Shown: in pieces, positions 1-64,000 of the stretch
Position numbering within the stretch: position 1 is the stretch's first letter
Layout: every line of letters starts with the position of its first letter
IMG/VR virus record: IMGVR_UViG_3300024259_000002
Coordinates: 1-64,000 of that record
Source: a virus
Strand: one strand, 5' to 3'
Length of the DNA stretch: 64,000 bases
Made by a program: the position numbers and the translations under genes
Notes under the pieces: generated by a model
Databases searched by the model: none
Told to the model about the DNA's origin: nothing
What the model saw: only the letters and a program-made list of their open reading frames with translations

Positions 1-1574
1 GACATGCTGGGAGCCTTTATACCAAGTCCCCCACATACAATTTGGTACTGAGGAATGGAGCAACCATTACAGGCTTTGTCTCCGGTATTGGCGTCAAGAG
101 TGATGGCTCCGGCGGTGGTACGCTCCGTGGTGGTGGCGCAGACTATGTATATCTGGACGAGATGGACATGATCCCTGAAGAGATCCTCTCCAAGGTAATC
201 ATTCCAATTCTCCACACCTCCAAAGACGGAAGCATGTATGCTACGTCTACGCCTATTGGCAAGCGAGGGAGATTCTTCCAGTGGACTAATCAGAATCCCA
301 AGTACAAGTCTGACCACTATCCGTCATCAGTACTTCCACACTGGGAATCGATCAAGGAAGAGGCAAGGGAAGAAGCAGGCACTGAAGAGAACTTCATGGC
401 TGAGTACATGGCCATGTTCATCGAGGGTGGCTACGGTGTGTTCAGGCCTTCTCTCATTCATGCTGCAAGAGCAGACTATGAATACGCAGAGACGCAGGCA
501 GAGTCTTATCCATTCTGGTCCAAGAAGATGGGTATACCAGATTTCAAGAACATGTCGATAATGATTGGGATTGACTGGAACAAGAATGCGGGAACAGAGT
601 TCTATGTGATTGGGTATTCCCATTCAACGGGCCGGATAGTGGCTTTGGAGTCACACAACATTTCTACTTCTGAATTCTCTGGCAAGAAGTGGATGGAGGA
701 GGTACTCCGTTTGAATTTCAAATGGAAGCCGTCGTTCATATATGCCGATGAAGGCTGGGGACATCACATCATCGAGGATCTGCAATACCATGCGTCCCAG
801 TTGCGTGGCAGAAAGAAGCTCAGTGAGTTCGAGAAGCAGTCGATTCAATTACTCGATAGGCTCGTGTCTTTCAACTTCTCCAAGAAGGTAGTCTTGAGAA
901 GCCCGATTGACGGTAAGAAGTTCGAGAAGTCTGGGAAGCACTTCCTCGTAGAAAATGCTGTCAGAATTCTGGAGGCTGGAGCTTTCTCCTACCCGGAGAA
1001 TGATAAGGTGCTTACTGATCAGTTCACGAACTACGTCATTCTCAGACGACATCCGTCCAACAACAAGCCGGTGTATGGTTGCAACAATGACACTATTGGT
1101 GATCACAGGCTGGACGCCGTGATGCTGGCTCTCGCTGCTGTATCTTTGGAGTGCTCTGATTTCAGTCCAAGTAATCATGTGAGCTCGTCACTCTCCTTCA
1201 AGGCCAGAGGTGATGCTCCTGGGGACTATGTACACCCTATTCAGGAAGCTCACGATTTAATTGAGTCTGCAAAAAGAGCTGGTGTGCCAGCCATTCTGAA
1301 TGTCTTGGCTCTTAGAAGAGGGAACAATCCGCAAGACGAAGAGCACATAAGAAAGAAATGGGCAGAAGAAGAGAAGGAAGAGCCAGTCGGACGCTTCAAA
1401 CGCTCACGAGAACGTGGTAAACTCAGGGGCAGCCAACAAAAGGGTGATAATCTTTTGTATGAAACAATGAGCAGTTCTTCTGGAAGGCCATCTTTCGCGA
1501 AGTTTAGCGGAAGGAAGAGAAGAGTCGGTTCTGGGAGATCCTCTGGCAGAGGTAACATTCGGAGAGTGAGATGA
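1..1574 (+). CDS. terL: Terminase large subunit, 5' end cut by the window
   Basis: ATPase-nuclease motor that packages DNA into the prohead through the portal. The reading frame is open to base 3 with no stop, so the gene starts upstream; the TTG at 42 is internal. Seen: a Walker B stretch YVYLDEMDMI (from base 144), a coupling motif ATSTPIGKRG (from 240), then an RNase-H-like nuclease domain with acidic residues in GIDW (codon 573), YADEG (codon 747) and DHRLDAVML (codon 1113). The Walker A part lies outside the window. The last hundred or so residues are basic, Ser/Gly/Arg-rich and probably disordered. The 3' end overlaps the next gene by ATGA. Family assignment is firm; the packaging type (cos, pac or other) cannot be told. 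Confidence 0.93.
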   Translation, partial: HAGSLYTKSPTYNLVLRNGATITGFVSGIGVKSDGSGGGTLRGGGADYVYLDEMDMIPEEILSKVIIPILHTSKDGSMYATSTPIGKRGRFFQWTNQNPKYKSDHYPSSVLPHWESIKEEAREEAGTEENFMAEYMAMFIEGGYGVFRPSLIHAARADYEYAETQAESYPFWSKKMGIPDFKNMSIMIGIDWNKNAGTEFYVIGYSHSTGRIVALESHNISTSEFSGKKWMEEVLRLNFKWKPSFIYADEGWGHHIIEDLQYHASQLRGRKKLSEFEKQSIQLLDRLVSFNFSKKVVLRSPIDGKKFEKSGKHFLVENAVRILEAGAFSYPENDKVLTDQFTNYVILRRHPSNNKPVYGCNNDTIGDHRLDAVMLALAAVSLECSDFSPSNHVSSSLSFKARGDAPGDYVHPIQEAHDLIESAKRAGVPAILNVLALRRGNNPQDEEHIRKKWAEEEKEEPVGRFKRSRERGKLRGSQQKGDNLLYETMSSSSGRPSFAKFSGRKRRVGSGRSSGRGNIRRVR

Positions 1575-2014
1575 TAAGTTTGATGAAAAACGCACTGAGT
1601 GCTGGGGCTGGCATGTGGGGCGGCAAGTCTGCCAAGTTCATGGGAGCTGCTTCTGCCATGGGGAGCTCTGTTGGCTCATTCTTTACCAAGAACAAGATTG
1701 GTGCCGGAATAGGCCTGATGGGGATTGGTGGTGTTGCCTCGATGATGACTGGCGGAACCTTCATGTCAGGCGCCCTGATGGGCGGTGCTGGCGCCTTCGC
1801 AGGTCGCGGATTGCACAATAGACGAGCTGGCCTTGGGAAATTCGCTTCTGGCGCTCCGAAGGTAGGCAGTCGTATGCAAAACGCCCTGTCTCATTCAGGT
1901 TTTACTCGCAGCAGAGCGATGATGGGTGGCGCCGCTCTCGGCGGCGCTATTTTTGGCAATAGGAAGAATTCCCACAAACGTGGATTCAACTCTGGAAGAG
2001 GAGCCCGATTCTAA
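1571..2014 (+). CDS. Small Gly/Ala/Met-rich hydrophobic protein of unknown function
   Basis: 147 aa, translationally coupled to the terminase by an ATGA overlap. The protein is unusually rich in Gly, Ala and Met, with hydrophobic glycine-zipper-like stretches (for example GIGLMGIGGVASMMTGG and SGALMGGAGAFAG) followed by a basic Arg/Gly/Lys tail ending in GARF. This could be membrane-interacting or a small virion component, but no family is recognised. Its place between terminase and portal-region genes suggests a head or packaging role only by association. Confidence 0.75.
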   Translation: MISLMKNALSAGAGMWGGKSAKFMGAASAMGSSVGSFFTKNKIGAGIGLMGIGGVASMMTGGTFMSGALMGGAGAFAGRGLHNRRAGLGKFASGAPKVGSRMQNALSHSGFTRSRAMMGGAALGGAIFGNRKNSHKRGFNSGRGARF

Positions 2015-2449
2015 ATGCCCCTAAAATTTTACGATGACTCTTACTCAGAGCTGAACACTGATCCACTACGCTTCTCCCTGGATGGGCATAGCGGCGGTTC
2101 ACACGAAAGGCTCTTCTATCTGAGAAACCACGATCCTGCTGTTTACTATACTAACGTGACAATTCAGCCAGTAACCACTTCCGCATATGATGACAATGGA
2201 GAATTCGGAGAGACTGGCTGGGGCGTCAAGGTGATGTATGGAAAGCGTCGGCCTACCGAAGCTGAGTGGGATAGAGTCAGAAGCGGTGATGCCGTAGTGA
2301 TCCCGGACATTGGCTCGACAGAAGCGGCTGACACATTCACCAACCATCCTATCTGGGTTAGATACTATTGTCCTGGCAACATCTCTGCACAGATCAGGGA
2401 AGCTACTCGACTGAAAGTCTCCTACTACATCCGCAATGTTGGTGCTTAG
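2015..2449 (+). CDS. Probable beta-sandwich virion protein, function unknown
   Basis: 144 aa; its ATG directly follows the previous stop codon. Predicted beta-rich, with an N-terminal segment ERLFYLRNHDPAVYYTNV and a C-terminal segment LKVSYYIRNVGA that look like paired strands of a sandwich fold. No signal peptide, membrane segment or catalytic motif is visible. The position in the packaging/head block suggests a minor structural protein. No specific homologue is recognised. Confidence 0.72.
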   Translation: MPLKFYDDSYSELNTDPLRFSLDGHSGGSHERLFYLRNHDPAVYYTNVTIQPVTTSAYDDNGEFGETGWGVKVMYGKRRPTEAEWDRVRSGDAVVIPDIGSTEAADTFTNHPIWVRYYCPGNISAQIREATRLKVSYYIRNVGA

Positions 2450-2946
2450 TGAGTTTTCCAGAGAGACAATACAAACCCGAGTTCCGTGAGGTCGAGGCAG
2501 AGCTTCGTGGAGGTAAGGCTCGTAAGCCAAGACAGCAGGACATAGCTTCTGTGAAAGACTTGGCGATTGCCATAACTGACGAGAAGAAGCGGACCATAGA
2601 GCAGATAGATCAGGTAGAGCCCCAGAAGCCACTGACCCAAGAAGAAGCTGAAGCGATTCAGCAAGACGTGGCGACTTTATTGGACAAAGCAACCAGAGTC
2701 AAAAGAAAGGTCGGGTATCTGGCAAAGACAGTAGATGAAGCAGTAGAGGCTTATAATCCTGCAATGACGATCTTCAGGTACGATCTCTCGAAGAGACCCC
2801 GGCTGAAGAAGGCAATGAAGGCAATCTTTGGTAGCTCTCGTCCTACAATTAGTTACTCTGATTACCTACAGGCCCTCAGAATAAAGAGAGAGATGGAAGA
2901 GAAAGAGGGGAAGGCAGTCTTTGAGGAGGATAACTTCGATGACTAG
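2449..2946 (+). CDS. Charged helical protein of unknown function
   Basis: 165 aa from a GTG start at 2449 that shares its G with the preceding TAG (TAGTG). The frame is open further upstream, but that part lies inside the previous gene, so the longer form is rejected. The protein is mostly helical and highly charged, with Glu/Lys-rich segments at both ends and a coiled-coil-like middle (residues about 35-100). It begins the run of overlapping genes leading to the portal. No family is recognised. Confidence 0.72.
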   Translation: MSFPERQYKPEFREVEAELRGGKARKPRQQDIASVKDLAIAITDEKKRTIEQIDQVEPQKPLTQEEAEAIQQDVATLLDKATRVKRKVGYLAKTVDEAVEAYNPAMTIFRYDLSKRPRLKKAMKAIFGSSRPTISYSDYLQALRIKREMEEKEGKAVFEEDNFDD

Positions 2947-3238
2947 TTTCCTCAAAGCAGCTATCAGAGGTGAGGAGCCAGATACGGACAACGATCCTGC
3001 TGAGCTCGAAGAGATCTATTTGAGACTATTCCCCAAGATTGGCAGAGACTTCGTTCACCGTGATGACCTCATGCATATCTTGCGAACGGTCCTGTCATTC
3101 TTGGACGTGGATCCCTATGAGCTTGATTTAGATACTGACTCCATGGCCAGATTGAGAGCAATTGAATATAGGTCTGTATTGGAAAGTGGTGTTTCTGAAC
3201 AGATATTTGAAGACCTTATCAATCTCGGAGATGTATAG
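2939..3238 (+). CDS. Small acidic helical protein of unknown function
   Basis: 99 aa, starting at ATG 2939 inside the end of the previous gene. A strong Shine-Dalgarno sequence GAGGAGGA (2923-2930) sits eight bases upstream, which decides this start over the upstream in-frame TTG at 2921. The protein is acidic (Asp/Glu-rich) and predicted helical, with no recognisable domain. Its stop overlaps the GTG of the next gene (TAGTG), so it is part of the same translationally coupled string. Confidence 0.72.
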   Translation: MTSFLKAAIRGEEPDTDNDPAELEEIYLRLFPKIGRDFVHRDDLMHILRTVLSFLDVDPYELDLDTDSMARLRAIEYRSVLESGVSEQIFEDLINLGDV

Positions 3239-4863
3239 TGGGTAAAAAAGCCGAAGAGCAATACAGGTATCAGTGGGCTTGTCACATCGTGGATGTATAT
3301 GAGCAGACTGCTATTCGGAAAGGCACACGAGCAGGTGCCATGGTAATGGCCAGGGCTCCGCTCGAAGCTTCACTCCAGGTCTTGGAGAGCTCAGAAAGGA
3401 TCTTGCAATCTTTCACGAAGACGGCTGTGTCCACAGACAATGGAGAGACATCCAGGAATGCTACATGGTCAGCTCGTTCAGAGTCAGGCTCTGTAGATCT
3501 CAGCGGTTGTCAGAGTGTCTTGGATCCTTCTGAGGATTTCACTGGGCTCGAATTGACGAATCCCTCAGTAGGAATTGAGGCCCATGTCGATCCACTTGCA
3601 CAAGCTGCTGAAGCGTGGAATGATGCTGCTGACAAGCTTGGTCTCGGCGATCTGGATATCGATGTCTCGAAAATGAAGGAGTACATGGAGGAGTGCCTTC
3701 AGTGTGACTTCCAGATCGACTTCGATTGGCAGATACAGCCAGTCAATTTGCTCGGGCCCATAAATGATCTTCTGAATGATATTGAAGGCATCGCTGACCA
3801 GTTCTCGTCACGGATTGATCCGTTCAACATGCTGAACAACCTGTGTGACACCTTTGAAGGCTTTCGTTTTACCTGCGTACCAGATCTTTTCCAATTGATC
3901 ATGTCTCTACAGATGCTACTCAAAAAGTACATCATGTTTGGGCTGGACATCAGGATTGACTGGACAGCTATTGCTGGTCCCCTTCTAAAAGTAATTATCG
4001 ACGCCATTGTTACCTTCCTCCAGCAGATTGTATCAATTCTACTGGCTCCGATTGACTGTGTACTTACCAATCTGAAGTCTGTCGACGAATTACTGAATGA
4101 ATCAATCAAGACTGCCAATATGAGTATCGCCGCCGGCCAAGCTCTTGGTGACACTTTTGGAAAGGGAGGAATCCCTGGCCTGGCTGGAGAAACCGAGTTG
4201 GATGTCTCTGGTTACGTGAATTTAAAGAAAGAAACAGGAGAAGATGACGACAGAGGCTTCGGAAACCTGTTTACGACTGGAAGTAACAGCATCTTCAACT
4301 TCGATGCCAGCTCTGGTTCTGGCGCTGAAGGCGCTAATATCCCCATTGGTTTCAGGCTTGGAGCCAATGACACTTTCGATTCAAGAATGAAAGACCCGAC
4401 CATTAAGTATGCAAGTCCTCTACAGCAGGCAATCATGATGGTTCAGGAAGCCCGAGAATACATGGCCAGTCTGTTTGACAATATTCTCTACTCTTTCAAG
4501 AGCTTGAACGCTTTTGTGGCTGGCGGTATTGGCCTTCAGATGAACAATGCTGGTATGATAATGGCTATCCTCGATATGATCTCGCTGATCAAGATGCTTG
4601 CAGGACTCCTTGGAAAAGGTGGTGCTGATGACTGGTGCCAGATGATAAAAGACAATCCAGACCTCGTTAGAAGTTACTTCGAGGGCTCATACCCAAACAT
4701 GGAGATTCTCTCTGGCGGCAAGCTCAGCAATGAGCTCAAACTCAAGGCTGGGCCATGGGAAGGAACCTTGCAGCTTGACAGCAGATGCGCAGGTCAGCGT
4801 ACTACTGAGCAGCAACAAATGCTGACAGGTTGGATCAGCGACCTTGAGAGGAGCATGAGATAA
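3238..4863 (+). CDS. Unknown 541-aa protein upstream of portal
   Basis: 541 aa, GTG start overlapping the previous TAG; CGGAG at 3225-3229 is a plausible ribosome site. The first 40 residues are basic and helical. The middle has Cys/Asp-rich pieces (ECLQCDFQIDFDW, NLCDTFEGFRFTC) and a long hydrophobic helix around residues 245-285 that could be a membrane or core helix. The C-terminal third is amphipathic, with more hydrophobic helices around LIKMLAGLLGKGG. No family is recognised. Position between terminase and portal suggests a virion protein, possibly an inner-head or connector-associated one; this is a guess from context. Confidence 0.8.
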   Translation: MGKKAEEQYRYQWACHIVDVYEQTAIRKGTRAGAMVMARAPLEASLQVLESSERILQSFTKTAVSTDNGETSRNATWSARSESGSVDLSGCQSVLDPSEDFTGLELTNPSVGIEAHVDPLAQAAEAWNDAADKLGLGDLDIDVSKMKEYMEECLQCDFQIDFDWQIQPVNLLGPINDLLNDIEGIADQFSSRIDPFNMLNNLCDTFEGFRFTCVPDLFQLIMSLQMLLKKYIMFGLDIRIDWTAIAGPLLKVIIDAIVTFLQQIVSILLAPIDCVLTNLKSVDELLNESIKTANMSIAAGQALGDTFGKGGIPGLAGETELDVSGYVNLKKETGEDDDRGFGNLFTTGSNSIFNFDASSGSGAEGANIPIGFRLGANDTFDSRMKDPTIKYASPLQQAIMMVQEAREYMASLFDNILYSFKSLNAFVAGGIGLQMNNAGMIMAILDMISLIKMLAGLLGKGGADDWCQMIKDNPDLVRSYFEGSYPNMEILSGGKLSNELKLKAGPWEGTLQLDSRCAGQRTTEQQQMLTGWISDLERSMR

Positions 4864-6794
4864 TGCGTGCTGAACTAATCGAGATCTTGGCAGACAGGCT
4901 GGCGGGCAAGAGAAGCAGGCCGGCCATGCTAAAGGCCCCTCCACCCAAGAAGGTCAAGGACAAAAAGATCTCTTATACAGAGAGACACAGGGGGAGCTGG
5001 CATGATGGCGAATATGATCTTGCAGAAATTCAGATCATTCAGCATACTGATTCATATGTAGCTCGTAGTATTGACCGGAAGCTTCACAGGTTCCTGGTTG
5101 CTGGGCATGAGTTTGTCGGCCGAAATTCAAAGTATGTAGAATACATTCGCCAGCGCATCCTTGAAATGGAGCTGGCTACAGGCCGTCCTTTCGCTTTGCA
5201 AATGGCGGACACCGCTCGGGACCTTATTCGCTTCAAGAACTGTATGTGGATCAAGGCTCGGAATTCAGAGTTCTCCTCTGGCAAGATTCGTCGCAGTCCC
5301 ACTGACAGAAAACTCGATCCTGTTGCAGGATATTTCATCCTGCCATTCGAAACACTTGAGTTCAAGACCAAGAACAATGGCGATCTCAAGAAAATCCAGC
5401 AGGTAATGCCTTCTGGCAAGCGAAGAGAATTCTTCGTGGATGATGTCATCCATTTCTACATGAATCGCAATCCGGGTTTTGCAATAGGCACTCCTGATCT
5501 GATCCCCGTTATTGATGATATCGAGTTACTTCGGCGAATTGAAGAGAATGTAGAGGAGCTGCTTGAGTCCAACCTCTATCCGTTGTTCCATTATCAGATT
5601 GGCTCTGATGAGATTCCAGAGAGGAAGGGCCCTGACGGCAGGTCTGAATCTGACATAATGAGAGGCATTGTCGAGTACATGCCTGCTGGCGGTATCTTCT
5701 TCTCGGATCATCGACACAACATCTCTGCTATTGGTTCAGAGGGTCGTGCTCTCCGTGTAGAAAGCTATTTGGATTACTTCAAGTCACGCTTGTTTGCTGG
5801 GCTTGGAATGTCTGGCATAGACTTTGGTGAAGGCAATACGAGTAATCGATCCACAGCAGATACGATGTCCAAGGGCGCTTTGCAAGACATAGAGGCTCTG
5901 CAGATTTACATGAAGATGTTCGTCGAGAAGGAGGTCATCCAAGAGCTGCTTCTCGAAGGCGGGTTCGGAATGGATGCATTCCTTCCCGAGAACAAAGTAG
6001 AAATTCAGTTTGGAATCATCAACAAGGAAGAACGTTCTCGTCTTGAGAATCAGGCAATACAGAAGTTCCTGAACAATGCGATTACTCATGAAGAGTTTCG
6101 CAAGGAGCTGGGGCTGCCCCCAATGACTGAAGAGGATCTGGAGAATACACACTTCAAGATGTACGAGGAGCCCATGGCCCTCATAAAAGCCAGTGCTCTT
6201 GGGCTTGCCGCTGGCGATGCCCTGGCCAAGGCCCCGACCTCGGCGGTAACGCAGGAAGGCCTGAACAAAGAAAACAAGAGGCAGAAGGAAGAAGCAAAAG
6301 CGAAAAATGCTCAGGGGCGTCCGCCTTCCAACTCTTCTACAAAAGCCCGTAACGCCAACTCCAATACTACCAGCCCTCGGAATCAGCATGGATCGAGAGG
6401 CTCTCAGAAGTTCAACAAGGATTTCTCTGAGAAAGATCTCTATACCGTATATCTTTCGAGTGGTGGTGAAGATACTTCGCTTCTGAACAACGTGATTCGT
6501 GAATTCAAGGTGGCACGAGCTGAATTCCATGGCATCGTGGCGAATAGAGTCGCCATTGCTGCCGTTGACAACGTTACCGTCAGGGACAGTCTCGATTGGC
6601 GCTGGCAGGGTCTGTGCGATAGGTTCTTCGCCAAGGCTTTCAATGCTGGAGTGATAGTTGGTGCTGAGTCTCTTGACTCCCTGTCACCCAAGGATCTCAT
6701 TTGTACAGATGAGGCTTGTATACAAAAGTTGCTTACGAGTATAACCAATACTGACGAGGTCTTCCGCACGGAAGATATACCTCCATTTTCATAG
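4863..6794 (+). CDS. Portal protein
   Basis: 643 aa, start overlapping the previous stop (TAATG), with GAGAGG upstream. The portal forms the dodecameric ring at the head vertex through which DNA passes and on which the tail is joined. The fold is suggested by the order of elements: a helical N-terminus, a beta-rich wing with DDVIHFYMNRNPGFAIGTPD, and a stem/crown region with FAGLGMSGIDFGEGNTSNRS, a typical portal segment in which Gly and Ser-rich turns precede long helices. Residues about 470-530 are low complexity (Lys, Asn, Ser), followed by a separate C-terminal alpha/beta part of unknown role. Position between terminase and protease/capsid supports the call. Confidence 0.85.
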   Translation: MRAELIEILADRLAGKRSRPAMLKAPPPKKVKDKKISYTERHRGSWHDGEYDLAEIQIIQHTDSYVARSIDRKLHRFLVAGHEFVGRNSKYVEYIRQRILEMELATGRPFALQMADTARDLIRFKNCMWIKARNSEFSSGKIRRSPTDRKLDPVAGYFILPFETLEFKTKNNGDLKKIQQVMPSGKRREFFVDDVIHFYMNRNPGFAIGTPDLIPVIDDIELLRRIEENVEELLESNLYPLFHYQIGSDEIPERKGPDGRSESDIMRGIVEYMPAGGIFFSDHRHNISAIGSEGRALRVESYLDYFKSRLFAGLGMSGIDFGEGNTSNRSTADTMSKGALQDIEALQIYMKMFVEKEVIQELLLEGGFGMDAFLPENKVEIQFGIINKEERSRLENQAIQKFLNNAITHEEFRKELGLPPMTEEDLENTHFKMYEEPMALIKASALGLAAGDALAKAPTSAVTQEGLNKENKRQKEEAKAKNAQGRPPSNSSTKARNANSNTTSPRNQHGSRGSQKFNKDFSEKDLYTVYLSSGGEDTSLLNNVIREFKVARAEFHGIVANRVAIAAVDNVTVRDSLDWRWQGLCDRFFAKAFNAGVIVGAESLDSLSPKDLICTDEACIQKLLTSITNTDEVFRTEDIPPFS

Positions 6795-6802
6795 AGGCAT
6801 GC

Positions 6803-8680
6803 ATGTCTAACAGTTACAAGTTTAATGATTGCATAAAGATTTTGGCTGACCGCAGGGTTGCTGATCTTGATCAAAAGCACAAGAATGCGATTATAGACAA
6901 AACCCAGAAGGGTGATAAGGCCCCTCGCGGATTGGTCATTGAATTAGACCTCACTCATTCTGCCCGTCGTATAAACAACAGGCTGTATTCGTATACTGGA
7001 CAGAGAGATGGAATCTCTTCTCTCGTCGAGCCTACACCAAGACCCATTCTCAAGAACCATGATGACAGTGATGTAGATAACTGTATTGGTCGCTTCATCG
7101 GTGGCTCGTATGTAGATCTCGTCCCACACATTGGCAGCTTCTTCAGAGACCTTCGGTCTCTTCAGGCATTCCAACAGGACTATCTGAGCGATGATCCAGA
7201 GAAGATGTATGACGCCATGGAGCGAAATGGATTACTAACCAATCCGAAGTTCCCTGGTCTTGGAACGATGCGAGCGAAATTACGCATTACTGACAAAGAG
7301 GCAATCGAAAAGTTTTTGGATGAGCGATATCTAAACTTTTCTGCTTCACATGCCTCGGACAGATATACATGCAGTGTCTGCCATCAGGACTGGATCTCTG
7401 ATGGGCCCTGCGAACACAGACCCGGAAGAATGTATGACGGAAAGTTCTGCGTCAACATCACTGGTGTCTGGAAGGTCAAAGAGGGTTCTGTTGTAGTCAA
7501 CGGGGCTGACGACCTTGCCTATCCCCGCTCGATGAGTATCTCCGATGCTGTCGGGCTACCTGAATTTGTGTCTGATCCTGACTATTGGCAGATCGACAAA
7601 ACTTCTATTTTCATGACTGATTCAACAATCCAAGACATGGAGCTTGACATGACCGTAAAACCCGAGGTGTTAGATCCTCGTGACTACACTCGCAAGCTCG
7701 TTGAAGGCACTGAAGAAGAAGCTATCAAAGAACACACTGATGCTCTCATGGGAGAGACTGTATTCGAAACTACTTATTTGATTCGAATTCATGACAGCCT
7801 CCATCATGCCTATGACTGGGAGCTGAGGTTTCGTCGTGAGGATGAAGACATGTGTCTTCCCTCGGATGTGTTCAAGCTTCACGCATGTCTTCACGATCTC
7901 GCTAACGAAAAAGACTTTAGAGGCAGTATCATCAACGGTATACTGGATGGCTTTGATGCCGAAGGTGCTGAAAGCGATGAATACAAGGTGAAGAAAGCCG
8001 CCTCTGATTCAAAAGAAGGTGCTGACGATGGAGAGACTAAAGAAATTCTGGATGCAGGTTCTGATCCTGCTGGCAAAGGTGCTTCCGCAAAAGTGGAAGA
8101 CAAAGATCCTGATACTGGTAATAAGGCTGAAGACTCAGACGTAGATCCCAAACTGGTTGATGCTCTGTATGAGCTTCTCAAGGACAGACTTGAGGCTCAG
8201 CAGAAGCCTGCTGAGCTTAAAACCTTCGAGCCAGCTGTGGACGAAGAGCTCCAGAAAGACTATGCAGAAGCTCTCAGACAGGTTCAGGAACTAAAAGATC
8301 GCCTAAATTCAGTACTTGAATACGTCTCTGATGACAAATCCAAAGTTTTTTCAGAAGATTGTGAGAACAAACTTGAAGAAATGTGGGACTGGTTTGGTAC
8401 CATTGGTTCTGAAGACAACTCAATTCTTGATAACGTAAACAAAGTAGACAATCCTTCCGAAGCCGGAGCAAGCGTCAAGTCTGAAGACTCAGGAGAAAAA
8501 GATCCTGAGAAGAAAGACGCCAGCACTCTGAGTAGATTCGACAGGAAAGTCTTTGATCAATTTCACAATCTAAAAGATTCTCAAGGTGAAGCAGCAGCAG
8601 AGGCCTACCTCAACAGTGTGCTCAAATATGTACCACGCGGCTTCCACCCTTCAAATTACAAACTCTCCGAAGGAGAATAA
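6803..8680 (+). CDS. Prohead protease with a scaffold-like acidic C-terminus
   Basis: 625 aa. The N-terminal half looks like a caudoviral prohead serine protease: the signature KNHDDSD..CIGRF (His86; Ile-Gly-Arg 95-97) is followed by LNFSASHAS (Ser180 or Ser182 candidate nucleophile). It also has a zinc-knuckle-like Cys190-x2-Cys193...Cys203-x-His205 cluster of the CSxC...CxHxxG type seen in proteases of large phages. Residues about 400-625 are highly acidic, low in complexity and partly coiled coil, as expected for a scaffold. A fused protease-scaffold is therefore inferred, cleaved during capsid maturation. It sits between portal and capsid genes. The ATG has AGAGG upstream. The exact nucleophile is uncertain. 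Confidence 0.72.
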   Translation: MSNSYKFNDCIKILADRRVADLDQKHKNAIIDKTQKGDKAPRGLVIELDLTHSARRINNRLYSYTGQRDGISSLVEPTPRPILKNHDDSDVDNCIGRFIGGSYVDLVPHIGSFFRDLRSLQAFQQDYLSDDPEKMYDAMERNGLLTNPKFPGLGTMRAKLRITDKEAIEKFLDERYLNFSASHASDRYTCSVCHQDWISDGPCEHRPGRMYDGKFCVNITGVWKVKEGSVVVNGADDLAYPRSMSISDAVGLPEFVSDPDYWQIDKTSIFMTDSTIQDMELDMTVKPEVLDPRDYTRKLVEGTEEEAIKEHTDALMGETVFETTYLIRIHDSLHHAYDWELRFRREDEDMCLPSDVFKLHACLHDLANEKDFRGSIINGILDGFDAEGAESDEYKVKKAASDSKEGADDGETKEILDAGSDPAGKGASAKVEDKDPDTGNKAEDSDVDPKLVDALYELLKDRLEAQQKPAELKTFEPAVDEELQKDYAEALRQVQELKDRLNSVLEYVSDDKSKVFSEDCENKLEEMWDWFGTIGSEDNSILDNVNKVDNPSEAGASVKSEDSGEKDPEKKDASTLSRFDRKVFDQFHNLKDSQGEAAAEAYLNSVLKYVPRGFHPSNYKLSEGE

Positions 8681-8683
8681 CAA

Positions 8684-10021
8684 ATGGCTGTTAGTCGATA
8701 TTCTTCGGTGCTGAAGCGCCGTACTAACATTCTCGACAACATCACTCCTACCCCAGTGGTTCAGGATAACACTCGTGTTCCTGCTGGCGAATGGATGCCT
8801 GCTGCGTGGCTACCCATTGAATGGAGTTCGACTGTTAGCGAAGATTCTTTCGTAATGTCCAGTGGTAAGGTCGTCTCTCTTGATGCAGAAGAGAGAGTAT
8901 GCCCCTCTGGTTACCGTCTCCGTACCACCATTGCCAGTACATTTCTCACTTATGCTACAGCTGATGTAAACGCTGGCGTAATTGACATCCGTACCGGCTC
9001 CACACTGCTTACCGCCGCAACCGGTGCTGTTGCTCCTGAAACAGTTGCCACTGCCCTTCTGGCTCGTGGTCTCGTTGAAGAGTCCAGCCTGGTCCTCGGG
9101 CACGACTACAGTGCTGCTACTCAAGGTGACGTCACTGCCGTGATCGAGGCTTTCATTAGCCATCCTGTCGGTATCCTTGTTGGCGACACTTATGTTTGGG
9201 CCGGTGACTGGCCCGACCTGACGATGTCCAACTATCAGAAGCAGCATCTCATTCAGTTTGTCACTGGCCTTCAGATGAAGGTTCCTCACCTCGCCGAAAG
9301 CACTGCTGCTACTTCTGCAGCTCTGAACGGTCTTGGTGCGTGGACTGCCGTTGGTGACGGTACCCAGTTCCCTGATGCTGATGCCGCTGGTGCCGAACTC
9401 TATGTGACCACCACTCAGCTTTCTGGTCTCCAGCGTTACAGCGGCGTGATTGCTGCTACTGACACTGTTACTGGCTATGCTCTCCAGAACGCTCCTGGCT
9501 GCAAGAACACTGATCGCACTCCACTGAGTGATTCTCTGGGTACTGCCCTGGTCAACGAGAAAACCTCAATTGCCTCGATCAGCTCTGCTGGTGATTATTA
9601 CTGGGATGCCGAAGTTGGCATGCTGCTGCTCTTCACTGCTGCTGACGTTCAGTTCGCTGGTGCCACTACGGTAACTTACTACTACTATGATGGTGGCAGC
9701 GCTGCTGCTCACCGTATGATTCACCTTTGCGACGAAGCCCGTCCTGGTCAGCATGTTACCTATGATGACGACAGTAACTTCGTAGCAGTGGACATCACTC
9801 CTGGTTCTACCAATATGGGTGGTATTCTCGGACGTATTTACAAGATTATCGCAGAGCCTCGTGGCCTCCTTGATCGAGTAGAGACTGCTTGGAGCGCCTC
9901 TAACATGACTTCTGCTGAGCAGATGCCTGGTACCGCTACCAAGGGTTATACAGATCTCATCACCCGCTCTGGCGAGACGGTTGCTGATCAGATCGCTATC
10001 CTCAACATCAAGATCAACTAA
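8684..10021 (+). CDS. Candidate capsid decoration or head surface protein
   Basis: 445 aa, three bases after the protease stop with GGAG upstream. The sequence is Ala/Thr/Ser-rich and beta-rich, and codon choice looks regular, as in the neighbouring capsid and sheath genes, which hints at strong expression. Residues 302-330 (AGDYYWDAEVGMLLLF, then a Tyr-rich strand) match a beta-module that recurs in the tail proteins of this window. Residues about 100-160 resemble the ATG-decoration (head protein D-like) pattern, where an Ala-rich barrel is followed by a HPVGIL loop. Position directly before the major capsid gene supports a head role; the exact function is not proven. Confidence 0.6.
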   Translation: MAVSRYSSVLKRRTNILDNITPTPVVQDNTRVPAGEWMPAAWLPIEWSSTVSEDSFVMSSGKVVSLDAEERVCPSGYRLRTTIASTFLTYATADVNAGVIDIRTGSTLLTAATGAVAPETVATALLARGLVEESSLVLGHDYSAATQGDVTAVIEAFISHPVGILVGDTYVWAGDWPDLTMSNYQKQHLIQFVTGLQMKVPHLAESTAATSAALNGLGAWTAVGDGTQFPDADAAGAELYVTTTQLSGLQRYSGVIAATDTVTGYALQNAPGCKNTDRTPLSDSLGTALVNEKTSIASISSAGDYYWDAEVGMLLLFTAADVQFAGATTVTYYYYDGGSAAAHRMIHLCDEARPGQHVTYDDDSNFVAVDITPGSTNMGGILGRIYKIIAEPRGLLDRVETAWSASNMTSAEQMPGTATKGYTDLITRSGETVADQIAILNIKIN

Positions 10022-10035
10022 GTTAGGAGTTCTCA

Positions 10036-11331
10036 ATGTCTTTCAAGCTAGTTAAGAGTGGACGAACTCTCGATCTCCCCGGCGGCAAAGAGCAGGCAGC
10101 TCAATATTTGGCCGACATGATCAGCAATCGTGGCTATCTGCCCGATTCTTCTGAACGGGTAGAGTGGGAAGATTTCGCTGAAACTATCACCTCTCGCGAC
10201 GTTATCACGACCAGTGAGATTACCCCCCTTCTGAATACCTCTCTGGAAATCATCATCCGTGAGCCTATTGAACCAATGCTGGTAATCACCAGCCTGTTCA
10301 ATCGTGTCCAGTCCAAGGGCCTGAATACCAATATTCTGGCAGGCGCTCTCGGTGCTATCTATGCACAGGACGTCCAGGAGCATGGTACTTACCCGGAGGT
10401 TAGCTTCCAGATCGGCGGTGCTGTAAGCACTGCTTGGATCGGTAAGTCTGGTATCGCTGCCAAGTTCTCTGACGAAGCAATTCGTTACAGCACCTGGGAT
10501 ATCATGGCCATGAACCTGCGCCTCATGGGCGCTGCAATGGCTCGCCACAAGGAACAGAAGGCCGTAAACTTCCTCAGAAGTTTGGGCACCACTGTCTTTG
10601 ACAACGCTACTCCAGCTGATTCTCTCTACGGTGTTTGCACCGGTCGCGGTATCGACATGCTTGCCAACGGTAGCATGGATATGGATGACCTGGTCAAGGC
10701 CTATGCTCACATGACTGAAGAGGGCTTCCCTCCAAGTACTCTGCTGGTTCACCCCATGACTTATCTCATGTGGCTCCGTGATCCTGTCATGCGCGTTATG
10801 ATGCTGAACTTCGGCGGCGGGCAGTACTTCAATCCTTGGACTGGTAATACCGGCCCACAGAGCAATTGGAACAACGGTGCCATGGGCGCTATGGGCCCAA
10901 GTCGTGGTCACAAGCTGGTTCCTGGTGGCTCACCTTCTGGTGAGTCTGCAACAGCTCTTACCGGACGTAGCAATCAGGCCAACAGCACTCCTAACGTGCC
11001 TGGGTACTTCCCCTTCAGCCTCAACATCATGGCCTCTCCATTCGTACCTTACGATCCTGATACCGACCTGACTGATGTATATCTGCTCAGTGCCGGCAAC
11101 GTTGGCTTCCATCTCGTAGATGAAGACCTCACCAACGTCCAGTGGCGTGATGAAGATATCGAAGCTATCAAGGTCAAGCTGCGTGAACGTTATGGCTTCG
11201 CTGTCGCTCACGAAGGCCAGGGCGTAGGCGTCTTCAAGAACGTCAAGGTCGACCGCAACTACTTCGATGGTTCGGTTCCTGCCCTCGGTATCGCCGCCAA
11301 CGCTATCCCATCTGGTACTGCCGTAGTGTAA
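10036..11331 (+). CDS. Major capsid protein, HK97-like
   Basis: 431 aa with TAGGAG upstream. It forms the icosahedral shell. The length and order fit an HK97-fold capsid protein: an N-terminal region of about 60 residues, a beta-rich E-loop-like segment (residues 105-145), a long spine-helix-like segment (DIMAMNLRLMGAAMARHKEQ), then a P-domain with STLLVHPMTYLMWLRDP, and a C-terminal A-domain with LKVREY-like strand KVKLRERYGFAVAHEG. A Gly/Asn/Ser-rich insertion near residues 265-325 is probably a surface loop. The gene is followed at once by a strong terminator, as is common for highly expressed capsid genes. Confidence 0.88.
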   Translation: MSFKLVKSGRTLDLPGGKEQAAQYLADMISNRGYLPDSSERVEWEDFAETITSRDVITTSEITPLLNTSLEIIIREPIEPMLVITSLFNRVQSKGLNTNILAGALGAIYAQDVQEHGTYPEVSFQIGGAVSTAWIGKSGIAAKFSDEAIRYSTWDIMAMNLRLMGAAMARHKEQKAVNFLRSLGTTVFDNATPADSLYGVCTGRGIDMLANGSMDMDDLVKAYAHMTEEGFPPSTLLVHPMTYLMWLRDPVMRVMMLNFGGGQYFNPWTGNTGPQSNWNNGAMGAMGPSRGHKLVPGGSPSGESATALTGRSNQANSTPNVPGYFPFSLNIMASPFVPYDPDTDLTDVYLLSAGNVGFHLVDEDLTNVQWRDEDIEAIKVKLRERYGFAVAHEGQGVGVFKNVKVDRNYFDGSVPALGIAANAIPSGTAVV

Positions 11332-11342
11332 TCGTTCTTTGT

Positions 11343-11350
11343 GATACAAT
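11343..11350 (+). promoter_or_regulatory. Putative extended -10 promoter after the capsid gene
   Basis: TGA followed by TACAAT (hexamer 11345-11350) fits a TGn extended -10 box. No convincing -35 is visible. The expected start site lies inside the terminator stem that follows, so transcripts begun here would lack the full hairpin and could read into the next genes. The same kind of box occurs in the other two long gaps of this window. Confidence 0.4.
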
Positions 11351-11353
11351 CCA

Positions 11354-11382
11354 GGGCGAGGCATTTGAGCCTCGCCCTTTTT
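11354..11382 (+). terminator. Rho-independent terminator after major capsid gene
   Basis: A perfect 9-bp stem (GGGCGAGGC / GCCTCGCCC) with a six-base loop, directly followed by five T residues. It would end or reduce transcription from the packaging/capsid block before the connector and tail genes. Confidence 0.9.
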
Positions 11383-11396
11383 CGTGAGGACAAAGA

Positions 11397-11573
11397 ATGG
11401 GTTGGTTTAAAGAAAGAATCGCAGACGCAGATCAGAACAATGCTTCTCAGCTGGATGCCGTTCGTGGCAGAATGCTAAACATACTCGATGTCGAAGTAGA
11501 AGATGAAGGAGAGTTCATTACTCTCGTTGGCTCTGTTGAGACTGAACCTGTCATTGAGGACAGCGAAGAATAG
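11397..11573 (+). CDS. 58-aa acidic protein between capsid and Ig-like genes
   Basis: A short open frame starting MGWFKERIADADQN and ending EDSEE, 58 aa, with GAGGA (11386-11390) six bases before the ATG. It is strongly acidic in its second half and probably helical at the N-terminus. It fills the only space between the capsid terminator and the next gene and has a good ribosome site, so it is likely real. No family is recognised; a small head-completion or chaperone role would be a guess. Confidence 0.65.
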   Translation: MGWFKERIADADQNNASQLDAVRGRMLNILDVEVEDEGEFITLVGSVETEPVIEDSEE

Positions 11574-11585
11574 CGGAGGTTTTTG

Positions 11586-12695
11586 ATGGCAACTCCTACT
11601 GTGCAGTCCGTTTATCCAAATGATGGGGCCACTGGTACGCCTATTCGAGCCGACATAGAAATTACTTTTGATGTCGGTGTAGATCTGTCACTGGCTAAGT
11701 CAAACATAGTCCTTTATGGAGCAGACACAGATAGAACTTCTGGTCCTGATAGCGCTTTGTGGATCGATGGAGACACTGGCAGAGATCCATATTTTCTCAC
11801 GTCCCCAGGTCTCACTGGCTGGGTGCCTTGTAGTTATGAAACCATCTATGTAGAGACTGACGGTACCGTAGTAGATCCACAGCCAGAGTTCACGTCTCTG
11901 GCTCAAGAAGTTGCTTCTGGTTACTATCAAAAACTAGTGGTGACTCCTGATGCCCCGCTTGCTGCTGAGGTTGAGTATACTGCCTACATCATTGGAGACG
12001 CCGAGACTGGTACTGATACCGCAACAGGAAGCAGGACTGTTTTTGATGTTGATGATGCGGGAGCTACCAGCGTTACTGCTGGAATTGAAGTATATGGAGG
12101 ATACTCTGGAGATGCAGCAGACACCATTCGTGTCAAGATCACTACATCTGGAGATATTGGCACTGCGAAATACAAGTGGTGGTATGCAGATACAGAATTA
12201 GAAGCAGATGCAAGGACGGGGAAGAGGACTTCCAGGAGGTTCCGCAAGCTGGAGGACGGTGTTCAGATTCGCTTTACTGGCTCTGGACTCATCGCTACTG
12301 ATTATTACGACATCAAGGTCTATTCAGTAGATTATCTCGCGAGCTCATATAGCTTCTCTTTTACGACTGGTACGGGCTCTATTGAAGACGTCCCCAGTAC
12401 TGCTTCAACTTCTGTCATCGGAACAGTCACGACTGTAGCGACCACTTATCTGGAAGTCGAAAGCATGACTCCAGAGGATGGTTCCTGGCACCAGACCTTT
12501 GGAGACAGGACTATAACCATTGTCTTTTCTGAGGACCTGGATGCGACAACTGTTACTGACGATACTGTTACGGTGTATGGGTATCCAGTCTCTGGAGACT
12601 TTGACGATGGGCCACTCACTACGAGCTTTGGCCCGTATGAAGAGTTGTTCAAGAAGCTCAGTATTTCTGACGACACTCTCACGATTGAGTTGTAG
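11586..12695 (+). CDS. Virion protein with two bacterial Ig-like (Big_5-type) domains
   Basis: 369 aa. The ATG at 11586 follows a CGGAGG ribosome site; the TTG one codon earlier is rejected. Two copies of an Ig-like domain are visible: SVYPNDGATGTPIRADIEIT at residues about 8-27, and SMTPEDGSWHQTFGDRTITI at about 295-315, both with the 'P.dg......d..I.f.' pattern of the SbsA/Big_5 family. The middle part is also beta-rich. Such domains decorate phage heads and tails and may bind cell-surface polymers. Position after the capsid suggests a head or neck surface protein. Confidence 0.72.
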   Translation: MATPTVQSVYPNDGATGTPIRADIEITFDVGVDLSLAKSNIVLYGADTDRTSGPDSALWIDGDTGRDPYFLTSPGLTGWVPCSYETIYVETDGTVVDPQPEFTSLAQEVASGYYQKLVVTPDAPLAAEVEYTAYIIGDAETGTDTATGSRTVFDVDDAGATSVTAGIEVYGGYSGDAADTIRVKITTSGDIGTAKYKWWYADTELEADARTGKRTSRRFRKLEDGVQIRFTGSGLIATDYYDIKVYSVDYLASSYSFSFTTGTGSIEDVPSTASTSVIGTVTTVATTYLEVESMTPEDGSWHQTFGDRTITIVFSEDLDATTVTDDTVTVYGYPVSGDFDDGPLTTSFGPYEELFKKLSISDDTLTIEL

Positions 12696-12703
12696 GAGTT
12701 GAC

Positions 12704-13717
12704 ATGGCTTTCATGAGAGACGCAGCCCCAGTCGGACAGACAGTAAGCCTACGAGCGATAATCAAGGACCCCACAGGAGAACCTGTGAGCCCGGACGGAG
12801 TCACTCTCACTCTTTATCTCTATGATGAAGACAATGAGACGACTGACCTCGATACAGCTATCGAGGACTCTGATTACACTGGCGCTACGCAGACTATTGC
12901 TTTCGCGTCCCTTACCGAGATCTCCACTGGGTTTTATGAATACCAGTGGGCTATTCCTGCTGGAACTGATGTGGGAACTTGGTATGATTTGTGGGTATGT
13001 GAAATTCAAGGAGTCGAAACTGCTGATTACTTTGAGATAGAAGTCATCGAGACAGGTGATATCGACGTTCAAGACATCTCAACCAATACACTGGTTATCA
13101 TAGTTCTTTCTGAGACGATTGCTGCGGACTCTGGGAACACGCTCGAAGAGGAGACTCAGCTCTCGTTTTCCACGAGATACAGTCCCTACTATGCCTCTAC
13201 AGATTTAGTAAGGTTAGAATGTGGTTCTTGGATAGATGGAATTCCAGGTGACACTCTGGCCTTGATGATTCACTGGTCGTCCTTGAGTGCGAATGCTTAT
13301 TGTCCAGATTCTCCCGGCGGGAACTCACCCCGATTCGAGACAGCAAGAACCAAGTTCGTGATATTCGATGCAGCTCTCCGAGCTCTCATTCTGCCTGCCA
13401 ATGTCGGCGGGAAAAAGAAAACTCTTGGTGACTTGATGATTGAAAACAGTTCTCAGTTTGGTGACATCATCGAAGAGCTGAAATGGGAGAGATCTCAGTG
13501 GGCTCGTGTCATGAACGCTGGTGGTGAGATTGTTCCTGGCCAAAGTCTCGAACCCACTTTCGGTGTCAAGGGCATCAAAGATCCTGACCGACGTAAAACT
13601 GGTAGGAGCTGGGCCAAGACTCACGAATACTCTTATCCTCAGCCTCTGGCCAATGGGAAGGTTCGGTTGTCGAGCAGGAACCGTCGTTACAAGCGGGCTT
13701 ACGTGTACGGGGGGTAA
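12704..13717 (+). CDS. Head-tail junction protein with an N-terminal Ig/macroglobulin-like domain
   Basis: 337 aa with TAGGAG upstream. Residues about 1-115 look like an Ig-like or macroglobulin-like beta domain (VGQTVSLRAIIKDPTGEPV ... GTWYDLWVCEIQGVETADYF). Residues about 120-260 are mixed and resemble a connector-type helical domain (DAALRALILPANVG, then a helical IGDIIEELKWERSQWARVMN-like piece). The C-terminus is basic and Arg/Tyr-rich. It lies between the Ig protein and neck genes, so a head completion or adaptor role is likely but not shown. Confidence 0.62.
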   Translation: MAFMRDAAPVGQTVSLRAIIKDPTGEPVSPDGVTLTLYLYDEDNETTDLDTAIEDSDYTGATQTIAFASLTEISTGFYEYQWAIPAGTDVGTWYDLWVCEIQGVETADYFEIEVIETGDIDVQDISTNTLVIIVLSETIAADSGNTLEEETQLSFSTRYSPYYASTDLVRLECGSWIDGIPGDTLALMIHWSSLSANAYCPDSPGGNSPRFETARTKFVIFDAALRALILPANVGGKKKTLGDLMIENSSQFGDIIEELKWERSQWARVMNAGGEIVPGQSLEPTFGVKGIKDPDRRKTGRSWAKTHEYSYPQPLANGKVRLSSRNRRYKRAYVYGG

Positions 13718-13719
13718 AG

Positions 13720-14301
13720 ATGGTTTCTCGGACTCTGTTTCCCAGCGGAACTACTTATGCGCAGACTCGGGTTACTACTCATGGTAGGGAGATAGATCTT
13801 CGCCGGGAGTTTGACGAGATTGTATATGGCGGGCCAAGCTCAATTCCCCACGGAATGAAGCTATTGTTCAGAAAGATGAGGAGAGATACCTCCGACAATA
13901 CTCTGGACTGCGACTGTGTGGATGCCCTTACGAAAGAGCCTGATACTGAAAACAGCTGTCCATTCTGTTTGGGGGAAGGGAAGTATTGGGACGAGGACTG
14001 GCTTATTGGTTTCGCGAGATACATCGGGGCAGATGGCGGAATGTCCAATCGCCAAAAGACCCTGTTCCCTGGCCCTATCAGAGTTGACTACAGAATCTTT
14101 TATCTCAGATACGACACGGACATTACTTATGCGGACAAGATTGTAGAGCTGCAGCTTGATACAGAAGGAGACCCGGTTGTACCATACAAAAGAGAAACAA
14201 TCTATAAACCCCAGACAATCGTAAAATATCGTTCTGATTGGGGCCGGATTGAGTATATCGCAGTGTATTGCCGTGAAGAAGATGCCTTGAGGCCGGAGTA
14301 G
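13720..14301 (+). CDS. Putative neck protein with a Cys4 zinc-knuckle-like cluster
   Basis: 193 aa; a GGGGGG run precedes the ATG as ribosome site. The stretch LDCDCVDALTKEPDTENSCP ending FCLGEG (around residues 64-88) gives CxC...CPFCxG, like one DnaJ-type zinc knuckle. This kind of cysteine cluster is known in some phage neck/connector proteins. The C-terminal half is a beta-barrel-like series with DKIVELQLD. A head-tail connector (stopper) role is inferred from position between capsid and sheath genes. Confidence 0.6.
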   Translation: MVSRTLFPSGTTYAQTRVTTHGREIDLRREFDEIVYGGPSSIPHGMKLLFRKMRRDTSDNTLDCDCVDALTKEPDTENSCPFCLGEGKYWDEDWLIGFARYIGADGGMSNRQKTLFPGPIRVDYRIFYLRYDTDITYADKIVELQLDTEGDPVVPYKRETIYKPQTIVKYRSDWGRIEYIAVYCREEDALRPE

Positions 14302-14304
14302 TCA

Positions 14305-15084
14305 GTGAGTTCAGAAGAGTCCCATCTCCAAGAAGCTGTTCCAGAAGAACTGCTGGAGGCCAGCAATTTCCTTTCTTTGGTCATTGTCGAGGGGATGCAG
14401 GAGATTACCTCAGCTGAAATTCCAGTTACAATAAACTCTCCATTCACTCTTGACCTCAGTCGATTCATTCCAAACATAGTTCCACTTACACTGCCTACAT
14501 TCTTTGAAAACGTCGCTGATATTATCTCTGATGCCCAAGATCGAGCGGGGCTGTCTTCCAGTAAGTTCATAGAACTGACAGAAGAGTATCCTCCCGATTC
14601 GTTTGGTCATGACGAAGATGAACGTATCTGTTTCAGAGTGCTGAGTCGACATCCAGCCAAAATGGACAGGAAGGCCACCGGTCGCCCTCAGAGGGGTTTC
14701 ACTCACTACTATGAGTGTGTCCAGGGTAGGGACCCAAACAAGGTTCTTGTTATAGAATCTCGGCCTGTCGACCACAAGATCGAATTCACCTGCTGGGCCA
14801 AGTCCAATAAGCTTGCGAATGCTCGGGCTTTGTGGCTGGAGACTCTTCTGACAAATCATTCCTGGGCAAACAAGATCAAAGGAGCCGAAAGGTTCCATTG
14901 GGAAGGCCGAGGGGCAGATGGGTACATGACAAGCGGCGGACAAAAACTTTTTTACAGGCCACTGAACTTCTTTCTGAGATTTAGAGAGTTTGCAGTAAGA
15001 GCTGCTCCTATCATCAGGAACTTCGAGATCAAATATGGCCTACAAAACTATCTCGTAAACACTTCTACCTATGAAGAAGATTAA
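14305..15084 (+). CDS. Putative tail completion/terminator protein
   Basis: 259 aa from a GTG start, with GGAG about ten bases upstream. It has helical segments at the N-terminus, then an alpha/beta part with YYECVQGRDPNKVLVIESRP and HKIEFTCWAKSNKLANARA. The last pattern, in which strands alternate with 'A..rA..le' helices, is like tail terminator proteins that cap the tube before head joining. Position directly before the sheath gene fits. No specific family is claimed. Confidence 0.6.
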   Translation: MSSEESHLQEAVPEELLEASNFLSLVIVEGMQEITSAEIPVTINSPFTLDLSRFIPNIVPLTLPTFFENVADIISDAQDRAGLSSSKFIELTEEYPPDSFGHDEDERICFRVLSRHPAKMDRKATGRPQRGFTHYYECVQGRDPNKVLVIESRPVDHKIEFTCWAKSNKLANARALWLETLLTNHSWANKIKGAERFHWEGRGADGYMTSGGQKLFYRPLNFFLRFREFAVRAAPIIRNFEIKYGLQNYLVNTSTYEED

Positions 15085-15101
15085 TTCTTCGGAGGTCCAA
15101 T

Positions 15102-17411
15102 ATGGGTTATGAAAACATCCCTTCGGTGACAGCAGAGCTTCCTGATGGAAACCTGCGCACTTCCATGACCTCGAGTCAACCCCGAATTCTCATTCTTGGT
15201 GCAGCCGCCAGTGGTATTACCTATGAACTTTATCAGGTAACCAACGTCGGTGCAGCCGAAACTGAATTTGGCAAGACTTCCGAGATCATCAAGAAGATGC
15301 ATGAAGTCATCAATCAGAATGCAGACAACGTTGCGCTAATGCGTATCGGTGGACAGCAGGGCGTTTGCCGCCTGACCACTGCTTCTGGTGGAACCGTCAC
15401 TTTTTACACTCTTTACCGTGATGAAGATATCCTTGATCGCTATTCTCTCGTAATTACCAACGACGCAACCACTAACCGTTATCTTGTCTGGGACAACGAA
15501 GACAATGAATGGGTTTTCGACACTAACGAAATCAAGGTTATTGATGATGGTATCATCCGTATCGTAGAGAGCGGTACAGTCGATATCATGACTGTTGGTG
15601 ACATCGATGCTCCTGACACTGCTGCTGACTCTCCAACACTTGGTGGCACGGATGTAATCATCGCTGGTGATGACTCAGAGGGGAACCTGGCCACCGTAGC
15701 TACTGTTGACGGTACTGACGGTACTTCGATGAGCATGATTCAGCGTTATGCTGCTCTGAACACTGCCTATCAGGTGATGGATTTCAGAGATGCAGATTAT
15801 GTCATTCCTTGTGCGATTCACCTGGATGATGTGAACATCGTCGATAGTGGATCGGCCACGGAACAGTCTCTCTTCTGCTCTCCAGCTGTAACTGATACTT
15901 CTGCTAATGACCAGCTCTGGTACGTGTGGCAGTACATCTACCGTGGTAAGCTCTACACCTACTTCGTTGAAAGTGCAGATTTCTTCACTCAATATGCCAC
16001 TGCTGCTGCTTCAGTAGGCACGGCTACTTCGACTACCCTTACTTATACAGCTGTTAAGAAAAGTGCTGAAGGTGATGCTATCACTGTCCAGCATATTCAA
16101 GCTGCCAGTACTTCTGTCACCACTACGGTCTCTGAGACTGGTGTCGCGATTGTACTTAATATCGATATTGTTGGTGGTGCTACTCAAGCTGATGCTATTC
16201 AGGCAGTCAATGCTGATCTCAATGCTTCTAAGTGGGTCACTGCTGCTACTTCTGCTGGTGCTGTCGTCCTGATTGCCGAGGTTGTTACTTGTGCTGCTGG
16301 TGCAGGCGAGTCTTTCACTACACATGCTGAGCTCACTGGTGATGCAGAGCCAGCTGGTGTACTCACCAAATTCGTCGCAGGTGCTGACGCTGAAATTCGC
16401 GAAGTCAACTTCGTGCATCAGCTTGGTTCTTTCTGCTACACGGCCTCTACCAACTGGAAGTCCATGATCGGCTTCGTGACAACCAAGCCCCCCAGCGCTT
16501 TTGATCGCTATACCGTAGCAACTTGGGTTGGCGAGACTCCCACTTATACTGACAATGGAACCATTGAGTATATCGATAGCTCTGCTGACAATGGCACTGG
16601 TCTTCTTGGGATCAAGTTCATGGCTGGCAAGGCTGGCGCTGCAAGTGATGGCTATCGTGATGGTCTGGTAACTGACGGCGATGCAAATGACAGTTACGCT
16701 TACGGTGGATTCATCCTGACTGACGGTGCTTCGCTTCCTAACGAGCTGCCTTATGGTATCAATGATAGTGACGAAGCTACTGATGTTAATGGTGAGCCAG
16801 TTGATCTCGGCAAGCATCTCTTCGTAACCTACGATTACTGGGTGCATAACAACAGCTACAATGGTGGGACCCGCTATCGCGGTTCTATCGAAGGTATGGT
16901 TGCTGGTAAGTATGCCGTAACTGATGTCCGCAGAGAGCCCATTGGCCCTTCTAACGGACTGATTACTGGTGGATCTCGTCCTTGTCATATCAAGTATCCT
17001 CAGATGAATGACCTGGCTGGCCTCAGAATGATTGGCCTGCGCAGAGAAGACAATGTTGGCTACATCCTCGTGAGTGCCCACACTGCTGCAAACCCAGATT
17101 CTGATTACACCAAGCTTTCTACCATCCGTAGCGTCAACCGCACTCTGAACAATGTTCGGACGATCTGCAAGCGCTACCTCGGTGAAGCATTCACTGCATC
17201 CGTACTTGCTTCCCTCAATCAGCAGATTGAAGCATACCTTCTTTCTGACAAGCAAGAGGGCTACAACAACGGTGCCGTACACTCGCTTTCCTACGACAAC
17301 ACTGATAGAATTCTTGGCAGATTGACAGTTTACGTCAAGATGGTACCCCCAGGCTCTATCGAGTCGATCAATGTTTCCCTATCACTCGCCGCAAGCGAAA
17401 GTGATCTCTAA
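15102..17411 (+). CDS. Contractile tail sheath protein
   Basis: 769 aa with CGGAGG before the ATG. This makes the outer contractile layer of the tail, so the phage is myovirus-like. The C-terminal domain is typical: NDLAGLRMIGLRREDNVGYI, then SAHTAANPDSDYTKLSTIRS, then VRTICKRYLGEAF and a LGRLTVYVKMVPPGSIESI strand that links neighbouring subunits. Residues about 307-424 hold an Ala/Thr/Val-rich module (TLTYTAVKKSAEGDAITVQH...) of the kind inserted in many phage sheath and surface proteins and probably exposed. The protein is longer than many sheaths because of this insert. Confidence 0.88.
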   Translation: MGYENIPSVTAELPDGNLRTSMTSSQPRILILGAAASGITYELYQVTNVGAAETEFGKTSEIIKKMHEVINQNADNVALMRIGGQQGVCRLTTASGGTVTFYTLYRDEDILDRYSLVITNDATTNRYLVWDNEDNEWVFDTNEIKVIDDGIIRIVESGTVDIMTVGDIDAPDTAADSPTLGGTDVIIAGDDSEGNLATVATVDGTDGTSMSMIQRYAALNTAYQVMDFRDADYVIPCAIHLDDVNIVDSGSATEQSLFCSPAVTDTSANDQLWYVWQYIYRGKLYTYFVESADFFTQYATAAASVGTATSTTLTYTAVKKSAEGDAITVQHIQAASTSVTTTVSETGVAIVLNIDIVGGATQADAIQAVNADLNASKWVTAATSAGAVVLIAEVVTCAAGAGESFTTHAELTGDAEPAGVLTKFVAGADAEIREVNFVHQLGSFCYTASTNWKSMIGFVTTKPPSAFDRYTVATWVGETPTYTDNGTIEYIDSSADNGTGLLGIKFMAGKAGAASDGYRDGLVTDGDANDSYAYGGFILTDGASLPNELPYGINDSDEATDVNGEPVDLGKHLFVTYDYWVHNNSYNGGTRYRGSIEGMVAGKYAVTDVRREPIGPSNGLITGGSRPCHIKYPQMNDLAGLRMIGLRREDNVGYILVSAHTAANPDSDYTKLSTIRSVNRTLNNVRTICKRYLGEAFTASVLASLNQQIEAYLLSDKQEGYNNGAVHSLSYDNTDRILGRLTVYVKMVPPGSIESINVSLSLAASESDL

Positions 17412-17421
17412 GGAGTAACGA

Positions 17422-18072
17422 ATGCCTACTTCCTCAGTGCAAATGTCCAGAACCTATACCAGCTTTTCTGGGGTTGACATCAAGGCAGTCGTAGATGGTG
17501 AGCCTATCGGGCAACTACAGGCGATTTCCTATGCAATCCAGCGTGAAAAAGCTCCCATCTATGTGATGGGTCGAGTCGAGCCTCTGAGCTTCTCTCGTGG
17601 TAAGCGAGGTATCGCTGGGACTCTCATCTCTCTGATGCTTGATGAGCACATGCTTCTGAGCACCCCATGGAACTATCGTGGTTTTGTCGCTGACAATGAT
17701 GAGGTCTATCCCTCTGTTGCAGATGCGAATGACGTCTCTATTAGTTCAAGCTCTGGTGGTCTCGCCGACCTCGAAGAGGTTGACGGCGCATCCAGCTTTG
17801 ATGCTTCGAATGTCTCTGGTAGTTTTACTCTCACCAATGCCTGGTATGTTGATCAGCTCCCTCCATTCGACGTTGCAATTGTTGCAGTGAATGAGTATGG
17901 CAAGGCTGCTCAGATGCGTATCTATGGTATTGAGATTCTCAATGAGGGCTCAGGGTTCTCTATTGATGACATAGTGATTGAAAATCAAATGACTTACGTT
18001 GCAAGATCTATATATCACTGGTCACCGATGGGAAGTTACAACATGTCTACCGGTGCCTTCACAAGCACTTAG
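17422..18072 (+). CDS. Tail tube-like protein, paralogue 1
   Basis: 216 aa with AAGGAG upstream. It directly follows the sheath, the usual place for the inner tube gene. Key pattern: TYTSFSGVDIKAVVDGEPIG, then ISYAIQREKAPIYVMGR, then GIAGTLISLMLDEHMLL. The same arrangement (Y-x-Y/F-x-x-SGxD near the N-terminus; a strand with 'Py.mG' and a later 'G...G.li.....h.ll') recurs in the two tube-like genes downstream. Tube proteins stack as hexameric rings and carry DNA. It is the first of three diverged copies; which one forms the main tube is not known. Confidence 0.68.
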   Translation: MPTSSVQMSRTYTSFSGVDIKAVVDGEPIGQLQAISYAIQREKAPIYVMGRVEPLSFSRGKRGIAGTLISLMLDEHMLLSTPWNYRGFVADNDEVYPSVADANDVSISSSSGGLADLEEVDGASSFDASNVSGSFTLTNAWYVDQLPPFDVAIVAVNEYGKAAQMRIYGIEILNEGSGFSIDDIVIENQMTYVARSIYHWSPMGSYNMSTGAFTST

Positions 18073-18087
18073 AACCTGCCTTTTCGC

Positions 18088-18116
18088 AAGGAGCCATTTT
18101 TGTGGCTCCTTTTTTG
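18088..18116 (+). terminator. Rho-independent terminator after tail tube paralogue 1
   Basis: An 8-bp perfect stem AGGAGCCA / TGGCTCCT with a six-base loop (TTTTTG), followed by a run of T residues. It separates the sheath/tube genes from the inserted HNH gene. Confidence 0.88.
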
Positions 18117-18126
18117 TGTGTCCATC

Positions 18127-18156
18127 TTGGTATTACCTATGCATTTGTGATATATT
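18127..18156 (+). promoter_or_regulatory. Putative promoter upstream of the HNH gene
   Basis: TTGGTA (18127-18132) and TATATT (18151-18156) with an 18-base spacer; TGA just before the -10 makes it a TGn extended -10 box. It lies between the terminator and the HNH start codon at 18199. Sequence match only. Confidence 0.45.
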
Positions 18157-18198
18157 ATAGGAAGTCAACTTACTTGATTCTCTATAGAAGGATACACA

Positions 18199-19152
18199 AT
18201 GAAGAAGATACCTGTTAATGACACCTACTTCTGCAAGCACTGCCAAGAAGAGAGGCCAGCTTCTGATTTCTATTCTCGGAACAAGTCTACATGCAAGAAG
18301 TGCATTGTCGCGAAAAAGAAAGCCCGTAGAACTTCTTGTCCAGTCGATGGCTGTGATGGGACTGTAGATCACCGCTCAAAGACGGGGTTATGTAAGCATC
18401 ATACAAATCTTGCCTGGCACAATGGTGTTGATTATTCAGATCTCGAAGCTATAGCGAGGCTTCAGGTAAAGGAATACAAGTGCAGGGCTTGTGGAGTCAG
18501 GGTAAATTGTCAGTATGAATATTGTATGAGGTGCACTCAGATCAAACATCATTATCCTGAGTACTCTGATGAAGAGATTGCCATGCATGAAACAAGAGCT
18601 GTGAGAGTTAAGAAGCGCAAAGAGAAGAAGGCTGTATATGAATCTTACTTGGAAGAGAATGAGCTCCGGCTATGTCCGAGGTGCAAGAGTGAGAAGTCGA
18701 AAGAGGAGTGGTATAGTGATCAGAGTTATTGGTGTAAGGCCTGTTATCGTGAGGGGCAGAGGAACTATTATCATAGCTACTTGAAGCATGATCCTTGTCA
18801 CAACATCCGGCATTCTTGCAAGAGAATGGTGTCCAAGGCTCTAAAAAGAGTTGGACACTCTAAAGCTGGGAAATCTTTCTTTGAGCATGTCCCCTATACA
18901 GTCCAGGAGCTTAAGACCCACCTTGAAACCCAGTTCACGCCAAAAATGTCTTGGGATAATTATGGTAGTTATTGGGTCATTGATCACATTGTCCCCCAGG
19001 CTGTCTTTAGTTATACTTCCATGGATTCTGCAATGTTCGAAGCCTGCTGGTCTCTCAAGAATTTACAGCCATTGGAACGAACTGAGAATAATAAAAAATC
19101 TTCTATCTTTAGAGGCAAACGCTGGAATTATGATCCCAGCCGATGGGAATAA
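18199..19152 (+). CDS. Free-standing HNH endonuclease with several zinc-ribbon-like Cys clusters
   Basis: 317 aa with AAGGA before the ATG. The HNH core is near the C-terminus: WVIDHIVPQ (His263), KNLQPLE (Asn288) and RTENNKKS (Asn297/298), preceded by a Trp/Asn-rich stretch, as in phage HNH homing enzymes. Upstream are four CxxC pairs or knuckles (Cys12/15/32/35, Cys47/52/65, Cys95/98/109/112, Cys159/162/179/182), probably zinc-binding DNA-contact domains. It nicks or cuts specific DNA. It has its own terminator and putative promoter and splits the tail-tube paralogues, so it looks like a mobile insertion into the structural operon. Confidence 0.85.
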   Translation: MKKIPVNDTYFCKHCQEERPASDFYSRNKSTCKKCIVAKKKARRTSCPVDGCDGTVDHRSKTGLCKHHTNLAWHNGVDYSDLEAIARLQVKEYKCRACGVRVNCQYEYCMRCTQIKHHYPEYSDEEIAMHETRAVRVKKRKEKKAVYESYLEENELRLCPRCKSEKSKEEWYSDQSYWCKACYREGQRNYYHSYLKHDPCHNIRHSCKRMVSKALKRVGHSKAGKSFFEHVPYTVQELKTHLETQFTPKMSWDNYGSYWVIDHIVPQAVFSYTSMDSAMFEACWSLKNLQPLERTENNKKSSIFRGKRWNYDPSRWE

Positions 19153-19180
19153 TCTTCAGCTCACTTTCCCTTCTTGCTTT

Positions 19181-19189
19181 TGCTACAAT
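19181..19189 (+). promoter_or_regulatory. Putative extended -10 promoter after the HNH gene
   Basis: TGC followed by TACAAT (hexamer 19184-19189) gives a TGn extended -10 box about 30 bases before the GTG of tail tube paralogue 2. No good -35 is seen. It would restart transcription of tail genes downstream of the insertion. Confidence 0.4.
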
Positions 19190-19219
19190 ACGACTTGTAC
19201 CATCTCTGTGAGGTAATTA

Positions 19220-20152
19220 GTGGCTTTCTCCAAGCGGTATAGATATTCATACTCTGGCGCTGACGTAAAGTGCTGGGCTTATTTTCCTCACTGGGCTGCG
19301 GGCTACCCAATACAGGAGAATTGGCAAGTCGATCCTCAGAGTATTGGTCAACAGCCAGCTCCAGCTCCGATAGAACTGGAAGCACTGCATACCATATCTG
19401 TCTCTATTCATGAGCCTCGTGGCCCCGCCAGAAGTCTTGGCTTCAGAAACGTGAAGGGCTTTGCTCGTTCTGTTCGGACGATAGCCGGCTCCATCATCAT
19501 GACAATCATAGAGGACCATCCTCTATTGACAATGATGCGTAAAGATCGTGAGTATGCTGAATACCACATGAAGGCCTCAGGCAGAGATAGACGAATGTGG
19601 TCTGCTGACCTCGATATGTTTGGTGTGGGCAGTATGTTCAGTGCGAATGATCTCAGTGTTCGGCTTCCCACCATGCTTGCTCCATTCAATCTGTTTTCCA
19701 GGTATGTCTCTGAGTCTGGAGTATCAGTCGCAGATGACTTGGTAACCGTGGACACGCTGGTTGGGAAAGGGTCTGGCTTCCAGCAGAATGCAGGGATCGC
19801 TCATGGAGGCTGGCTGCTGTCTGGAGTAGAGCTCGTAGGCGAAGGTGTCACGACCTCTGTGAATGACATGGTCACTGAAGTGATGTATCAATTTGTTGCT
19901 CGGGACTACAAATCGTTCACTACTTCAGAAGCCGTAGTCAGCGGAAACATCACTAACTTCTTGTATGACCTGGACACTCCAGTGACAGTAGAAGAGAGTC
20001 TTCATGCGACCCTCATGGAAGCATTGGCGCTGCAAGAAGAACAGTCTTGGGCTCAACAGAGTGTATATGCTACTCCACCCGTAGAAGAGGGGCTGCCGTC
20101 TCGTGAACAGAAATACATACCGACTACCTCTCGTGGTGTGGGGATGATGTAA
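19220..20152 (+). CDS. Tail tube-like protein, paralogue 2 (long form)
   Basis: 310 aa, GTG start with GAGG upstream. The N-terminus has YRYSYSGADVKCWAYFPH and then LEALHTISVSIHEPRGPARS, LGFRNVKGFARSVRTIAGSI and a IEDHPLL end, aligning by eye with the tube-like genes on both sides. It is about 100 residues longer, because of an insertion after the first strand (Pro/Gln-rich, residues about 30-50) and a longer C-terminus (residues about 265-310) that is polar and probably flexible. It may be a tail tube initiator, terminator or baseplate-proximal tube ring; this is inferred. Confidence 0.62.
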   Translation: MAFSKRYRYSYSGADVKCWAYFPHWAAGYPIQENWQVDPQSIGQQPAPAPIELEALHTISVSIHEPRGPARSLGFRNVKGFARSVRTIAGSIIMTIIEDHPLLTMMRKDREYAEYHMKASGRDRRMWSADLDMFGVGSMFSANDLSVRLPTMLAPFNLFSRYVSESGVSVADDLVTVDTLVGKGSGFQQNAGIAHGGWLLSGVELVGEGVTTSVNDMVTEVMYQFVARDYKSFTTSEAVVSGNITNFLYDLDTPVTVEESLHATLMEALALQEEQSWAQQSVYATPPVEEGLPSREQKYIPTTSRGVGMM

Positions 20153-20778
20153 TGAGTATTAAAGAATATGGATATGCCTATTTCTGCGGTGCCAATGCCG
20201 TGGTCTCCGTAAATGACTTCCCGGTTCTGGAAGCAGCGGGCATCTCTTACAACGTCATTGATTCTACTACCCCAGTATATGGGTACTCTTCCAAGCTGTT
20301 TGATGGTGTCGCTGCAGGTCAGGTTATCGTTCAGGGTTCGCTTGTCACGAATTTCGTGCATCATGACTATCTGTTCGAGTGTATAAGCTGGGGGCTATCT
20401 GGAAATCCCACTGTTGGCCAGGCCCAGTATCTTGAAGAACAGGGATTTACTCCTTACGACCCAATTGAGTATCAGAAGCTTACGGAGGATGGCATTCCGC
20501 TTTCTCAAGATGCGATTCGGAATGCCGAAGAACAGTTTTGGACTCTGCCTACTTTGAAGAAGGATACTGGATACGAACAACTCAGAAGCATGTCCCCTCT
20601 GGCTTTCTCGCCAATAAACATTAGCATTTCGTTCGGCAAACGTTATACAATCGATTTGCTTTCGGCTTTCTTCATTGGCAGAGGAAGTACCATCCAGATA
20701 GATGAAAACACAATAATGGAAGAATATCCATTTTTCGCTCGCCAGATGAAGACCAGATATCACAATGAAACGAGGTAG
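20152..20778 (+). CDS. Tail tube-like protein, paralogue 3
   Basis: 208 aa, coupled to the previous gene by TAATG. It begins EYGYAYFCGANAVVSVNDFP and continues with GISYNVIDSTTPVYGYSSK and GQVIVQGSLVTNFVHHDYLF, which is the same order of strands as in the two other tube-like genes. The C-terminal half (ITISFGK-like strand NISISFGKRYTIDLLSAFF) also fits. The third member of the paralogue set could form tube-end or baseplate-junction rings. No catalytic feature is visible. Confidence 0.62.
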   Translation: MSIKEYGYAYFCGANAVVSVNDFPVLEAAGISYNVIDSTTPVYGYSSKLFDGVAAGQVIVQGSLVTNFVHHDYLFECISWGLSGNPTVGQAQYLEEQGFTPYDPIEYQKLTEDGIPLSQDAIRNAEEQFWTLPTLKKDTGYEQLRSMSPLAFSPINISISFGKRYTIDLLSAFFIGRGSTIQIDENTIMEEYPFFARQMKTRYHNETR

Positions 20779-20784
20779 TTATAC

Positions 20785-21546
20785 ATGGCAGTTCGAGTAA
20801 GTAAGGTTGATGACAAAACGACAAGAATTGGTCGGGCTCTTGGAGCCAGAGAGACTCAGCTCCTTGAATCAAAGTCTCCCACAGGCGCCGACATTTGGGA
20901 CAATCTCGATGATCTCAACGAAGAAGTTGAGGAATCACATGGAGCATTCTTGAAAAATAGCAAGCAGGAGAAAACAGTGAGCAGCCCAGTAGCCCGTCCT
21001 ACAGGACGCAGAGTACCCAGAGCAGTGCAAGCCCAGAGAGAGCTTGCAGAAGAGATCCCCACACCAGCAGAGCCTGAAGAAGATTTTGATACCATGCTCA
21101 ATAGTGTTGGCCAAAAGGAAGAGGCTCCTGGTGGAGTCTTCATGAATGAGGATGAGAGGAAGTCCAAGATCCTGGAATACTTGAACAAGCTTCCCAATGC
21201 TCCTTCCGCTGCTCAGATTGCTGAATGGAAAAGAAAGCGTGGTCAGAACGGAGTAAGTGTCATTGTCTTTGATGATGAGAACGTCTTTGTTTATACTTAC
21301 CTTGATAATGCCCAGTGGCGAAAACTACAAGAGAAGATCCAGAAGCTGGCTGAACAGGGTGATAGAGACGCTGAAGATTTGCTCAAGGAGAAGGTCGTGA
21401 AGTTCTGTACCCTGTGGCCAGTGCTTCCAACAGAGTTCTTCTATACTTCTCGGGCCGGCATCCTGGAGAGTCTCTATAACGCCATTTGGACAGAGTCTTA
21501 TTTCTTGCGTCCAGAACAAGTTCAGATGCTGACTGTACAGTTGTAG
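20785..21546 (+). CDS. Candidate tail assembly chaperone (first part)
   Basis: 253 aa with ACGAGG upstream. The first 120 residues are polar and probably disordered. The C-terminal half is helical, with LDNAQWRKLQEKIQKLAEQ and EKVVKFCTLWPVLPTEF, a pattern like tail assembly chaperones that bind tape-measure proteins. Its position just before a very large gene supports this. It ends in TAG at 21544-21546, and the next ORF starts at the very next base in the same frame. Chaperones of this type are often made as two forms by recoding, so readthrough is possible here; that is only an inference. Confidence 0.55.
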   Translation: MAVRVSKVDDKTTRIGRALGARETQLLESKSPTGADIWDNLDDLNEEVEESHGAFLKNSKQEKTVSSPVARPTGRRVPRAVQAQRELAEEIPTPAEPEEDFDTMLNSVGQKEEAPGGVFMNEDERKSKILEYLNKLPNAPSAAQIAEWKRKRGQNGVSVIVFDDENVFVYTYLDNAQWRKLQEKIQKLAEQGDRDAEDLLKEKVVKFCTLWPVLPTEFFYTSRAGILESLYNAIWTESYFLRPEQVQMLTVQL

Positions 21547-21549
21547 ATG
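21544..21549 (+). other. In-frame TAG-ATG junction, possible readthrough site
   Basis: The two candidate chaperone ORFs share one frame and abut as TTG TAG ATG CTC. No Shine-Dalgarno-like purine run is visible in the 25 bases before the second ATG. This could be plain coupling by re-initiation, or suppression of the TAG giving a fused protein of about 486 aa. Confidence 0.35.
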
Positions 21550-22245
21550 CTCGATATAAATGCAATCCTCGAAACTGCAGGGGGCATCTATCAGACCACT
21601 ACTCCGGATGGTCACCAGACGTTCTCCTACAGACTCCTTTCCATGAAGGAGTATAGAGTTTTTGCAGCTTTGAGAGACGGCGGCATATTGCCGCCGCATG
21701 AGCTTTTCACACAAGTATTCGACAGATGTCACTTGGGCAGTTTTGTCCCCGATGCTACCAGGGCGGGAATGATCCCCTCTGTTGGCCAATGGATATTGTG
21801 GCTCTCTGGAGACTGTGAATCACAGACACTCAAACAAGACATTGACCACCTTAGAGAATTGCATCCAGCCGATTCTGTCAATGCATATCAGATGTCTATC
21901 ATAACCTCTGTCTTCCCCTATAAGCTAAAAGAGATAGAGGCCTGGCCTCGTACAGAGTTCCATCGTCAGTTCGTAATTGCCGAGAATATCTTGGCGAAGC
22001 AAAACCCTGACTTCGAGCGATTCAATACTTCTCAGATTCTCTCACCCGAACAGGTCGAGAAGCTCAAGCAGAAGCAGAACCCTGCCAACATAGACTTTGC
22101 CGCCGAGAACATGTCGATTCGGAAGGGTATGGGCGCTGGTAACGTAGAGGATATGGAAACTGAAATGGGACAAAAGAGGGCACGGGTGAAAGCTTTGACT
22201 CGTGCTCAGGCAGCAAAAATGGATAGAATACGCCGAGGAGGTTAG
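21547..22245 (+). CDS. Candidate tail assembly chaperone (second part)
   Basis: 232 aa. It is largely helical, with FSYRLLSMKEYRVFAALRDG, SMEQ-like helices, and FPYKLKEIEAWPRTEFHRQF followed by a VIAENILA helix. The last pattern is found in proteins next to tape-measure genes in contractile-tailed phages. The C-terminus is charged and basic (KKxRxKALTRAQAAKMDRIR-like). The start is taken as ATG 21547 because it directly follows the TAG of the previous gene; there is no clear ribosome site. The end overlaps the strong GAGGAGG ribosome site of the next gene. Confidence 0.55.
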   Translation: MLDINAILETAGGIYQTTTPDGHQTFSYRLLSMKEYRVFAALRDGGILPPHELFTQVFDRCHLGSFVPDATRAGMIPSVGQWILWLSGDCESQTLKQDIDHLRELHPADSVNAYQMSIITSVFPYKLKEIEAWPRTEFHRQFVIAENILAKQNPDFERFNTSQILSPEQVEKLKQKQNPANIDFAAENMSIRKGMGAGNVEDMETEMGQKRARVKALTRAQAAKMDRIRRGG

Positions 22246-22248
22246 TTT

Positions 22249-25200
22249 ATGTCTCCAAAGCGTTGGGATTCCCAAGAGAACGTTCCGTGGAATCCTCCGA
22301 GTCATAGAGCTGGAAAGTTAGCTGTAGCCGCCGCCCTCACAGGCGGCGCTGGTTATGCTGCCATGAACTACCGGTTCTCCAGCGGTACGGCAATGGACTA
22401 TGCCCATGCCGTCATCAGACACACTGGTAACGTCTCACCCTACTCTATCCTAAATACGTTCAGAGGCGCTCAGTGGCTCTCTCCCTGGCTTTCGACAGAA
22501 GCCCAGGGGCTGTCATCGGCGAAGGACCTAAAGCTGTCTGGGAGCCTCCCAGGGGCTCCAGGAGCACGCTATCATCACTGGGCAGAGGAGATGATTGGGG
22601 ACGATGCCTCCAAGGAGTGGATTCGCAAGGTAGCTGGTAGTAAGAGATTCCAGCAAGCGGGCTTGGATGTCCAGCCTTTCGAGATGCTGTATTCGAGGGG
22701 TGGAAAAGATACCACTGGTGCTGGCTCACTCTGGGCAAGAGTTCGGGGCGGTGATGCCTGGCAGAAGCTATCTGGCAGTGTTTCGCTATTCGAGGCTACT
22801 CCTGTAGATCCCAAGATAGCAGCGACCAGAGGTATTCAGCAGGAGGCGATGAATCCCGCCCTTACTGGCATCTGGGATGCCATGGGGATGAGTGAGATCT
22901 GGGGCAAGAAGAGCTACGGCAAGTTCAGTCGTGCTTTCAGGACAGTCACTGAAGAAGGCAAGCCTGGAGGGATGTCCAAGTACGTTCCTATCCCTGCATT
23001 GCTTGGCAAAGACATTGATGGGTGGCAAGGAGTCCATAGGAGATTCTCCACATATGTAGGCGGGCCTCTGGCACAGGGCATGGGCCGTATGAATCGTCTG
23101 CTCGAACAGACGATGGACCAGTTACCGATACTCCGTAACGTGAACTATGCATTCGAGCAACAGTTCAAGACGGGTATGGGAGTTCAGCCAGGCCCTGCTT
23201 CGAAAATGTTTGCTCGCTTCGGAACACGAGCTGCTGCCGTTGGAGCCATCGGCGTTGGTGTCGCTCAAAGCGATTGGATTCGTAGACACTATGGTGTTGG
23301 TGGGCATCTTGCCGCGACGGGTCTTACGACTACGGCAATCACGTATGCTGCTCACAAGATGTTCAACAGAACTCCTCTGACCTTTGGAGTAGCTGCTGCT
23401 TCTGCTGTAGGCCAGTTGATTCTTCCAGGTTTCAGAGAAGGCTTGGTTCCCGGCGCGATAACGACTGCATCCAATCTTAGTATTGGCAAGTCGATGGTCG
23501 GATCTCTTACATTCATGAATACTTATAGGAGAACCCTTGAGGGGTTCTTGCCAGGTGCTTCTGATTGGAAGACTTCTGTACTGGCTGGTCTGGGTGTAGC
23601 TGGTTTCTCTTATATGGGCGGGTCCGCTGCGCTCATCAAGAAGCATGGTTATAGAGGAATACTCCCTGCCTCTCTTGAGAAATTCATCGGAGTGGAGGGT
23701 GCTGACTTTGGCTTGCATGCAGACCCACCGCCAACTATCAGGAGTCTGTATAGAGATGAAGTTCATTCCATAGCTCAAAAGCGTCTCGGAACTGAGTACG
23801 GCTCCATCATGAGTGAGCGTGGATGGGTAAGTTTCAAGAACCGAAAGATTGATCTGGCTCTACAAAGACAGGGCCAGTCGTCTGGCACTTGGCGTGGCCT
23901 CATGGATGAGCTGGATCTCGCTTGGGAGACAGCATCTACCAAGTATGGTCAGTTCTTGAGCGGTGAGCTGGAGGGCTATCCTAACCTCAATAATTCTCTG
24001 CGTTCTCGCATTGCGAAGATCAATGGAGAATTCCAGGGAAGAACGGCTTCCGCGACCTCCAAGCGCTTTCTTGCGAAGAGTGGTACCAAAATCTGGCACT
24101 CATTCTTGGGAATGAACCCAGCTGTGGCCTCTCTCAGAGAAGACCTCGGTGTGCTCGGTGCGAAGAGTCATCTTGGCAGGCTTGGCTTGTTGTTTGGTGC
24201 TGGTGCTCTTGGCTGGAGCATGGTTACTGGTGGTCTGCTTGGGTCAATGGAGGACCCCTCTGAGCTTGCTGATATATATTCTGGTCGTCAACACGTTACT
24301 GTGAAAGAAGGTAGGGCCTGGGAAGCTGGCGGTGCGCCATTCGAAGGAAAGAAGCCTCTATATAGTCGTCCTCACAACTTCGCTTTGTTAATGAGCAGAG
24401 CAAGGCAGAAGGCCGTATGGGGAGATGACGAAGACGAGATTAGTCCAGTAAAGAAGTTTTTGCTAAAGAACTTCTCATATGAGCTTGAGAAGAGAACCTA
24501 TTGGGACAGGCCTCATGTTGTCTCCAGCGCTGCTTTCGAGGGCATCCCCGTAATTGGCGGGCTCCTGGCTTCTACAATTGGGCAGATCGTGAAGCCACCG
24601 AAGCTTATGCATATCTCTGAGTGGGCTCGTCAGGGGCCCAATGGGGAGATCGAGTTTGCGCACAAGCCTGAGTATGGGAACATCTCTTACGAGATGGGAG
24701 GGTTGACGCCTGGTGCTCCGCACTCCCCATACTCCTCTCCGTTCCAAGCTGGTTATGCTGCATACCAGTACAATGAATTGGCAGGTCTGTTTGGCTGGGC
24801 GCTGAATACGGCTACCAAGGCTGTGACCGGCTCAGACATGTTTGCCACCCAGCGACCCGTATTGGCATCTGCTGGGGCTATCTCTTCAGCACAGAAGGCA
24901 TTCTGGGACCTGGAGCTTGCTGGCGCTCTCGGATTATCAGAAGGTATAAGACGCTTTCTTCCAAGGGACCGGAGCGAAGTAGAAGAATATAATCCACTCA
25001 TTAACAACACTCCCTCATGGCTACCTGACAGATTTGCTTACGGTGATCCGTATCGCTCTGTGGACAGGGGACACGTTCGTCTGCCTGGCCCAGGCTATTC
25101 AGCTTTGCACCCTGAGCTGAAAGGCATGGATCCTGAGAACTATCCACGTATCTATCGCTACATGATTCTTGCTGATGTGGCCAATCAATCCAGAGAGTTC

Positions 25201-26376
25201 AAGCAGACACGTCAGTCGATGTATCAAAAAAGGGCTTCTGGACAAACAACTGATTCTGAAAATCGGATGATGGACCTGGTTGATTCTCGTCTTGAGAAGA
25301 TTCAGGCTTATGATACATTCCAATCCGTACATGACAATGCGATTCAAGTACCTGGGTTATCAAGGGTTAGCCAGGGGATGTGGGCTACTGCCCAGAGAGC
25401 TTTCAGAAAGACTGTCGCTCCAGTGGAGTATCTCACTCCGTTCCGTCCTGTTCAGAAACTTCTGTACGACAGAGACAAGATGGAGGCCTATGAGTGGGAA
25501 AGACTATACGGCGGCCCCAATGCTTTCTGGGATGCACCTCAGCGTGACTTCCTCAGACCTGCAATGTATTCTGCGTTGCACAATTTAGGCTGGGATGGTA
25601 AGCCACTATGGAGACAAGAAGTAGATAGAGACAAAGAGTATTTTGACAAGTTGGAATTCGTCAAATGGATGAGAGCTGCAGAGTCGGCCCCGACAGGCCA
25701 AGAGCGGCGGCGAGCGCTTCTCAATGCTCAGAAGACGAAGCATGGTGTGAATCCGCAAGGCAGTCCCCTTTCTATATATGCTTCTCTTCCAGAGTCGGAA
25801 AAGAGATTCTTTGACGCTTTTACTTTCGCGCCTGAAAAAGACCGTGAGCGTATCAAGGAAATGGTTCCTGCTGATCAGGTTCATCTCTATGAAGCCATCT
25901 GGAACAGAGTTGATTCTGGAGATCGGTCTTTGCATCCGGCATCTCCGACCTCTATTGACGAGGCATATCTCAATGCTCGGTTCCATGATTTACAAGGCTA
26001 CTTCCAGCAGAATCCATTGCCGCCAGAAGACTGGTCGGGTTGGAAGAGCAATGTCGAGCTTGATGATATCCAGCTTAGATATGTAGAGAGAATCGGTCGA
26101 GATATCCACGATTACGAGATGTGGGACAGACAGAGTCGGCAGCTCACGAGAAAGCCATACCTGGAAGGCTCCGAAGACTTTTTGTTCGAGGGCCACCCTC
26201 TAACTCGTGACTCCATTGCTTCTCAAATCCATGACATGGGTAGACGTCAATCTGGCCCAGCTCCACAGCTGTCTGTTCATTCAGTTCCCGGCAGCTTGTT
26301 TGATACACAGGCCAGGTTCTACCATGACGACAATAGAGAAGACGTGATAGGGAGGTTGTTGAATGCCCTCGAATAA
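22249..26376 (+). CDS. Giant inner-tail protein, candidate tape measure
   Basis: 1375 aa with GAGGAGG before the ATG. It comes straight after the candidate chaperones, where the tape-measure gene is expected. Several hydrophobic, Gly/Ala-rich stretches are visible (residues about 22-43, 327-345, 355-393, 444-463 and 644-668); these are like membrane-active segments of tape-measure or ejected proteins. The rest is soluble, Trp/Tyr/Pro-rich and not repetitive, which is unusual for a classic helical tape measure. It overlaps the next giant gene by 14 bases. The function is inferred from place and size; another possibility is an injected accessory protein. Confidence 0.55.
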   Translation: MSPKRWDSQENVPWNPPSHRAGKLAVAAALTGGAGYAAMNYRFSSGTAMDYAHAVIRHTGNVSPYSILNTFRGAQWLSPWLSTEAQGLSSAKDLKLSGSLPGAPGARYHHWAEEMIGDDASKEWIRKVAGSKRFQQAGLDVQPFEMLYSRGGKDTTGAGSLWARVRGGDAWQKLSGSVSLFEATPVDPKIAATRGIQQEAMNPALTGIWDAMGMSEIWGKKSYGKFSRAFRTVTEEGKPGGMSKYVPIPALLGKDIDGWQGVHRRFSTYVGGPLAQGMGRMNRLLEQTMDQLPILRNVNYAFEQQFKTGMGVQPGPASKMFARFGTRAAAVGAIGVGVAQSDWIRRHYGVGGHLAATGLTTTAITYAAHKMFNRTPLTFGVAAASAVGQLILPGFREGLVPGAITTASNLSIGKSMVGSLTFMNTYRRTLEGFLPGASDWKTSVLAGLGVAGFSYMGGSAALIKKHGYRGILPASLEKFIGVEGADFGLHADPPPTIRSLYRDEVHSIAQKRLGTEYGSIMSERGWVSFKNRKIDLALQRQGQSSGTWRGLMDELDLAWETASTKYGQFLSGELEGYPNLNNSLRSRIAKINGEFQGRTASATSKRFLAKSGTKIWHSFLGMNPAVASLREDLGVLGAKSHLGRLGLLFGAGALGWSMVTGGLLGSMEDPSELADIYSGRQHVTVKEGRAWEAGGAPFEGKKPLYSRPHNFALLMSRARQKAVWGDDEDEISPVKKFLLKNFSYELEKRTYWDRPHVVSSAAFEGIPVIGGLLASTIGQIVKPPKLMHISEWARQGPNGEIEFAHKPEYGNISYEMGGLTPGAPHSPYSSPFQAGYAAYQYNELAGLFGWALNTATKAVTGSDMFATQRPVLASAGAISSAQKAFWDLELAGALGLSEGIRRFLPRDRSEVEEYNPLINNTPSWLPDRFAYGDPYRSVDRGHVRLPGPGYSALHPELKGMDPENYPRIYRYMILADVANQSREFKQTRQSMYQKRASGQTTDSENRMMDLVDSRLEKIQAYDTFQSVHDNAIQVPGLSRVSQGMWATAQRAFRKTVAPVEYLTPFRPVQKLLYDRDKMEAYEWERLYGGPNAFWDAPQRDFLRPAMYSALHNLGWDGKPLWRQEVDRDKEYFDKLEFVKWMRAAESAPTGQERRRALLNAQKTKHGVNPQGSPLSIYASLPESEKRFFDAFTFAPEKDRERIKEMVPADQVHLYEAIWNRVDSGDRSLHPASPTSIDEAYLNARFHDLQGYFQQNPLPPEDWSGWKSNVELDDIQLRYVERIGRDIHDYEMWDRQSRQLTRKPYLEGSEDFLFEGHPLTRDSIASQIHDMGRRQSGPAPQLSVHSVPGSLFDTQARFYHDDNREDVIGRLLNALE

Positions 26377-29300
26377 CTTTGCATACCCGAGAGACACTCA
26401 GTCAGATGTCTACACAGCCGCTTCATTTTTGAAGAGGGGTGCCAGCATTGTGCCTGCTGCAGTAGGTATCGGTATTGGTGTGAGAGCAGTACTGAGCAAT
26501 ACTCCAGAAGCCCTCCAGGGGCTTCCTACCAATCACTTAGGAGATGCTGGAGCTCATGTCGGCGGTGCTGTCAGAAAGATGCATCAGTACAAGACGGACA
26601 GAGGAAACAAAATAGCCGACGAGATTATCGGAAATCTTAGAGAAGGTCTGAGAGACAAGGGGAATCTGAGGCAAGCTCTGCAGTCTTCCCACGAAGAACT
26701 AAATGCGAAGATATCAGCCATCGTTGCAGCCCTGGATGAGCCCAGTATTGCTGGGGACGGCGGAGAGCTTTTACAAAGGAGGAAGGAAGAGCTTCTGTCA
26801 CTCATGAGGGAAGAGGGTGATGCAATAGATCAGAAGGCAGCCCAAATGATTGAGGACACTGTCAAGGATATCTATTCAACTGCAACGGCAGATGGTAAGA
26901 GAAGATTTGGTGAGCATCTGACAAAGTACGAACGACTCCGTAGTCAGCTCGCTCCTCCAGATTTTGTTCACAAGTCTGGTCAATCGTTCTCGACAATAAG
27001 TGATACAGCCAGTCTCAGCAGCAGAGCCCGTGGTCAGCTCGATTCACTGTCTGGTATGCTCAGAGGCCAAGGTCGTATTGACGTAGTCAAGCACAGTTCT
27101 GGTTCGACTTACGCTCGTGTATACGCCTCGGATGCTGCGAATGCTCGACATATCATGGACTATCCTCTTCAGTATAGGACCATGGGTGGGGTTCCAATTA
27201 TTCATACAGGTGAGGGGCTTACGACTCCTCGTGCTGCAGATCTGCTTTACACTTCTGCAAGAAATGTGCAAGAAGCCTTTGGCGGCACAGCCAGGGGGGC
27301 AACTGTCACCCGTCAAATGGTACAGGAGAACTTACTGGGTACTGGAAAAGCCTATGATTACAGAGGCTTGCTCAGAGGAGAACTGAGAAGTCGCTTAGGA
27401 GCGGCAAGGGGGAATTTGTCAGCTGTTGAGAACATGAATGAGTTCTCTCGTCAGTATCTGGCCAACATCGACAAGGCTGCTTTCGGCCGAGGAGCTTTTG
27501 CCCAACACCTACAAGCCCAGACCGTAAGGACTCATTCCAGAATGACAATCACTGGCTATGAGCAGGTCTCCAAGTCTACAAGGCAGTCTCAAAGGGCAAT
27601 GCTGATGGCAGCCTCTCCTGAAGCTGAGTTGGCTCCTCATGGCTTTGGAGGAGCACGACCTTTCTTCGATCCTGCCGTTGGTCATGAGTTCACTGTGGAC
27701 CCTACTGGTAGAATGTCTGCGCAGGTTGGTATCAGGCAATACAAAGGCACTGGAGCAGCGATTACTCGTATCCGGAATCCCTTCCAGACTCGTGCGATGT
27801 ATCCAGCCACCATGCGTATCGATCAGGCTCTGAAGAGAACTGAGTCATTCGTCCCCGGAAACAATGTTCCTTCCACTCTTGGTAGCTCTGGTACTTATAG
27901 GCATTTCGGGCAAAACATCGAATGGGCTGATGACATGGTTCGCGGAGGGCTCAACAAGGTTGCTGTGCTGACTCCGGCGAACATGGCGATAGGTCTCGGA
28001 GAAGGAGAGTTCTACACTGGCGGACGATTCGTCGTCGAGTCTCCGATCACGAAGACTGTCTTTGATCCAGGTTCCATGAAGACCCCATCATCGAAGCTCC
28101 TCAATAGACTTGTCAGCGAGGGACAGATCAGCCTTACAAGCGGAGCAGATATCAATCAGTTCTTTGGCGAGACAAAGGGGTTTCTTGGGCTTGGCGGTTC
28201 TGGAGAAACCTATCTCACAAGGAAGCAGGGCCTAATTGGATTGAATCTGACTGCTACGCCGACACAGATTGGAGACAGAAAGGTGTGGGAGATTGTTGGT
28301 AGTGGACGCTATCTCGAAGACCCAAAGATGTTTGGGATGCATGCGAAGGCTACCTCTCGGCGTATTGGCGCAGCAGGCTTCGGCCGTGTAAGCGGAATGG
28401 TTGGTGCTGATATACTTGGAGAGACAGGTGCACTCGGACTGGGCCGAAGTGATCTCATTGTCGGCCCTGGCAAGATGTTCAAGAAGGGGGCAGGAGGGCT
28501 CATTGATCAGATGGCCGGAGCCATGGGACTAATGAAGAAGTTCGCTGGTCCCCAAGCTGCTTATCAGGCAGCCACCCAGGGCATGTATGATCCAGCTACT
28601 CAGATGTTCAACAAGTCTACTCTCAATGCGCTGGCTTCTGGCAACACGGGTGTGGTCCTGATGAAGACTGCTGAAAACGTTGCGAGACAGATGGCTCCTA
28701 TGCAGGGGCAGATATCACCGAATGTGATGGGCCGAGTATTTGGGAGTCTTCATAGCTACGGTGGTAAGCATGGTGTCAGTCAAGACGCCCTGATGGGTAT
28801 GCTTGGGCAACACTTCTCTGCTGATTACATGGCCAAGCTTGGTCCTGCTGTTCAGCAAGGTATCGGCATAACTCCTACGACTCTGTTCTCTGGGCCGACT
28901 CTCGGTTCTTGGGGCTCCACCAGAGCCTCCATGGAGCCTCGCTTTCTCGGCTTGATGCACAAGACGCTAACTGACAGCTTAGGTATGGACAGAAGCTCTG
29001 CCAATGACATCCTCGCTGGATTCATGGCAAGGAAACCAGGTGCTGCAGATGCATTGAATGCTGCGAAATCTCTCACCAGAATGCAGGCTACCATCTCTGG
29101 TGCAAGATCGATGCTGGATGAAGACTTGCTTCAGTCCATGAGGAGGGTCGGAGCTAAAGACTTTGCAATGGCTGGCGGCTCAGATGCGGCCATGGAGAAA
29201 TTCTTGAGAAGTGTTGGCAGTGATTTTGTACTGGATTTCAGTGGCAATGAGTTTGTTGAGCGAGCCGCTCGCAAAGCTTTCCACAATAATACTTCGTTAT

Positions 29301-31552
29301 TCATTCCTGGATCCGAAGCACTCAATCAGATGAACAAGGCCCTCATTAAAGGCCCCTCTGGCAATGTAGAAATCAAACCAGAATTCATCAGGAGAATGGA
29401 ACGGCTCAGTGGTGTAGTCAGAGACCTCATGGGTCTCCAGGCAGGAGCCTCTGCGGATCAGATCTCCAGTCATGTCAGCAATCTCACTGGCTGGGCTCAT
29501 GGAATGGATCGACTATACGGACAGACTGTTCACAACCTCGGACGTGGGAAGCTTGCTGGCTCGGCTTATGTCAGAGCACAGTCTCTCGTGTTTGGTGAGA
29601 ATGGCTCTGCTGACTTCAACATGGAACAGCTGAAGAGAATGCAACAGCAATACACTGGCGCCAAGGGCCATGCTGTCTTCGTTGACTCTCAAGCGTTTCT
29701 GTCCAAGATGAGAGACTCCATATCAGCAGCTGAGAAGGAACTGCTTGGTGCTGGTGAGTTCACTGGGGGAAGAGCCAGAGGCGGAGCTGTCCGTAAGGCT
29801 GGCCTTGAGTATCGTAACTTCTTCCTCGGCTCAGAGAGAGGGATGAGAATGGGCTCAATGAGTCTCATTCAGCGGCACCCGACGTTGACGAATCCTCACA
29901 TTGCTCCAACTCAAGTCTATCGTGTCGCTTCCGAGACTGGAACGACTGATGACATATTCAGGAAGTTCGTGCAGACCAGTGCCGGCAAGAAGGCCCTCGC
30001 TGAAGTACAAGGCAAGGCTGGACAGGGGATCTCTCTTGGAAGTTTCAGTGACATGGCGAAAGTCTGGCAGACGAGGAATAGAGGAGCACGAATCAAGATC
30101 AACAAGTTCTTCCAGTCCATGGCTTCACACGTTACTGATTTCATGACCGAAGAAGGCGGTGGTAAGGTATTCTTCCCGGAGTTTGACGTCAACATTCACT
30201 ATGCCGGCGGGAAACTCGAAGGTGTCAACTTCTCTCCTTGGGCTGCAGCTGGCGGTGACCACGATGCAGACATGGCAGGAATGATCTCTGTATTTTCCAA
30301 GAAAGGCCGGGAGCTCACAGGCTCTCCAGCAGCAAGAGAAAAACTTGCTCGTTCTGTCCACAGACAGACCGCCGAGGGCCTGGTCATGAGGAGTCAGATT
30401 AGTGAGGGTATTGCTCGATATGCTGGGGGACTAAGCTCTACTGCAGCCCTTTCGCCATGGGAGCAAGGGCTTGAGTCTGTCTTGAAAGAACAGGCTGGTA
30501 AGGATATCGGTAAACTTTCTACGACTCTGGGCGCTGTTCGGCAAGGGATCTGGGCTGAAGCCAAGCCAGGCCAAGAACTCATGGCAAGACAAGCAGTCGC
30601 GTTTCTTGGTGGCGCCGAGGAAGCTACACAGATTGCCTCCAAGCACTTGAGTCGTGCTCTTGATGTTGGTAGCGTCTTGAAGGCCACACTCGATCACGCA
30701 ATGCAAACTGGAGAGATTGACAAGTTTGAAAGTCTTGTCAGGAACGTGCTACTCAAAGGCAGTCCTATTCTCGGAGAAGGAATTAGTATTGAAGGTGTCA
30801 CTGCTGGGAAGGCTGGCGATATCTCTGCTCGCATGGCAGCAACAGCTGAAAGGAATCTGTCTGGCCAAGCCATTGGGTTCGGCGAAGAGTCCATTGATTT
30901 GATTCGTCGTGCTGCTGTTAGAGCTCAGCAAGAGGGATACAAGGCATCTGTCACGGCGAGGGGTATCGAGTCAGTGGTCGGTAGGCATTCTCCGCAGGCT
31001 CAAGTTGCTGCTGACGCTTTGAGAAATGACTGGAGGCTCATGGCAGCAATGGGTCCGCAGGCGGGGATAGAAGCTGTTGGAGAATTCGCGAGGCAGGTAG
31101 GGAATAGGATCAGTACCTTCAGTAGAGCCATGGACAAGCGTTTCCTCGGGCCTGCTATAGTTGGTATTGGTGCTGCAGTGGGTCTTGGGGCAATGGTCGG
31201 GAGTCCAGGTTACTCTGCTGAGCCATTGATTGCCCCGGGAGAGGTGGTCACTCCGAGAGTCAAAGATGCCGTTGCAGCTGGTAGCCTATTTGATCAAAGT
31301 GTCAAGGCTCCGATGGCAGAGAACTTTGCTTCAAGTGATCGGCTCAACATTACGGATCGTCCAATTAATCCAGGTACTGCATACTTTGAAAGACGAAACG
31401 CTTATCAAATCAGAGGTGGATTGAGGAATCGTTCTGCAATTGGTGAAGTCAGTAATTTCATTAGTGGTATCGGTGGCTCTGCTTCGATTAGAATCAATGA
31501 TACTCGCAGGCCATTGACTCCGAATTACATTGACCGAATCACTTCAGAGTAA
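26363..31552 (+). CDS. Giant protein with two-barrel RNA polymerase-like motifs, candidate virion RNA polymerase
   Basis: 1729 aa with GGGAGG upstream. Three parts resemble double-psi beta-barrel RNA polymerases. Residues 546-560 read GEGEFYTGGRFVVES, like the DexGxLxxGqvFV element of RNAi-type polymerases, and Lys655 to Lys662 read KMFGMHAK, like the lysine motif of bacterial beta subunits. Residues 1168-1175 read LIQRHPTL, like the beta-prime RAPTLHR element. Residues 1269-1306 run from VFFP to GGDHDADMAGM, with Asp1299, Asp1301 and Asp1303 in the DxDxD metal-binding arrangement. N- and C-terminal hydrophobic segments (28-45, 1594-1615) suggest membrane passage. YonO and crAss-like virion polymerases are known single-chain relatives. 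The remainder, rich in Gly/Met/Ala, is unassigned; an ordinary tape-measure role is the alternative. Confidence 0.6.
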   Translation: MPSNNFAYPRDTQSDVYTAASFLKRGASIVPAAVGIGIGVRAVLSNTPEALQGLPTNHLGDAGAHVGGAVRKMHQYKTDRGNKIADEIIGNLREGLRDKGNLRQALQSSHEELNAKISAIVAALDEPSIAGDGGELLQRRKEELLSLMREEGDAIDQKAAQMIEDTVKDIYSTATADGKRRFGEHLTKYERLRSQLAPPDFVHKSGQSFSTISDTASLSSRARGQLDSLSGMLRGQGRIDVVKHSSGSTYARVYASDAANARHIMDYPLQYRTMGGVPIIHTGEGLTTPRAADLLYTSARNVQEAFGGTARGATVTRQMVQENLLGTGKAYDYRGLLRGELRSRLGAARGNLSAVENMNEFSRQYLANIDKAAFGRGAFAQHLQAQTVRTHSRMTITGYEQVSKSTRQSQRAMLMAASPEAELAPHGFGGARPFFDPAVGHEFTVDPTGRMSAQVGIRQYKGTGAAITRIRNPFQTRAMYPATMRIDQALKRTESFVPGNNVPSTLGSSGTYRHFGQNIEWADDMVRGGLNKVAVLTPANMAIGLGEGEFYTGGRFVVESPITKTVFDPGSMKTPSSKLLNRLVSEGQISLTSGADINQFFGETKGFLGLGGSGETYLTRKQGLIGLNLTATPTQIGDRKVWEIVGSGRYLEDPKMFGMHAKATSRRIGAAGFGRVSGMVGADILGETGALGLGRSDLIVGPGKMFKKGAGGLIDQMAGAMGLMKKFAGPQAAYQAATQGMYDPATQMFNKSTLNALASGNTGVVLMKTAENVARQMAPMQGQISPNVMGRVFGSLHSYGGKHGVSQDALMGMLGQHFSADYMAKLGPAVQQGIGITPTTLFSGPTLGSWGSTRASMEPRFLGLMHKTLTDSLGMDRSSANDILAGFMARKPGAADALNAAKSLTRMQATISGARSMLDEDLLQSMRRVGAKDFAMAGGSDAAMEKFLRSVGSDFVLDFSGNEFVERAARKAFHNNTSLFIPGSEALNQMNKALIKGPSGNVEIKPEFIRRMERLSGVVRDLMGLQAGASADQISSHVSNLTGWAHGMDRLYGQTVHNLGRGKLAGSAYVRAQSLVFGENGSADFNMEQLKRMQQQYTGAKGHAVFVDSQAFLSKMRDSISAAEKELLGAGEFTGGRARGGAVRKAGLEYRNFFLGSERGMRMGSMSLIQRHPTLTNPHIAPTQVYRVASETGTTDDIFRKFVQTSAGKKALAEVQGKAGQGISLGSFSDMAKVWQTRNRGARIKINKFFQSMASHVTDFMTEEGGGKVFFPEFDVNIHYAGGKLEGVNFSPWAAAGGDHDADMAGMISVFSKKGRELTGSPAAREKLARSVHRQTAEGLVMRSQISEGIARYAGGLSSTAALSPWEQGLESVLKEQAGKDIGKLSTTLGAVRQGIWAEAKPGQELMARQAVAFLGGAEEATQIASKHLSRALDVGSVLKATLDHAMQTGEIDKFESLVRNVLLKGSPILGEGISIEGVTAGKAGDISARMAATAERNLSGQAIGFGEESIDLIRRAAVRAQQEGYKASVTARGIESVVGRHSPQAQVAADALRNDWRLMAAMGPQAGIEAVGEFARQVGNRISTFSRAMDKRFLGPAIVGIGAAVGLGAMVGSPGYSAEPLIAPGEVVTPRVKDAVAAGSLFDQSVKAPMAENFASSDRLNITDRPINPGTAYFERRNAYQIRGGLRNRSAIGEVSNFISGIGGSASIRINDTRRPLTPNYIDRITSE

Positions 31553-31555
31553 TAT

Positions 31556-34500
31556 ATGACGCTTCCAATCGCCGGGGCAGTAGTTCTTCCTCGGGACATT
31601 TTTCGTGTTAACGATATAAATCTTTCCATTCCTCCCAGTCAGATCTCTGTCAGGAAGGAAGACCTCATTTGGTCATGGAAGACCCTGCGCACCAAGGCAT
31701 CTACCAAGGTACCGAGTGGGCATGGAATGGTTCAGGCGTCTCTGTCAATCTATTTCACTCCAGACCTCTTGCTGGACTTGATAAGGCTGATAGTTCAGTT
31801 TAGGCATTCTCCGTTCTGCTGGGTCGAGAATGAGTACCTGAGACAATCAATATGTCCTCACTGGCCCCTGTATCAGTCAATGGCTTTCACAATGTCGTCG
31901 ATCCATGTAGCCCCCTTTCGGGGGCATCCTGGGACTTTCATTTGTGAGATAGACCTCCGCTGGTTCAATTACTTCCCATATGCTTTCAACTATCTGTTCA
32001 GAAGAGAATGGCTCACTGAGCCTCTGAAGAATCAGAGCAACAATGTTCAGTTGTCCATTCCGACATATGGCAGAGTCGAAGGAATCGACCTTCCTGTCAC
32101 TCAGACAATCATCACGAGTCCTCAAGATCTCGCGAACGCAATAGAAGAGTATGATGTAATCTCTGGTGCAAAGAGAGATATTGTAGCAGGCTCCACAGTC
32201 CAAGACATGGAAGCACGGCATGGCGGCGTTGTCTTTGACAACATGCCTCTCCCGAATAGAATGGCCAAGTCAGAGGCTGTGCAAGACCCCGCTGCGTCCA
32301 ACATCTATGTCAGGTATATCAATTCTCTCATGCAAAAGAGATTGTGGGAAGGATTCGGTATTGATGCCGCCGGCGACATCATTGATGCTGTGGATGAAAG
32401 GTATTGGAGCAGATTCACTGCTGGTGAAGAACAGCCTTCGAGGACCTTCCGAATCGTCCGCCGCTTGAATGATATCTCACAGCTTCCTGCTGGAGTTGCT
32501 GATGAATGGATAACCAAGATTCTTGCAACCACGAAGTACACTACATTCACTTGGCACCAGTATCTCTCTGTAGAGTTGCCTCCAAAACTACAGAAAGCAA
32601 TGAAGGAGTTCCACACCAAGATAATTGAAGGAGAAGTGAAGAAGTTCCAATGGATGAGAGAAGAGACCCAGAAGACTCTGGATGAATGGGCCAGTAGGAA
32701 ATACGGAGCATCGTATTCCTCTGGTGAGATTATTCCTGGAGCAAAGCCTGGAAACGAAGATTCTCTGAACCACTTGCCTTGGTATCCGCCCTGTAAGGCA
32801 GCTCCGGTAACATCAGTATTTACAATCACTCCTCCGTATAGGCTTCACCCAAAGCTCAACAAGTATCTTCCTCACTATGGACTTGATGTGGGTATCGCCG
32901 AAGGCACTCCGCTGTACGCTACCAATGACGGTATTCTGTATAAGGAGGAATCCGAGGGCGGTGGACTTGGAGTCTACATCGTTCACAATCCACTTGATAT
33001 GCGGACCAGATATTTGCACATGTCTGGTTATGCTGATGAAGTGGAATCTGGAGAGACCGTGTCACGCGGGCAGTTGATTGGCTATTCGGGCAATACTGGC
33101 CGTTCCAGCGGCCCACATCTTCACTTCGAGATGAAGAAGATTTCGACTGGGCAGTTGCAAGACCCATTCATTCTGCTAACGAACCAGAGCTTCTGGAATA
33201 GCAATACTGATTATCCTGAGGATGTCGAGGCTTCTGACTTCGGTACGGACATAGATACTGATCTGGATATAGATTCTGACGTAGACACCGATGCCCTCGG
33301 AAATGATGTTCGAGATCCTGATGGCGACAGTCCCAATGTACCGAGTAACTCAGCAGACATAGAGAAAGGTCTTGGAGACGGCGGGGCTATCGGTCTGACA
33401 GATGAAGAGAAGCAGCTCGTAGCTGATACTTACGCTGAACTCATTGATGAGGGCTGGGTCTATTACGAGAAAGATCAGTCGGTAACCAATGTCTGGCAGC
33501 GAGCTGTATCAATAATGGTTGATACGGACTGGCTGCTTGAAAACAAGGAAGCTACTGGAGAGTTACTGTTCAAGGAAGGGGCTATTATTTCTTCCATGGC
33601 TGGTTCTCTGCAGCATGTCATTGCGAGCATCCCAATTCTCGGCCATGAGTTCCCGACTCATCAGCATCTGGGATCAATTGAGCCTAACTACATGATTGAG
33701 TTTGCTCTCCTGGATGACGGAGAGAAGAATACTGGGATCGGTACGATTGGTAAGATGTTAGAGACCATGAGAGCTTCTCTCCAGGAGAACGCTCGCACAT
33801 TCAGAATCATACCTGACTGCTGGACTCTTGCTACAGACCATTTCATCACTCGTCTCTTCGGTAGTTATTCGGAGACAGACATTCTGTTGGATGACGAAAA
33901 TGGGCAAACAGAAATCAAGAAACGCTCAGCTATCTCTGCGTCTCAGACAGAGACGAAGCAGGGTAACCCCGGCTTGTCTGCGATGGTTTTTGAATTCTCG
34001 GAGACCAATCCTTACGAGACTGAGTTCATAGTAGCTGAGCCCAGCCTTGTAGACGATATAGAAGACAGAAGAAAAGAAGTACTCCATGCCTTGTATGACA
34101 TGTCACTATCGGATCCGGGCAAGACTGCAGCTATCCTCGCAATGGGGGAGATGCTCAGTGTAGACGAAATCGATTCATTCAGGCAGAATGATGAGTGGAA
34201 AGCAGCTAATGGAAGAGTGGGTGGAAAAGATCAGTCAGTAGTCACTTTCGACAATTTCTCTGTGGCCGCTGACCCGATGCTGCTGACAGCCGGAGCTGTA
34301 GGTCTGCCTCCATCGTCAACTGACCAGGTAGATCCTGTGCAAGCACTTATCGCCCAAGCTGCTGGGATCGGCACAATCGGTTATCAGGAACACCTGGACC
34401 TGATAGACATAGATACTGCTTTGAGGAATTCTCCTGAGCTTGATCCTCTGTATGCAGAGGGAGCTGGTTTCGTTTCCGAGACACGGAACGGTGACTTCTA

Positions 34501-37500
34501 TTTCAAAGCAGGAGAATATCCATCTACTACAGCTTATGATGCCACTGAGTTCTATAGACTCTATCCAGAGCTGGAAGGTGTGGATCTCGACGAATTGGCT
34601 GGGCTTTACAGTATCCTTCGGTCGCTCCTCAGAGCTACTCGCAGAATGCTGGTTGATGAGGGTGTCCCGAATGCTCATGGCGCTGATGAAGTCTGGAAGA
34701 GACTCTATGAGATGCCAGACAAAGCTGCGGTCAAGCCTCAGATGTATTCCCAGTTCGTTTACTACCTCGCTCAATTGCTTGGAGGAGATACTGGAATTGA
34801 ACGTCTTCATCTTGCAGGTATTGGAGACCGATATATCGATCTCGATGCGATCTCACAAGAAGACAAAGAAGAGCTCAGAGAAAGAGAGCTATTGAACTCA
34901 ATGAAGAGTGGTATCTGGCAGCTCTGCTTTGACGCTCCAACTCAGTTGTTCTTGCACACTCTGGCTGCTTATTCATTCTTCAATGATGCTGGTATTCAGG
35001 TGCTGTCTGGTACTGATATTGGAGACATCCAGTGGGGGCAGCTGAACAAGAATCTCAAGCTCTCCTATCAGAGTGAGAAGGCCCAGGATGCTGTTGACGA
35101 GTATGTATGGCTGCTTCCAATAGACGCCTCAGTTCCTGAACAACTTGCCAATTCGTTCCCCTTGTTGGGAGATGTGGTTTCTCGTGGCGGCGATCTAAGT
35201 CAGTCCTTCGGACTGCATGCGTCTTTCGACAAGTTCCTTCTCTCAAGCTGGCTGATCCATGCAAGGACTTCGGCATTCTGGCCAGAGATAATGAAAGCCA
35301 ACAGAGGGAACATCCAGGCATACCAGACGTTGGTTGGAGCTGCAGAACGAGCCTTCCCAGATGACCCAAAAGTTCAAGCTGCTATCGAGCAGGCTGGCAA
35401 AGAGGCCAGCAGTGTGAAATGGACTGCTGATGCCCCTGGGGAAAGCAAAACACAAGAGATCTCAGAAGCCTACAAGGCTGCCGCCGAAGCTGTCATCGAA
35501 GCACTCCCTCAGTCTCACATCAGGTTCCCCTGCAGCACTTCCATAGAGTCCAACAAAATATCTTGGTTGAAGAAGCTGTACCAGACTCTTGCCGACAGAA
35601 TCTTGGAAAGTCCTCGACTTCTCGCATTGTTCGGGCTTGAAGATCTCCTGAACTTTGATGCTGGTAGTCAACATCGTGGATCTGAATGCTACCCCGATCT
35701 TGACCTGCCCAAGCATCCTTACTATCCAGAAAACTTCAATGCCACCTCTCCTGATTTCTACATGTGGAACATGTACGAAGATGGCCCTGGTGCTCTAACA
35801 CAGGAGATGTTGCAGGTTGTAAGTGAGCAAGCTACTCAAGCAATTCAGGGCCCTTACGAGCATTTGAAAAGCATGATGGGGAACGGCATCAAGCCGTTTG
35901 CAGAGAGAGATGAATGGCTGACTGTATATGGTGATGACGGCTCTTCTGAACTTACGCCAAGACTTTCAGCATTACGGGCTTCATGGGAGGGATCTGATGA
36001 GAACCTCGTCAAGATGGGGTCTGAATACATCAGTATGCGAGAGATGCAGGCAGCTTTCCCAGACCCTGAAGCTCTGGAAGAATGGAGATCGAGGGGCGAC
36101 GACGGGCTGAGGGAGCTTGGGAACAAGGTCAAGTCTTTGAAGGGCACTGCCCAGAGTGTAGAGGCTGTTGATACAGCTATCGGAATGCCTGGAATCAACG
36201 ACCCAAAAAGTGATGAATACACGCAGGCCTATTCATTGGAGAACCTGTACAAGACCCTGGTTGATTTGCAACAGGATATCAGGCCTCTCTCTCCTCTCCT
36301 CTCTGCTTTTGATGGTAATCCGCAGTACACTCAGATTCCAAGAGCTGACCTCGACACTTACAAGGACCTCGTAAAGAAGGTCCAAGAGACAAAGACATTC
36401 TTTGGTTCACGAGCTGGTTATCTCGGCGACCGCATCACCAAGGACACAGCCAAGCTGATCACGGATTCTACTACAGACACTCGTGTAGCAGCGTTAGATG
36501 CTTACACCCATGCTTTCGACCCAGCTTCTCTTTTGAGGCTTGCTCAGGATTCAGCTGCTGACATTCTCTCAGAGAAGATGACTCTACGTAGAGCATATCC
36601 TACTTTCAAGCTGATGTTTGTTGAAGAGGACGAGTTCGAAAGTCGCTGGCTGAACTTTGATGACTTCCACTCTTACAACTCTGTTAAGGAATTTACCATT
36701 GTAAGAAGTCGTGACATGGCTGCCTCTACGGCTCATATCACTCTTCAGAATGTATCTGGAACTCTGGATGGCACCAAGCGAAACGTAATCACTGATTTGG
36801 ACTATTTCCAAGAAGCAGAGATAGAGCAGATTGAAGGTGACGCCAAGTATACGATGATGGATGCTCGATCAGAGTCTGCACCAAGAATTGATTCATCTCA
36901 AGACCAGCCGTTTGGAGCCCTGGTCCTTAGGCCAGGGCTGAATGTCCAACTCCGAGTAGGATTCAGCAATGATCCTGGGATGCTCGAAGTGATGCTCTCT
37001 GGCCGAGTCACAGATGTAACCTGGTCTACTAATGGAGACATGGCCGAGATAGTGGTTCAGTCTTTCGGGACCGAGCTCGTACAGGCCCTCAAGGGCAGAG
37101 ATGAGTTCTATGACCAAAACGGCGAGCCTAACGCCGAACAGGAGATTTACGAGACTACCCATAAACTGCTGGGGTCAATGATGCTGAGTCCTGAACTCAG
37201 ACATTTCGGTAGATGGGAATGGGGCCAGCTTTATCAGTACGGCGAATCCAAAGATTCGCGTCTTGATTTCTATGACTATGCGAGGGATTCTTTCCTGAAC
37301 AAGTTCAAGGTGATGACTGGCGTTTCCAGATGGATTGCTCGTCACCCTGTGCTTACATGTGTGTCTGCTATTGGCTTGGCAGCGTTGGCGACCTTTACTC
37401 CGATCAGGGGTGGGGCCGGCTTCCTATCAAAAGGGTTAGCTGGATTCGGAAGGGTCGGCAGGTGGATCGGCCTTGGAAGAGCTGCTGCAACTGTTTCTGA

Positions 37501-39991
37501 TGACGCTGCAAGAATTGCTTACAGGACTGCTACAGCGAGAACTGCTCAGAGGGTGACAAGAGCTACGGCAAGAGCCTTGAATAGATCCGGCGGGGCTTCT
37601 ATCGGACAAAAGCTGACGGCTCTCGAAGCTCGGTCGGTGGCTACAGCTGCGGCCTCGGCTGCAGAGAAAGTTGCAGTCGGCTCTGCTGGGAGAGTATCTG
37701 CTCGTCAGATATTCCAGGCTTCATCTGCTGGACGGAAGTTAGCGTTCATAGAGACTGCCGCTGCGTCTGGCACCAGTGTTGATGCCGCAGTTTCTGCGTC
37801 TCTGACCTCAACAGAACGGCTGGCCTATATCTCTAAGCTCGTTGGTTTCAAGGGTGGACCTGCCCCAGTTAAGTTTGGTGTCTGGACTGCTGGCGGATTT
37901 AAACCAGCGGCTATCGGTGCTGGTAAGTTCGCTTTCGGCCGCCTTGGAGCCTTCACTGGAGCTGGTCTCAGACTTACTTCTCTCGGACTTGGTGTCGCCG
38001 GAGCGCTGGACCTTTCCCGTTATCTCCTATTCACCCCTCTGTATCACAAGACAATTGGCAACTTGAAGAAGTGGTATGCGAGAAACAAAGTCTCTCTGAT
38101 GCTGTCGCCGCAGGACGATAACCTCTATCCTCCCTCTCCTAAAGACTATATGCGTATCAAGCCTCCTGGCTTCAAAGAAGCTGTCGGCCGAGTAGCGTGG
38201 GGGGCTGGGAACTCCCTCTTCTCTGTCGCTACACTTACTGGCAATACAGATGATACCGTAGAGAATTGGTGGAAGGCATGGCACAAGTCAGACTGGATGT
38301 TGGATAAGCGAGTTGAGCCTCAGCAGTGTGTCTACCGGCCTCAGAACTCTACTATTTGGGATATCTTCCATGAGATGTCCTTGAGACATCCCGGCTGGAT
38401 TTATGGTGCTGTTCCCTATGGAAATAGCTTCCGTTACACCATGTTCTTCGGTGTCCCATCTCAGAGATATTGGAGCAAGCCAGCTGGCAACGACTTCATC
38501 TTCAGAATGAACATGCTTAGAGATATGCTGGATAAGGGAGAGATTACGAATGAGCAATACAAGAGACTGTATGGTACGCCTGCTTTAGACAAGTTGGCTC
38601 GGGAGGTTGATGATTCCCACAGGTTCGTTACAGATATTGTGGGTGCTGATTATCCTAACGCTGAAGCTTTCGATGACAGCTCTGTAAAGACTGCTCTCAC
38701 AATCAAGATGACCAACCAGGCAATGGATGAGTATCTGAAGGGCTTGGAGGCAAGGTTCGTTCCTTTCCGCCGCTATCACATGCTTACTTCCGAGCAGGAT
38801 ATCGTAGCTAATAACATCATGTCTTCTGAACACAATGTGGCGAATGCTGTCTCTGCCATGTACATGAATGTCGAAGACAAGGATGTTCCTGCTGGCTCTG
38901 TCACTGTAAAAGCCAACACGATGCTTCCTGAGCACAATGTCCGTACTCAAGCAATCAGCTATCCCAACTGCCGTGGTTACACCATGGGCTTGCGCTATGC
39001 CATGGGTCAGCTGATGTACGAGATGAAGCAGATGTATCGTGGTGAGCTACTCGTACTGGGGAATCCAAGGATCCGGCCATGGGATCAGTGCATCTTGATG
39101 GACCGCTACACAGATATGTTTGGTCCGATTGAGGTTGAGCAGGTTGTGGATATGTTCTCTCATGAGACTGGCTACTTGACTGAAATCAAGCCGAATGCTG
39201 TTGTGTTCGCAAACGAGATTGCCACCTGGCCAATCATAGAAGCCCTCAAGCTATTCGTCATGGCTGTGAAGGACAATGAGTCGGGCAGAACCCCGATGGA
39301 CCCCGACCAGATCATCGAGAAGGCCTGGGGTGACTCTGTCTCTGATGAGTTCAAAGAGCATATGTCTCGAAGATATGGTGAGCTTTTTGCTGAAGGTTTC
39401 AGGCTTGAAGACATCTATCCAAATCAGAATCCCGATGCGCTGGGCATCAGAGAAGGAACTGGAGGACTTGCTGCCGCTGCTGACTCTGTCGGGACGCTTG
39501 CTCTGACTGGGGCTGTTGCGCTGGTTGCTGGTGCTACCACTCTTGCTGGGGTGAAAGTAGCAGGTACTCTTGGCCGTAGCAGCTCTATGCTTACCAAGGT
39601 CTTTGGTGGAATGGCTCTTGGAGCCGTGAGTGGAGGTGTCGTAGCTCAGACCGCCGAAACTGGAATTGCAGCAAAGGGTTTCCTCATAGACAGGCTCGCT
39701 GACCCACTTGGAATGACCTGGTTGATTGCTGGACCTATCCTCTTCAACAAATGTCTTGAAGAGGATGTGATTGCCGTGATTCCGCTTTTGAAGAATGGAC
39801 AGCCTGTTGTCTCTGGCCTCACCTATAAGGATCCTCTTGCTTTCTGGACAAGCATTCGCGGACGTGTTTCCAATATAGTGGATGATACTTACGAAGGTAC
39901 TCGTGATCAACTCACGGATTGGAAGATGTATGGCTTTGAATGGTGGCGTCGTTACAAAGATGAAGACAAAGATGCTCTGTTAGGATGTTAG
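31556..39991 (+). CDS. Giant baseplate hub protein with an M23 peptidase domain
   Basis: 2811 aa. The N-terminal 150 residues (IPPSQISVRKEDLIW, then FRHSPFCWVENEYLR) look like a baseplate/hub beta domain. Residues about 420-545 are a complete M23 (LytM-type) metallopeptidase: HYGLD (His440, Asp444) and HLHFE (His521, His523) supply the zinc ligands and catalytic His, and GYSGNTGRSSGPH matches the usual core. Residues about 1690-1850 resemble the phage hub late-control D/gp27-like fold (LRPGLNVQLRVGF, LSGRVTDV). Ala-rich hydrophobic segments lie at about 1945-2145 and 2640-2675. It likely cuts peptidoglycan and anchors the tail tube at the baseplate centre. The start lacks a strong ribosome site and closely follows the previous stop. 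Confidence 0.8.
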   Translation: MTLPIAGAVVLPRDIFRVNDINLSIPPSQISVRKEDLIWSWKTLRTKASTKVPSGHGMVQASLSIYFTPDLLLDLIRLIVQFRHSPFCWVENEYLRQSICPHWPLYQSMAFTMSSIHVAPFRGHPGTFICEIDLRWFNYFPYAFNYLFRREWLTEPLKNQSNNVQLSIPTYGRVEGIDLPVTQTIITSPQDLANAIEEYDVISGAKRDIVAGSTVQDMEARHGGVVFDNMPLPNRMAKSEAVQDPAASNIYVRYINSLMQKRLWEGFGIDAAGDIIDAVDERYWSRFTAGEEQPSRTFRIVRRLNDISQLPAGVADEWITKILATTKYTTFTWHQYLSVELPPKLQKAMKEFHTKIIEGEVKKFQWMREETQKTLDEWASRKYGASYSSGEIIPGAKPGNEDSLNHLPWYPPCKAAPVTSVFTITPPYRLHPKLNKYLPHYGLDVGIAEGTPLYATNDGILYKEESEGGGLGVYIVHNPLDMRTRYLHMSGYADEVESGETVSRGQLIGYSGNTGRSSGPHLHFEMKKISTGQLQDPFILLTNQSFWNSNTDYPEDVEASDFGTDIDTDLDIDSDVDTDALGNDVRDPDGDSPNVPSNSADIEKGLGDGGAIGLTDEEKQLVADTYAELIDEGWVYYEKDQSVTNVWQRAVSIMVDTDWLLENKEATGELLFKEGAIISSMAGSLQHVIASIPILGHEFPTHQHLGSIEPNYMIEFALLDDGEKNTGIGTIGKMLETMRASLQENARTFRIIPDCWTLATDHFITRLFGSYSETDILLDDENGQTEIKKRSAISASQTETKQGNPGLSAMVFEFSETNPYETEFIVAEPSLVDDIEDRRKEVLHALYDMSLSDPGKTAAILAMGEMLSVDEIDSFRQNDEWKAANGRVGGKDQSVVTFDNFSVAADPMLLTAGAVGLPPSSTDQVDPVQALIAQAAGIGTIGYQEHLDLIDIDTALRNSPELDPLYAEGAGFVSETRNGDFYFKAGEYPSTTAYDATEFYRLYPELEGVDLDELAGLYSILRSLLRATRRMLVDEGVPNAHGADEVWKRLYEMPDKAAVKPQMYSQFVYYLAQLLGGDTGIERLHLAGIGDRYIDLDAISQEDKEELRERELLNSMKSGIWQLCFDAPTQLFLHTLAAYSFFNDAGIQVLSGTDIGDIQWGQLNKNLKLSYQSEKAQDAVDEYVWLLPIDASVPEQLANSFPLLGDVVSRGGDLSQSFGLHASFDKFLLSSWLIHARTSAFWPEIMKANRGNIQAYQTLVGAAERAFPDDPKVQAAIEQAGKEASSVKWTADAPGESKTQEISEAYKAAAEAVIEALPQSHIRFPCSTSIESNKISWLKKLYQTLADRILESPRLLALFGLEDLLNFDAGSQHRGSECYPDLDLPKHPYYPENFNATSPDFYMWNMYEDGPGALTQEMLQVVSEQATQAIQGPYEHLKSMMGNGIKPFAERDEWLTVYGDDGSSELTPRLSALRASWEGSDENLVKMGSEYISMREMQAAFPDPEALEEWRSRGDDGLRELGNKVKSLKGTAQSVEAVDTAIGMPGINDPKSDEYTQAYSLENLYKTLVDLQQDIRPLSPLLSAFDGNPQYTQIPRADLDTYKDLVKKVQETKTFFGSRAGYLGDRITKDTAKLITDSTTDTRVAALDAYTHAFDPASLLRLAQDSAADILSEKMTLRRAYPTFKLMFVEEDEFESRWLNFDDFHSYNSVKEFTIVRSRDMAASTAHITLQNVSGTLDGTKRNVITDLDYFQEAEIEQIEGDAKYTMMDARSESAPRIDSSQDQPFGALVLRPGLNVQLRVGFSNDPGMLEVMLSGRVTDVTWSTNGDMAEIVVQSFGTELVQALKGRDEFYDQNGEPNAEQEIYETTHKLLGSMMLSPELRHFGRWEWGQLYQYGESKDSRLDFYDYARDSFLNKFKVMTGVSRWIARHPVLTCVSAIGLAALATFTPIRGGAGFLSKGLAGFGRVGRWIGLGRAAATVSDDAARIAYRTATARTAQRVTRATARALNRSGGASIGQKLTALEARSVATAAASAAEKVAVGSAGRVSARQIFQASSAGRKLAFIETAAASGTSVDAAVSASLTSTERLAYISKLVGFKGGPAPVKFGVWTAGGFKPAAIGAGKFAFGRLGAFTGAGLRLTSLGLGVAGALDLSRYLLFTPLYHKTIGNLKKWYARNKVSLMLSPQDDNLYPPSPKDYMRIKPPGFKEAVGRVAWGAGNSLFSVATLTGNTDDTVENWWKAWHKSDWMLDKRVEPQQCVYRPQNSTIWDIFHEMSLRHPGWIYGAVPYGNSFRYTMFFGVPSQRYWSKPAGNDFIFRMNMLRDMLDKGEITNEQYKRLYGTPALDKLAREVDDSHRFVTDIVGADYPNAEAFDDSSVKTALTIKMTNQAMDEYLKGLEARFVPFRRYHMLTSEQDIVANNIMSSEHNVANAVSAMYMNVEDKDVPAGSVTVKANTMLPEHNVRTQAISYPNCRGYTMGLRYAMGQLMYEMKQMYRGELLVLGNPRIRPWDQCILMDRYTDMFGPIEVEQVVDMFSHETGYLTEIKPNAVVFANEIATWPIIEALKLFVMAVKDNESGRTPMDPDQIIEKAWGDSVSDEFKEHMSRRYGELFAEGFRLEDIYPNQNPDALGIREGTGGLAAAADSVGTLALTGAVALVAGATTLAGVKVAGTLGRSSSMLTKVFGGMALGAVSGGVVAQTAETGIAAKGFLIDRLADPLGMTWLIAGPILFNKCLEEDVIAVIPLLKNGQPVVSGLTYKDPLAFWTSIRGRVSNIVDDTYEGTRDQLTDWKMYGFEWWRRYKDEDKDALLGC

Positions 39992-39992
39992 A

Positions 39993-40466
39993 ATGTTCAA
40001 GCGTGGAAAAGCAGCAAGAGAGCGGGAATCTCTGAGGAGAGACCAGGTCTATCCCAACAAGAGTTTCATTAGGACTATTCGCAATTGTGAAATCATAAAT
40101 GTGATTGGTCCTGAGGACGGGACAAAAGATCCTGAAGCCCCCAGAGAGCAGTACCACCTGTATGTTCATGTCAGGACTCCTACTGACGCAGAGCTCATTG
40201 TGCCTCTGGCTGGGACACATCACGAGATCTATACGATTTATGGGACTCCAAAAGCTCTCATTGGCAAGAGGTGTACTGTAGAATACTTAGGAAGCTCGAT
40301 CAAAGATGCTGAGCAAAGAGGCACCGCGAGGATTGAAAGGGACATGACTGCACGTTTTCCAGAATCCCGTCCAGTCTTCTCGATAATGGGCCTGTTGGGT
40401 ATTGGATCTGGAGCCGACCATTCCAAACTGGGCTCTGAGTCCGACTTTGAAGGGAGCAAGTACTAA
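39993..40466 (+). CDS. Small baseplate-region protein of unknown function
   Basis: 157 aa with AGGA upstream of the ATG. A basic N-terminus (FKRGKAARERESLRR) leads into a beta-rich part with IRTIRNCEIINVIG and HLYVHVRTPTDAELIVPLAG, which could be an OB-like barrel as found in hub adaptor proteins. The C-terminus is polar and low in complexity. It lies between the giant hub gene and the gp25-like gene, so a hub-wedge connection is a reasonable guess. No family is recognised. Confidence 0.65.
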   Translation: MFKRGKAARERESLRRDQVYPNKSFIRTIRNCEIINVIGPEDGTKDPEAPREQYHLYVHVRTPTDAELIVPLAGTHHEIYTIYGTPKALIGKRCTVEYLGSSIKDAEQRGTARIERDMTARFPESRPVFSIMGLLGIGSGADHSKLGSESDFEGSKY

Positions 40467-40807
40467 TGAGTAGCGAAGCCAAACACTGGAAGTATGCATA
40501 TAACAAAGAGAAGACTGGCTACATGATGGTCTCTCCTCAGGAAGCACGCATTGGAGTTGGTGACAAAGCCTATATCTCTGTCACGGAAGACGGAGTGAAT
40601 ATCGGTGGAGGCCAGCCCAGCAAGGTTGTTCTCAACACCATGTCCCCTATATATGGGGGTATCTGCAAAGACACTCCTTTCCCGATGTCCATGATTCCGG
40701 GGCCGATGAGTCCCCCCAAACAGCTCCCCAACATCCCTCTTGAACAGCTGTTACCCTTGATAAAGAACATCTCTTCAATGCTTAGTGCAATGCAAGGCCT
40801 GATGTAG
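40466..40807 (+). CDS. Small beta-rich baseplate protein
   Basis: 113 aa, coupled by TAATG. The centre reads AYISVTEDGVNIGGGQPSK, a beta-strand pattern like that of spike- or puncture-associated small proteins, followed by a Pro/Met-rich stretch and a short C-terminal helix. A role at the tail tip is possible but unproved; no catalytic residue is visible. Confidence 0.6.
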   Translation: MSSEAKHWKYAYNKEKTGYMMVSPQEARIGVGDKAYISVTEDGVNIGGGQPSKVVLNTMSPIYGGICKDTPFPMSMIPGPMSPPKQLPNIPLEQLLPLIKNISSMLSAMQGLM

Positions 40808-40816
40808 GAGTTCAAG

Positions 40817-41272
40817 ATGAGCAGTAGAACTCGCCAAAGTGGAGTACGGACCAATGAAGCTGTGCAGGATTTGTTCTTTTCCAGCAATGGAGACTTCCGG
40901 CTTGGAGAAGCTGGGGTCATGGAGAGGACTGTGGGCTATGACCATAGAGCGCTTGTCCAAGCGATAGTCAAGAGGCTGTCCAGTACAAAAGGTGACTGGG
41001 TCATGCAGCCTCACATAGGCGCCAGTGTTGGTGATTTTCTTGGGCAGGATAACTCAGCAGATACCGCTCGGCTTATCAAAAGCCGAATCGTTTCCGAGCT
41101 AACCAGAGATCGTCTTGTATCTGGCCAAAGTTTGAATGTACAGATCGTTCCTACATCCAAGACTGCTATAATGATTTTGGTCTTCGTGAAGACAGATGAT
41201 CCTTCACAGCCGATTGCCATTCAGCTCACGTATGACATGCGTGACAACAAATTAATCCCTCGTAATCTTTAG
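40817..41272 (+). CDS. Baseplate wedge protein, gp25/W-like
   Basis: 151 aa with TAGGAG upstream. The pattern ALVQAIVKRLSSTKGDWVMQ with PHIGASVGDFLGQ following, then helices around RLIKSRIVSELTRDRL and a strand NVQIVPTSKTAIMILVFV, is the characteristic order of the gp25/gpW baseplate wedge family: a helix, 'KGDW...P..Ga.....lG', a helix and a final beta hairpin. This protein starts sheath assembly in contractile tails. Its position before the J-like gene is conserved in such phages. Confidence 0.82.
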   Translation: MSSRTRQSGVRTNEAVQDLFFSSNGDFRLGEAGVMERTVGYDHRALVQAIVKRLSSTKGDWVMQPHIGASVGDFLGQDNSADTARLIKSRIVSELTRDRLVSGQSLNVQIVPTSKTAIMILVFVKTDDPSQPIAIQLTYDMRDNKLIPRNL

Positions 41273-41280
41273 GTGCATAG

Positions 41281-42519
41281 ATGGCTGATTTACCGTCTCT
41301 CAAAAATCCTGTTTCGCTCTACAAGAGTATGCGAGAAAAGCTTGCTCGTAGAACTGGACTGACATATCTCGGTGCAGATTCTGCTACCCGTGCGATGATG
41401 GATGGGTTCATTTCTGAAGAGCTGGCTTTGCGCAAAGACAGTCGTGAAGCTATTCTCGCCAATCAGATTGGGAGTGCAAGAGAAGGAGATCTTGATGCAC
41501 TTGGAGGAGAGCGTTTACCCAGACTAATGCCGACCTACGCTTCTGTAACTGTTTCGGAAGAAAATCTGATGTGGTATACAGACACTACCTTTGGGGGGAT
41601 CAACGGCGGTGGCAGCTTTACGCTTGGGGCTGGGGAGATAGTCAGCGTACCTGCTTCTCCCAGCGGAGATGTGACGATTCAATACCTCTTGACATCCTCT
41701 TGTACTTGTGCAGCTGGTAGCAACATCGCTTATTGCTCTGCCAGAGCTCAGTCGATGGGGGCGAATCAGAATGTCAGAGCCAACTCTTTGACAGTTCACA
41801 GCTTTACCGGTTACACCGATCATTCAAACAACAGTCTAAAGGTCACAAATGTGTATCCTATTCTTAATGGACGTAACAGAGAACTGGATGACAACTACAG
41901 ATATAGGCTTAGTAATTACTTTCCCGTATTGGCTGGAGCAAATACTGACAAGCTGAAGCTGTCTTCTCTCAAGGTTCCTGGAGTCATGGAAGTCAGGGTA
42001 ATTCCTGGATATTATGGAGTGGGCACTGTTGCCGTTGCGGTGTTCGGGGCTGAAGGTGAATCGAGTACCCCTCTTGTCTCTGAGGTTCAGAGGCGGCTTT
42101 CTTCGATTCAGACCGGCGGTCATAAGGCCTTGGCGATTCCAGGGGTGCGTGTAGAGTTCGACTTTGATGTGAACCTGATTGTGTCTGAGCAACCTTCTGC
42201 AGAGTTGCGAAGGAACCTCACAGCAAATATCAGGAGAAGCATTCAGTCTGTTCTCAAAGATGCTGACTCGAAGTCTTTTGTAGATTTCGAAGCCATACGA
42301 AGAACCGTCATATCTCAGAACCAAGCACTCGTTGGCATTACGACTCGGAGTGCTCGAAACCGTGGGAACCTTTTTGACAAGGTCTACGTAAGAAGGTCTG
42401 CTGCTACCTCTCTGTATTCTTCAGAAAGGGAGACGGTTACAACTTCTACCTACACGCTGGAACAAGACGAGTTTGCCACAGCCGGAACCATCAACATTAC
42501 ATTTGAGGTCAGGACTTAA
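41281..42519 (+). CDS. Baseplate J-like protein
   Basis: 412 aa. A helical N-terminus (residues 1-80), a beta region with SFTLGAGEIVSVPAS and a NNSLKVTNVYPILNGRNREL segment, then DDNYRYRLSNYF, LKLSSLKVPGVMEVRVIPG and a C-terminal alpha/beta part with ELRRNLTANIRRSIQSVL. These are the landmarks of the baseplate J/gp47 family ('n...a.ggrd.etde.fR.R', 'v.gv..v.v'). It joins wedges in the baseplate. It lies between the gp25-like gene and the following tail protein, which is the usual order. Its stop overlaps the next start. Confidence 0.85.
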   Translation: MADLPSLKNPVSLYKSMREKLARRTGLTYLGADSATRAMMDGFISEELALRKDSREAILANQIGSAREGDLDALGGERLPRLMPTYASVTVSEENLMWYTDTTFGGINGGGSFTLGAGEIVSVPASPSGDVTIQYLLTSSCTCAAGSNIAYCSARAQSMGANQNVRANSLTVHSFTGYTDHSNNSLKVTNVYPILNGRNRELDDNYRYRLSNYFPVLAGANTDKLKLSSLKVPGVMEVRVIPGYYGVGTVAVAVFGAEGESSTPLVSEVQRRLSSIQTGGHKALAIPGVRVEFDFDVNLIVSEQPSAELRRNLTANIRRSIQSVLKDADSKSFVDFEAIRRTVISQNQALVGITTRSARNRGNLFDKVYVRRSAATSLYSSERETVTTSTYTLEQDEFATAGTINITFEVRT

Positions 42520-44096
42520 TGGCCGCTCCTTTCATCACTCAGCGTTTAGGTAACAAGTTTCCTCTGTGGACGAAGCTGCGCAGTGATCCATCCTCGTTTG
42601 GGCAGCGCTTCTACTCGACCCCTGCGGAAGAATTTGAATCCTTCAGGGCAAGTCTCGTCAAGTCCAGAGAGATGCTAAGATTGCTTTCTTTCTGTAACGA
42701 GCCAGAGGATGCCTGGGCAATACATCTTGATTCTGATGATGAATACCCCATCTCCCATAGCTTTGGGAAAAGAAGTGTCACATATCCGACAGTGACTGGA
42801 ACTCTCTCTGGCACCGATTATACTTTGGTCAGAGCGTCTTACTCTGAGGATCTGTTTTATTCTTTTCCTACCAGACTGTCAGAAGGTGCTGCGGTATCTG
42901 TTAGTTTCGATGTCTGGGACAGCTCTGCTCCTTCTACATATGGAAGCTTCACGAGGCCAGAGCGTCTGTCTGTCTACATCAATAACAGTACTGACTACAA
43001 GGCTACGGCTTTAGATGCTGGCTTTGGCGGGCAGTCTGGAGTGTTACTGACAGGCGAAGACCCAAATCATGTGGAGATACAAGAGTTTGTCCAAGTAGAT
43101 GACGACGGGGTTTATTTGACCAGGGAAATCCTGGATGCTTTGACAGATGTTCAGTACGATGGGTTTGACGGAGACATAGTAATATCTGCGGGAGCTCCTA
43201 ATCGAGAGTATGTTGAAGACATGTTCCGAGTAGCTGTCCTCCCAGAGCTTGAGGGTCCTCTCAGGTACTCTCTCTACAACAGGTCTGGAGAGAACTATCT
43301 CAAGATATGGACTCCAATATACCTGGATGGAAGCGAGTACAGAAGAGACAATGGGATAGATGAGGCCAACGAAGAAATAATTGCCATACAGCGACTTCTT
43401 GACTCTGATGAAAATCCGATTGATGCCGTGGATCTCTGTGTGTCTCCATATGACACCCGTCTATACGTGTGTGATTCCAGTGGTGACATTCATGTTTATG
43501 ATCCTGGCCTCTCGGAATTCACTCCTCCAGACACAGAAGAATCTTATCAGACTTACATAGAGTTGATTCCGCTATACAACCGTGTCGCTCTCAACGAGAC
43601 CCTCACTGTCTTCACTTGGTTTAGGGTTATGAGGGCGCCTGTTGGAAACGTGAGAATCTCTCGTGTTGATCCTGCTGGCACCACGACTTATTTACAGAGT
43701 GATCATTCTTGGGGAGCGGCTTCATACTATTTCGCAAACACTGGTGAGCTTACTTTGCCAGAAGACTCTTGGAAAGACAAAACTTTCACAAGCACTTTCG
43801 ATCAGCTTGGACAGTGGGACCTTTACCTCGAAGTGAACTTCATAGGCATGGGCGGCACTACTTATACGAGCCATACGGCGATAGTGTGTGAGAGTCTAAT
43901 AGCTGGTGTTTCTCTTGAGACTTCCATCTCTTCCCCAACAGGATTGTTCTTCTCCCACACTGGAGAGCTCTGTGTGTGTGAGACTAACAGCTATACTCCC
44001 ATCACTCTACATTCTGATTACTGGTATGCGGATGTGGATACTCAGAGAATGTTTCTGAAAGAGCAATATGATTCTGTAGAGGTTACATATGGGTAG
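42519..44096 (+). CDS. Baseplate or tail protein with a central Ig-like domain
   Basis: 525 aa, coupled to the J-like gene (TAATG). The N-terminus reads LGNKFPLWTKLRSDPSSFGQ, typical of baseplate-associated proteins that follow J. Residues about 360-445 look Ig-like (NETLTVFTWFRVMRAPVGNV ... GQWDLYLEVNFIG). The C-terminus ends with a strand pair of the recurring GDY/D/G type (HSDYWYADVDTQRMFL, VEVTYG). It overlaps the next gene by eight bases. It is likely peripheral to the baseplate wedge; the exact role is not known. Confidence 0.65.
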   Translation: MAAPFITQRLGNKFPLWTKLRSDPSSFGQRFYSTPAEEFESFRASLVKSREMLRLLSFCNEPEDAWAIHLDSDDEYPISHSFGKRSVTYPTVTGTLSGTDYTLVRASYSEDLFYSFPTRLSEGAAVSVSFDVWDSSAPSTYGSFTRPERLSVYINNSTDYKATALDAGFGGQSGVLLTGEDPNHVEIQEFVQVDDDGVYLTREILDALTDVQYDGFDGDIVISAGAPNREYVEDMFRVAVLPELEGPLRYSLYNRSGENYLKIWTPIYLDGSEYRRDNGIDEANEEIIAIQRLLDSDENPIDAVDLCVSPYDTRLYVCDSSGDIHVYDPGLSEFTPPDTEESYQTYIELIPLYNRVALNETLTVFTWFRVMRAPVGNVRISRVDPAGTTTYLQSDHSWGAASYYFANTGELTLPEDSWKDKTFTSTFDQLGQWDLYLEVNFIGMGGTTYTSHTAIVCESLIAGVSLETSISSPTGLFFSHTGELCVCETNSYTPITLHSDYWYADVDTQRMFLKEQYDSVEVTYG

Positions 44097-44970
44097 TTAT
44101 ACGCCAGATAGATATGGGCTGCCGAGAGGGCTTGACGAAGTTGGGCTGCGCCTTGGGCTGCCAAGACTGCCGGCCGAAAACAATACTGACTACAGAAGAA
44201 GACTTCTTCTTCAGCCACGACGACCTCCAGGCCCAGACTGGGATAGCATCTTCAGATCCATTGCACGGACAGTGGGGGAATTCGACAAGCGTGTACTCAA
44301 GATCGTTTTTGATACCGACTCTGATGGGGCGACCGTTGCTGCAGATCCAAATATCATAGTGTCTTCTACCAGACTATATGTCTATTCCGATTTTACGAGC
44401 TTGACTCTGGCTGCTACTCTGGATATCTGGGACAGCGATGGGTCTTACTTCTTGAAGGACGTATATGACAGTCTCTCTGCTTTGTCTTTTCTGACAGTTA
44501 CTCAGGAGGATGACTACTCTGACTATCTTCTCTCCAGGAATCTGATGATCTCGCATGCAGAAGGCCACGTATATCGTGAGCTTTTGAGGACATCTGCTTG
44601 TAACAGACTCCAGAACGGCTTGCTCAGAACCATTTCGTTTGACAACTACAATGCTTTTAGTAGTCAGAAAGATCTAAAGGCCGACATCTCTGATGATGGA
44701 GATTTCTATGTAGATATGGTCAATGGCGTTGTGTTCAGTCAGTCTGCACAGAGGGGTGGGGCTTATTATTCTTATGTCAAAAATCCATTCTACCTCTGGT
44801 GGCAGCCGATAAGAACAGAGCCTGCTAATGATCCGACTCTAATGCATGCCCTGATGGACAGCAGAATCGATCAGAGCGACGGCTCTTCCGAACCGTCTGT
44901 ACTAAATGGCTATGGAACTGATATAGTGAACAGAATTTCATCCACTCACCCACTTGGATGGGGAGAATAA
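44089..44970 (+). CDS. Baseplate/tail protein, gpI-like by position
   Basis: 293 aa, starting eight bases before the end of the previous gene. The N-terminal PRGLDEVGLRLGLPRLPAEN followed by TDYRRRLLLQP resembles the helical start of tail protein I/baseplate wedge components that link fibres. Residues about 200-230 (DDGDFYVDMVNGVVF) carry the recurring beta-module found across this window. The end overlaps the ATG of the next gene. No catalytic residue is visible. Confidence 0.65.
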   Translation: MGSYTPDRYGLPRGLDEVGLRLGLPRLPAENNTDYRRRLLLQPRRPPGPDWDSIFRSIARTVGEFDKRVLKIVFDTDSDGATVAADPNIIVSSTRLYVYSDFTSLTLAATLDIWDSDGSYFLKDVYDSLSALSFLTVTQEDDYSDYLLSRNLMISHAEGHVYRELLRTSACNRLQNGLLRTISFDNYNAFSSQKDLKADISDDGDFYVDMVNGVVFSQSAQRGGAYYSYVKNPFYLWWQPIRTEPANDPTLMHALMDSRIDQSDGSSEPSVLNGYGTDIVNRISSTHPLGWGE

Positions 44971-47486
44971 TGTCCACTTATGAAGAGTTGTCTTTTGAGT
45001 TCGAAGCAGTTGTTGTCAATTCCAATGATGGCGAGCTGCTCACTGGAATATATTCTTCCGAACACGACATTCCTGGCTGGCGCTGGGATAGACGCATTGT
45101 TGAAGACCCCGCTACACCGTCTGCTTTCTATGGAGAGTACATTGGCGGGCACTCGATTGGTTTAAAAGATGGCCTGAGGCAATCCTGGTGGAGGAGTGGG
45201 ACTCTTGGGAGCCTTGATTACTCTGGTTTGCAAAGCTACAGGTCATTTGATTCTTTTACTTGGACTCCAGTTTTTACGATAGGTCCATACAGTGTTCTTG
45301 CTGAAGACAGGATCCTGTTTTCAGACTTCTCACATACAGCTCGTTTTAATACAGAAGACAATACAAACGGAGTAAATTACATAGAGCTCAGAGATGACTG
45401 TCTGGACAGCACGATTTCTATCAATCTTTACGCCAGAGATACAAATCTCATCAATCGCTTGAGGTATGGTTTTGACTATGTAGATAGTTTTACAGGCGCT
45501 CTCCAATATGGTGCTGATTCCAGACTCTCTACGGGCTCTGGTGATACTGTCTTGTGGAGTAATCTCTGCGACCGAGTCCAAGAGTATCGAGTTATTGATG
45601 GAGGCGTGTATCTGAACGGTGACTGGACTGTCACTGTCGGCGGATACTCTGGTGCGATCACGAATGACATCTTGGAAGATTCCTATGAAGACGCGGGCAG
45701 CGGAAACTCCACTGGCAGGAGAGTCTATACAGAACTCTTCCCCATCCAGGATAGTTCTGTTAGCCTCTATGTCTCTGACGGGAGTTCAGTCGAGGAGTGG
45801 ACAGAAGTCTCAAACCTGAATTTCAGCACTGCATCTGACAATCATTTCTGTGTGGATGAAGACCTTGGCATCATAACTGTGGGCGGCTATCAAGCCCCTG
45901 GCCTCGTACTAAAGGAAGATATTGATGAAGATGACGACGAGATCTTGGTTTTCCGATCCGAAGACATTGAGAGCTACCCTTCTCAGGGTATTATTGTCAT
46001 TGGGGATGAACAGATTTACTATGGCGAAAGAGGCGGAAACGGCTTTTATGACTGTATCCGTGGATACGGTGGAACAATTGCGGATCCACACATAGCCTAT
46101 TCTGCTGTTGCTGATGTACAGCATGGAGCCTCTGTCCCCTCGACTTCTACTATATATGTAGGCTATGTTGCTGTTCCGAGAATCGAATACGAAGTGACTG
46201 ATTATGAGCTCAGAAGCGCATGTCCGTCACTATCTCCGCTCAATTTGAAGCCTGCGAGCCGACTGAACTCGATAGGCATTGTCCAGGTGTCTGCTTCGAC
46301 AGCAGATCTGGCGGAGATAGTTCTTGAAGTAGACAGAGAGACAATCAGTTCCAATCTGTATGGGCCTCTGTACTTCGGAACAGATACTGCTCGCCTCACT
46401 GCTACGGCTTACGACTCCAGCGGGAACCCCGTTGAAGGAGTGGATCTAACAATCGATTTGGATTCTGGTCCGGGATACTTGGCCGGTGGTTTGTCCAGTT
46501 ACTCTTTTGAGAGTAACTCAGATGGTCAGATATACGCCCTGTATTATTCTCCATATGACTGGGATAGCATTGGGCAAACGGTAACTTCGATAACCCATAG
46601 CGGCAGTGATACCCTCATTGAGGCTTTGAACCTACCCTCCGGGCTGTCTCCTTCTGATATTACTCTGTATCAGATCCTCAAGCATGATGCTTCTTCTGGA
46701 ACTCAGGGCGAGAAGACTGAAGTATCTTCGGGATCCAACGACGGTACGCTTGATGACGGGACTATAGTCGGGGCATCTTCGATAATAATCGAGAATGTCT
46801 ATACTGATGCTGTCAGCAGATTCAATGGTGGATATGTCTACCTGCTTTGTGATGACAACGTCACTTACTATCGTGAGATAGTTCATGTGACTAATGAGTA
46901 TGCCGCTGATGGAATGATAGACGGCCACAAGCTGTACCTGGATTCTTCCGTTCCAGGATTGGGGACGGGGCTTCCTGTTCGGGCTTGGCTAATGACTGCA
47001 AATGCAGAAGAGTTTAGCACGAGTTCTCTCAGCGGACTGCCTGTCTTGATGTATGAATGGAACGACAATGTTCAGCATCCCCTCACTGGGGCTTCGGGTG
47101 CTTTCTATCCTCTCCTGCCTGACAGCATAGCTTCTGGTACCTTGACATACTCAGGACGGAGTCTGGCTGAGCCGGCTCCCTCCGACAGAACATCAAACTT
47201 GGGCGCTTATCTTTTGGTGACTTCTTCGATTGCTTCTTTCAGTGCCTGGGGGAAAGACCCAGTGTCTGGTAGAATAATTACTTCCAATACGGTTAGACTC
47301 AGGATTGATCTTCCTGAATATTTACGAGGCGTAGACTATTCAGGAGCCTTGCCAATCCCATATGGATTCACATTTATTTCTGAGTCGCACAATGTCGGGA
47401 CTGGTCTTGGTGGGGCAAACTTCTTGACCATCAATCCAAAAGCTGAATATGTTAGCTTCTTCACACTCAACACGAATTTCGGTTAG
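44970..47486 (+). CDS. Large tail surface/fibre protein with Ig-like domain
   Basis: 838 aa from ATG 44970, which shares its A with the previous TAA and has GGGGAG at 44959-44964. An in-frame ATG four codons earlier lies inside the previous gene and is rejected. The protein is Ser/Tyr/Asp-rich and almost wholly beta. Residues about 470-540 fit an invasin-type Ig-like domain (ARLTATAYDSSGNPVEGVDL). Several D-x-D or DEDDDE patches could bind metal ions. It is probably a fibre or baseplate periphery protein; the receptor is not known. Confidence 0.68.
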   Translation: MSTYEELSFEFEAVVVNSNDGELLTGIYSSEHDIPGWRWDRRIVEDPATPSAFYGEYIGGHSIGLKDGLRQSWWRSGTLGSLDYSGLQSYRSFDSFTWTPVFTIGPYSVLAEDRILFSDFSHTARFNTEDNTNGVNYIELRDDCLDSTISINLYARDTNLINRLRYGFDYVDSFTGALQYGADSRLSTGSGDTVLWSNLCDRVQEYRVIDGGVYLNGDWTVTVGGYSGAITNDILEDSYEDAGSGNSTGRRVYTELFPIQDSSVSLYVSDGSSVEEWTEVSNLNFSTASDNHFCVDEDLGIITVGGYQAPGLVLKEDIDEDDDEILVFRSEDIESYPSQGIIVIGDEQIYYGERGGNGFYDCIRGYGGTIADPHIAYSAVADVQHGASVPSTSTIYVGYVAVPRIEYEVTDYELRSACPSLSPLNLKPASRLNSIGIVQVSASTADLAEIVLEVDRETISSNLYGPLYFGTDTARLTATAYDSSGNPVEGVDLTIDLDSGPGYLAGGLSSYSFESNSDGQIYALYYSPYDWDSIGQTVTSITHSGSDTLIEALNLPSGLSPSDITLYQILKHDASSGTQGEKTEVSSGSNDGTLDDGTIVGASSIIIENVYTDAVSRFNGGYVYLLCDDNVTYYREIVHVTNEYAADGMIDGHKLYLDSSVPGLGTGLPVRAWLMTANAEEFSTSSLSGLPVLMYEWNDNVQHPLTGASGAFYPLLPDSIASGTLTYSGRSLAEPAPSDRTSNLGAYLLVTSSIASFSAWGKDPVSGRIITSNTVRLRIDLPEYLRGVDYSGALPIPYGFTFISESHNVGTGLGGANFLTINPKAEYVSFFTLNTNFG

Positions 47487-47491
47487 AAAAC

Positions 47492-49285
47492 ATGGCAGAC
47501 AAATTAAAGAGCGGGATCGTAGCACTTCCAGACTTCTCTGATGGTACTCAGCCCACCGCCAAGATGCTCAATTCGTTGGGTGATCAAGTTGAAAATGGGC
47601 TACAAGAAGTAGAGAAGGCGATCGGTGACATTCACAGTGAGTCCTATCCTTACAGTGGCAGTACAGGGACACACCTGACGCAAGTATGGGGCAAGAACCC
47701 TGCGAGTGGCAATGATCTGAGTAACGCGATTGAGCGTAGGCTGGACATTGTAAACTTAGCAAGACTGATTGGTCCTGCAGCGAACCTCAATCCAACTACT
47801 CTGGATATCGTTGGAAGCATTACGAATGAGGTCGTTCCTGTGAACTGTCATGAGTATCAGCTTAGGTACTTGCCGAGTAATACTCCCACATTCAGTGATG
47901 CTGCGGTGTTCGCCAATCCCGTGGCTGATCCTACTGACATCAGTGCTGCTGGTGACTACGCAGTAGATGGACGCAGTGTTCACGCTGGTTCTCTCATTGT
48001 CTTGGGGACGACTATTAGTTATGAGACGACCCCAACGCAATGGGGTCAGGGATCTTCGTATTCTCATGGCCGTTTCAATGTCATTCCGGATCCTAACCAG
48101 ATAGAAGCTGGTAGCTCTGAGGTTTTGGGTATCGTCGGCCCAGATGCAAACAGCCGTTATACTCTGTCGCTTCCTGCAGTGAGAGTACAGCAGACTAACT
48201 ATGATGGAGACAGCACTGCTCTCTTGGCTGCTGAGGACTCCAGCTATGACGTGCAGCTACAGCTGCCGCATGTTCTGACTGAGAATCTCAGTTCTGGTGA
48301 TGTGATACCTGAGGGCTTCCTGTATCTGCGAAACCATACGAGTGGCGAGCTGTACACAGAGGCAACTTACTATTACAACTCCGAAACCTCTGTGCAGATA
48401 GGCGGCGTAGACCTCAGCGGAGCCGCCGCTTATGACTACTATTTGATAACTGTTGGCTCTGATATTACCACTGCCATTGATGACCTGCGGCAGAAGCAAT
48501 TCAAACATTCTCACGATGGCACTTTCGGAGAAGCTCCAATAAGTATATTCTCTGTTACTGGCTTCACTCAGTATGCAGGATTCAGCGGAGCTTTCTGTTC
48601 ATCGAACATGCCAAGCAACTTTGCTCCTCAGTATCTGCACAGGGATGGTATCAGTGCTCTGGATAGCAACCTCAATGACCGAAATGGCATGAGGGGTTGG
48701 CTGGGATTCATCTTCCAGGGTCAAGGGGCGGGTGAAGGTTTTGGTCCGGCAGCTCCTGGTCTCACAGCTACTTATGGTCTTTCTTTCGGTGACCCTACGG
48801 ACACTGATTTCAGAGGCCGAATCTACAAGAACACTGCAAACGAGATGCAGTATGAGGCTCCTGTATCTAACTTGCCAACGCTCGGTGTAAACCATAGATT
48901 CTCTGATGGTCCTGTACTAACAGAGGAAGGCGTGGTAGCGACTGAACTTACTGGGCAGACGGCGTGGAAAATATGGACCGGAGAAGTAGAATTCATAAGT
49001 GTGTCGACTGCTGTTGTCAGGACACAGTCGATTGCTGAGCTCTATGGCAAAGAGATTTATGAAATTAGTGTCATAGTTGATATTGACCCTGCAGTTGGGG
49101 CTGCAGGAACACCAGTGTGGCTCAGTCAAGGTAGTGGTTCAGCAATTGGCCTTGATTTCGCTTTCAGTGTATACGGATATGATCAGTCTATAGGCACGAC
49201 TTGGGATCTTGAAGTTGAGTTTGATGGTGCCGCCTGGAACGGCAGCACGCATGACGTCCGCTATGTAATTCGCTACAAGGACTAA
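47492..49285 (+). CDS. Tail fibre-like protein
   Basis: 597 aa. The N-terminal 60 residues (LPDFSDGTQPTAKMLNSLGD, then VENGLQEVEKAIGDIHSES) are helical and probably attach to the baseplate. The middle is beta-rich. Residues about 330-350 have KQFKHSHDGTFGEAPIS, a histidine-rich HxHDG turn of the sort seen in tail fibres, where it may bind metal. The C-terminal 120 residues look like a compact beta domain (EVEFISVSTAVVRTQSI). The start ATG has only a weak ribosome site. Confidence 0.65.
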   Translation: MADKLKSGIVALPDFSDGTQPTAKMLNSLGDQVENGLQEVEKAIGDIHSESYPYSGSTGTHLTQVWGKNPASGNDLSNAIERRLDIVNLARLIGPAANLNPTTLDIVGSITNEVVPVNCHEYQLRYLPSNTPTFSDAAVFANPVADPTDISAAGDYAVDGRSVHAGSLIVLGTTISYETTPTQWGQGSSYSHGRFNVIPDPNQIEAGSSEVLGIVGPDANSRYTLSLPAVRVQQTNYDGDSTALLAAEDSSYDVQLQLPHVLTENLSSGDVIPEGFLYLRNHTSGELYTEATYYYNSETSVQIGGVDLSGAAAYDYYLITVGSDITTAIDDLRQKQFKHSHDGTFGEAPISIFSVTGFTQYAGFSGAFCSSNMPSNFAPQYLHRDGISALDSNLNDRNGMRGWLGFIFQGQGAGEGFGPAAPGLTATYGLSFGDPTDTDFRGRIYKNTANEMQYEAPVSNLPTLGVNHRFSDGPVLTEEGVVATELTGQTAWKIWTGEVEFISVSTAVVRTQSIAELYGKEIYEISVIVDIDPAVGAAGTPVWLSQGSGSAIGLDFAFSVYGYDQSIGTTWDLEVEFDGAAWNGSTHDVRYVIRYKD

Positions 49286-49288
49286 CCT

Positions 49289-51370
49289 ATGTCCTATTTC
49301 TCGTTAGAGCTCATTGCCCATGGTGTTCCTCATGTTCACTATCTGCCCCTGTCTGCGCATGCCCACAAGTACACTGAAAGATTCATCTATACAGACAGAG
49401 TAGACAATAGCTCTGTTCCTCTTGTGTATTTCGAGAGCGAAGAGCTGGACAGTCATAGGAATCTACAGGTCGTTGATTATTCGTGGTCCGTTCCAGAGAA
49501 CGATGTTGAGTTCTCTGGCGGCAAGGACAACTGGGTAAAGACTGAGAGTGTAAGCTACAGCTGTGCGTATAAAGACATAGCTGCTACAGACGTAGTGATT
49601 ACAGATGTCCACGGCAAAGAGAGACCGCTATTCTTTGTACACGAGCTTCCGGATGACACTGTTGAGGCTTCGATCTTCGTGTCGGAAAACGGAAAGATCG
49701 TTGACAGGGAGTCAGGCTATTACATAAATCTTGACATGGGAATCATCTATACGAACTATCGGAACAGCTACAGCCCAGTAACTGGAGCATACAAGTTACA
49801 CTATGTAGTCTCTGTGGACTCTTCTGGAGAATCCACTACGAAGCTTCTCAATCCTCGACCTGCTGCAAAGCTGGCTACTTGGGAAGATGTGGGCTCCGAT
49901 GGAAAACTGACATCTGCCTATCCTGTTTTTTCAAGAGAGAGCTCTGGTTCCGGCTACACTTTCTATTTCAATTCTACCGGCCCTTGGTATATCCGTAAGA
50001 TATCCACTTCTATTATAAAGCCGTTCTTGCCAACTGGTAGAACTTCAGAAGACTCTTGGTATCTGAGGTTCTCTGCTGGTGAGTGCAACGCTCTTGTAAA
50101 TAGCAGGATCAGAAACTATCGACTTCCTGAGTTTGATGCACAACCGTTCTTTCCATACAAACCATATGTTTTTTCTTCATATCGCCGTTTGAGTTGGGTA
50201 AACTCAAGAACTTTGTATGCAAATCGTGACAAAATTTCTGTGAATCCCAATTCTTCCATGCATTTCCAATTGTTTGTCTATGATGAAGACGAAAACCTGA
50301 CACGAGTATGGAGCACTGACTCCAGCAAAGATGGAAGCAGATACTCAGATACTGATATTTTCATTGAGGCGGACAAGGTCCTGGCTTGGGACAATCAGAA
50401 TGGTTTCGTGAGTTTCTCTGCTGACTTGGACTCTGCATGGAGCTACAAGGCTTCGATGTATCTTGAGATGAATGATATTGAGTGCACCCATCAATCATTG
50501 AACCCATTGCACAACTCTAATGCTTTGGATTACATGTGGGTATATTACATTGTCCCAGACGTTCATGATAACGATCGTGCGCTGCATCTGATTAGTGTTG
50601 ATCGAGATGGCAAGATTGCGTATTGTTCGCAATCAGCTGGGACCAACGTACCAAATCTGCAGATGTTCGAGGCAGACGGCTCTGTTAACAGTGATACTGT
50701 TATTGGAATGGACTATATTTCTTCTGATAGCTCTGTAGTGACTTTTACTACTGAGTATTGCTCGGGTCAGGCTAATGATGTTGCTTATTTCGTGGTAGCA
50801 GAGGCTCTCTGCTTGGACAGAAGTCTGGAAGGTGACGTCTTTGTGGCTGACGTAAGAAGAAAGCCTGGGATAGATCCTTCTGAATTCGATTCTGCTATTT
50901 TGGCGAATTCAAGACTGCTGCAATCCGAGTATGGCTTTGGTGATCAGGGTCAGCAGGTTCCACTCAGCAGTGTCATGGTTGTAAGACCTCCTCTCTCTCT
51001 CCTTGAAGACTATGGCGGTGAGCTCACCCAGCTACAAGCCGAAGCCTTGATGCGGACATACACTCCAGCTGCTGTCGCTACAATTTTCAAATGGGACTGG
51101 CCCAAGGCTGCTTTGTCTGGTGAGCCTCTATCGACATACAACAAGCTCATAGCTGATTGGCAGGGGATCTACACTTATAAAATGTATAGAAGAACGAATC
51201 CAGTAGGAGACTGGTCTCTGATTTATTCAGTTGACAGTGTTTCTCAGGCTGACATCGAGTATCATGACACTGACATAGACTCTGAAGAGATCTATTATTA
51301 TTGTGTAAGGGTAGAAGACAATGGCGTCGAGTATCCACGTTCCAATGAACTCTCCATGAAAGCGAGGTAG
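49289..51370 (+). CDS. Tail fibre-region protein with C-terminal fibronectin-III-like domain
   Basis: 693 aa. The N-terminus is His-rich (HGVPHVHYLPLSAHAHKY), which may be a metal or folding site. The middle is beta-rich with the repeat-like motif ESGYYINLDMGIIYTNYR (recurring module). The C-terminal 70 residues (YKMYRRTNPVGDWSLIYSVD ... EEIYYYCVRVEDNGVEYPRS) have the pattern of a fibronectin type III domain ('y.iyR......w..i........y.D.......Y.Y.V...d'). It is likely an external baseplate or fibre protein. Confidence 0.66.
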   Translation: MSYFSLELIAHGVPHVHYLPLSAHAHKYTERFIYTDRVDNSSVPLVYFESEELDSHRNLQVVDYSWSVPENDVEFSGGKDNWVKTESVSYSCAYKDIAATDVVITDVHGKERPLFFVHELPDDTVEASIFVSENGKIVDRESGYYINLDMGIIYTNYRNSYSPVTGAYKLHYVVSVDSSGESTTKLLNPRPAAKLATWEDVGSDGKLTSAYPVFSRESSGSGYTFYFNSTGPWYIRKISTSIIKPFLPTGRTSEDSWYLRFSAGECNALVNSRIRNYRLPEFDAQPFFPYKPYVFSSYRRLSWVNSRTLYANRDKISVNPNSSMHFQLFVYDEDENLTRVWSTDSSKDGSRYSDTDIFIEADKVLAWDNQNGFVSFSADLDSAWSYKASMYLEMNDIECTHQSLNPLHNSNALDYMWVYYIVPDVHDNDRALHLISVDRDGKIAYCSQSAGTNVPNLQMFEADGSVNSDTVIGMDYISSDSSVVTFTTEYCSGQANDVAYFVVAEALCLDRSLEGDVFVADVRRKPGIDPSEFDSAILANSRLLQSEYGFGDQGQQVPLSSVMVVRPPLSLLEDYGGELTQLQAEALMRTYTPAAVATIFKWDWPKAALSGEPLSTYNKLIADWQGIYTYKMYRRTNPVGDWSLIYSVDSVSQADIEYHDTDIDSEEIYYYCVRVEDNGVEYPRSNELSMKAR

Positions 51371-51372
51371 CC

Positions 51373-51834
51373 ATGGACCTACAATTTGCCGATGGCCTGA
51401 CTGCCGAAGTCATTTACGATCCCAAGACAATTCATGGTGGGGCCACATCTACTGGTCCAATAGTAATTACTGTGAGTAATCTCTCTACTTCCGATCATGA
51501 TAATCTGGGCTTCTATGTTCGACAAGCCTCCAGTGTAGGTGATGTTGACAATCCAGCTACGTACCCTCCAGCTACTGATTATCAGGACTTGCTCACTTGG
51601 GGAACAGAAACCTATCGAGGAGCCCAGCCAAGAGGAGGGCTGATTGTCTCTTTTACTGACGCCGATGGAAATGCTGTGAGCCAGTACATTCGACGAGGCG
51701 TCGGTGCCTCTTATCTCACACGGATCTCCTATGGGACTCTGGCTTCAGGCAGCTCCTTCCAGGTTTCCTTTGAATTGGAAGTGCCTCCAGCTGTAACGGT
51801 GAGAAGGCTCTTCGTAGATGTGGTGGCTGAATAA
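51373..51834 (+). CDS. Small beta-sandwich tail protein
   Basis: 153 aa with GAGG upstream. It is all-beta by pattern: GPIVITVSNLSTSDHDNLGF near the start, then RGGLIVSFTDADGNAV and SFQVSFELEVPPAVTVRRLF. No catalytic motif is seen. It lies at the head of the three large related genes that follow and is coupled to them (TAATG), which suggests that it is made along with them, perhaps as a partner or cap. Function unknown. Confidence 0.62.
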   Translation: MDLQFADGLTAEVIYDPKTIHGGATSTGPIVITVSNLSTSDHDNLGFYVRQASSVGDVDNPATYPPATDYQDLLTWGTETYRGAQPRGGLIVSFTDADGNAVSQYIRRGVGASYLTRISYGTLASGSSFQVSFELEVPPAVTVRRLFVDVVAE

Positions 51835-54029
51835 TGCCTGTCTTCAAAGACCACGTTAGCTTTGGAGACGAGCTGCTCAAAGCAGCTCGAAGAAGGGTTG
51901 CAGACATTGGCTCTCACGATCTCTCTGACTTTGAGATAGACGAGCTTGCCGCCAGGTACCTCCAGACTCACCCTTCTTCTTTGAACGCAAAGCCGATAGC
52001 TGCTGCTGCTCCCTTGGGCTCTCTCGAATGGACTGAACTTTATCGTGACACTAAATTCTCTGTTGAATCGGTTAACAGGAAGCTGGGAGTCATGGAGGGG
52101 AAGGTGGCTGCGCTCAGTCGTAACATGATGGGCTCCTTGTTAGAGATGCAGAGAGAAACTGACTCTCTTCTCTCGGAGGTTTCGGAGCAGAGTATTCGCA
52201 TCAATGGCAACTATGACCTGGTGCACCTGAATTCAGCTGTCAGAGGGATGGATATGCCCCTCCCTCAGAATGATGATTCCTGGAACAAAGACTTCAAGAC
52301 TGAATACGAGTTGCCGGCAGAAAGTGGAATGGCGGTCATGCCAAGTAATGGCTTCACCCTTCCAATTAGAGAATCAGTCAGTGTTCCAATCGTGGATGCT
52401 GTGGTGATTGATGAGAAGACTGATGTGGGTGAAAGTGTTCAGCCGCTGGTGTCGAACTCTCCAAAAAACGTATTTCTTCCTAACAGAGTCTTTCGTCATG
52501 TGATCGCGAGAGCCAGTCATGATGACTCTGCGAGATTGTACAAGGAGAAGACGTCTCAGGATGAGTATCCATACAGCTGTACTGCGTCTTGCACTGTTCA
52601 GATAGAGCTGCCAGGATCGATCGCCGTCAACCGTGTTGACATCGTTCCGGCCGGGGCCTCGGCTCTCTCTGTCTCCAAGATCGAATATGTGAACCAGGCT
52701 GGCGAAGAGGTTGAGCTCACTACTTCTGTTCTTTCTTCTGACACCGGACTTGTTGTTTTGTTCAGTCCTATCTTCGCTAAATATTTGAGTGTTACATTTG
52801 AGCAATATGCTCCAGTTACGAGAGAGCCTGTTGACATCGAGGATCCGAGAGAGTCTTTCATGGTCTCCTTCTTGGAAGGCGCCGGCTTTAGTACGAGGCT
52901 TGCGTCTTCCAGTCAGAATGTTTCTGGGCGAGTCTATGATTTCTCGATAGAGAGTATCTCTGTTTCTTTTGTCAAGTATCGAAACTTTGGAGCGTTTAGA
53001 TCCCACGCTCTCTCTGTGAACTCTCCTCTTGGTTTGGATCTCTCTGTAGATGTCGAGGCTATCTTACCTCCTTCTGAAAGAGACGCTTACGGCAATGTCG
53101 TGACCCTTCCAGAGGGACGAGTACTGTACGAGAGCTATATCGGGGCAGAACTCAAAGCGAGTGATGGCAGAGACAGACTGAATACTCTGATACCCGTGCC
53201 TGATACATATCCTTGGCAGGTTGAATTCTTGGCCCCCATAGGGGCCGAAGCCAAGGTCAAGCTATTCCCTGATCTGAGATGGGAGATTGACAAGTCCTTC
53301 TTGAACTACGCTGCTGACCGTTTTGGCAGCTGGGTGATCTTCAACACGAAGGAAGCGCACGGGCTCTCAGTGGGAGACACGATTCAGATTGTAGCACCTC
53401 TCGACTCTGGCGTCTCTGGGAGTTACGAGGTTGCACAGGTTCTTGCTGACGACTCTTTCACAGTGTTGATAACAGCTTTTGATTCACCGCCAACATACTA
53501 TGTCTTTGATGACAGTCAGGCTTACTTTTTTACTGAAGTTCCTGATGATCCAATTGAAGTGTATGATGGAACGAGTCTTTTGATCTTCGGCAGTGACTAT
53601 GAGATAAGTCTGGATGCCGGTACCACATGGCACTCTGTCTGGCCAGTCAGCGGCTCTTATGAATATTTGTATAGGAGTGCTCTTGCAGGGAACTTCCGTA
53701 TCAAGTTTGCAGACAAGAATCCTGCCTCTCTATACTGGATAAAATACCGAGTACTCCCCAACCAAAAATTAATACCTGATGGAAAGTGTTTCTTGAAGAA
53801 TGGCCATGTCATGTTTGCTCCATGGACTGAAGCTGTCCAGGGTACCTTCAGTACCGTGATTCTGTTCAGGACGAATACGTTGCACCCTTATGTGACTTCA
53901 ATTCTCAGAGAGTATTCTTTGAGAGTTCAGGAGTACAAAGCCAACAAGAGGTTTTTCTCCTTACCTATGAAGAGAAGACTCATTGCTCGGAAAACGAGAA
54001 GGGGGCTGAATGTCACTCAACGCCATTAG
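51834..54029 (+). CDS. Large tail-surface protein, family member A
   Basis: 731 aa, TAATG overlap with the previous gene. Layout: N-terminal helical region (residues 1-60), a long coiled-coil-like part (about 70-135: SVESVNRKLGVMEGKVAALS...), a linker, then a beta domain with NRVDIVPAGASALSVSKIEY, like a discoidin/galactose-binding jelly roll, and more beta domains to the end. The C-terminus is basic (RRLIARKTRRGLNVTQRH). The two following genes have the same order, so this is one of three diverged relatives. It is likely part of the adsorption apparatus; target unknown. Confidence 0.63.
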   Translation: MPVFKDHVSFGDELLKAARRRVADIGSHDLSDFEIDELAARYLQTHPSSLNAKPIAAAAPLGSLEWTELYRDTKFSVESVNRKLGVMEGKVAALSRNMMGSLLEMQRETDSLLSEVSEQSIRINGNYDLVHLNSAVRGMDMPLPQNDDSWNKDFKTEYELPAESGMAVMPSNGFTLPIRESVSVPIVDAVVIDEKTDVGESVQPLVSNSPKNVFLPNRVFRHVIARASHDDSARLYKEKTSQDEYPYSCTASCTVQIELPGSIAVNRVDIVPAGASALSVSKIEYVNQAGEEVELTTSVLSSDTGLVVLFSPIFAKYLSVTFEQYAPVTREPVDIEDPRESFMVSFLEGAGFSTRLASSSQNVSGRVYDFSIESISVSFVKYRNFGAFRSHALSVNSPLGLDLSVDVEAILPPSERDAYGNVVTLPEGRVLYESYIGAELKASDGRDRLNTLIPVPDTYPWQVEFLAPIGAEAKVKLFPDLRWEIDKSFLNYAADRFGSWVIFNTKEAHGLSVGDTIQIVAPLDSGVSGSYEVAQVLADDSFTVLITAFDSPPTYYVFDDSQAYFFTEVPDDPIEVYDGTSLLIFGSDYEISLDAGTTWHSVWPVSGSYEYLYRSALAGNFRIKFADKNPASLYWIKYRVLPNQKLIPDGKCFLKNGHVMFAPWTEAVQGTFSTVILFRTNTLHPYVTSILREYSLRVQEYKANKRFFSLPMKRRLIARKTRRGLNVTQRH

Positions 54030-56952
54030 GGACAAGAAGTATCAGATTCAGATTGAGGCAGCCAAGAAAGTCTTGGCCTTGTATGGTACTGGTCTTGGTA
54101 CGCTCAGGCAGACCTTGCTCAATACGAGAAGTGAAGAAGAGAAAGCCGTAGTCGAAGCAGAGATCATCGATACACTCGAAAAGCTTTTCGCTCAGACCTT
54201 CTCTCTCTCTGGTATTGAGGGGCAAGAGCTGTCTTATACGGATGTCCAGGCCTTTACGAATGGGTTGGCGATTCTTGATACTTACCGGTCGGAATGTCTG
54301 AATGCTCTCGGTCGGCTGTATGTCGATTACTACAATGCTCATCAAATGGCAATGATGGATCTGTCTGGAAAGCATAAACGCATACGGCAGAAAAAGGCAG
54401 TCCTCGATCTCTGGACCGACACTGAGGACAAGTGGGCTATCGCTGAGAAGTTTCTCAATGGAGACGTAATAGACTCTTCATTGATTTCACAACCCATGTG
54501 CTCTGTCGATACCAATCAGGGTTATTTGACTCTGCCCGTGAGTTCAACAAGATCTCTTGGAATAGGAAGCCTCTCCATATCTGCTGGAAGCAATGGGCAA
54601 CCAGGCAATTCCGATCAGGCCGTTGACTTCTCCATCAATGACATCACAAATGTAATTGCAGACAATGAGCTGTGGTTCGAATATGAGAAGCTGGACAATG
54701 GTCCGGTTGATCTCGTACTTAATTTCCAGTTGTCGAAAGAAGACATCGTCAACAATATCGAGATCGTACCAGCCGACGTTTCACTGCCCCCCTTCCAGGT
54801 TGTGGATATCAGCCTGGTGAGTTCTTCCAGCAATTTCAGTATCAGGGATTTCCTCCCCTCCAGCTTGAGTCAAGACTTTTTCTCTGTTCGTGGGAAATCT
54901 GCTGCTCCTGTTTGGTCAATCACAATCCCGCCTGTGCCAGCTCGTAACATCATTGTTCGTCTGCGTCAAACGGCGTCGGTGATTGTCAAAACTTGGTCCA
55001 GGGACTTGGTCGAAGTAGAGAGGAATAGATTCGGTCTTGCGCTGGAACAAATAAGATTTAATTGTAAATCATATGGCAGCAAGGGAGCCATCAACAGCAA
55101 GAATCTCAAACTTCCTGGTGATCTTTATGTGTGCACAGGAAGCGTGACAGTCTCTCCTCCACAAGAGAGTTTCCACTCAATTGGTCTTGATGTCACGACT
55201 GATGACGGGCAGGCATGGTCTTCTGATCTCCTCACCGGAGACGGATGGCTCATGGAGGGGACTGAGGAGAAGCTAAATTGGCGTCTGAACGTAGAGCTAA
55301 AGAATGATTACAACTTGGCGACATTAAAGAATGACTCATCTCTCTTCGAGGTTGAGAGTCTCACGAAGCTCATCTCCGGAACAGTTTCTCCTCAGGTCTG
55401 TGTTATTAGTTCTGATGCAGATGGAGACGAGGTTTTTTGTCAGCGCAAGGTTCTCAGGAGAACCGATAATCCTCACAAGGTTTTTTCCTTGGGTAAAGGC
55501 AAGGGGATCGAGACCCTGTTCCCCCTCCCCTTCGACATAGATGAATTTGGTGTCACTCCTGATGAGTGCAAGGTTTATGTGAACAAAAGAGAGTGGACGG
55601 AAGTTTCGGATTCTTCCCTGCTTGCCTCTGGTACTTTCATGTTCTCAGAGGATCACAACAGTCTCGTATTCGGGGCGGCTTTGCCAGACAAAGCTTCTGT
55701 TGGGATTGCGCTCTCTGAAGAGAAGTGCTTATTTACAGAGAAGTCAGATGGTTTCTATGTGGCTCCAAAGCTTGGTTTCAATCCCCAAAGATGCGTATTC
55801 ACTCACATCCCTTCGGCTTTCAGTCGAAAGGTCAATGTTCTCCCCAGAGGAAAGACACGTATTGTCCTCGGGCCGACAGGAATAGACTCCACGAGTTTCG
55901 TTCTTTCGTCTGTTGGAGGAGCGAGCTATACGGCGAAGAGCGATCGTAGCTCTCTTGCTGTTGCTGGAGATTACTACATAGACACAGTGAATGGTATTCT
56001 CTATTTATATGAATCAATAGATGATGACATTGTTCGTTGTCAATACCGGTACCAGTCCAGAAGCCTTTTGGGAGCCAGTGAATACGATGTTGTATATGAA
56101 GATTTGAGGCCAACATGGCTTCGTTTGCCGAAGTCGTTAGTAGCTACTCATCAGATCACTGATATTGTTGGTGGGAGTCTCTATGGACGGATCGATATCC
56201 TGACGGGAAGTTATGGTTCAAGAAGTAATCTGTTCCCGTCTTCTACTACGGCAATGACTCTCTCTCATGACTACGTGGTGAAGGGATCTGTTGTTGTTGG
56301 CCCCGGCCTCATGGGCTATTCTGGTGATGAGCTCACACCTGTAGAGGTCGATTATGTTGATGGCTACAGTGAATTTCTTGGTCTGATTCCCATAGAAAAG
56401 GAGATCACCACTGCTATCTCTGCTGATGGGACTGGACGATCCAGTTTTACTTTGGCTGCTGGAGCTTTGTGGTATTCCACTCTCGGGGTCTCTTTCTCTG
56501 ACACTTCTGTCTTTGCCACAGAGAAGTCCTCTCTTTCAGGGGTCACAGCTGCTGGCGATTACCATGTGGACTCAGGTACCGGAGGGATTACGCTGTACGG
56601 AGACATTCCCCAGGGCATCGAACTGTCTTATTTCTATCGTGATGTGGAGTGGGATTCTTCGAATCGGTACTCTGTTGACTATGTCAATGGAACTCTCTAC
56701 ACTTCTCAGGCCATGGTCAATGATGCTACGGTCCAATACAAGGCCACGAGCTATAAGCTTGCCTATGATGTTTGTGAAGACTTACCAGCAGAGTACTCTG
56801 CTGGTACACGCTCAGTAAAGATCGATACGTCTGATTTCGAAGGGATGTCTTTCGTCTCCATCTTCTGGAAAAAGGGAGAGGCTATTTCTGAATTTGACTT
56901 CTCCAGGTGCTACTCTCCAGTGATTTATTCACTTGGTCTAAGGTTTGAATAA
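54010..56952 (+). CDS. Large tail-surface protein, family member B
   Basis: 980 aa, ATG at 54010 overlapping the end of the previous gene by 20 bases, with a G-rich ribosome site. It has an N-terminal helical/coiled-coil part (about 1-165), then a jelly-roll-like beta domain containing VNNIEIVPADVSLPPFQVVD, which parallels NRVDIVPAGAS in the gene before. Two clear copies of the recurring beta-module are seen: AVAGDYYIDTVNGILYLYES and TAAGDYHVDSGTGGITLYGD, with a third degenerate copy close behind. This suggests a row of small beta units in a fibre or spike arm. Confidence 0.64.
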   Translation: MSLNAIRDKKYQIQIEAAKKVLALYGTGLGTLRQTLLNTRSEEEKAVVEAEIIDTLEKLFAQTFSLSGIEGQELSYTDVQAFTNGLAILDTYRSECLNALGRLYVDYYNAHQMAMMDLSGKHKRIRQKKAVLDLWTDTEDKWAIAEKFLNGDVIDSSLISQPMCSVDTNQGYLTLPVSSTRSLGIGSLSISAGSNGQPGNSDQAVDFSINDITNVIADNELWFEYEKLDNGPVDLVLNFQLSKEDIVNNIEIVPADVSLPPFQVVDISLVSSSSNFSIRDFLPSSLSQDFFSVRGKSAAPVWSITIPPVPARNIIVRLRQTASVIVKTWSRDLVEVERNRFGLALEQIRFNCKSYGSKGAINSKNLKLPGDLYVCTGSVTVSPPQESFHSIGLDVTTDDGQAWSSDLLTGDGWLMEGTEEKLNWRLNVELKNDYNLATLKNDSSLFEVESLTKLISGTVSPQVCVISSDADGDEVFCQRKVLRRTDNPHKVFSLGKGKGIETLFPLPFDIDEFGVTPDECKVYVNKREWTEVSDSSLLASGTFMFSEDHNSLVFGAALPDKASVGIALSEEKCLFTEKSDGFYVAPKLGFNPQRCVFTHIPSAFSRKVNVLPRGKTRIVLGPTGIDSTSFVLSSVGGASYTAKSDRSSLAVAGDYYIDTVNGILYLYESIDDDIVRCQYRYQSRSLLGASEYDVVYEDLRPTWLRLPKSLVATHQITDIVGGSLYGRIDILTGSYGSRSNLFPSSTTAMTLSHDYVVKGSVVVGPGLMGYSGDELTPVEVDYVDGYSEFLGLIPIEKEITTAISADGTGRSSFTLAAGALWYSTLGVSFSDTSVFATEKSSLSGVTAAGDYHVDSGTGGITLYGDIPQGIELSYFYRDVEWDSSNRYSVDYVNGTLYTSQAMVNDATVQYKATSYKLAYDVCEDLPAEYSAGTRSVKIDTSDFEGMSFVSIFWKKGEAISEFDFSRCYSPVIYSLGLRFE

Positions 56953-58943
56953 TGAACAAGTTCTATTCTGAAGCCCTAAAGAGAAGAGTCGTTACGGAGT
57001 ATATCTCCGAGAACGGTCGTAGCCCATCTAAAGAAAAACTCTTCGAGTTGTTGAGAGACGAAGAGGCTCGGCGAGCCGAGCTTGATATCGTCGGTTTTTC
57101 TTCACTTGATTTAGACAAGCCATCATTCGGAGGAACGAGCTCTCTTGCCAGTGAGCAGATGAATAGGAGTAGCATCTCCGATGATTTCACCGTGAGTCAG
57201 AAAAGGATTGACAGTGCTGCTACATTGCTGGAAGAGTCGTTCCGTGGTGCAAAGGCTACGGCTATAAGAATCAACAAGTCTTTTGCGTCCATTGAGAGGG
57301 TATTGAACAATCTGCTATTGCTCAAAGGGCGAGCAGATGTTTTTACTCATGGAGTAGAAGAAGGCTTCGAAGGACAAGAACTGGTAGATCAGGAGCAGAC
57401 GACTGCTACTGTAGAGCCGGGATCCGTGACTCTGCGGAGAGCTGGTGAGACCCGAGTCTCTCTCGAAACAGCCAAGCTGTCTTTCAGTGCTATCTCAAAA
57501 GCAGGAGTCATATCTGCCCGAGCAAATACTCCGATATCCTCTCTGAAGTCTCCGGATGGAAGCTTCTGGGAATACAGGGTTGTCACTGCTGCAGCAACTG
57601 GCAGGACCTCCTGTATTATTGACGTAGTTTTTGACGAGCCACAATATGTCTCTGAAGTGAAGATCACCGGCCTTGCTCTCGATGCCGGCTCCAAAGTTTC
57701 TCTCAATGTATTTTACAGTACTGATGGGACCGCTTATTCTACTGGCCAAAGTCAAGAGCTGGCCATGAACAGTGGAGAGAACAGAGTTGGAATCGGGATT
57801 GACGAAGTAAAGAAATTGCGCATCCTGGTATCAAAGACTCACTCGGATTACGAGGACGCAGGGTCGCATGTGTATCTTTTCAGTTTTGATGCACTGGAGG
57901 TCTATTCGGACCATTACACATCAGATTTGAAGTCTACTGTTTTCCTTGGCCCCTATGAAGTTCTTGATGATGATCTGTCTGTTGTCAATTTTTCCATGGC
58001 CACTTTGTCCAGTGGTACGTGCTGTACGATCCCCGATGGAACGCAGGTTGCGTTCTGGCTCTCCAAAGATGGAGAGAATTGGTATTCTGCCAGTTGTTCA
58101 GGTGACACGCCTTCGGTTGTCTCTTTCGACAACTTGAATCCTTCTGGGAGTGAGTCGTGGATTGATGACTCTATTTCCGAGAACTCATTGACAGACCAGA
58201 AGATCTTGGACTCTGACTTGGAGTTTGGGAAGGAAGCATTCACGAATCTGTATTTAGATTCTGATTACGCGGACAAAATCGTAAGAGACAATATCCGCGT
58301 AAAGAGAAATTTGCCAAATGGCAGTGACCTATATGGAACTGAAAGCGGATGGTTCTACGATGACAGAGGGAGTGAGTACTCTTGCCACTTCTATGTGGAC
58401 TCCATGGAAGGAGTCTATATGAGTTTCGGCAATACCAGTGCCATGGTTGACGGCAGGCAGGTTACAGGCACCACGCACCTCGCGCAAGGCTATCACTCCT
58501 TCAGGACAAGCAAGCACAACTGGCTTGGTGTCTCAGAGGACTTGACGTCTTTGGATTCGCTGAAAAAGGAAGACAAGCTGTATCCTTTCAACCATAAGCT
58601 CATGATTGAGGGATATGGTTATCTGAACGAGTTCGCTGGAGAAAGGATATACAATGGAACTGATTCTTACTTCGGGGTCTTGTGCAAGTACGTGTCACCA
58701 GAAAGATTCTATGCAGAGCATGACGGCGATCTGTCTGTCTATACGATTGAAGACTTCGATGGCAATCTGTTCTTCAAGGTAAAGACCGATCCCTCTGATT
58801 TGTCTTGGAAACAAGAAGATGTAGAAGTTGAATATATGCTAAGATCCAGTGATAGCAATACTCTGTACGTCAAGGCAGAATTGACTACAAGCAATACGAG
58901 AATCTCCCCAAGGGTACATTCGATCAAGGTTAGGGTTTTATAA
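56952..58943 (+). CDS. Large tail-surface protein, family member C
   Basis: 663 aa, coupled by TAATG. It has an N-terminal helical part (about 1-130, coiled coil around TLLEESFRGAKATAIRINKS), then a jelly-roll-like domain with VSEVKITGLALDAGSKVSLN and FYSTDGTAYS, a pattern of F5/8-type (discoidin) carbohydrate-binding domains, and a C-terminal beta part. The order repeats that of the two preceding genes. A role in binding surface sugars is possible from the fold pattern, but no binding residue can be named. Confidence 0.63.
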   Translation: MNKFYSEALKRRVVTEYISENGRSPSKEKLFELLRDEEARRAELDIVGFSSLDLDKPSFGGTSSLASEQMNRSSISDDFTVSQKRIDSAATLLEESFRGAKATAIRINKSFASIERVLNNLLLLKGRADVFTHGVEEGFEGQELVDQEQTTATVEPGSVTLRRAGETRVSLETAKLSFSAISKAGVISARANTPISSLKSPDGSFWEYRVVTAAATGRTSCIIDVVFDEPQYVSEVKITGLALDAGSKVSLNVFYSTDGTAYSTGQSQELAMNSGENRVGIGIDEVKKLRILVSKTHSDYEDAGSHVYLFSFDALEVYSDHYTSDLKSTVFLGPYEVLDDDLSVVNFSMATLSSGTCCTIPDGTQVAFWLSKDGENWYSASCSGDTPSVVSFDNLNPSGSESWIDDSISENSLTDQKILDSDLEFGKEAFTNLYLDSDYADKIVRDNIRVKRNLPNGSDLYGTESGWFYDDRGSEYSCHFYVDSMEGVYMSFGNTSAMVDGRQVTGTTHLAQGYHSFRTSKHNWLGVSEDLTSLDSLKKEDKLYPFNHKLMIEGYGYLNEFAGERIYNGTDSYFGVLCKYVSPERFYAEHDGDLSVYTIEDFDGNLFFKVKTDPSDLSWKQEDVEVEYMLRSSDSNTLYVKAELTTSNTRISPRVHSIKVRVL

Positions 58944-60656
58944 ATGTCTCAGTATTTTGATAAACTGATTGATACTGTCGTTCAGTCGACTGGTGCGAAC
59001 ACTGGCTCACTGACAACTACGGCAGACAGGGCTTCCTTTCAGACGAATGTGAAAGCTGACATTGCTCGTCTTGTTCAACAGTACAACAACGTGGTTTATC
59101 CAGCCATTTCGGTCTTGAGATCTGGCCCCACTAAAGACGATGTACTTGAGCATGGTATTGAGGGACGAACTGTCACGACTTTTGGAGATGCGACAGAGGA
59201 TGCGGCAGAGTGTTATTGGAACACGGCTATAGGCCAGCCTGCCTCTATCAAAGAGACTATTGATTATCTCTTGAGTGATTTGGCTCGTCTTGAAAACCTG
59301 ATCGCTGCCTTTGCAGTCGCTACTGTCTTTGATGATACTTCTATCCTATCAGCAATTAATTGTTTGCAGCTTGATCGTTCGCAAATGGCCAAGGATGCTT
59401 TCGGGACCTCTTATAGCGTGGACTGCGACGGCAATGCGGACCTGACTTATTCTCTGGCCCATCATGTCGATGCTCTTGGAGCCATGTTCTCTGGATTCCC
59501 TGGAACGGGGCTCAGTCATTCTGGTACTTACCCGACTCTTTCTTTGTCTATTCTGTCTTCCAACATTACTTGGAACAGTATAATTCCTCAAACAGTCGTT
59601 GCTTCGCTCCCACCGAACTTGGCTGCGATCAGAACGTTTGTCGGGATGGATGCACCAAATGACTCTACTCCAGATTACAGTGCTCATGTCGGCAGTCCGC
59701 TTGTCTGGATCTCTGACGCTGACTCGCTCGAAAAGGCCATTGCCCTTCTTGACCAGGCAGTAGGCCCTACTCTCGGCGCCAATGTTGGTGGGGGGCGTCA
59801 GGTCTACAAGAACAAGACTGCCAACACACTGAACTTCAGAACATTCGGGTCAGCCTCGGGCCTTATCGGTGTCACTCAGGGTTTGAACCTAATCGATCTT
59901 GACCTGAATGCAGATTTGAATGATCTGGGTGATGCAGTCATAGCTGCTCCCGCCAATGGAGATTTGCTCACGTATGAGACGGCTACGGCGAAGTGGAAGA
60001 ACAAACCTGATCCGAACGTCCTTGGAGCGGATTGGGTTCCTCCAAAAGATTTTATTGCTGTCAGCGATGCGCCAGCTACTCTTCAAGTAAGGCCTGGTAA
60101 TCCAATCATAGTGAATTACTACGATCACAGTGCTCTTGGTGCTGATGAGCTAAGTCTTTATTATCTCAAGTTCACTGGCGGAGCTCCTGCTGCCGACGCT
60201 CAGAGAATTAACTGGACGCTTGGTGCGCCTCATACAAATACTGCTGCTACAGACCCTCATGCGAGGAATTGCAGGGTGCTGGCTTATTTCATGCTCCCAG
60301 ATGATTTTGCCGGCTGGGGTGGAGCTGGGGGCACTATCACGTTTGAGTTACAGCTTGGTCAGTCTACAGCTGCTCCAAGTGCTGGTATCATCCCTGATGG
60401 CCAATTAATTGATTTTGCTGGCAATACCTGGGGAACTGTTCTTCAGCGAACTATCACAGCTCCTGTAGCGGCTCCTGCCCTTACTCATTATGTTCTGGAT
60501 TTCGGAATTACCACTCTCAATCCGTACAATGTTGACGGTGTTGTACACTTCCGACTTCTTTTGGATGATGACGTTGCAGATGTGCCTACTGGAGACTTTG
60601 CTGATGGCAACGCTCACATCTGGCTGCTTGGTACACGAGTCGTTTGGCTGAGATAG
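58944..60656 (+). CDS. Tail fibre protein
   Basis: 570 aa; its ATG directly follows the previous TAA. The N-terminal 130 residues are helical (ADIARLVQQYNNVVYPAISV), probably for attachment. Residues about 310-355 have the segment LNADLNDLGDAVIAAPANGD, then LLTYETATAKWKNK, a common linker in phage tail fibres ('G.ll.yd..t..W.n'). The C-terminal 200 residues form a beta-rich tip (ELSLYYLKFTGGAP ...VHFRLLLDDDVADV) that probably contacts the receptor. It closes the structural block. Confidence 0.72.
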   Translation: MSQYFDKLIDTVVQSTGANTGSLTTTADRASFQTNVKADIARLVQQYNNVVYPAISVLRSGPTKDDVLEHGIEGRTVTTFGDATEDAAECYWNTAIGQPASIKETIDYLLSDLARLENLIAAFAVATVFDDTSILSAINCLQLDRSQMAKDAFGTSYSVDCDGNADLTYSLAHHVDALGAMFSGFPGTGLSHSGTYPTLSLSILSSNITWNSIIPQTVVASLPPNLAAIRTFVGMDAPNDSTPDYSAHVGSPLVWISDADSLEKAIALLDQAVGPTLGANVGGGRQVYKNKTANTLNFRTFGSASGLIGVTQGLNLIDLDLNADLNDLGDAVIAAPANGDLLTYETATAKWKNKPDPNVLGADWVPPKDFIAVSDAPATLQVRPGNPIIVNYYDHSALGADELSLYYLKFTGGAPAADAQRINWTLGAPHTNTAATDPHARNCRVLAYFMLPDDFAGWGGAGGTITFELQLGQSTAAPSAGIIPDGQLIDFAGNTWGTVLQRTITAPVAAPALTHYVLDFGITTLNPYNVDGVVHFRLLLDDDVADVPTGDFADGNAHIWLLGTRVVWLR

Positions 60657-60658
60657 GT

Positions 60659-62722
60659 ATGCGGAGCAAGAGAAAGCAAAGAGTAATCGCCCAGAAGCAA
60701 GAATCGGTATGCCGTGGTAAGCGAGTCATCACTGCGGTTCCAAAGAGATCAGCTACTGTTCGGAAGGTTCTGAAGGAGCACTCTGCGCAACGTATATGTG
60801 TAATTCGTTCAGTGGGTGGGCTGGGCGATGTACTCATGGCTACTCCGGCGTTACGAGAATTGAAGCACCGGTACCCAGATGCTCATCTCACCTTTGCAAT
60901 CGATAGACACAGGACTTTTGATGACTCTTATTACGAGCTTGTCAAGAATGCTTTGTTTATTGATGAAATCGTAGATGCTCGATATGTCATCAGAGCCAAG
61001 TACGATAAAGTCGTAGACATCTCTTCTGTGTGTCTTCCATATGAGAGGGCAGACCTACCGCCAATCAACAGGATAGATCTGTTTGCAAAGAAGCTGGGAT
61101 TCAACAAGCTCCATGACTCTCTGCCTTTCTATGAGGTGTCTCCGGAAGAAGTTTTCTGGGCTCGCAAGATCATTGGTGCCGGACTACAACCAGTGGTCTG
61201 TATTCATACAGCTTCTCACGATGCTCAAAGGTCTCTGCCTTTTGACAAACATCATGAGATCGTTCGGATGTTGAATGAACGAGTCTCTGGAGTCCGAATT
61301 GTCTTGTTCGACTTCAACAATCGCAACAAGAAGTTAGCTACCGCCGAGGGAGTCATTGACTGTAGCAAGTGCAGCACTCGTGAGAAGGCTGCTCTCATCC
61401 AGCAATGTGACGTATTCTTCGGTCCTGACTCAGGACCGATGCATTTGGCTGGTGCCTTGAAGATCCCCTCAGTGGTGGCTTTTGGCTCGATTCCTCCAGT
61501 GGCTCGGCTCAATCACTACCCCACTCACGAGGCCATCGTCTCAGGACTGTCATGCGCTCCTTGCTGGTATCAGCATTGTCCCCGCTCCTTTAAATGCATG
61601 AAGGAGATCTCCCCGAGAGAGATAGTCAACAGGATTGTCTCTAAAATTCCTTCTTACAGGAACAAGATAGTCTTCCATTCCATCTTGAATCCTTGTGATG
61701 GCTATGGTGGCTCTGCAGAACAGATGGCTCTTGCCATGAGTGATATCGACTCAAGAATTAGGTACACAGCTTATACGAAATCAAATGACTGGAAGGCCCT
61801 CTCCGAGAAACCCACTCAGAAGCTCTACGAGAGATCTGGAGACGCTTTGGCATATCTGGGGTACTTCCCCCCTGCAGAAGCCGAGAAGCCCAGCAGGATG
61901 GCCCTGAGGGCTCGTATGAGATTCTTTTACACAACGTTTGAGTCGACCAGACCTCCCAAGGATTGGGCTGGTTTTATAAATCAGTTCGATAAACTGTTTG
62001 TTAGCTGTGATATGTGCAGAGATGGCTTCCATGATATTGGTGTTGAAGTACCTATCTCCATAGTTCCCTTGGGTGTAAAAGAAAGTCTTTGGCCTGTGGT
62101 GAAACGTACAGGTTCTGGACCTTTTAGATTCTTGCTGTTCGCCAACGCGAACATGAATGACAGGCGTAAGAATTACATGGCTGCTTTCACTGCTTTTAAA
62201 AAGGCTTTTGGGAATAGCAAGCACGTAGAACTGATGGTCAAGATCTCTGGCGGGGATGTCCCTCGATTCATTTCGAGGGAAAAGAATGTTCGTGTGGTGT
62301 CTGGAAGATTCTCTCAGGAGAGACTCTATCAGATGGTCAGCCATGCTGACTGCTTGCTCAGTCCTACGAGGGGTGAAGGCTATGGCCTTTGTCAGCGTGA
62401 GATGATGGCTACTGGAATGCCCGTGGTTGCTGCCAATTTTGGCGGGTTGAAGAGCATCATGGAACAGTCATTCAATTACTCGGTTCCCTATCAGATGTCC
62501 AAGGCTTCATACGGAAATCTCTACGTAAGCAGGAATGGCATGAGTAGGGACTTTGGTCTTTGGGCAGAGCCAGACGTCGATGCAATGACTGATATCATTG
62601 CCGATCTGCCTGGCAGAGTACAAGAAGTGAGAAGCAAGGGACTCGCTGGTGCTCAATGGATCCGAGAGAATGAGACTTATGATATCTGCGCTACCAGGCT
62701 TTTCAAGGAGATGGGGTTTTGA
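60659..62722 (+). CDS. Bifunctional glycosyltransferase: GT9-like domain fused to GT4-like domain
   Basis: 687 aa from ATG 60659; an in-frame TTG at 60644 lies inside the previous gene. Residues about 45-340 match the GT9 heptosyltransferase family: RSVGGLGDVLMATPALRELK and FFGPDSGPMHLAGALKIPSV. Residues about 345-687 match GT-B family 4: RFLLFANANMNDRRKNYMA and the EX7E motif in GEGYGLCQREMMATGMPVVA. Such enzymes transfer sugars from nucleotide donors. In a phage it could glycosylate virion or host-surface sugars, or help alter the host envelope. The fusion of two GT-B units is notable. It overlaps the next gene by four bases. Acceptor and donor are not known. Confidence 0.85.
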   Translation: MRSKRKQRVIAQKQESVCRGKRVITAVPKRSATVRKVLKEHSAQRICVIRSVGGLGDVLMATPALRELKHRYPDAHLTFAIDRHRTFDDSYYELVKNALFIDEIVDARYVIRAKYDKVVDISSVCLPYERADLPPINRIDLFAKKLGFNKLHDSLPFYEVSPEEVFWARKIIGAGLQPVVCIHTASHDAQRSLPFDKHHEIVRMLNERVSGVRIVLFDFNNRNKKLATAEGVIDCSKCSTREKAALIQQCDVFFGPDSGPMHLAGALKIPSVVAFGSIPPVARLNHYPTHEAIVSGLSCAPCWYQHCPRSFKCMKEISPREIVNRIVSKIPSYRNKIVFHSILNPCDGYGGSAEQMALAMSDIDSRIRYTAYTKSNDWKALSEKPTQKLYERSGDALAYLGYFPPAEAEKPSRMALRARMRFFYTTFESTRPPKDWAGFINQFDKLFVSCDMCRDGFHDIGVEVPISIVPLGVKESLWPVVKRTGSGPFRFLLFANANMNDRRKNYMAAFTAFKKAFGNSKHVELMVKISGGDVPRFISREKNVRVVSGRFSQERLYQMVSHADCLLSPTRGEGYGLCQREMMATGMPVVAANFGGLKSIMEQSFNYSVPYQMSKASYGNLYVSRNGMSRDFGLWAEPDVDAMTDIIADLPGRVQEVRSKGLAGAQWIRENETYDICATRLFKEMGF

Positions 62723-63090
62723 AAATAGCTTTTGATCTTGACGGCATTTTGTGTCACGGGTATCCTTATACAGAGGCCAAGCCGTTTGACGGAGCCGCAG
62801 AGCTTTTAGTTCGGCTCAAGAAAGCTGGGCATCATGTAACCATCTTCACAGCCAGAGGCATGGGCCGCAACAAGAATGATGTTGGCTCTGCCCAGGGACA
62901 ACTCGCTCTCCTCACTCTCAATCAACTTAGGGATTGGGGATTCACTTATGATGCTTTTCTCATGGGTAAGCCAAGCTATGATCTTTTTATAGACGACAAA
63001 GCTTATGGATATAGCTCAATAATTGATGGCAGAGTAGTACAAGTGTTATCATTCGACCAAGTCAAGATTGGTCTTGAGTCTCTCTTGTGA
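62719..63090 (+). CDS. HAD-superfamily phosphatase-like protein
   Basis: 123 aa from a TTG start (TTGA overlap with the previous stop). The start is supported by AAGGAG at 62705-62710, eight bases upstream. HAD motifs are all present: motif I FDLDG (Asp6, Asp8), motif II in TIFTARG (Thr44), motif III Lys84 in GKPSYD, motif IV Asp92/Asp93 in FIDDKA. The short form has no cap domain. Similar small HAD proteins sit beside glycosyltransferases in capsule and nucleotide-sugar loci. It may act on a sugar phosphate, in the same pathway as the preceding gene; the substrate is not shown. Confidence 0.8.
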   Translation: MKIAFDLDGILCHGYPYTEAKPFDGAAELLVRLKKAGHHVTIFTARGMGRNKNDVGSAQGQLALLTLNQLRDWGFTYDAFLMGKPSYDLFIDDKAYGYSSIIDGRVVQVLSFDQVKIGLESLL

Positions 63091-63102
63091 TGAGGGCATC
63101 CC

Positions 63103-63678
63103 ATGGTACGAGTTGGCAGCCACATTCCGGACATTGAATATCTAAAGGTACTTCTAATTGAAGATGACCTGGATGATGTTCTTTTGGTCGAAGAGGCCTT
63201 AGAAGATTCTCTGTCTCTTGAAGTTGATATGAATTGTGTTGGAAGCCTGCGAGAAGGTCTCGAACTACTTTCTCAAAATGATTATGATGTCATTATTAGT
63301 GATCTTGGACTGCCTGATACTTCAGGACTCGAAGCAATCCAGACTCTTGTAGAGGCTGATAGTTCTACTCCGATATTATGTCTGACTGGCAATAGCGGAC
63401 CCGGCTGGCCAGAAAGACTAATGTCTTCTGGCGCTGATGAATATCTCGATAAAGGACACATGGCAGGCTCGCTTGGAAGAGCGATGATCAATACCGTGAT
63501 TAGGGCAAAGCTGGTTTCTCAGTTGCATGATGCCCTCCTGGAACGAGATGCAGCTCTTGAAGTAGCAGCTAACAAGATCGAAGAGTTGTCAGATAGAGTC
63601 GCCGAGATAGAAATGAATCTCTGTGATCTGAAAGACTGCCTCGCTTGTGAACGCATAGATTGTGACAGGAGAAGATAA
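63103..63678 (+). CDS. Stand-alone response-regulator receiver protein with Cys-rich tail
   Basis: 191 aa with GAGGG upstream. Residues 14-130 are a complete CheY-like receiver: acidic pair Asp21/Asp22 in LIEDDLDD, phospho-acceptor Asp67 in IISDLGLPDTSG, Thr95 in CLTGNSG and Lys117 in YLDKGH. There is no DNA-binding output domain. Instead a coiled coil (about 135-172) leads to a Cys174-x4-Cys179-x2-Cys182-x4-Cys187 cluster, perhaps metal binding. In bacteria such proteins relay histidine-kinase signals. No kinase is in view, so a host kinase may phosphorylate it. It could adjust host behaviour or the timing of lysis; this is a guess. Confidence 0.82.
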   Translation: MVRVGSHIPDIEYLKVLLIEDDLDDVLLVEEALEDSLSLEVDMNCVGSLREGLELLSQNDYDVIISDLGLPDTSGLEAIQTLVEADSSTPILCLTGNSGPGWPERLMSSGADEYLDKGHMAGSLGRAMINTVIRAKLVSQLHDALLERDAALEVAANKIEELSDRVAEIEMNLCDLKDCLACERIDCDRRR

Positions 63679-64000
63679 TGTCAATTGATCCCTCCATACG
63701 ACTTGCTGTAATAGATGCCACTCGCGAAGAACTGGGAAGAGCCCTGGGCCCTGTCGTTGACCAGCTAAAGCATACGCTCGGCAATATTGAAAACAAGCTT
63801 GAGAAGATTGAGCAAGCAGAGAGAGACAGCGACCGGAACCACCTATTGACGGATGGCAAGATCATCATTCTTGAGACTGCAGTTAGAGGATTACAAAAAA
63901 CTGTAGACGAACTACAAAACAAAGCGGATGCACTCACTGAGACACAGACTGGGATTAGTACCAGAATGGCGATATTCGGGGCAGTCACCATGGTGGTTGT
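63678..64000 (+). CDS. Coiled-coil protein with C-terminal hydrophobic segment, 3' end cut by the window
   Basis: At least 107 residues from ATG 63678 (TAATG overlap with the response-regulator gene) to the window edge, with no stop. It starts MSIDPSIRLAVIDATREELG, has a long helix rich in Glu/Lys (about 25-85, with LEKIEQAERD and ILETAVRGLQK), and is entering a hydrophobic stretch (MAIFGAVTMVV) at the end of the window. This layout is like XhlA-type phage lysis helper proteins or other single-pass coiled-coil membrane proteins. The complete gene is needed to decide. Confidence 0.6.
   Translation, partial: MSIDPSIRLAVIDATREELGRALGPVVDQLKHTLGNIENKLEKIEQAERDSDRNHLLTDGKIIILETAVRGLQKTVDELQNKADALTETQTGISTRMAIFGAVTMVV

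Follow-up and report, generated by a model that had tools for sequence, protein, structure and literature searches.

Can a large tail protein of a contractile-tailed phage be an RNA polymerase that is carried in the virion? This question was raised by P0001, the product of a gene located between tail genes and the baseplate hub gene in the window, by which we mean the whole 64,000-nucleotide stretch of DNA that was analysed (part of a 132,519-base virus record, IMGVR_UViG_3300024259_000002). An earlier note, made from the sequence alone, had proposed a single-chain two-barrel RNA polymerase that is injected for early genes. Following our computational analysis, the whole reading of P0001 as a single-chain two-barrel polymerase, borne in the tail, injected and used for early transcription, was judged likely (probability about 0.78), with activity, packaging, injection and early promoters being inferred. 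Taken part by part, identity of P0001 as a diverged two-barrel RNA polymerase is very likely, and a role as virion polymerase is probable. Conservation of six catalytic-type residues and of the position among tail genes, as well as the presence of a second polymerase gene in the genome, was shown by computation.

P0001 is encoded in the tail locus of a contractile-tailed phage lineage

The terminase and hub of the window phage had matches in Moorella phage MTATph1, Acinetobacter phage ME3 and Bacillus phage KLEB27-3, and a tail sheath gene was present, indicating a contractile tail. In the ME3 record, the terminase, portal, capsid, sheath, chaperonin and hub, as well as the protein preceding the candidate, are noted as homologous to Bacillus phage 0305phi8-36. 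The window phage is a member of this 0305phi8-36/ME3 contractile-tailed lineage, with which it shares the gene order of chaperonin genes, orf145-type protein, candidate gene and hub. A two-gene form of the tail chaperonin has been described for the lineage (PMC2147016); two genes of the window stand in its place (Table 1), and a PHROG search with them gave no match. P0001 occupies the position of ME3 gp036 and of 0305phi8-36 orf146, which was assigned as the tape measure mainly by its length (PMC2147016), while the KLEB27-3 orthologue, gp034, is annotated as a structural protein. The placement between tail genes and hub claimed in the earlier note thus held, and it is conserved throughout the lineage.

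Elsewhere in the window, three genes were noted by eye. A Cys-rich HNH-endonuclease-like gene, possibly a homing endonuclease, lies amid the tail structural genes (18199-19152), and the end of the structural operon encodes a two-domain glycosyltransferase-like protein (60644-62722) and a response-regulator receiver-like protein (63103-63678).

Table 1 Features of the P0001 locus and of the second polymerase gene (window positions unless G000 is given)
Feature	Position	Strand	Remark
Two genes in place of the lineage's two-gene tail chaperonin	20785..22245	+	By position only
1375-aa tail protein, homologue of ME3 'virion structural protein' gp035 (0305phi8-36 orf145 family)	22249..26376	+	Marker for relatives
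P0001, candidate single-chain two-barrel virion RNA polymerase	26363..31552	+	1729 aa, ATG start
Hydrophobic segment, residues ~27-46, possible membrane or tail-tube helix	26441..26500	+	Sequence reading, no predictor
KMFGMHAK, residues 655-662; K655 and K662 are candidate barrel B (beta-like) catalytic lysines	28325..28348	+	
GKLAGS, residues 1062-1067, possible counterpart of beta-prime GKRVDYSGRS at barrel A start	29546..29563	+	
LIQRHPTL, residues 1168-1175, R-x-P-T motif (beta-prime RAPTL)	29864..29887	+	
Lineage-specific ~85-aa insertion within barrel A, residues ~1180-1264	29900..30154	+	L026-L036 without insertion
VFFP strand, residues 1269-1272, counterpart of beta-prime GKAIQLHP	30167..30178	+	Alignment with L025/L024/L023; hhalign
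DHDAD, residues 1299-1303, putative Mg-binding Asp triad	30257..30271	+	Inferred from homology and conservation
Hydrophobic segment, residues ~1601-1620, possible membrane helix	31163..31222	+	Sequence reading; homologues have same layout
C-terminal ~40 aa with '(v)nvnixDxRR' pattern (SIRINDTRRP), proposed virion anchor	31430..31549	+	
2811-aa baseplate hub with M23 peptidase domain	31556..39991	+	
RNAi/YonO-type RNA polymerase, 1087 aa, locus L056, right arm	G000 118909-122172	-	PF05183 E 2.9e-14

Relatives carry a diverged gene with the same motifs at the same locus

Direct searches with P0001 against Pfam, PHROGs, the PDB, phage records and in two viral scans gave no match. Because the protein diverges too fast for direct search, the upstream gene was used as a marker: relatives were collected with upstream-gene profiles (alignments A1, A2 and A8), and the gene downstream was then read. 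The same locus was found in dozens of viral contigs, and in most complete loci the downstream gene carries an R-x-P motif followed by DxDxD. Among non-redundant genes at the locus (<90% identical to one another), 64 of 69 have DxDxD in the C-terminal half, and these 64 fall into 13 groups that BLAST cannot join. The total of 69 is approximate, as motif-less genes entered as representatives and most genes cut by a contig end, L039 and MTATph1 were excluded. The motif reads GGDHDQDQ in ME3 gp036 and RYPTI...KADYDGD in KLEB27-3 gp034. Nearest to the window protein by blastp were the homologues in L025 (E 1e-73), L024 (E 2e-29) and L023 (E 2e-19).

The long distance between RHPTL and DHDAD is explained by an insertion at this site in the clade formed by the window, L025, L024 and L023; the insertion is far longer in L023 (~750 aa) and L024 (~1170 aa) than in the window (~85 aa). 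An insertion had been called for in the earlier note, and this held; close relatives have the same or a much larger one and distant relatives have none. The L024 homologue (12216-21362, 3049 aa) carries its ~1170-aa insert in barrel A, between R-N-P and GDFDAD, and the insert contains a VDSDGD of its own.

A few relatives have lost the polymerase; the motif is missing in L090, L100, the L104-type subclade, L039 and MTATph1. In L104, L105, L106, L108, L109, L112, L113, L139 and L140, a different protein without DxDxD follows the orf145-type gene, and in some members of the L104-type subclade it is encoded by two separate genes (~770 and ~815 aa). In MTATph1 (L002 8904-16260), the gene at the candidate position is split by an IS21-like istA/istB pair; the N-terminal fragment has a DnaQ-like exonuclease region (Pfam 5e-5, PHROG 5e-11), the C-terminal fragment has the anchor motif, and the DxDxD part is absent. 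Regions are common to this MTATph1 gene (L002 8904-12833), KLEB27-3 gp034 (L003 8118-15422) and L022, and the exonuclease-like stretch shared with MTATph1 lies at the N terminus of gp034. Fusion of an exonuclease to the virion polymerase in homologues such as gp034 is a possibility.

A hydrophobic stretch near the N terminus was also seen in several homologues. C-terminal ends resembling '(v)nvnixDxRR' were found in L006, L010, L022, L025, L029 and L100, and in weaker form in KLEB27-3 gp034. For 0305phi8-36 gp146, alignment with the relative BtI1 is limited to the C-terminal 60 aa (PMC2147016).

Catalytic-type residues are conserved in the P0001 family

KMFGMHAK, LIQRHPTL, VFFP and DHDAD were all found exactly where the earlier note had placed them, and its comparison with the E. 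coli enzyme was also correct: the lysines of beta KMAGRHGNK (K1065/K1073) are 8 apart versus 7 in P0001, and beta-prime has RAPT at 425 and DFDGD at 460. K655 is ~640 residues from the P0001 Asp triad. A beta-prime-like element, GKLAGS, had been overlooked. Its pattern G[KR]xxGS is kept in homologues, an SG motif is present in A9 (an alignment of 20 sequences from a Firmicute-like sublineage), and E. coli beta-prime has SGRS at 350; the alignment offers only a suggestion that GKLAGS stands in place of beta-prime '(D)YSGRS'. A point against the polymerase reading is that the core of P0001 is DHDAD and not D-x-DGD.

According to the earlier note, lack of conservation of the Asp triad or the lysines in homologues would refute its proposal. 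When this was examined, these residues, together with R1171, proved to be the most conserved columns of the window family. In A7, a window-led alignment of 21 rows with a mean column identity of 18%, the only columns conserved at ≥90% were K655, K662, R1171, D1299, D1301 and D1303. K413, R823 and the three Asp were invariant in A6 (17 sequences), with the second Lys (K419) and the Pro nearly so, and the R, the P and the three Asp were invariant in A9. In 14 sequences of the Firmicute-like sublineage, an invariant Lys also precedes DxDxD by ~500 residues, and in most of them a second basic residue stands about seven positions past this Lys. The rows of A6 and A7 had been cut relative to the motifs, and the lysine motif had been picked by eye; conservation was weaker in alignments of uncut proteins than in the cut A7, with the Asp in 10-13/13 and K655 in 8-9/13.

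A single DxDxD is weak evidence, and motif counts in 25 representative homologues were compared with shuffled sequences. In all 25, DxDxD falls within the C-terminal half (shuffled mean 3.1, max 7); 22 have R/K-x-P 15-75 residues upstream (shuffled mean 0.6, max 4), and 16 have Kx[FHYW][GSN]x2-4K 380-720 residues upstream (shuffled mean 0.3, max 2). Although gene position defined the representatives, the presence of DxDxD in most of them was known before this count. The DxDxD figure therefore involves some circularity, which affects the R-x-P and lysine counts to a smaller degree.

Profile and fold comparisons link barrel A to the RNA polymerase largest subunit

When the A9 profile was run against all PDB sequences, the top matches were RNA polymerase largest subunits, with RPA190 the best (E 2e-5), followed by the 7s00/7s01 beta-prime (E 4e-4), phiKZ PHIKZ055/056.1 (7ogp, E 6e-4) and, at lower ranks, Rpb1, A' and beta-prime; just 2 of 51 matches were unrelated. 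The A6 and A7 profiles found no polymerase in the PDB by hmmsearch, and A9 alone found some. Pfam RNA_pol_Rpb1_2 was matched by four of the 20 A9 members (best E 7e-5) and by KLEB27-3, with the scores shown lying under the curated cut-off. In hhalign, A9 aligned with A7 (96.6%, E 6e-10), passing over the insertion and keeping RHPTL and DHDAD in register; it also aligned with E. coli beta-prime, where RYPT fell on RAPT and DxDGD on DFDGD. A5, from the window clade, was likewise joined to A4, from the L029 clade (99.1%, E 6e-19, 597 columns).

The AlphaFold2 model of P0001 was poor (pLDDT 57), with no significant fold match and only noise among its PDB matches, which means that the structure-prediction check suggested in the earlier note could not be judged on P0001 itself. 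Since neither its own sequence nor its model matches anything, the fold of P0001 was inferred via homologues. In the L029 model, the barrel-A region has pLDDT mostly 73-92, and every one of the 50 listed PDB matches was a beta-prime chain of bacterial origin (lowest E 8e-4; probability reaching 1.00). In a viral library, the L029 model matched, among others, many viral RNA polymerase subunits and two ME3 proteins, the stronger of which (E 1e-9) we take to be gp036, with accession proof lacking.

Another ME3 protein was noted in L072 (16457-18877, minus strand; ME3 224456-226876). It has 798 aa from the first Met, no Pfam match and no DxDxD, and by eye only it resembles the barrel-B region of RNA polymerase beta. 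Judging by length, it could be the second ME3 match in the viral library (E 1e-3).

These results showed, by computation via an intermediate profile and the fold of a homologue, that barrel A is homologous to the RNA polymerase largest subunit, and the two-barrel identity put forward in the earlier note was supported to that extent. The profile matches do not cover barrel B. Strands were predicted near the Lys motif with low confidence in both the L029 and P0001 models, and support for the second barrel consists only of the two lysines and this low-confidence fold. No family match of P0001 to PF05183 was obtained. Homology to the N4/T7-like palm fold found no support in Pfam or PHROG matches either, the protein showing two-barrel motifs and, as inferred via homologues, a beta-prime fold instead.

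A second polymerase is encoded in the same genome

The right arm of the genome encodes an RNAi/YonO-type polymerase (Table 1) with the motif RAPGLQP...GDDDGDG, the sole PF05183 match of this genome. It had no tblastn match in the phage collection, and comparison of the P0001 family with it as a single sequence by hhalign stayed at decoy level. PF05183 was not found in any of 20 relatives, so the virion/non-virion pair proposed here has no demonstrated generality beyond this genome. No promoter-like motif shared upstream of genes in this genome was clearly above shuffles, and no early-promoter motif was obtained. The words 'injected' and 'early genes' of the earlier note remain inference, without proteomics, promoter or activity evidence.

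Comparison with known phage polymerases

The kind of enzyme proposed, a tail-borne two-barrel polymerase, is already known from P23-45, which represents one group of long-tailed Thermus phages. Its gp96, in which a virion RNA polymerase and the tape measure protein are fused (PMC10770324), is, as proposed for P0001, a two-barrel sequence in a giant tail protein at the tape-measure position, and its R-N-P...DFDGD resembles the R-x-P...DxDxD of the P0001 family. Both phages have a second, non-virion polymerase in the genome (gp64 in P23-45; PMC10770324), and both gp96 and P0001 are absent from some relatives (PMC10770324 for P23-45). Another common trait is that the sequence as a whole can be recognised only around the motifs. 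However, the P23-45 polymerase occupies the N-terminal portion of a chain of 5002 aa whereas P0001 has 1729 aa with DHDAD near residue 1300, and the window phage, unlike P23-45, has a contractile tail. The hhalign comparison of the P0001 family with gp96 and gp64 as single sequences was at decoy level, the best gp96 local alignment covering the DFDGD region; the validated gp64 and gp96 have no RNA polymerase Pfam match either.

RNAi/YonO-type polymerases (PF05183), including 0305phi8-36 orf99 (PMC2147016, PMC7824862), share a DxDxD core with P0001 and have both barrels in one chain, as is proposed for P0001, whereas P0001 is a separate family encoded in the tail operon. The phiKZ/AR9-type jumbo phage polymerases are related by the barrel-A profile matches to PHIKZ055/056.1 and the 7s00/7s01 beta-prime chains, and a vRNAP/nvRNAP division of labour as in jumbo phages (PMC13282480) is proposed for the window phage; these enzymes consist of several split beta/beta-prime-like subunits, in contrast to the one chain from the tail operon here. 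The N4 virion RNA polymerase is a giant single chain carried in the virion that acts at the start of infection (PMC12633501), as is proposed for P0001, but the palm fold of N4 enzymes is T7-like (PMC7824862) and has no relation to double-psi barrels, while P0001 has two-barrel motifs. In crAss-like phages, the virion polymerases occur as fusions with large proteins (PMC10770324). The crAss-like phi14:2 gp66 is a single-chain two-barrel phage polymerase, as proposed for P0001, and has elements in common with QDE-1 (PMC10770324); P0001 had no match to gp66 in the PDB search.

Discussion

We propose that P0001 is a double-psi beta-barrel DNA-dependent RNA polymerase that forms part of the tail protein encoded between the orf145-type gene and the hub gene. 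Barrel B would provide K655 and K662, and barrel A would provide D1299, D1301 and D1303 for Mg2+. The protein would be assembled in the tail tube, in a tape-measure-like location, with the conserved C-terminal piece and the hydrophobic segments as proposed anchors; it would exit the particle with the DNA and transcribe the first genes. By analogy with the succession of gp96 by gp64 in P23-45 (PMC10770324), the right-arm RNAi/YonO-type polymerase may then take over. A bolder reading, possible but no more than that, is that in this lineage, itself ancient and widespread, the tape-measure or pilot protein is built around an RNA polymerase. In that case, the hydrophobic segments near both ends may keep P0001 in the ejection channel, where it would transcribe the incoming DNA and so help pull the genome into the cell. 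The divergence of 0305phi8-36 and BtI1 has been estimated at 2.0-2.5 billion years ago (PMC2147016).

Four other explanations were considered. The first is that P0001 descends from an RNA polymerase and is now a purely structural tape-measure/pilot protein, with catalysis lost or marginal. In its favour, the gene has the position of the assigned tape measure of 0305phi8-36 (PMC2147016), the sequence drifts extremely fast, and the domain has been lost or replaced in some relatives. On the other hand, change has affected almost everything except precisely the catalytic-type K, K, R, D, D, D, whereas loss of catalysis would predict the reverse, and we regard this explanation as unlikely.

The second is that P0001 is an active RNA polymerase that is not packaged, being made late with the tail genes and acting in the infected cell. 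There is no virion proteomics for this phage, and 0305phi8-36 and P23-45 have non-virion polymerases as well (PMC2147016, PMC10770324). Against it, the place in the tail operon is strictly conserved, the KLEB27-3 orthologue carries a structural annotation, the separate right-arm polymerase already fits such a role, and a polymerase made late would come too late for the start of infection. This explanation, too, is improbable.

The third, a two-barrel enzyme of another activity, such as a PolD-like DNA polymerase or a primase working during or after injection, is very unlikely. Archaeal PolD also has double-psi barrels (PMC10770324), and the MTATph1 gene and KLEB27-3 gp034 have the DnaQ-like exonuclease region in common; but both profile and fold point to the RNA polymerase largest subunit, the R-x-P-T motif is present, and no PolD was among the listed matches. 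Lastly, chance motifs in a fast-evolving tail protein, for which only the lack of a significant direct match of the single P0001 sequence can be cited, are all but excluded by the profile and fold matches, and chance occurrence of the motifs was ruled out by the shuffle controls and the count of 64/69 homologous genes.

The reading of P0001 as a virion RNA polymerase thus remains preferred. For the 0305phi8-36 lineage, the papers found report only a YonO-like polymerase, with orf146 described as a plain tape measure (PMC2147016, PMC7824862). A search of the open-access literature (without subscription journals or preprints), judged mostly by title and abstract, found no description of a virion RNA polymerase in this lineage. 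The gene, so far unrecognised, is present at the corresponding locus in dozens of related viruses. If the proposal is true, a virion polymerase would be a conserved feature of a large and very diverse group of contractile-tailed phages and would explain how transcription starts in this lineage. Its phages would then be candidates for growth without the host polymerase at the start of infection, and a deep branch would be added to the RNA polymerase family tree.
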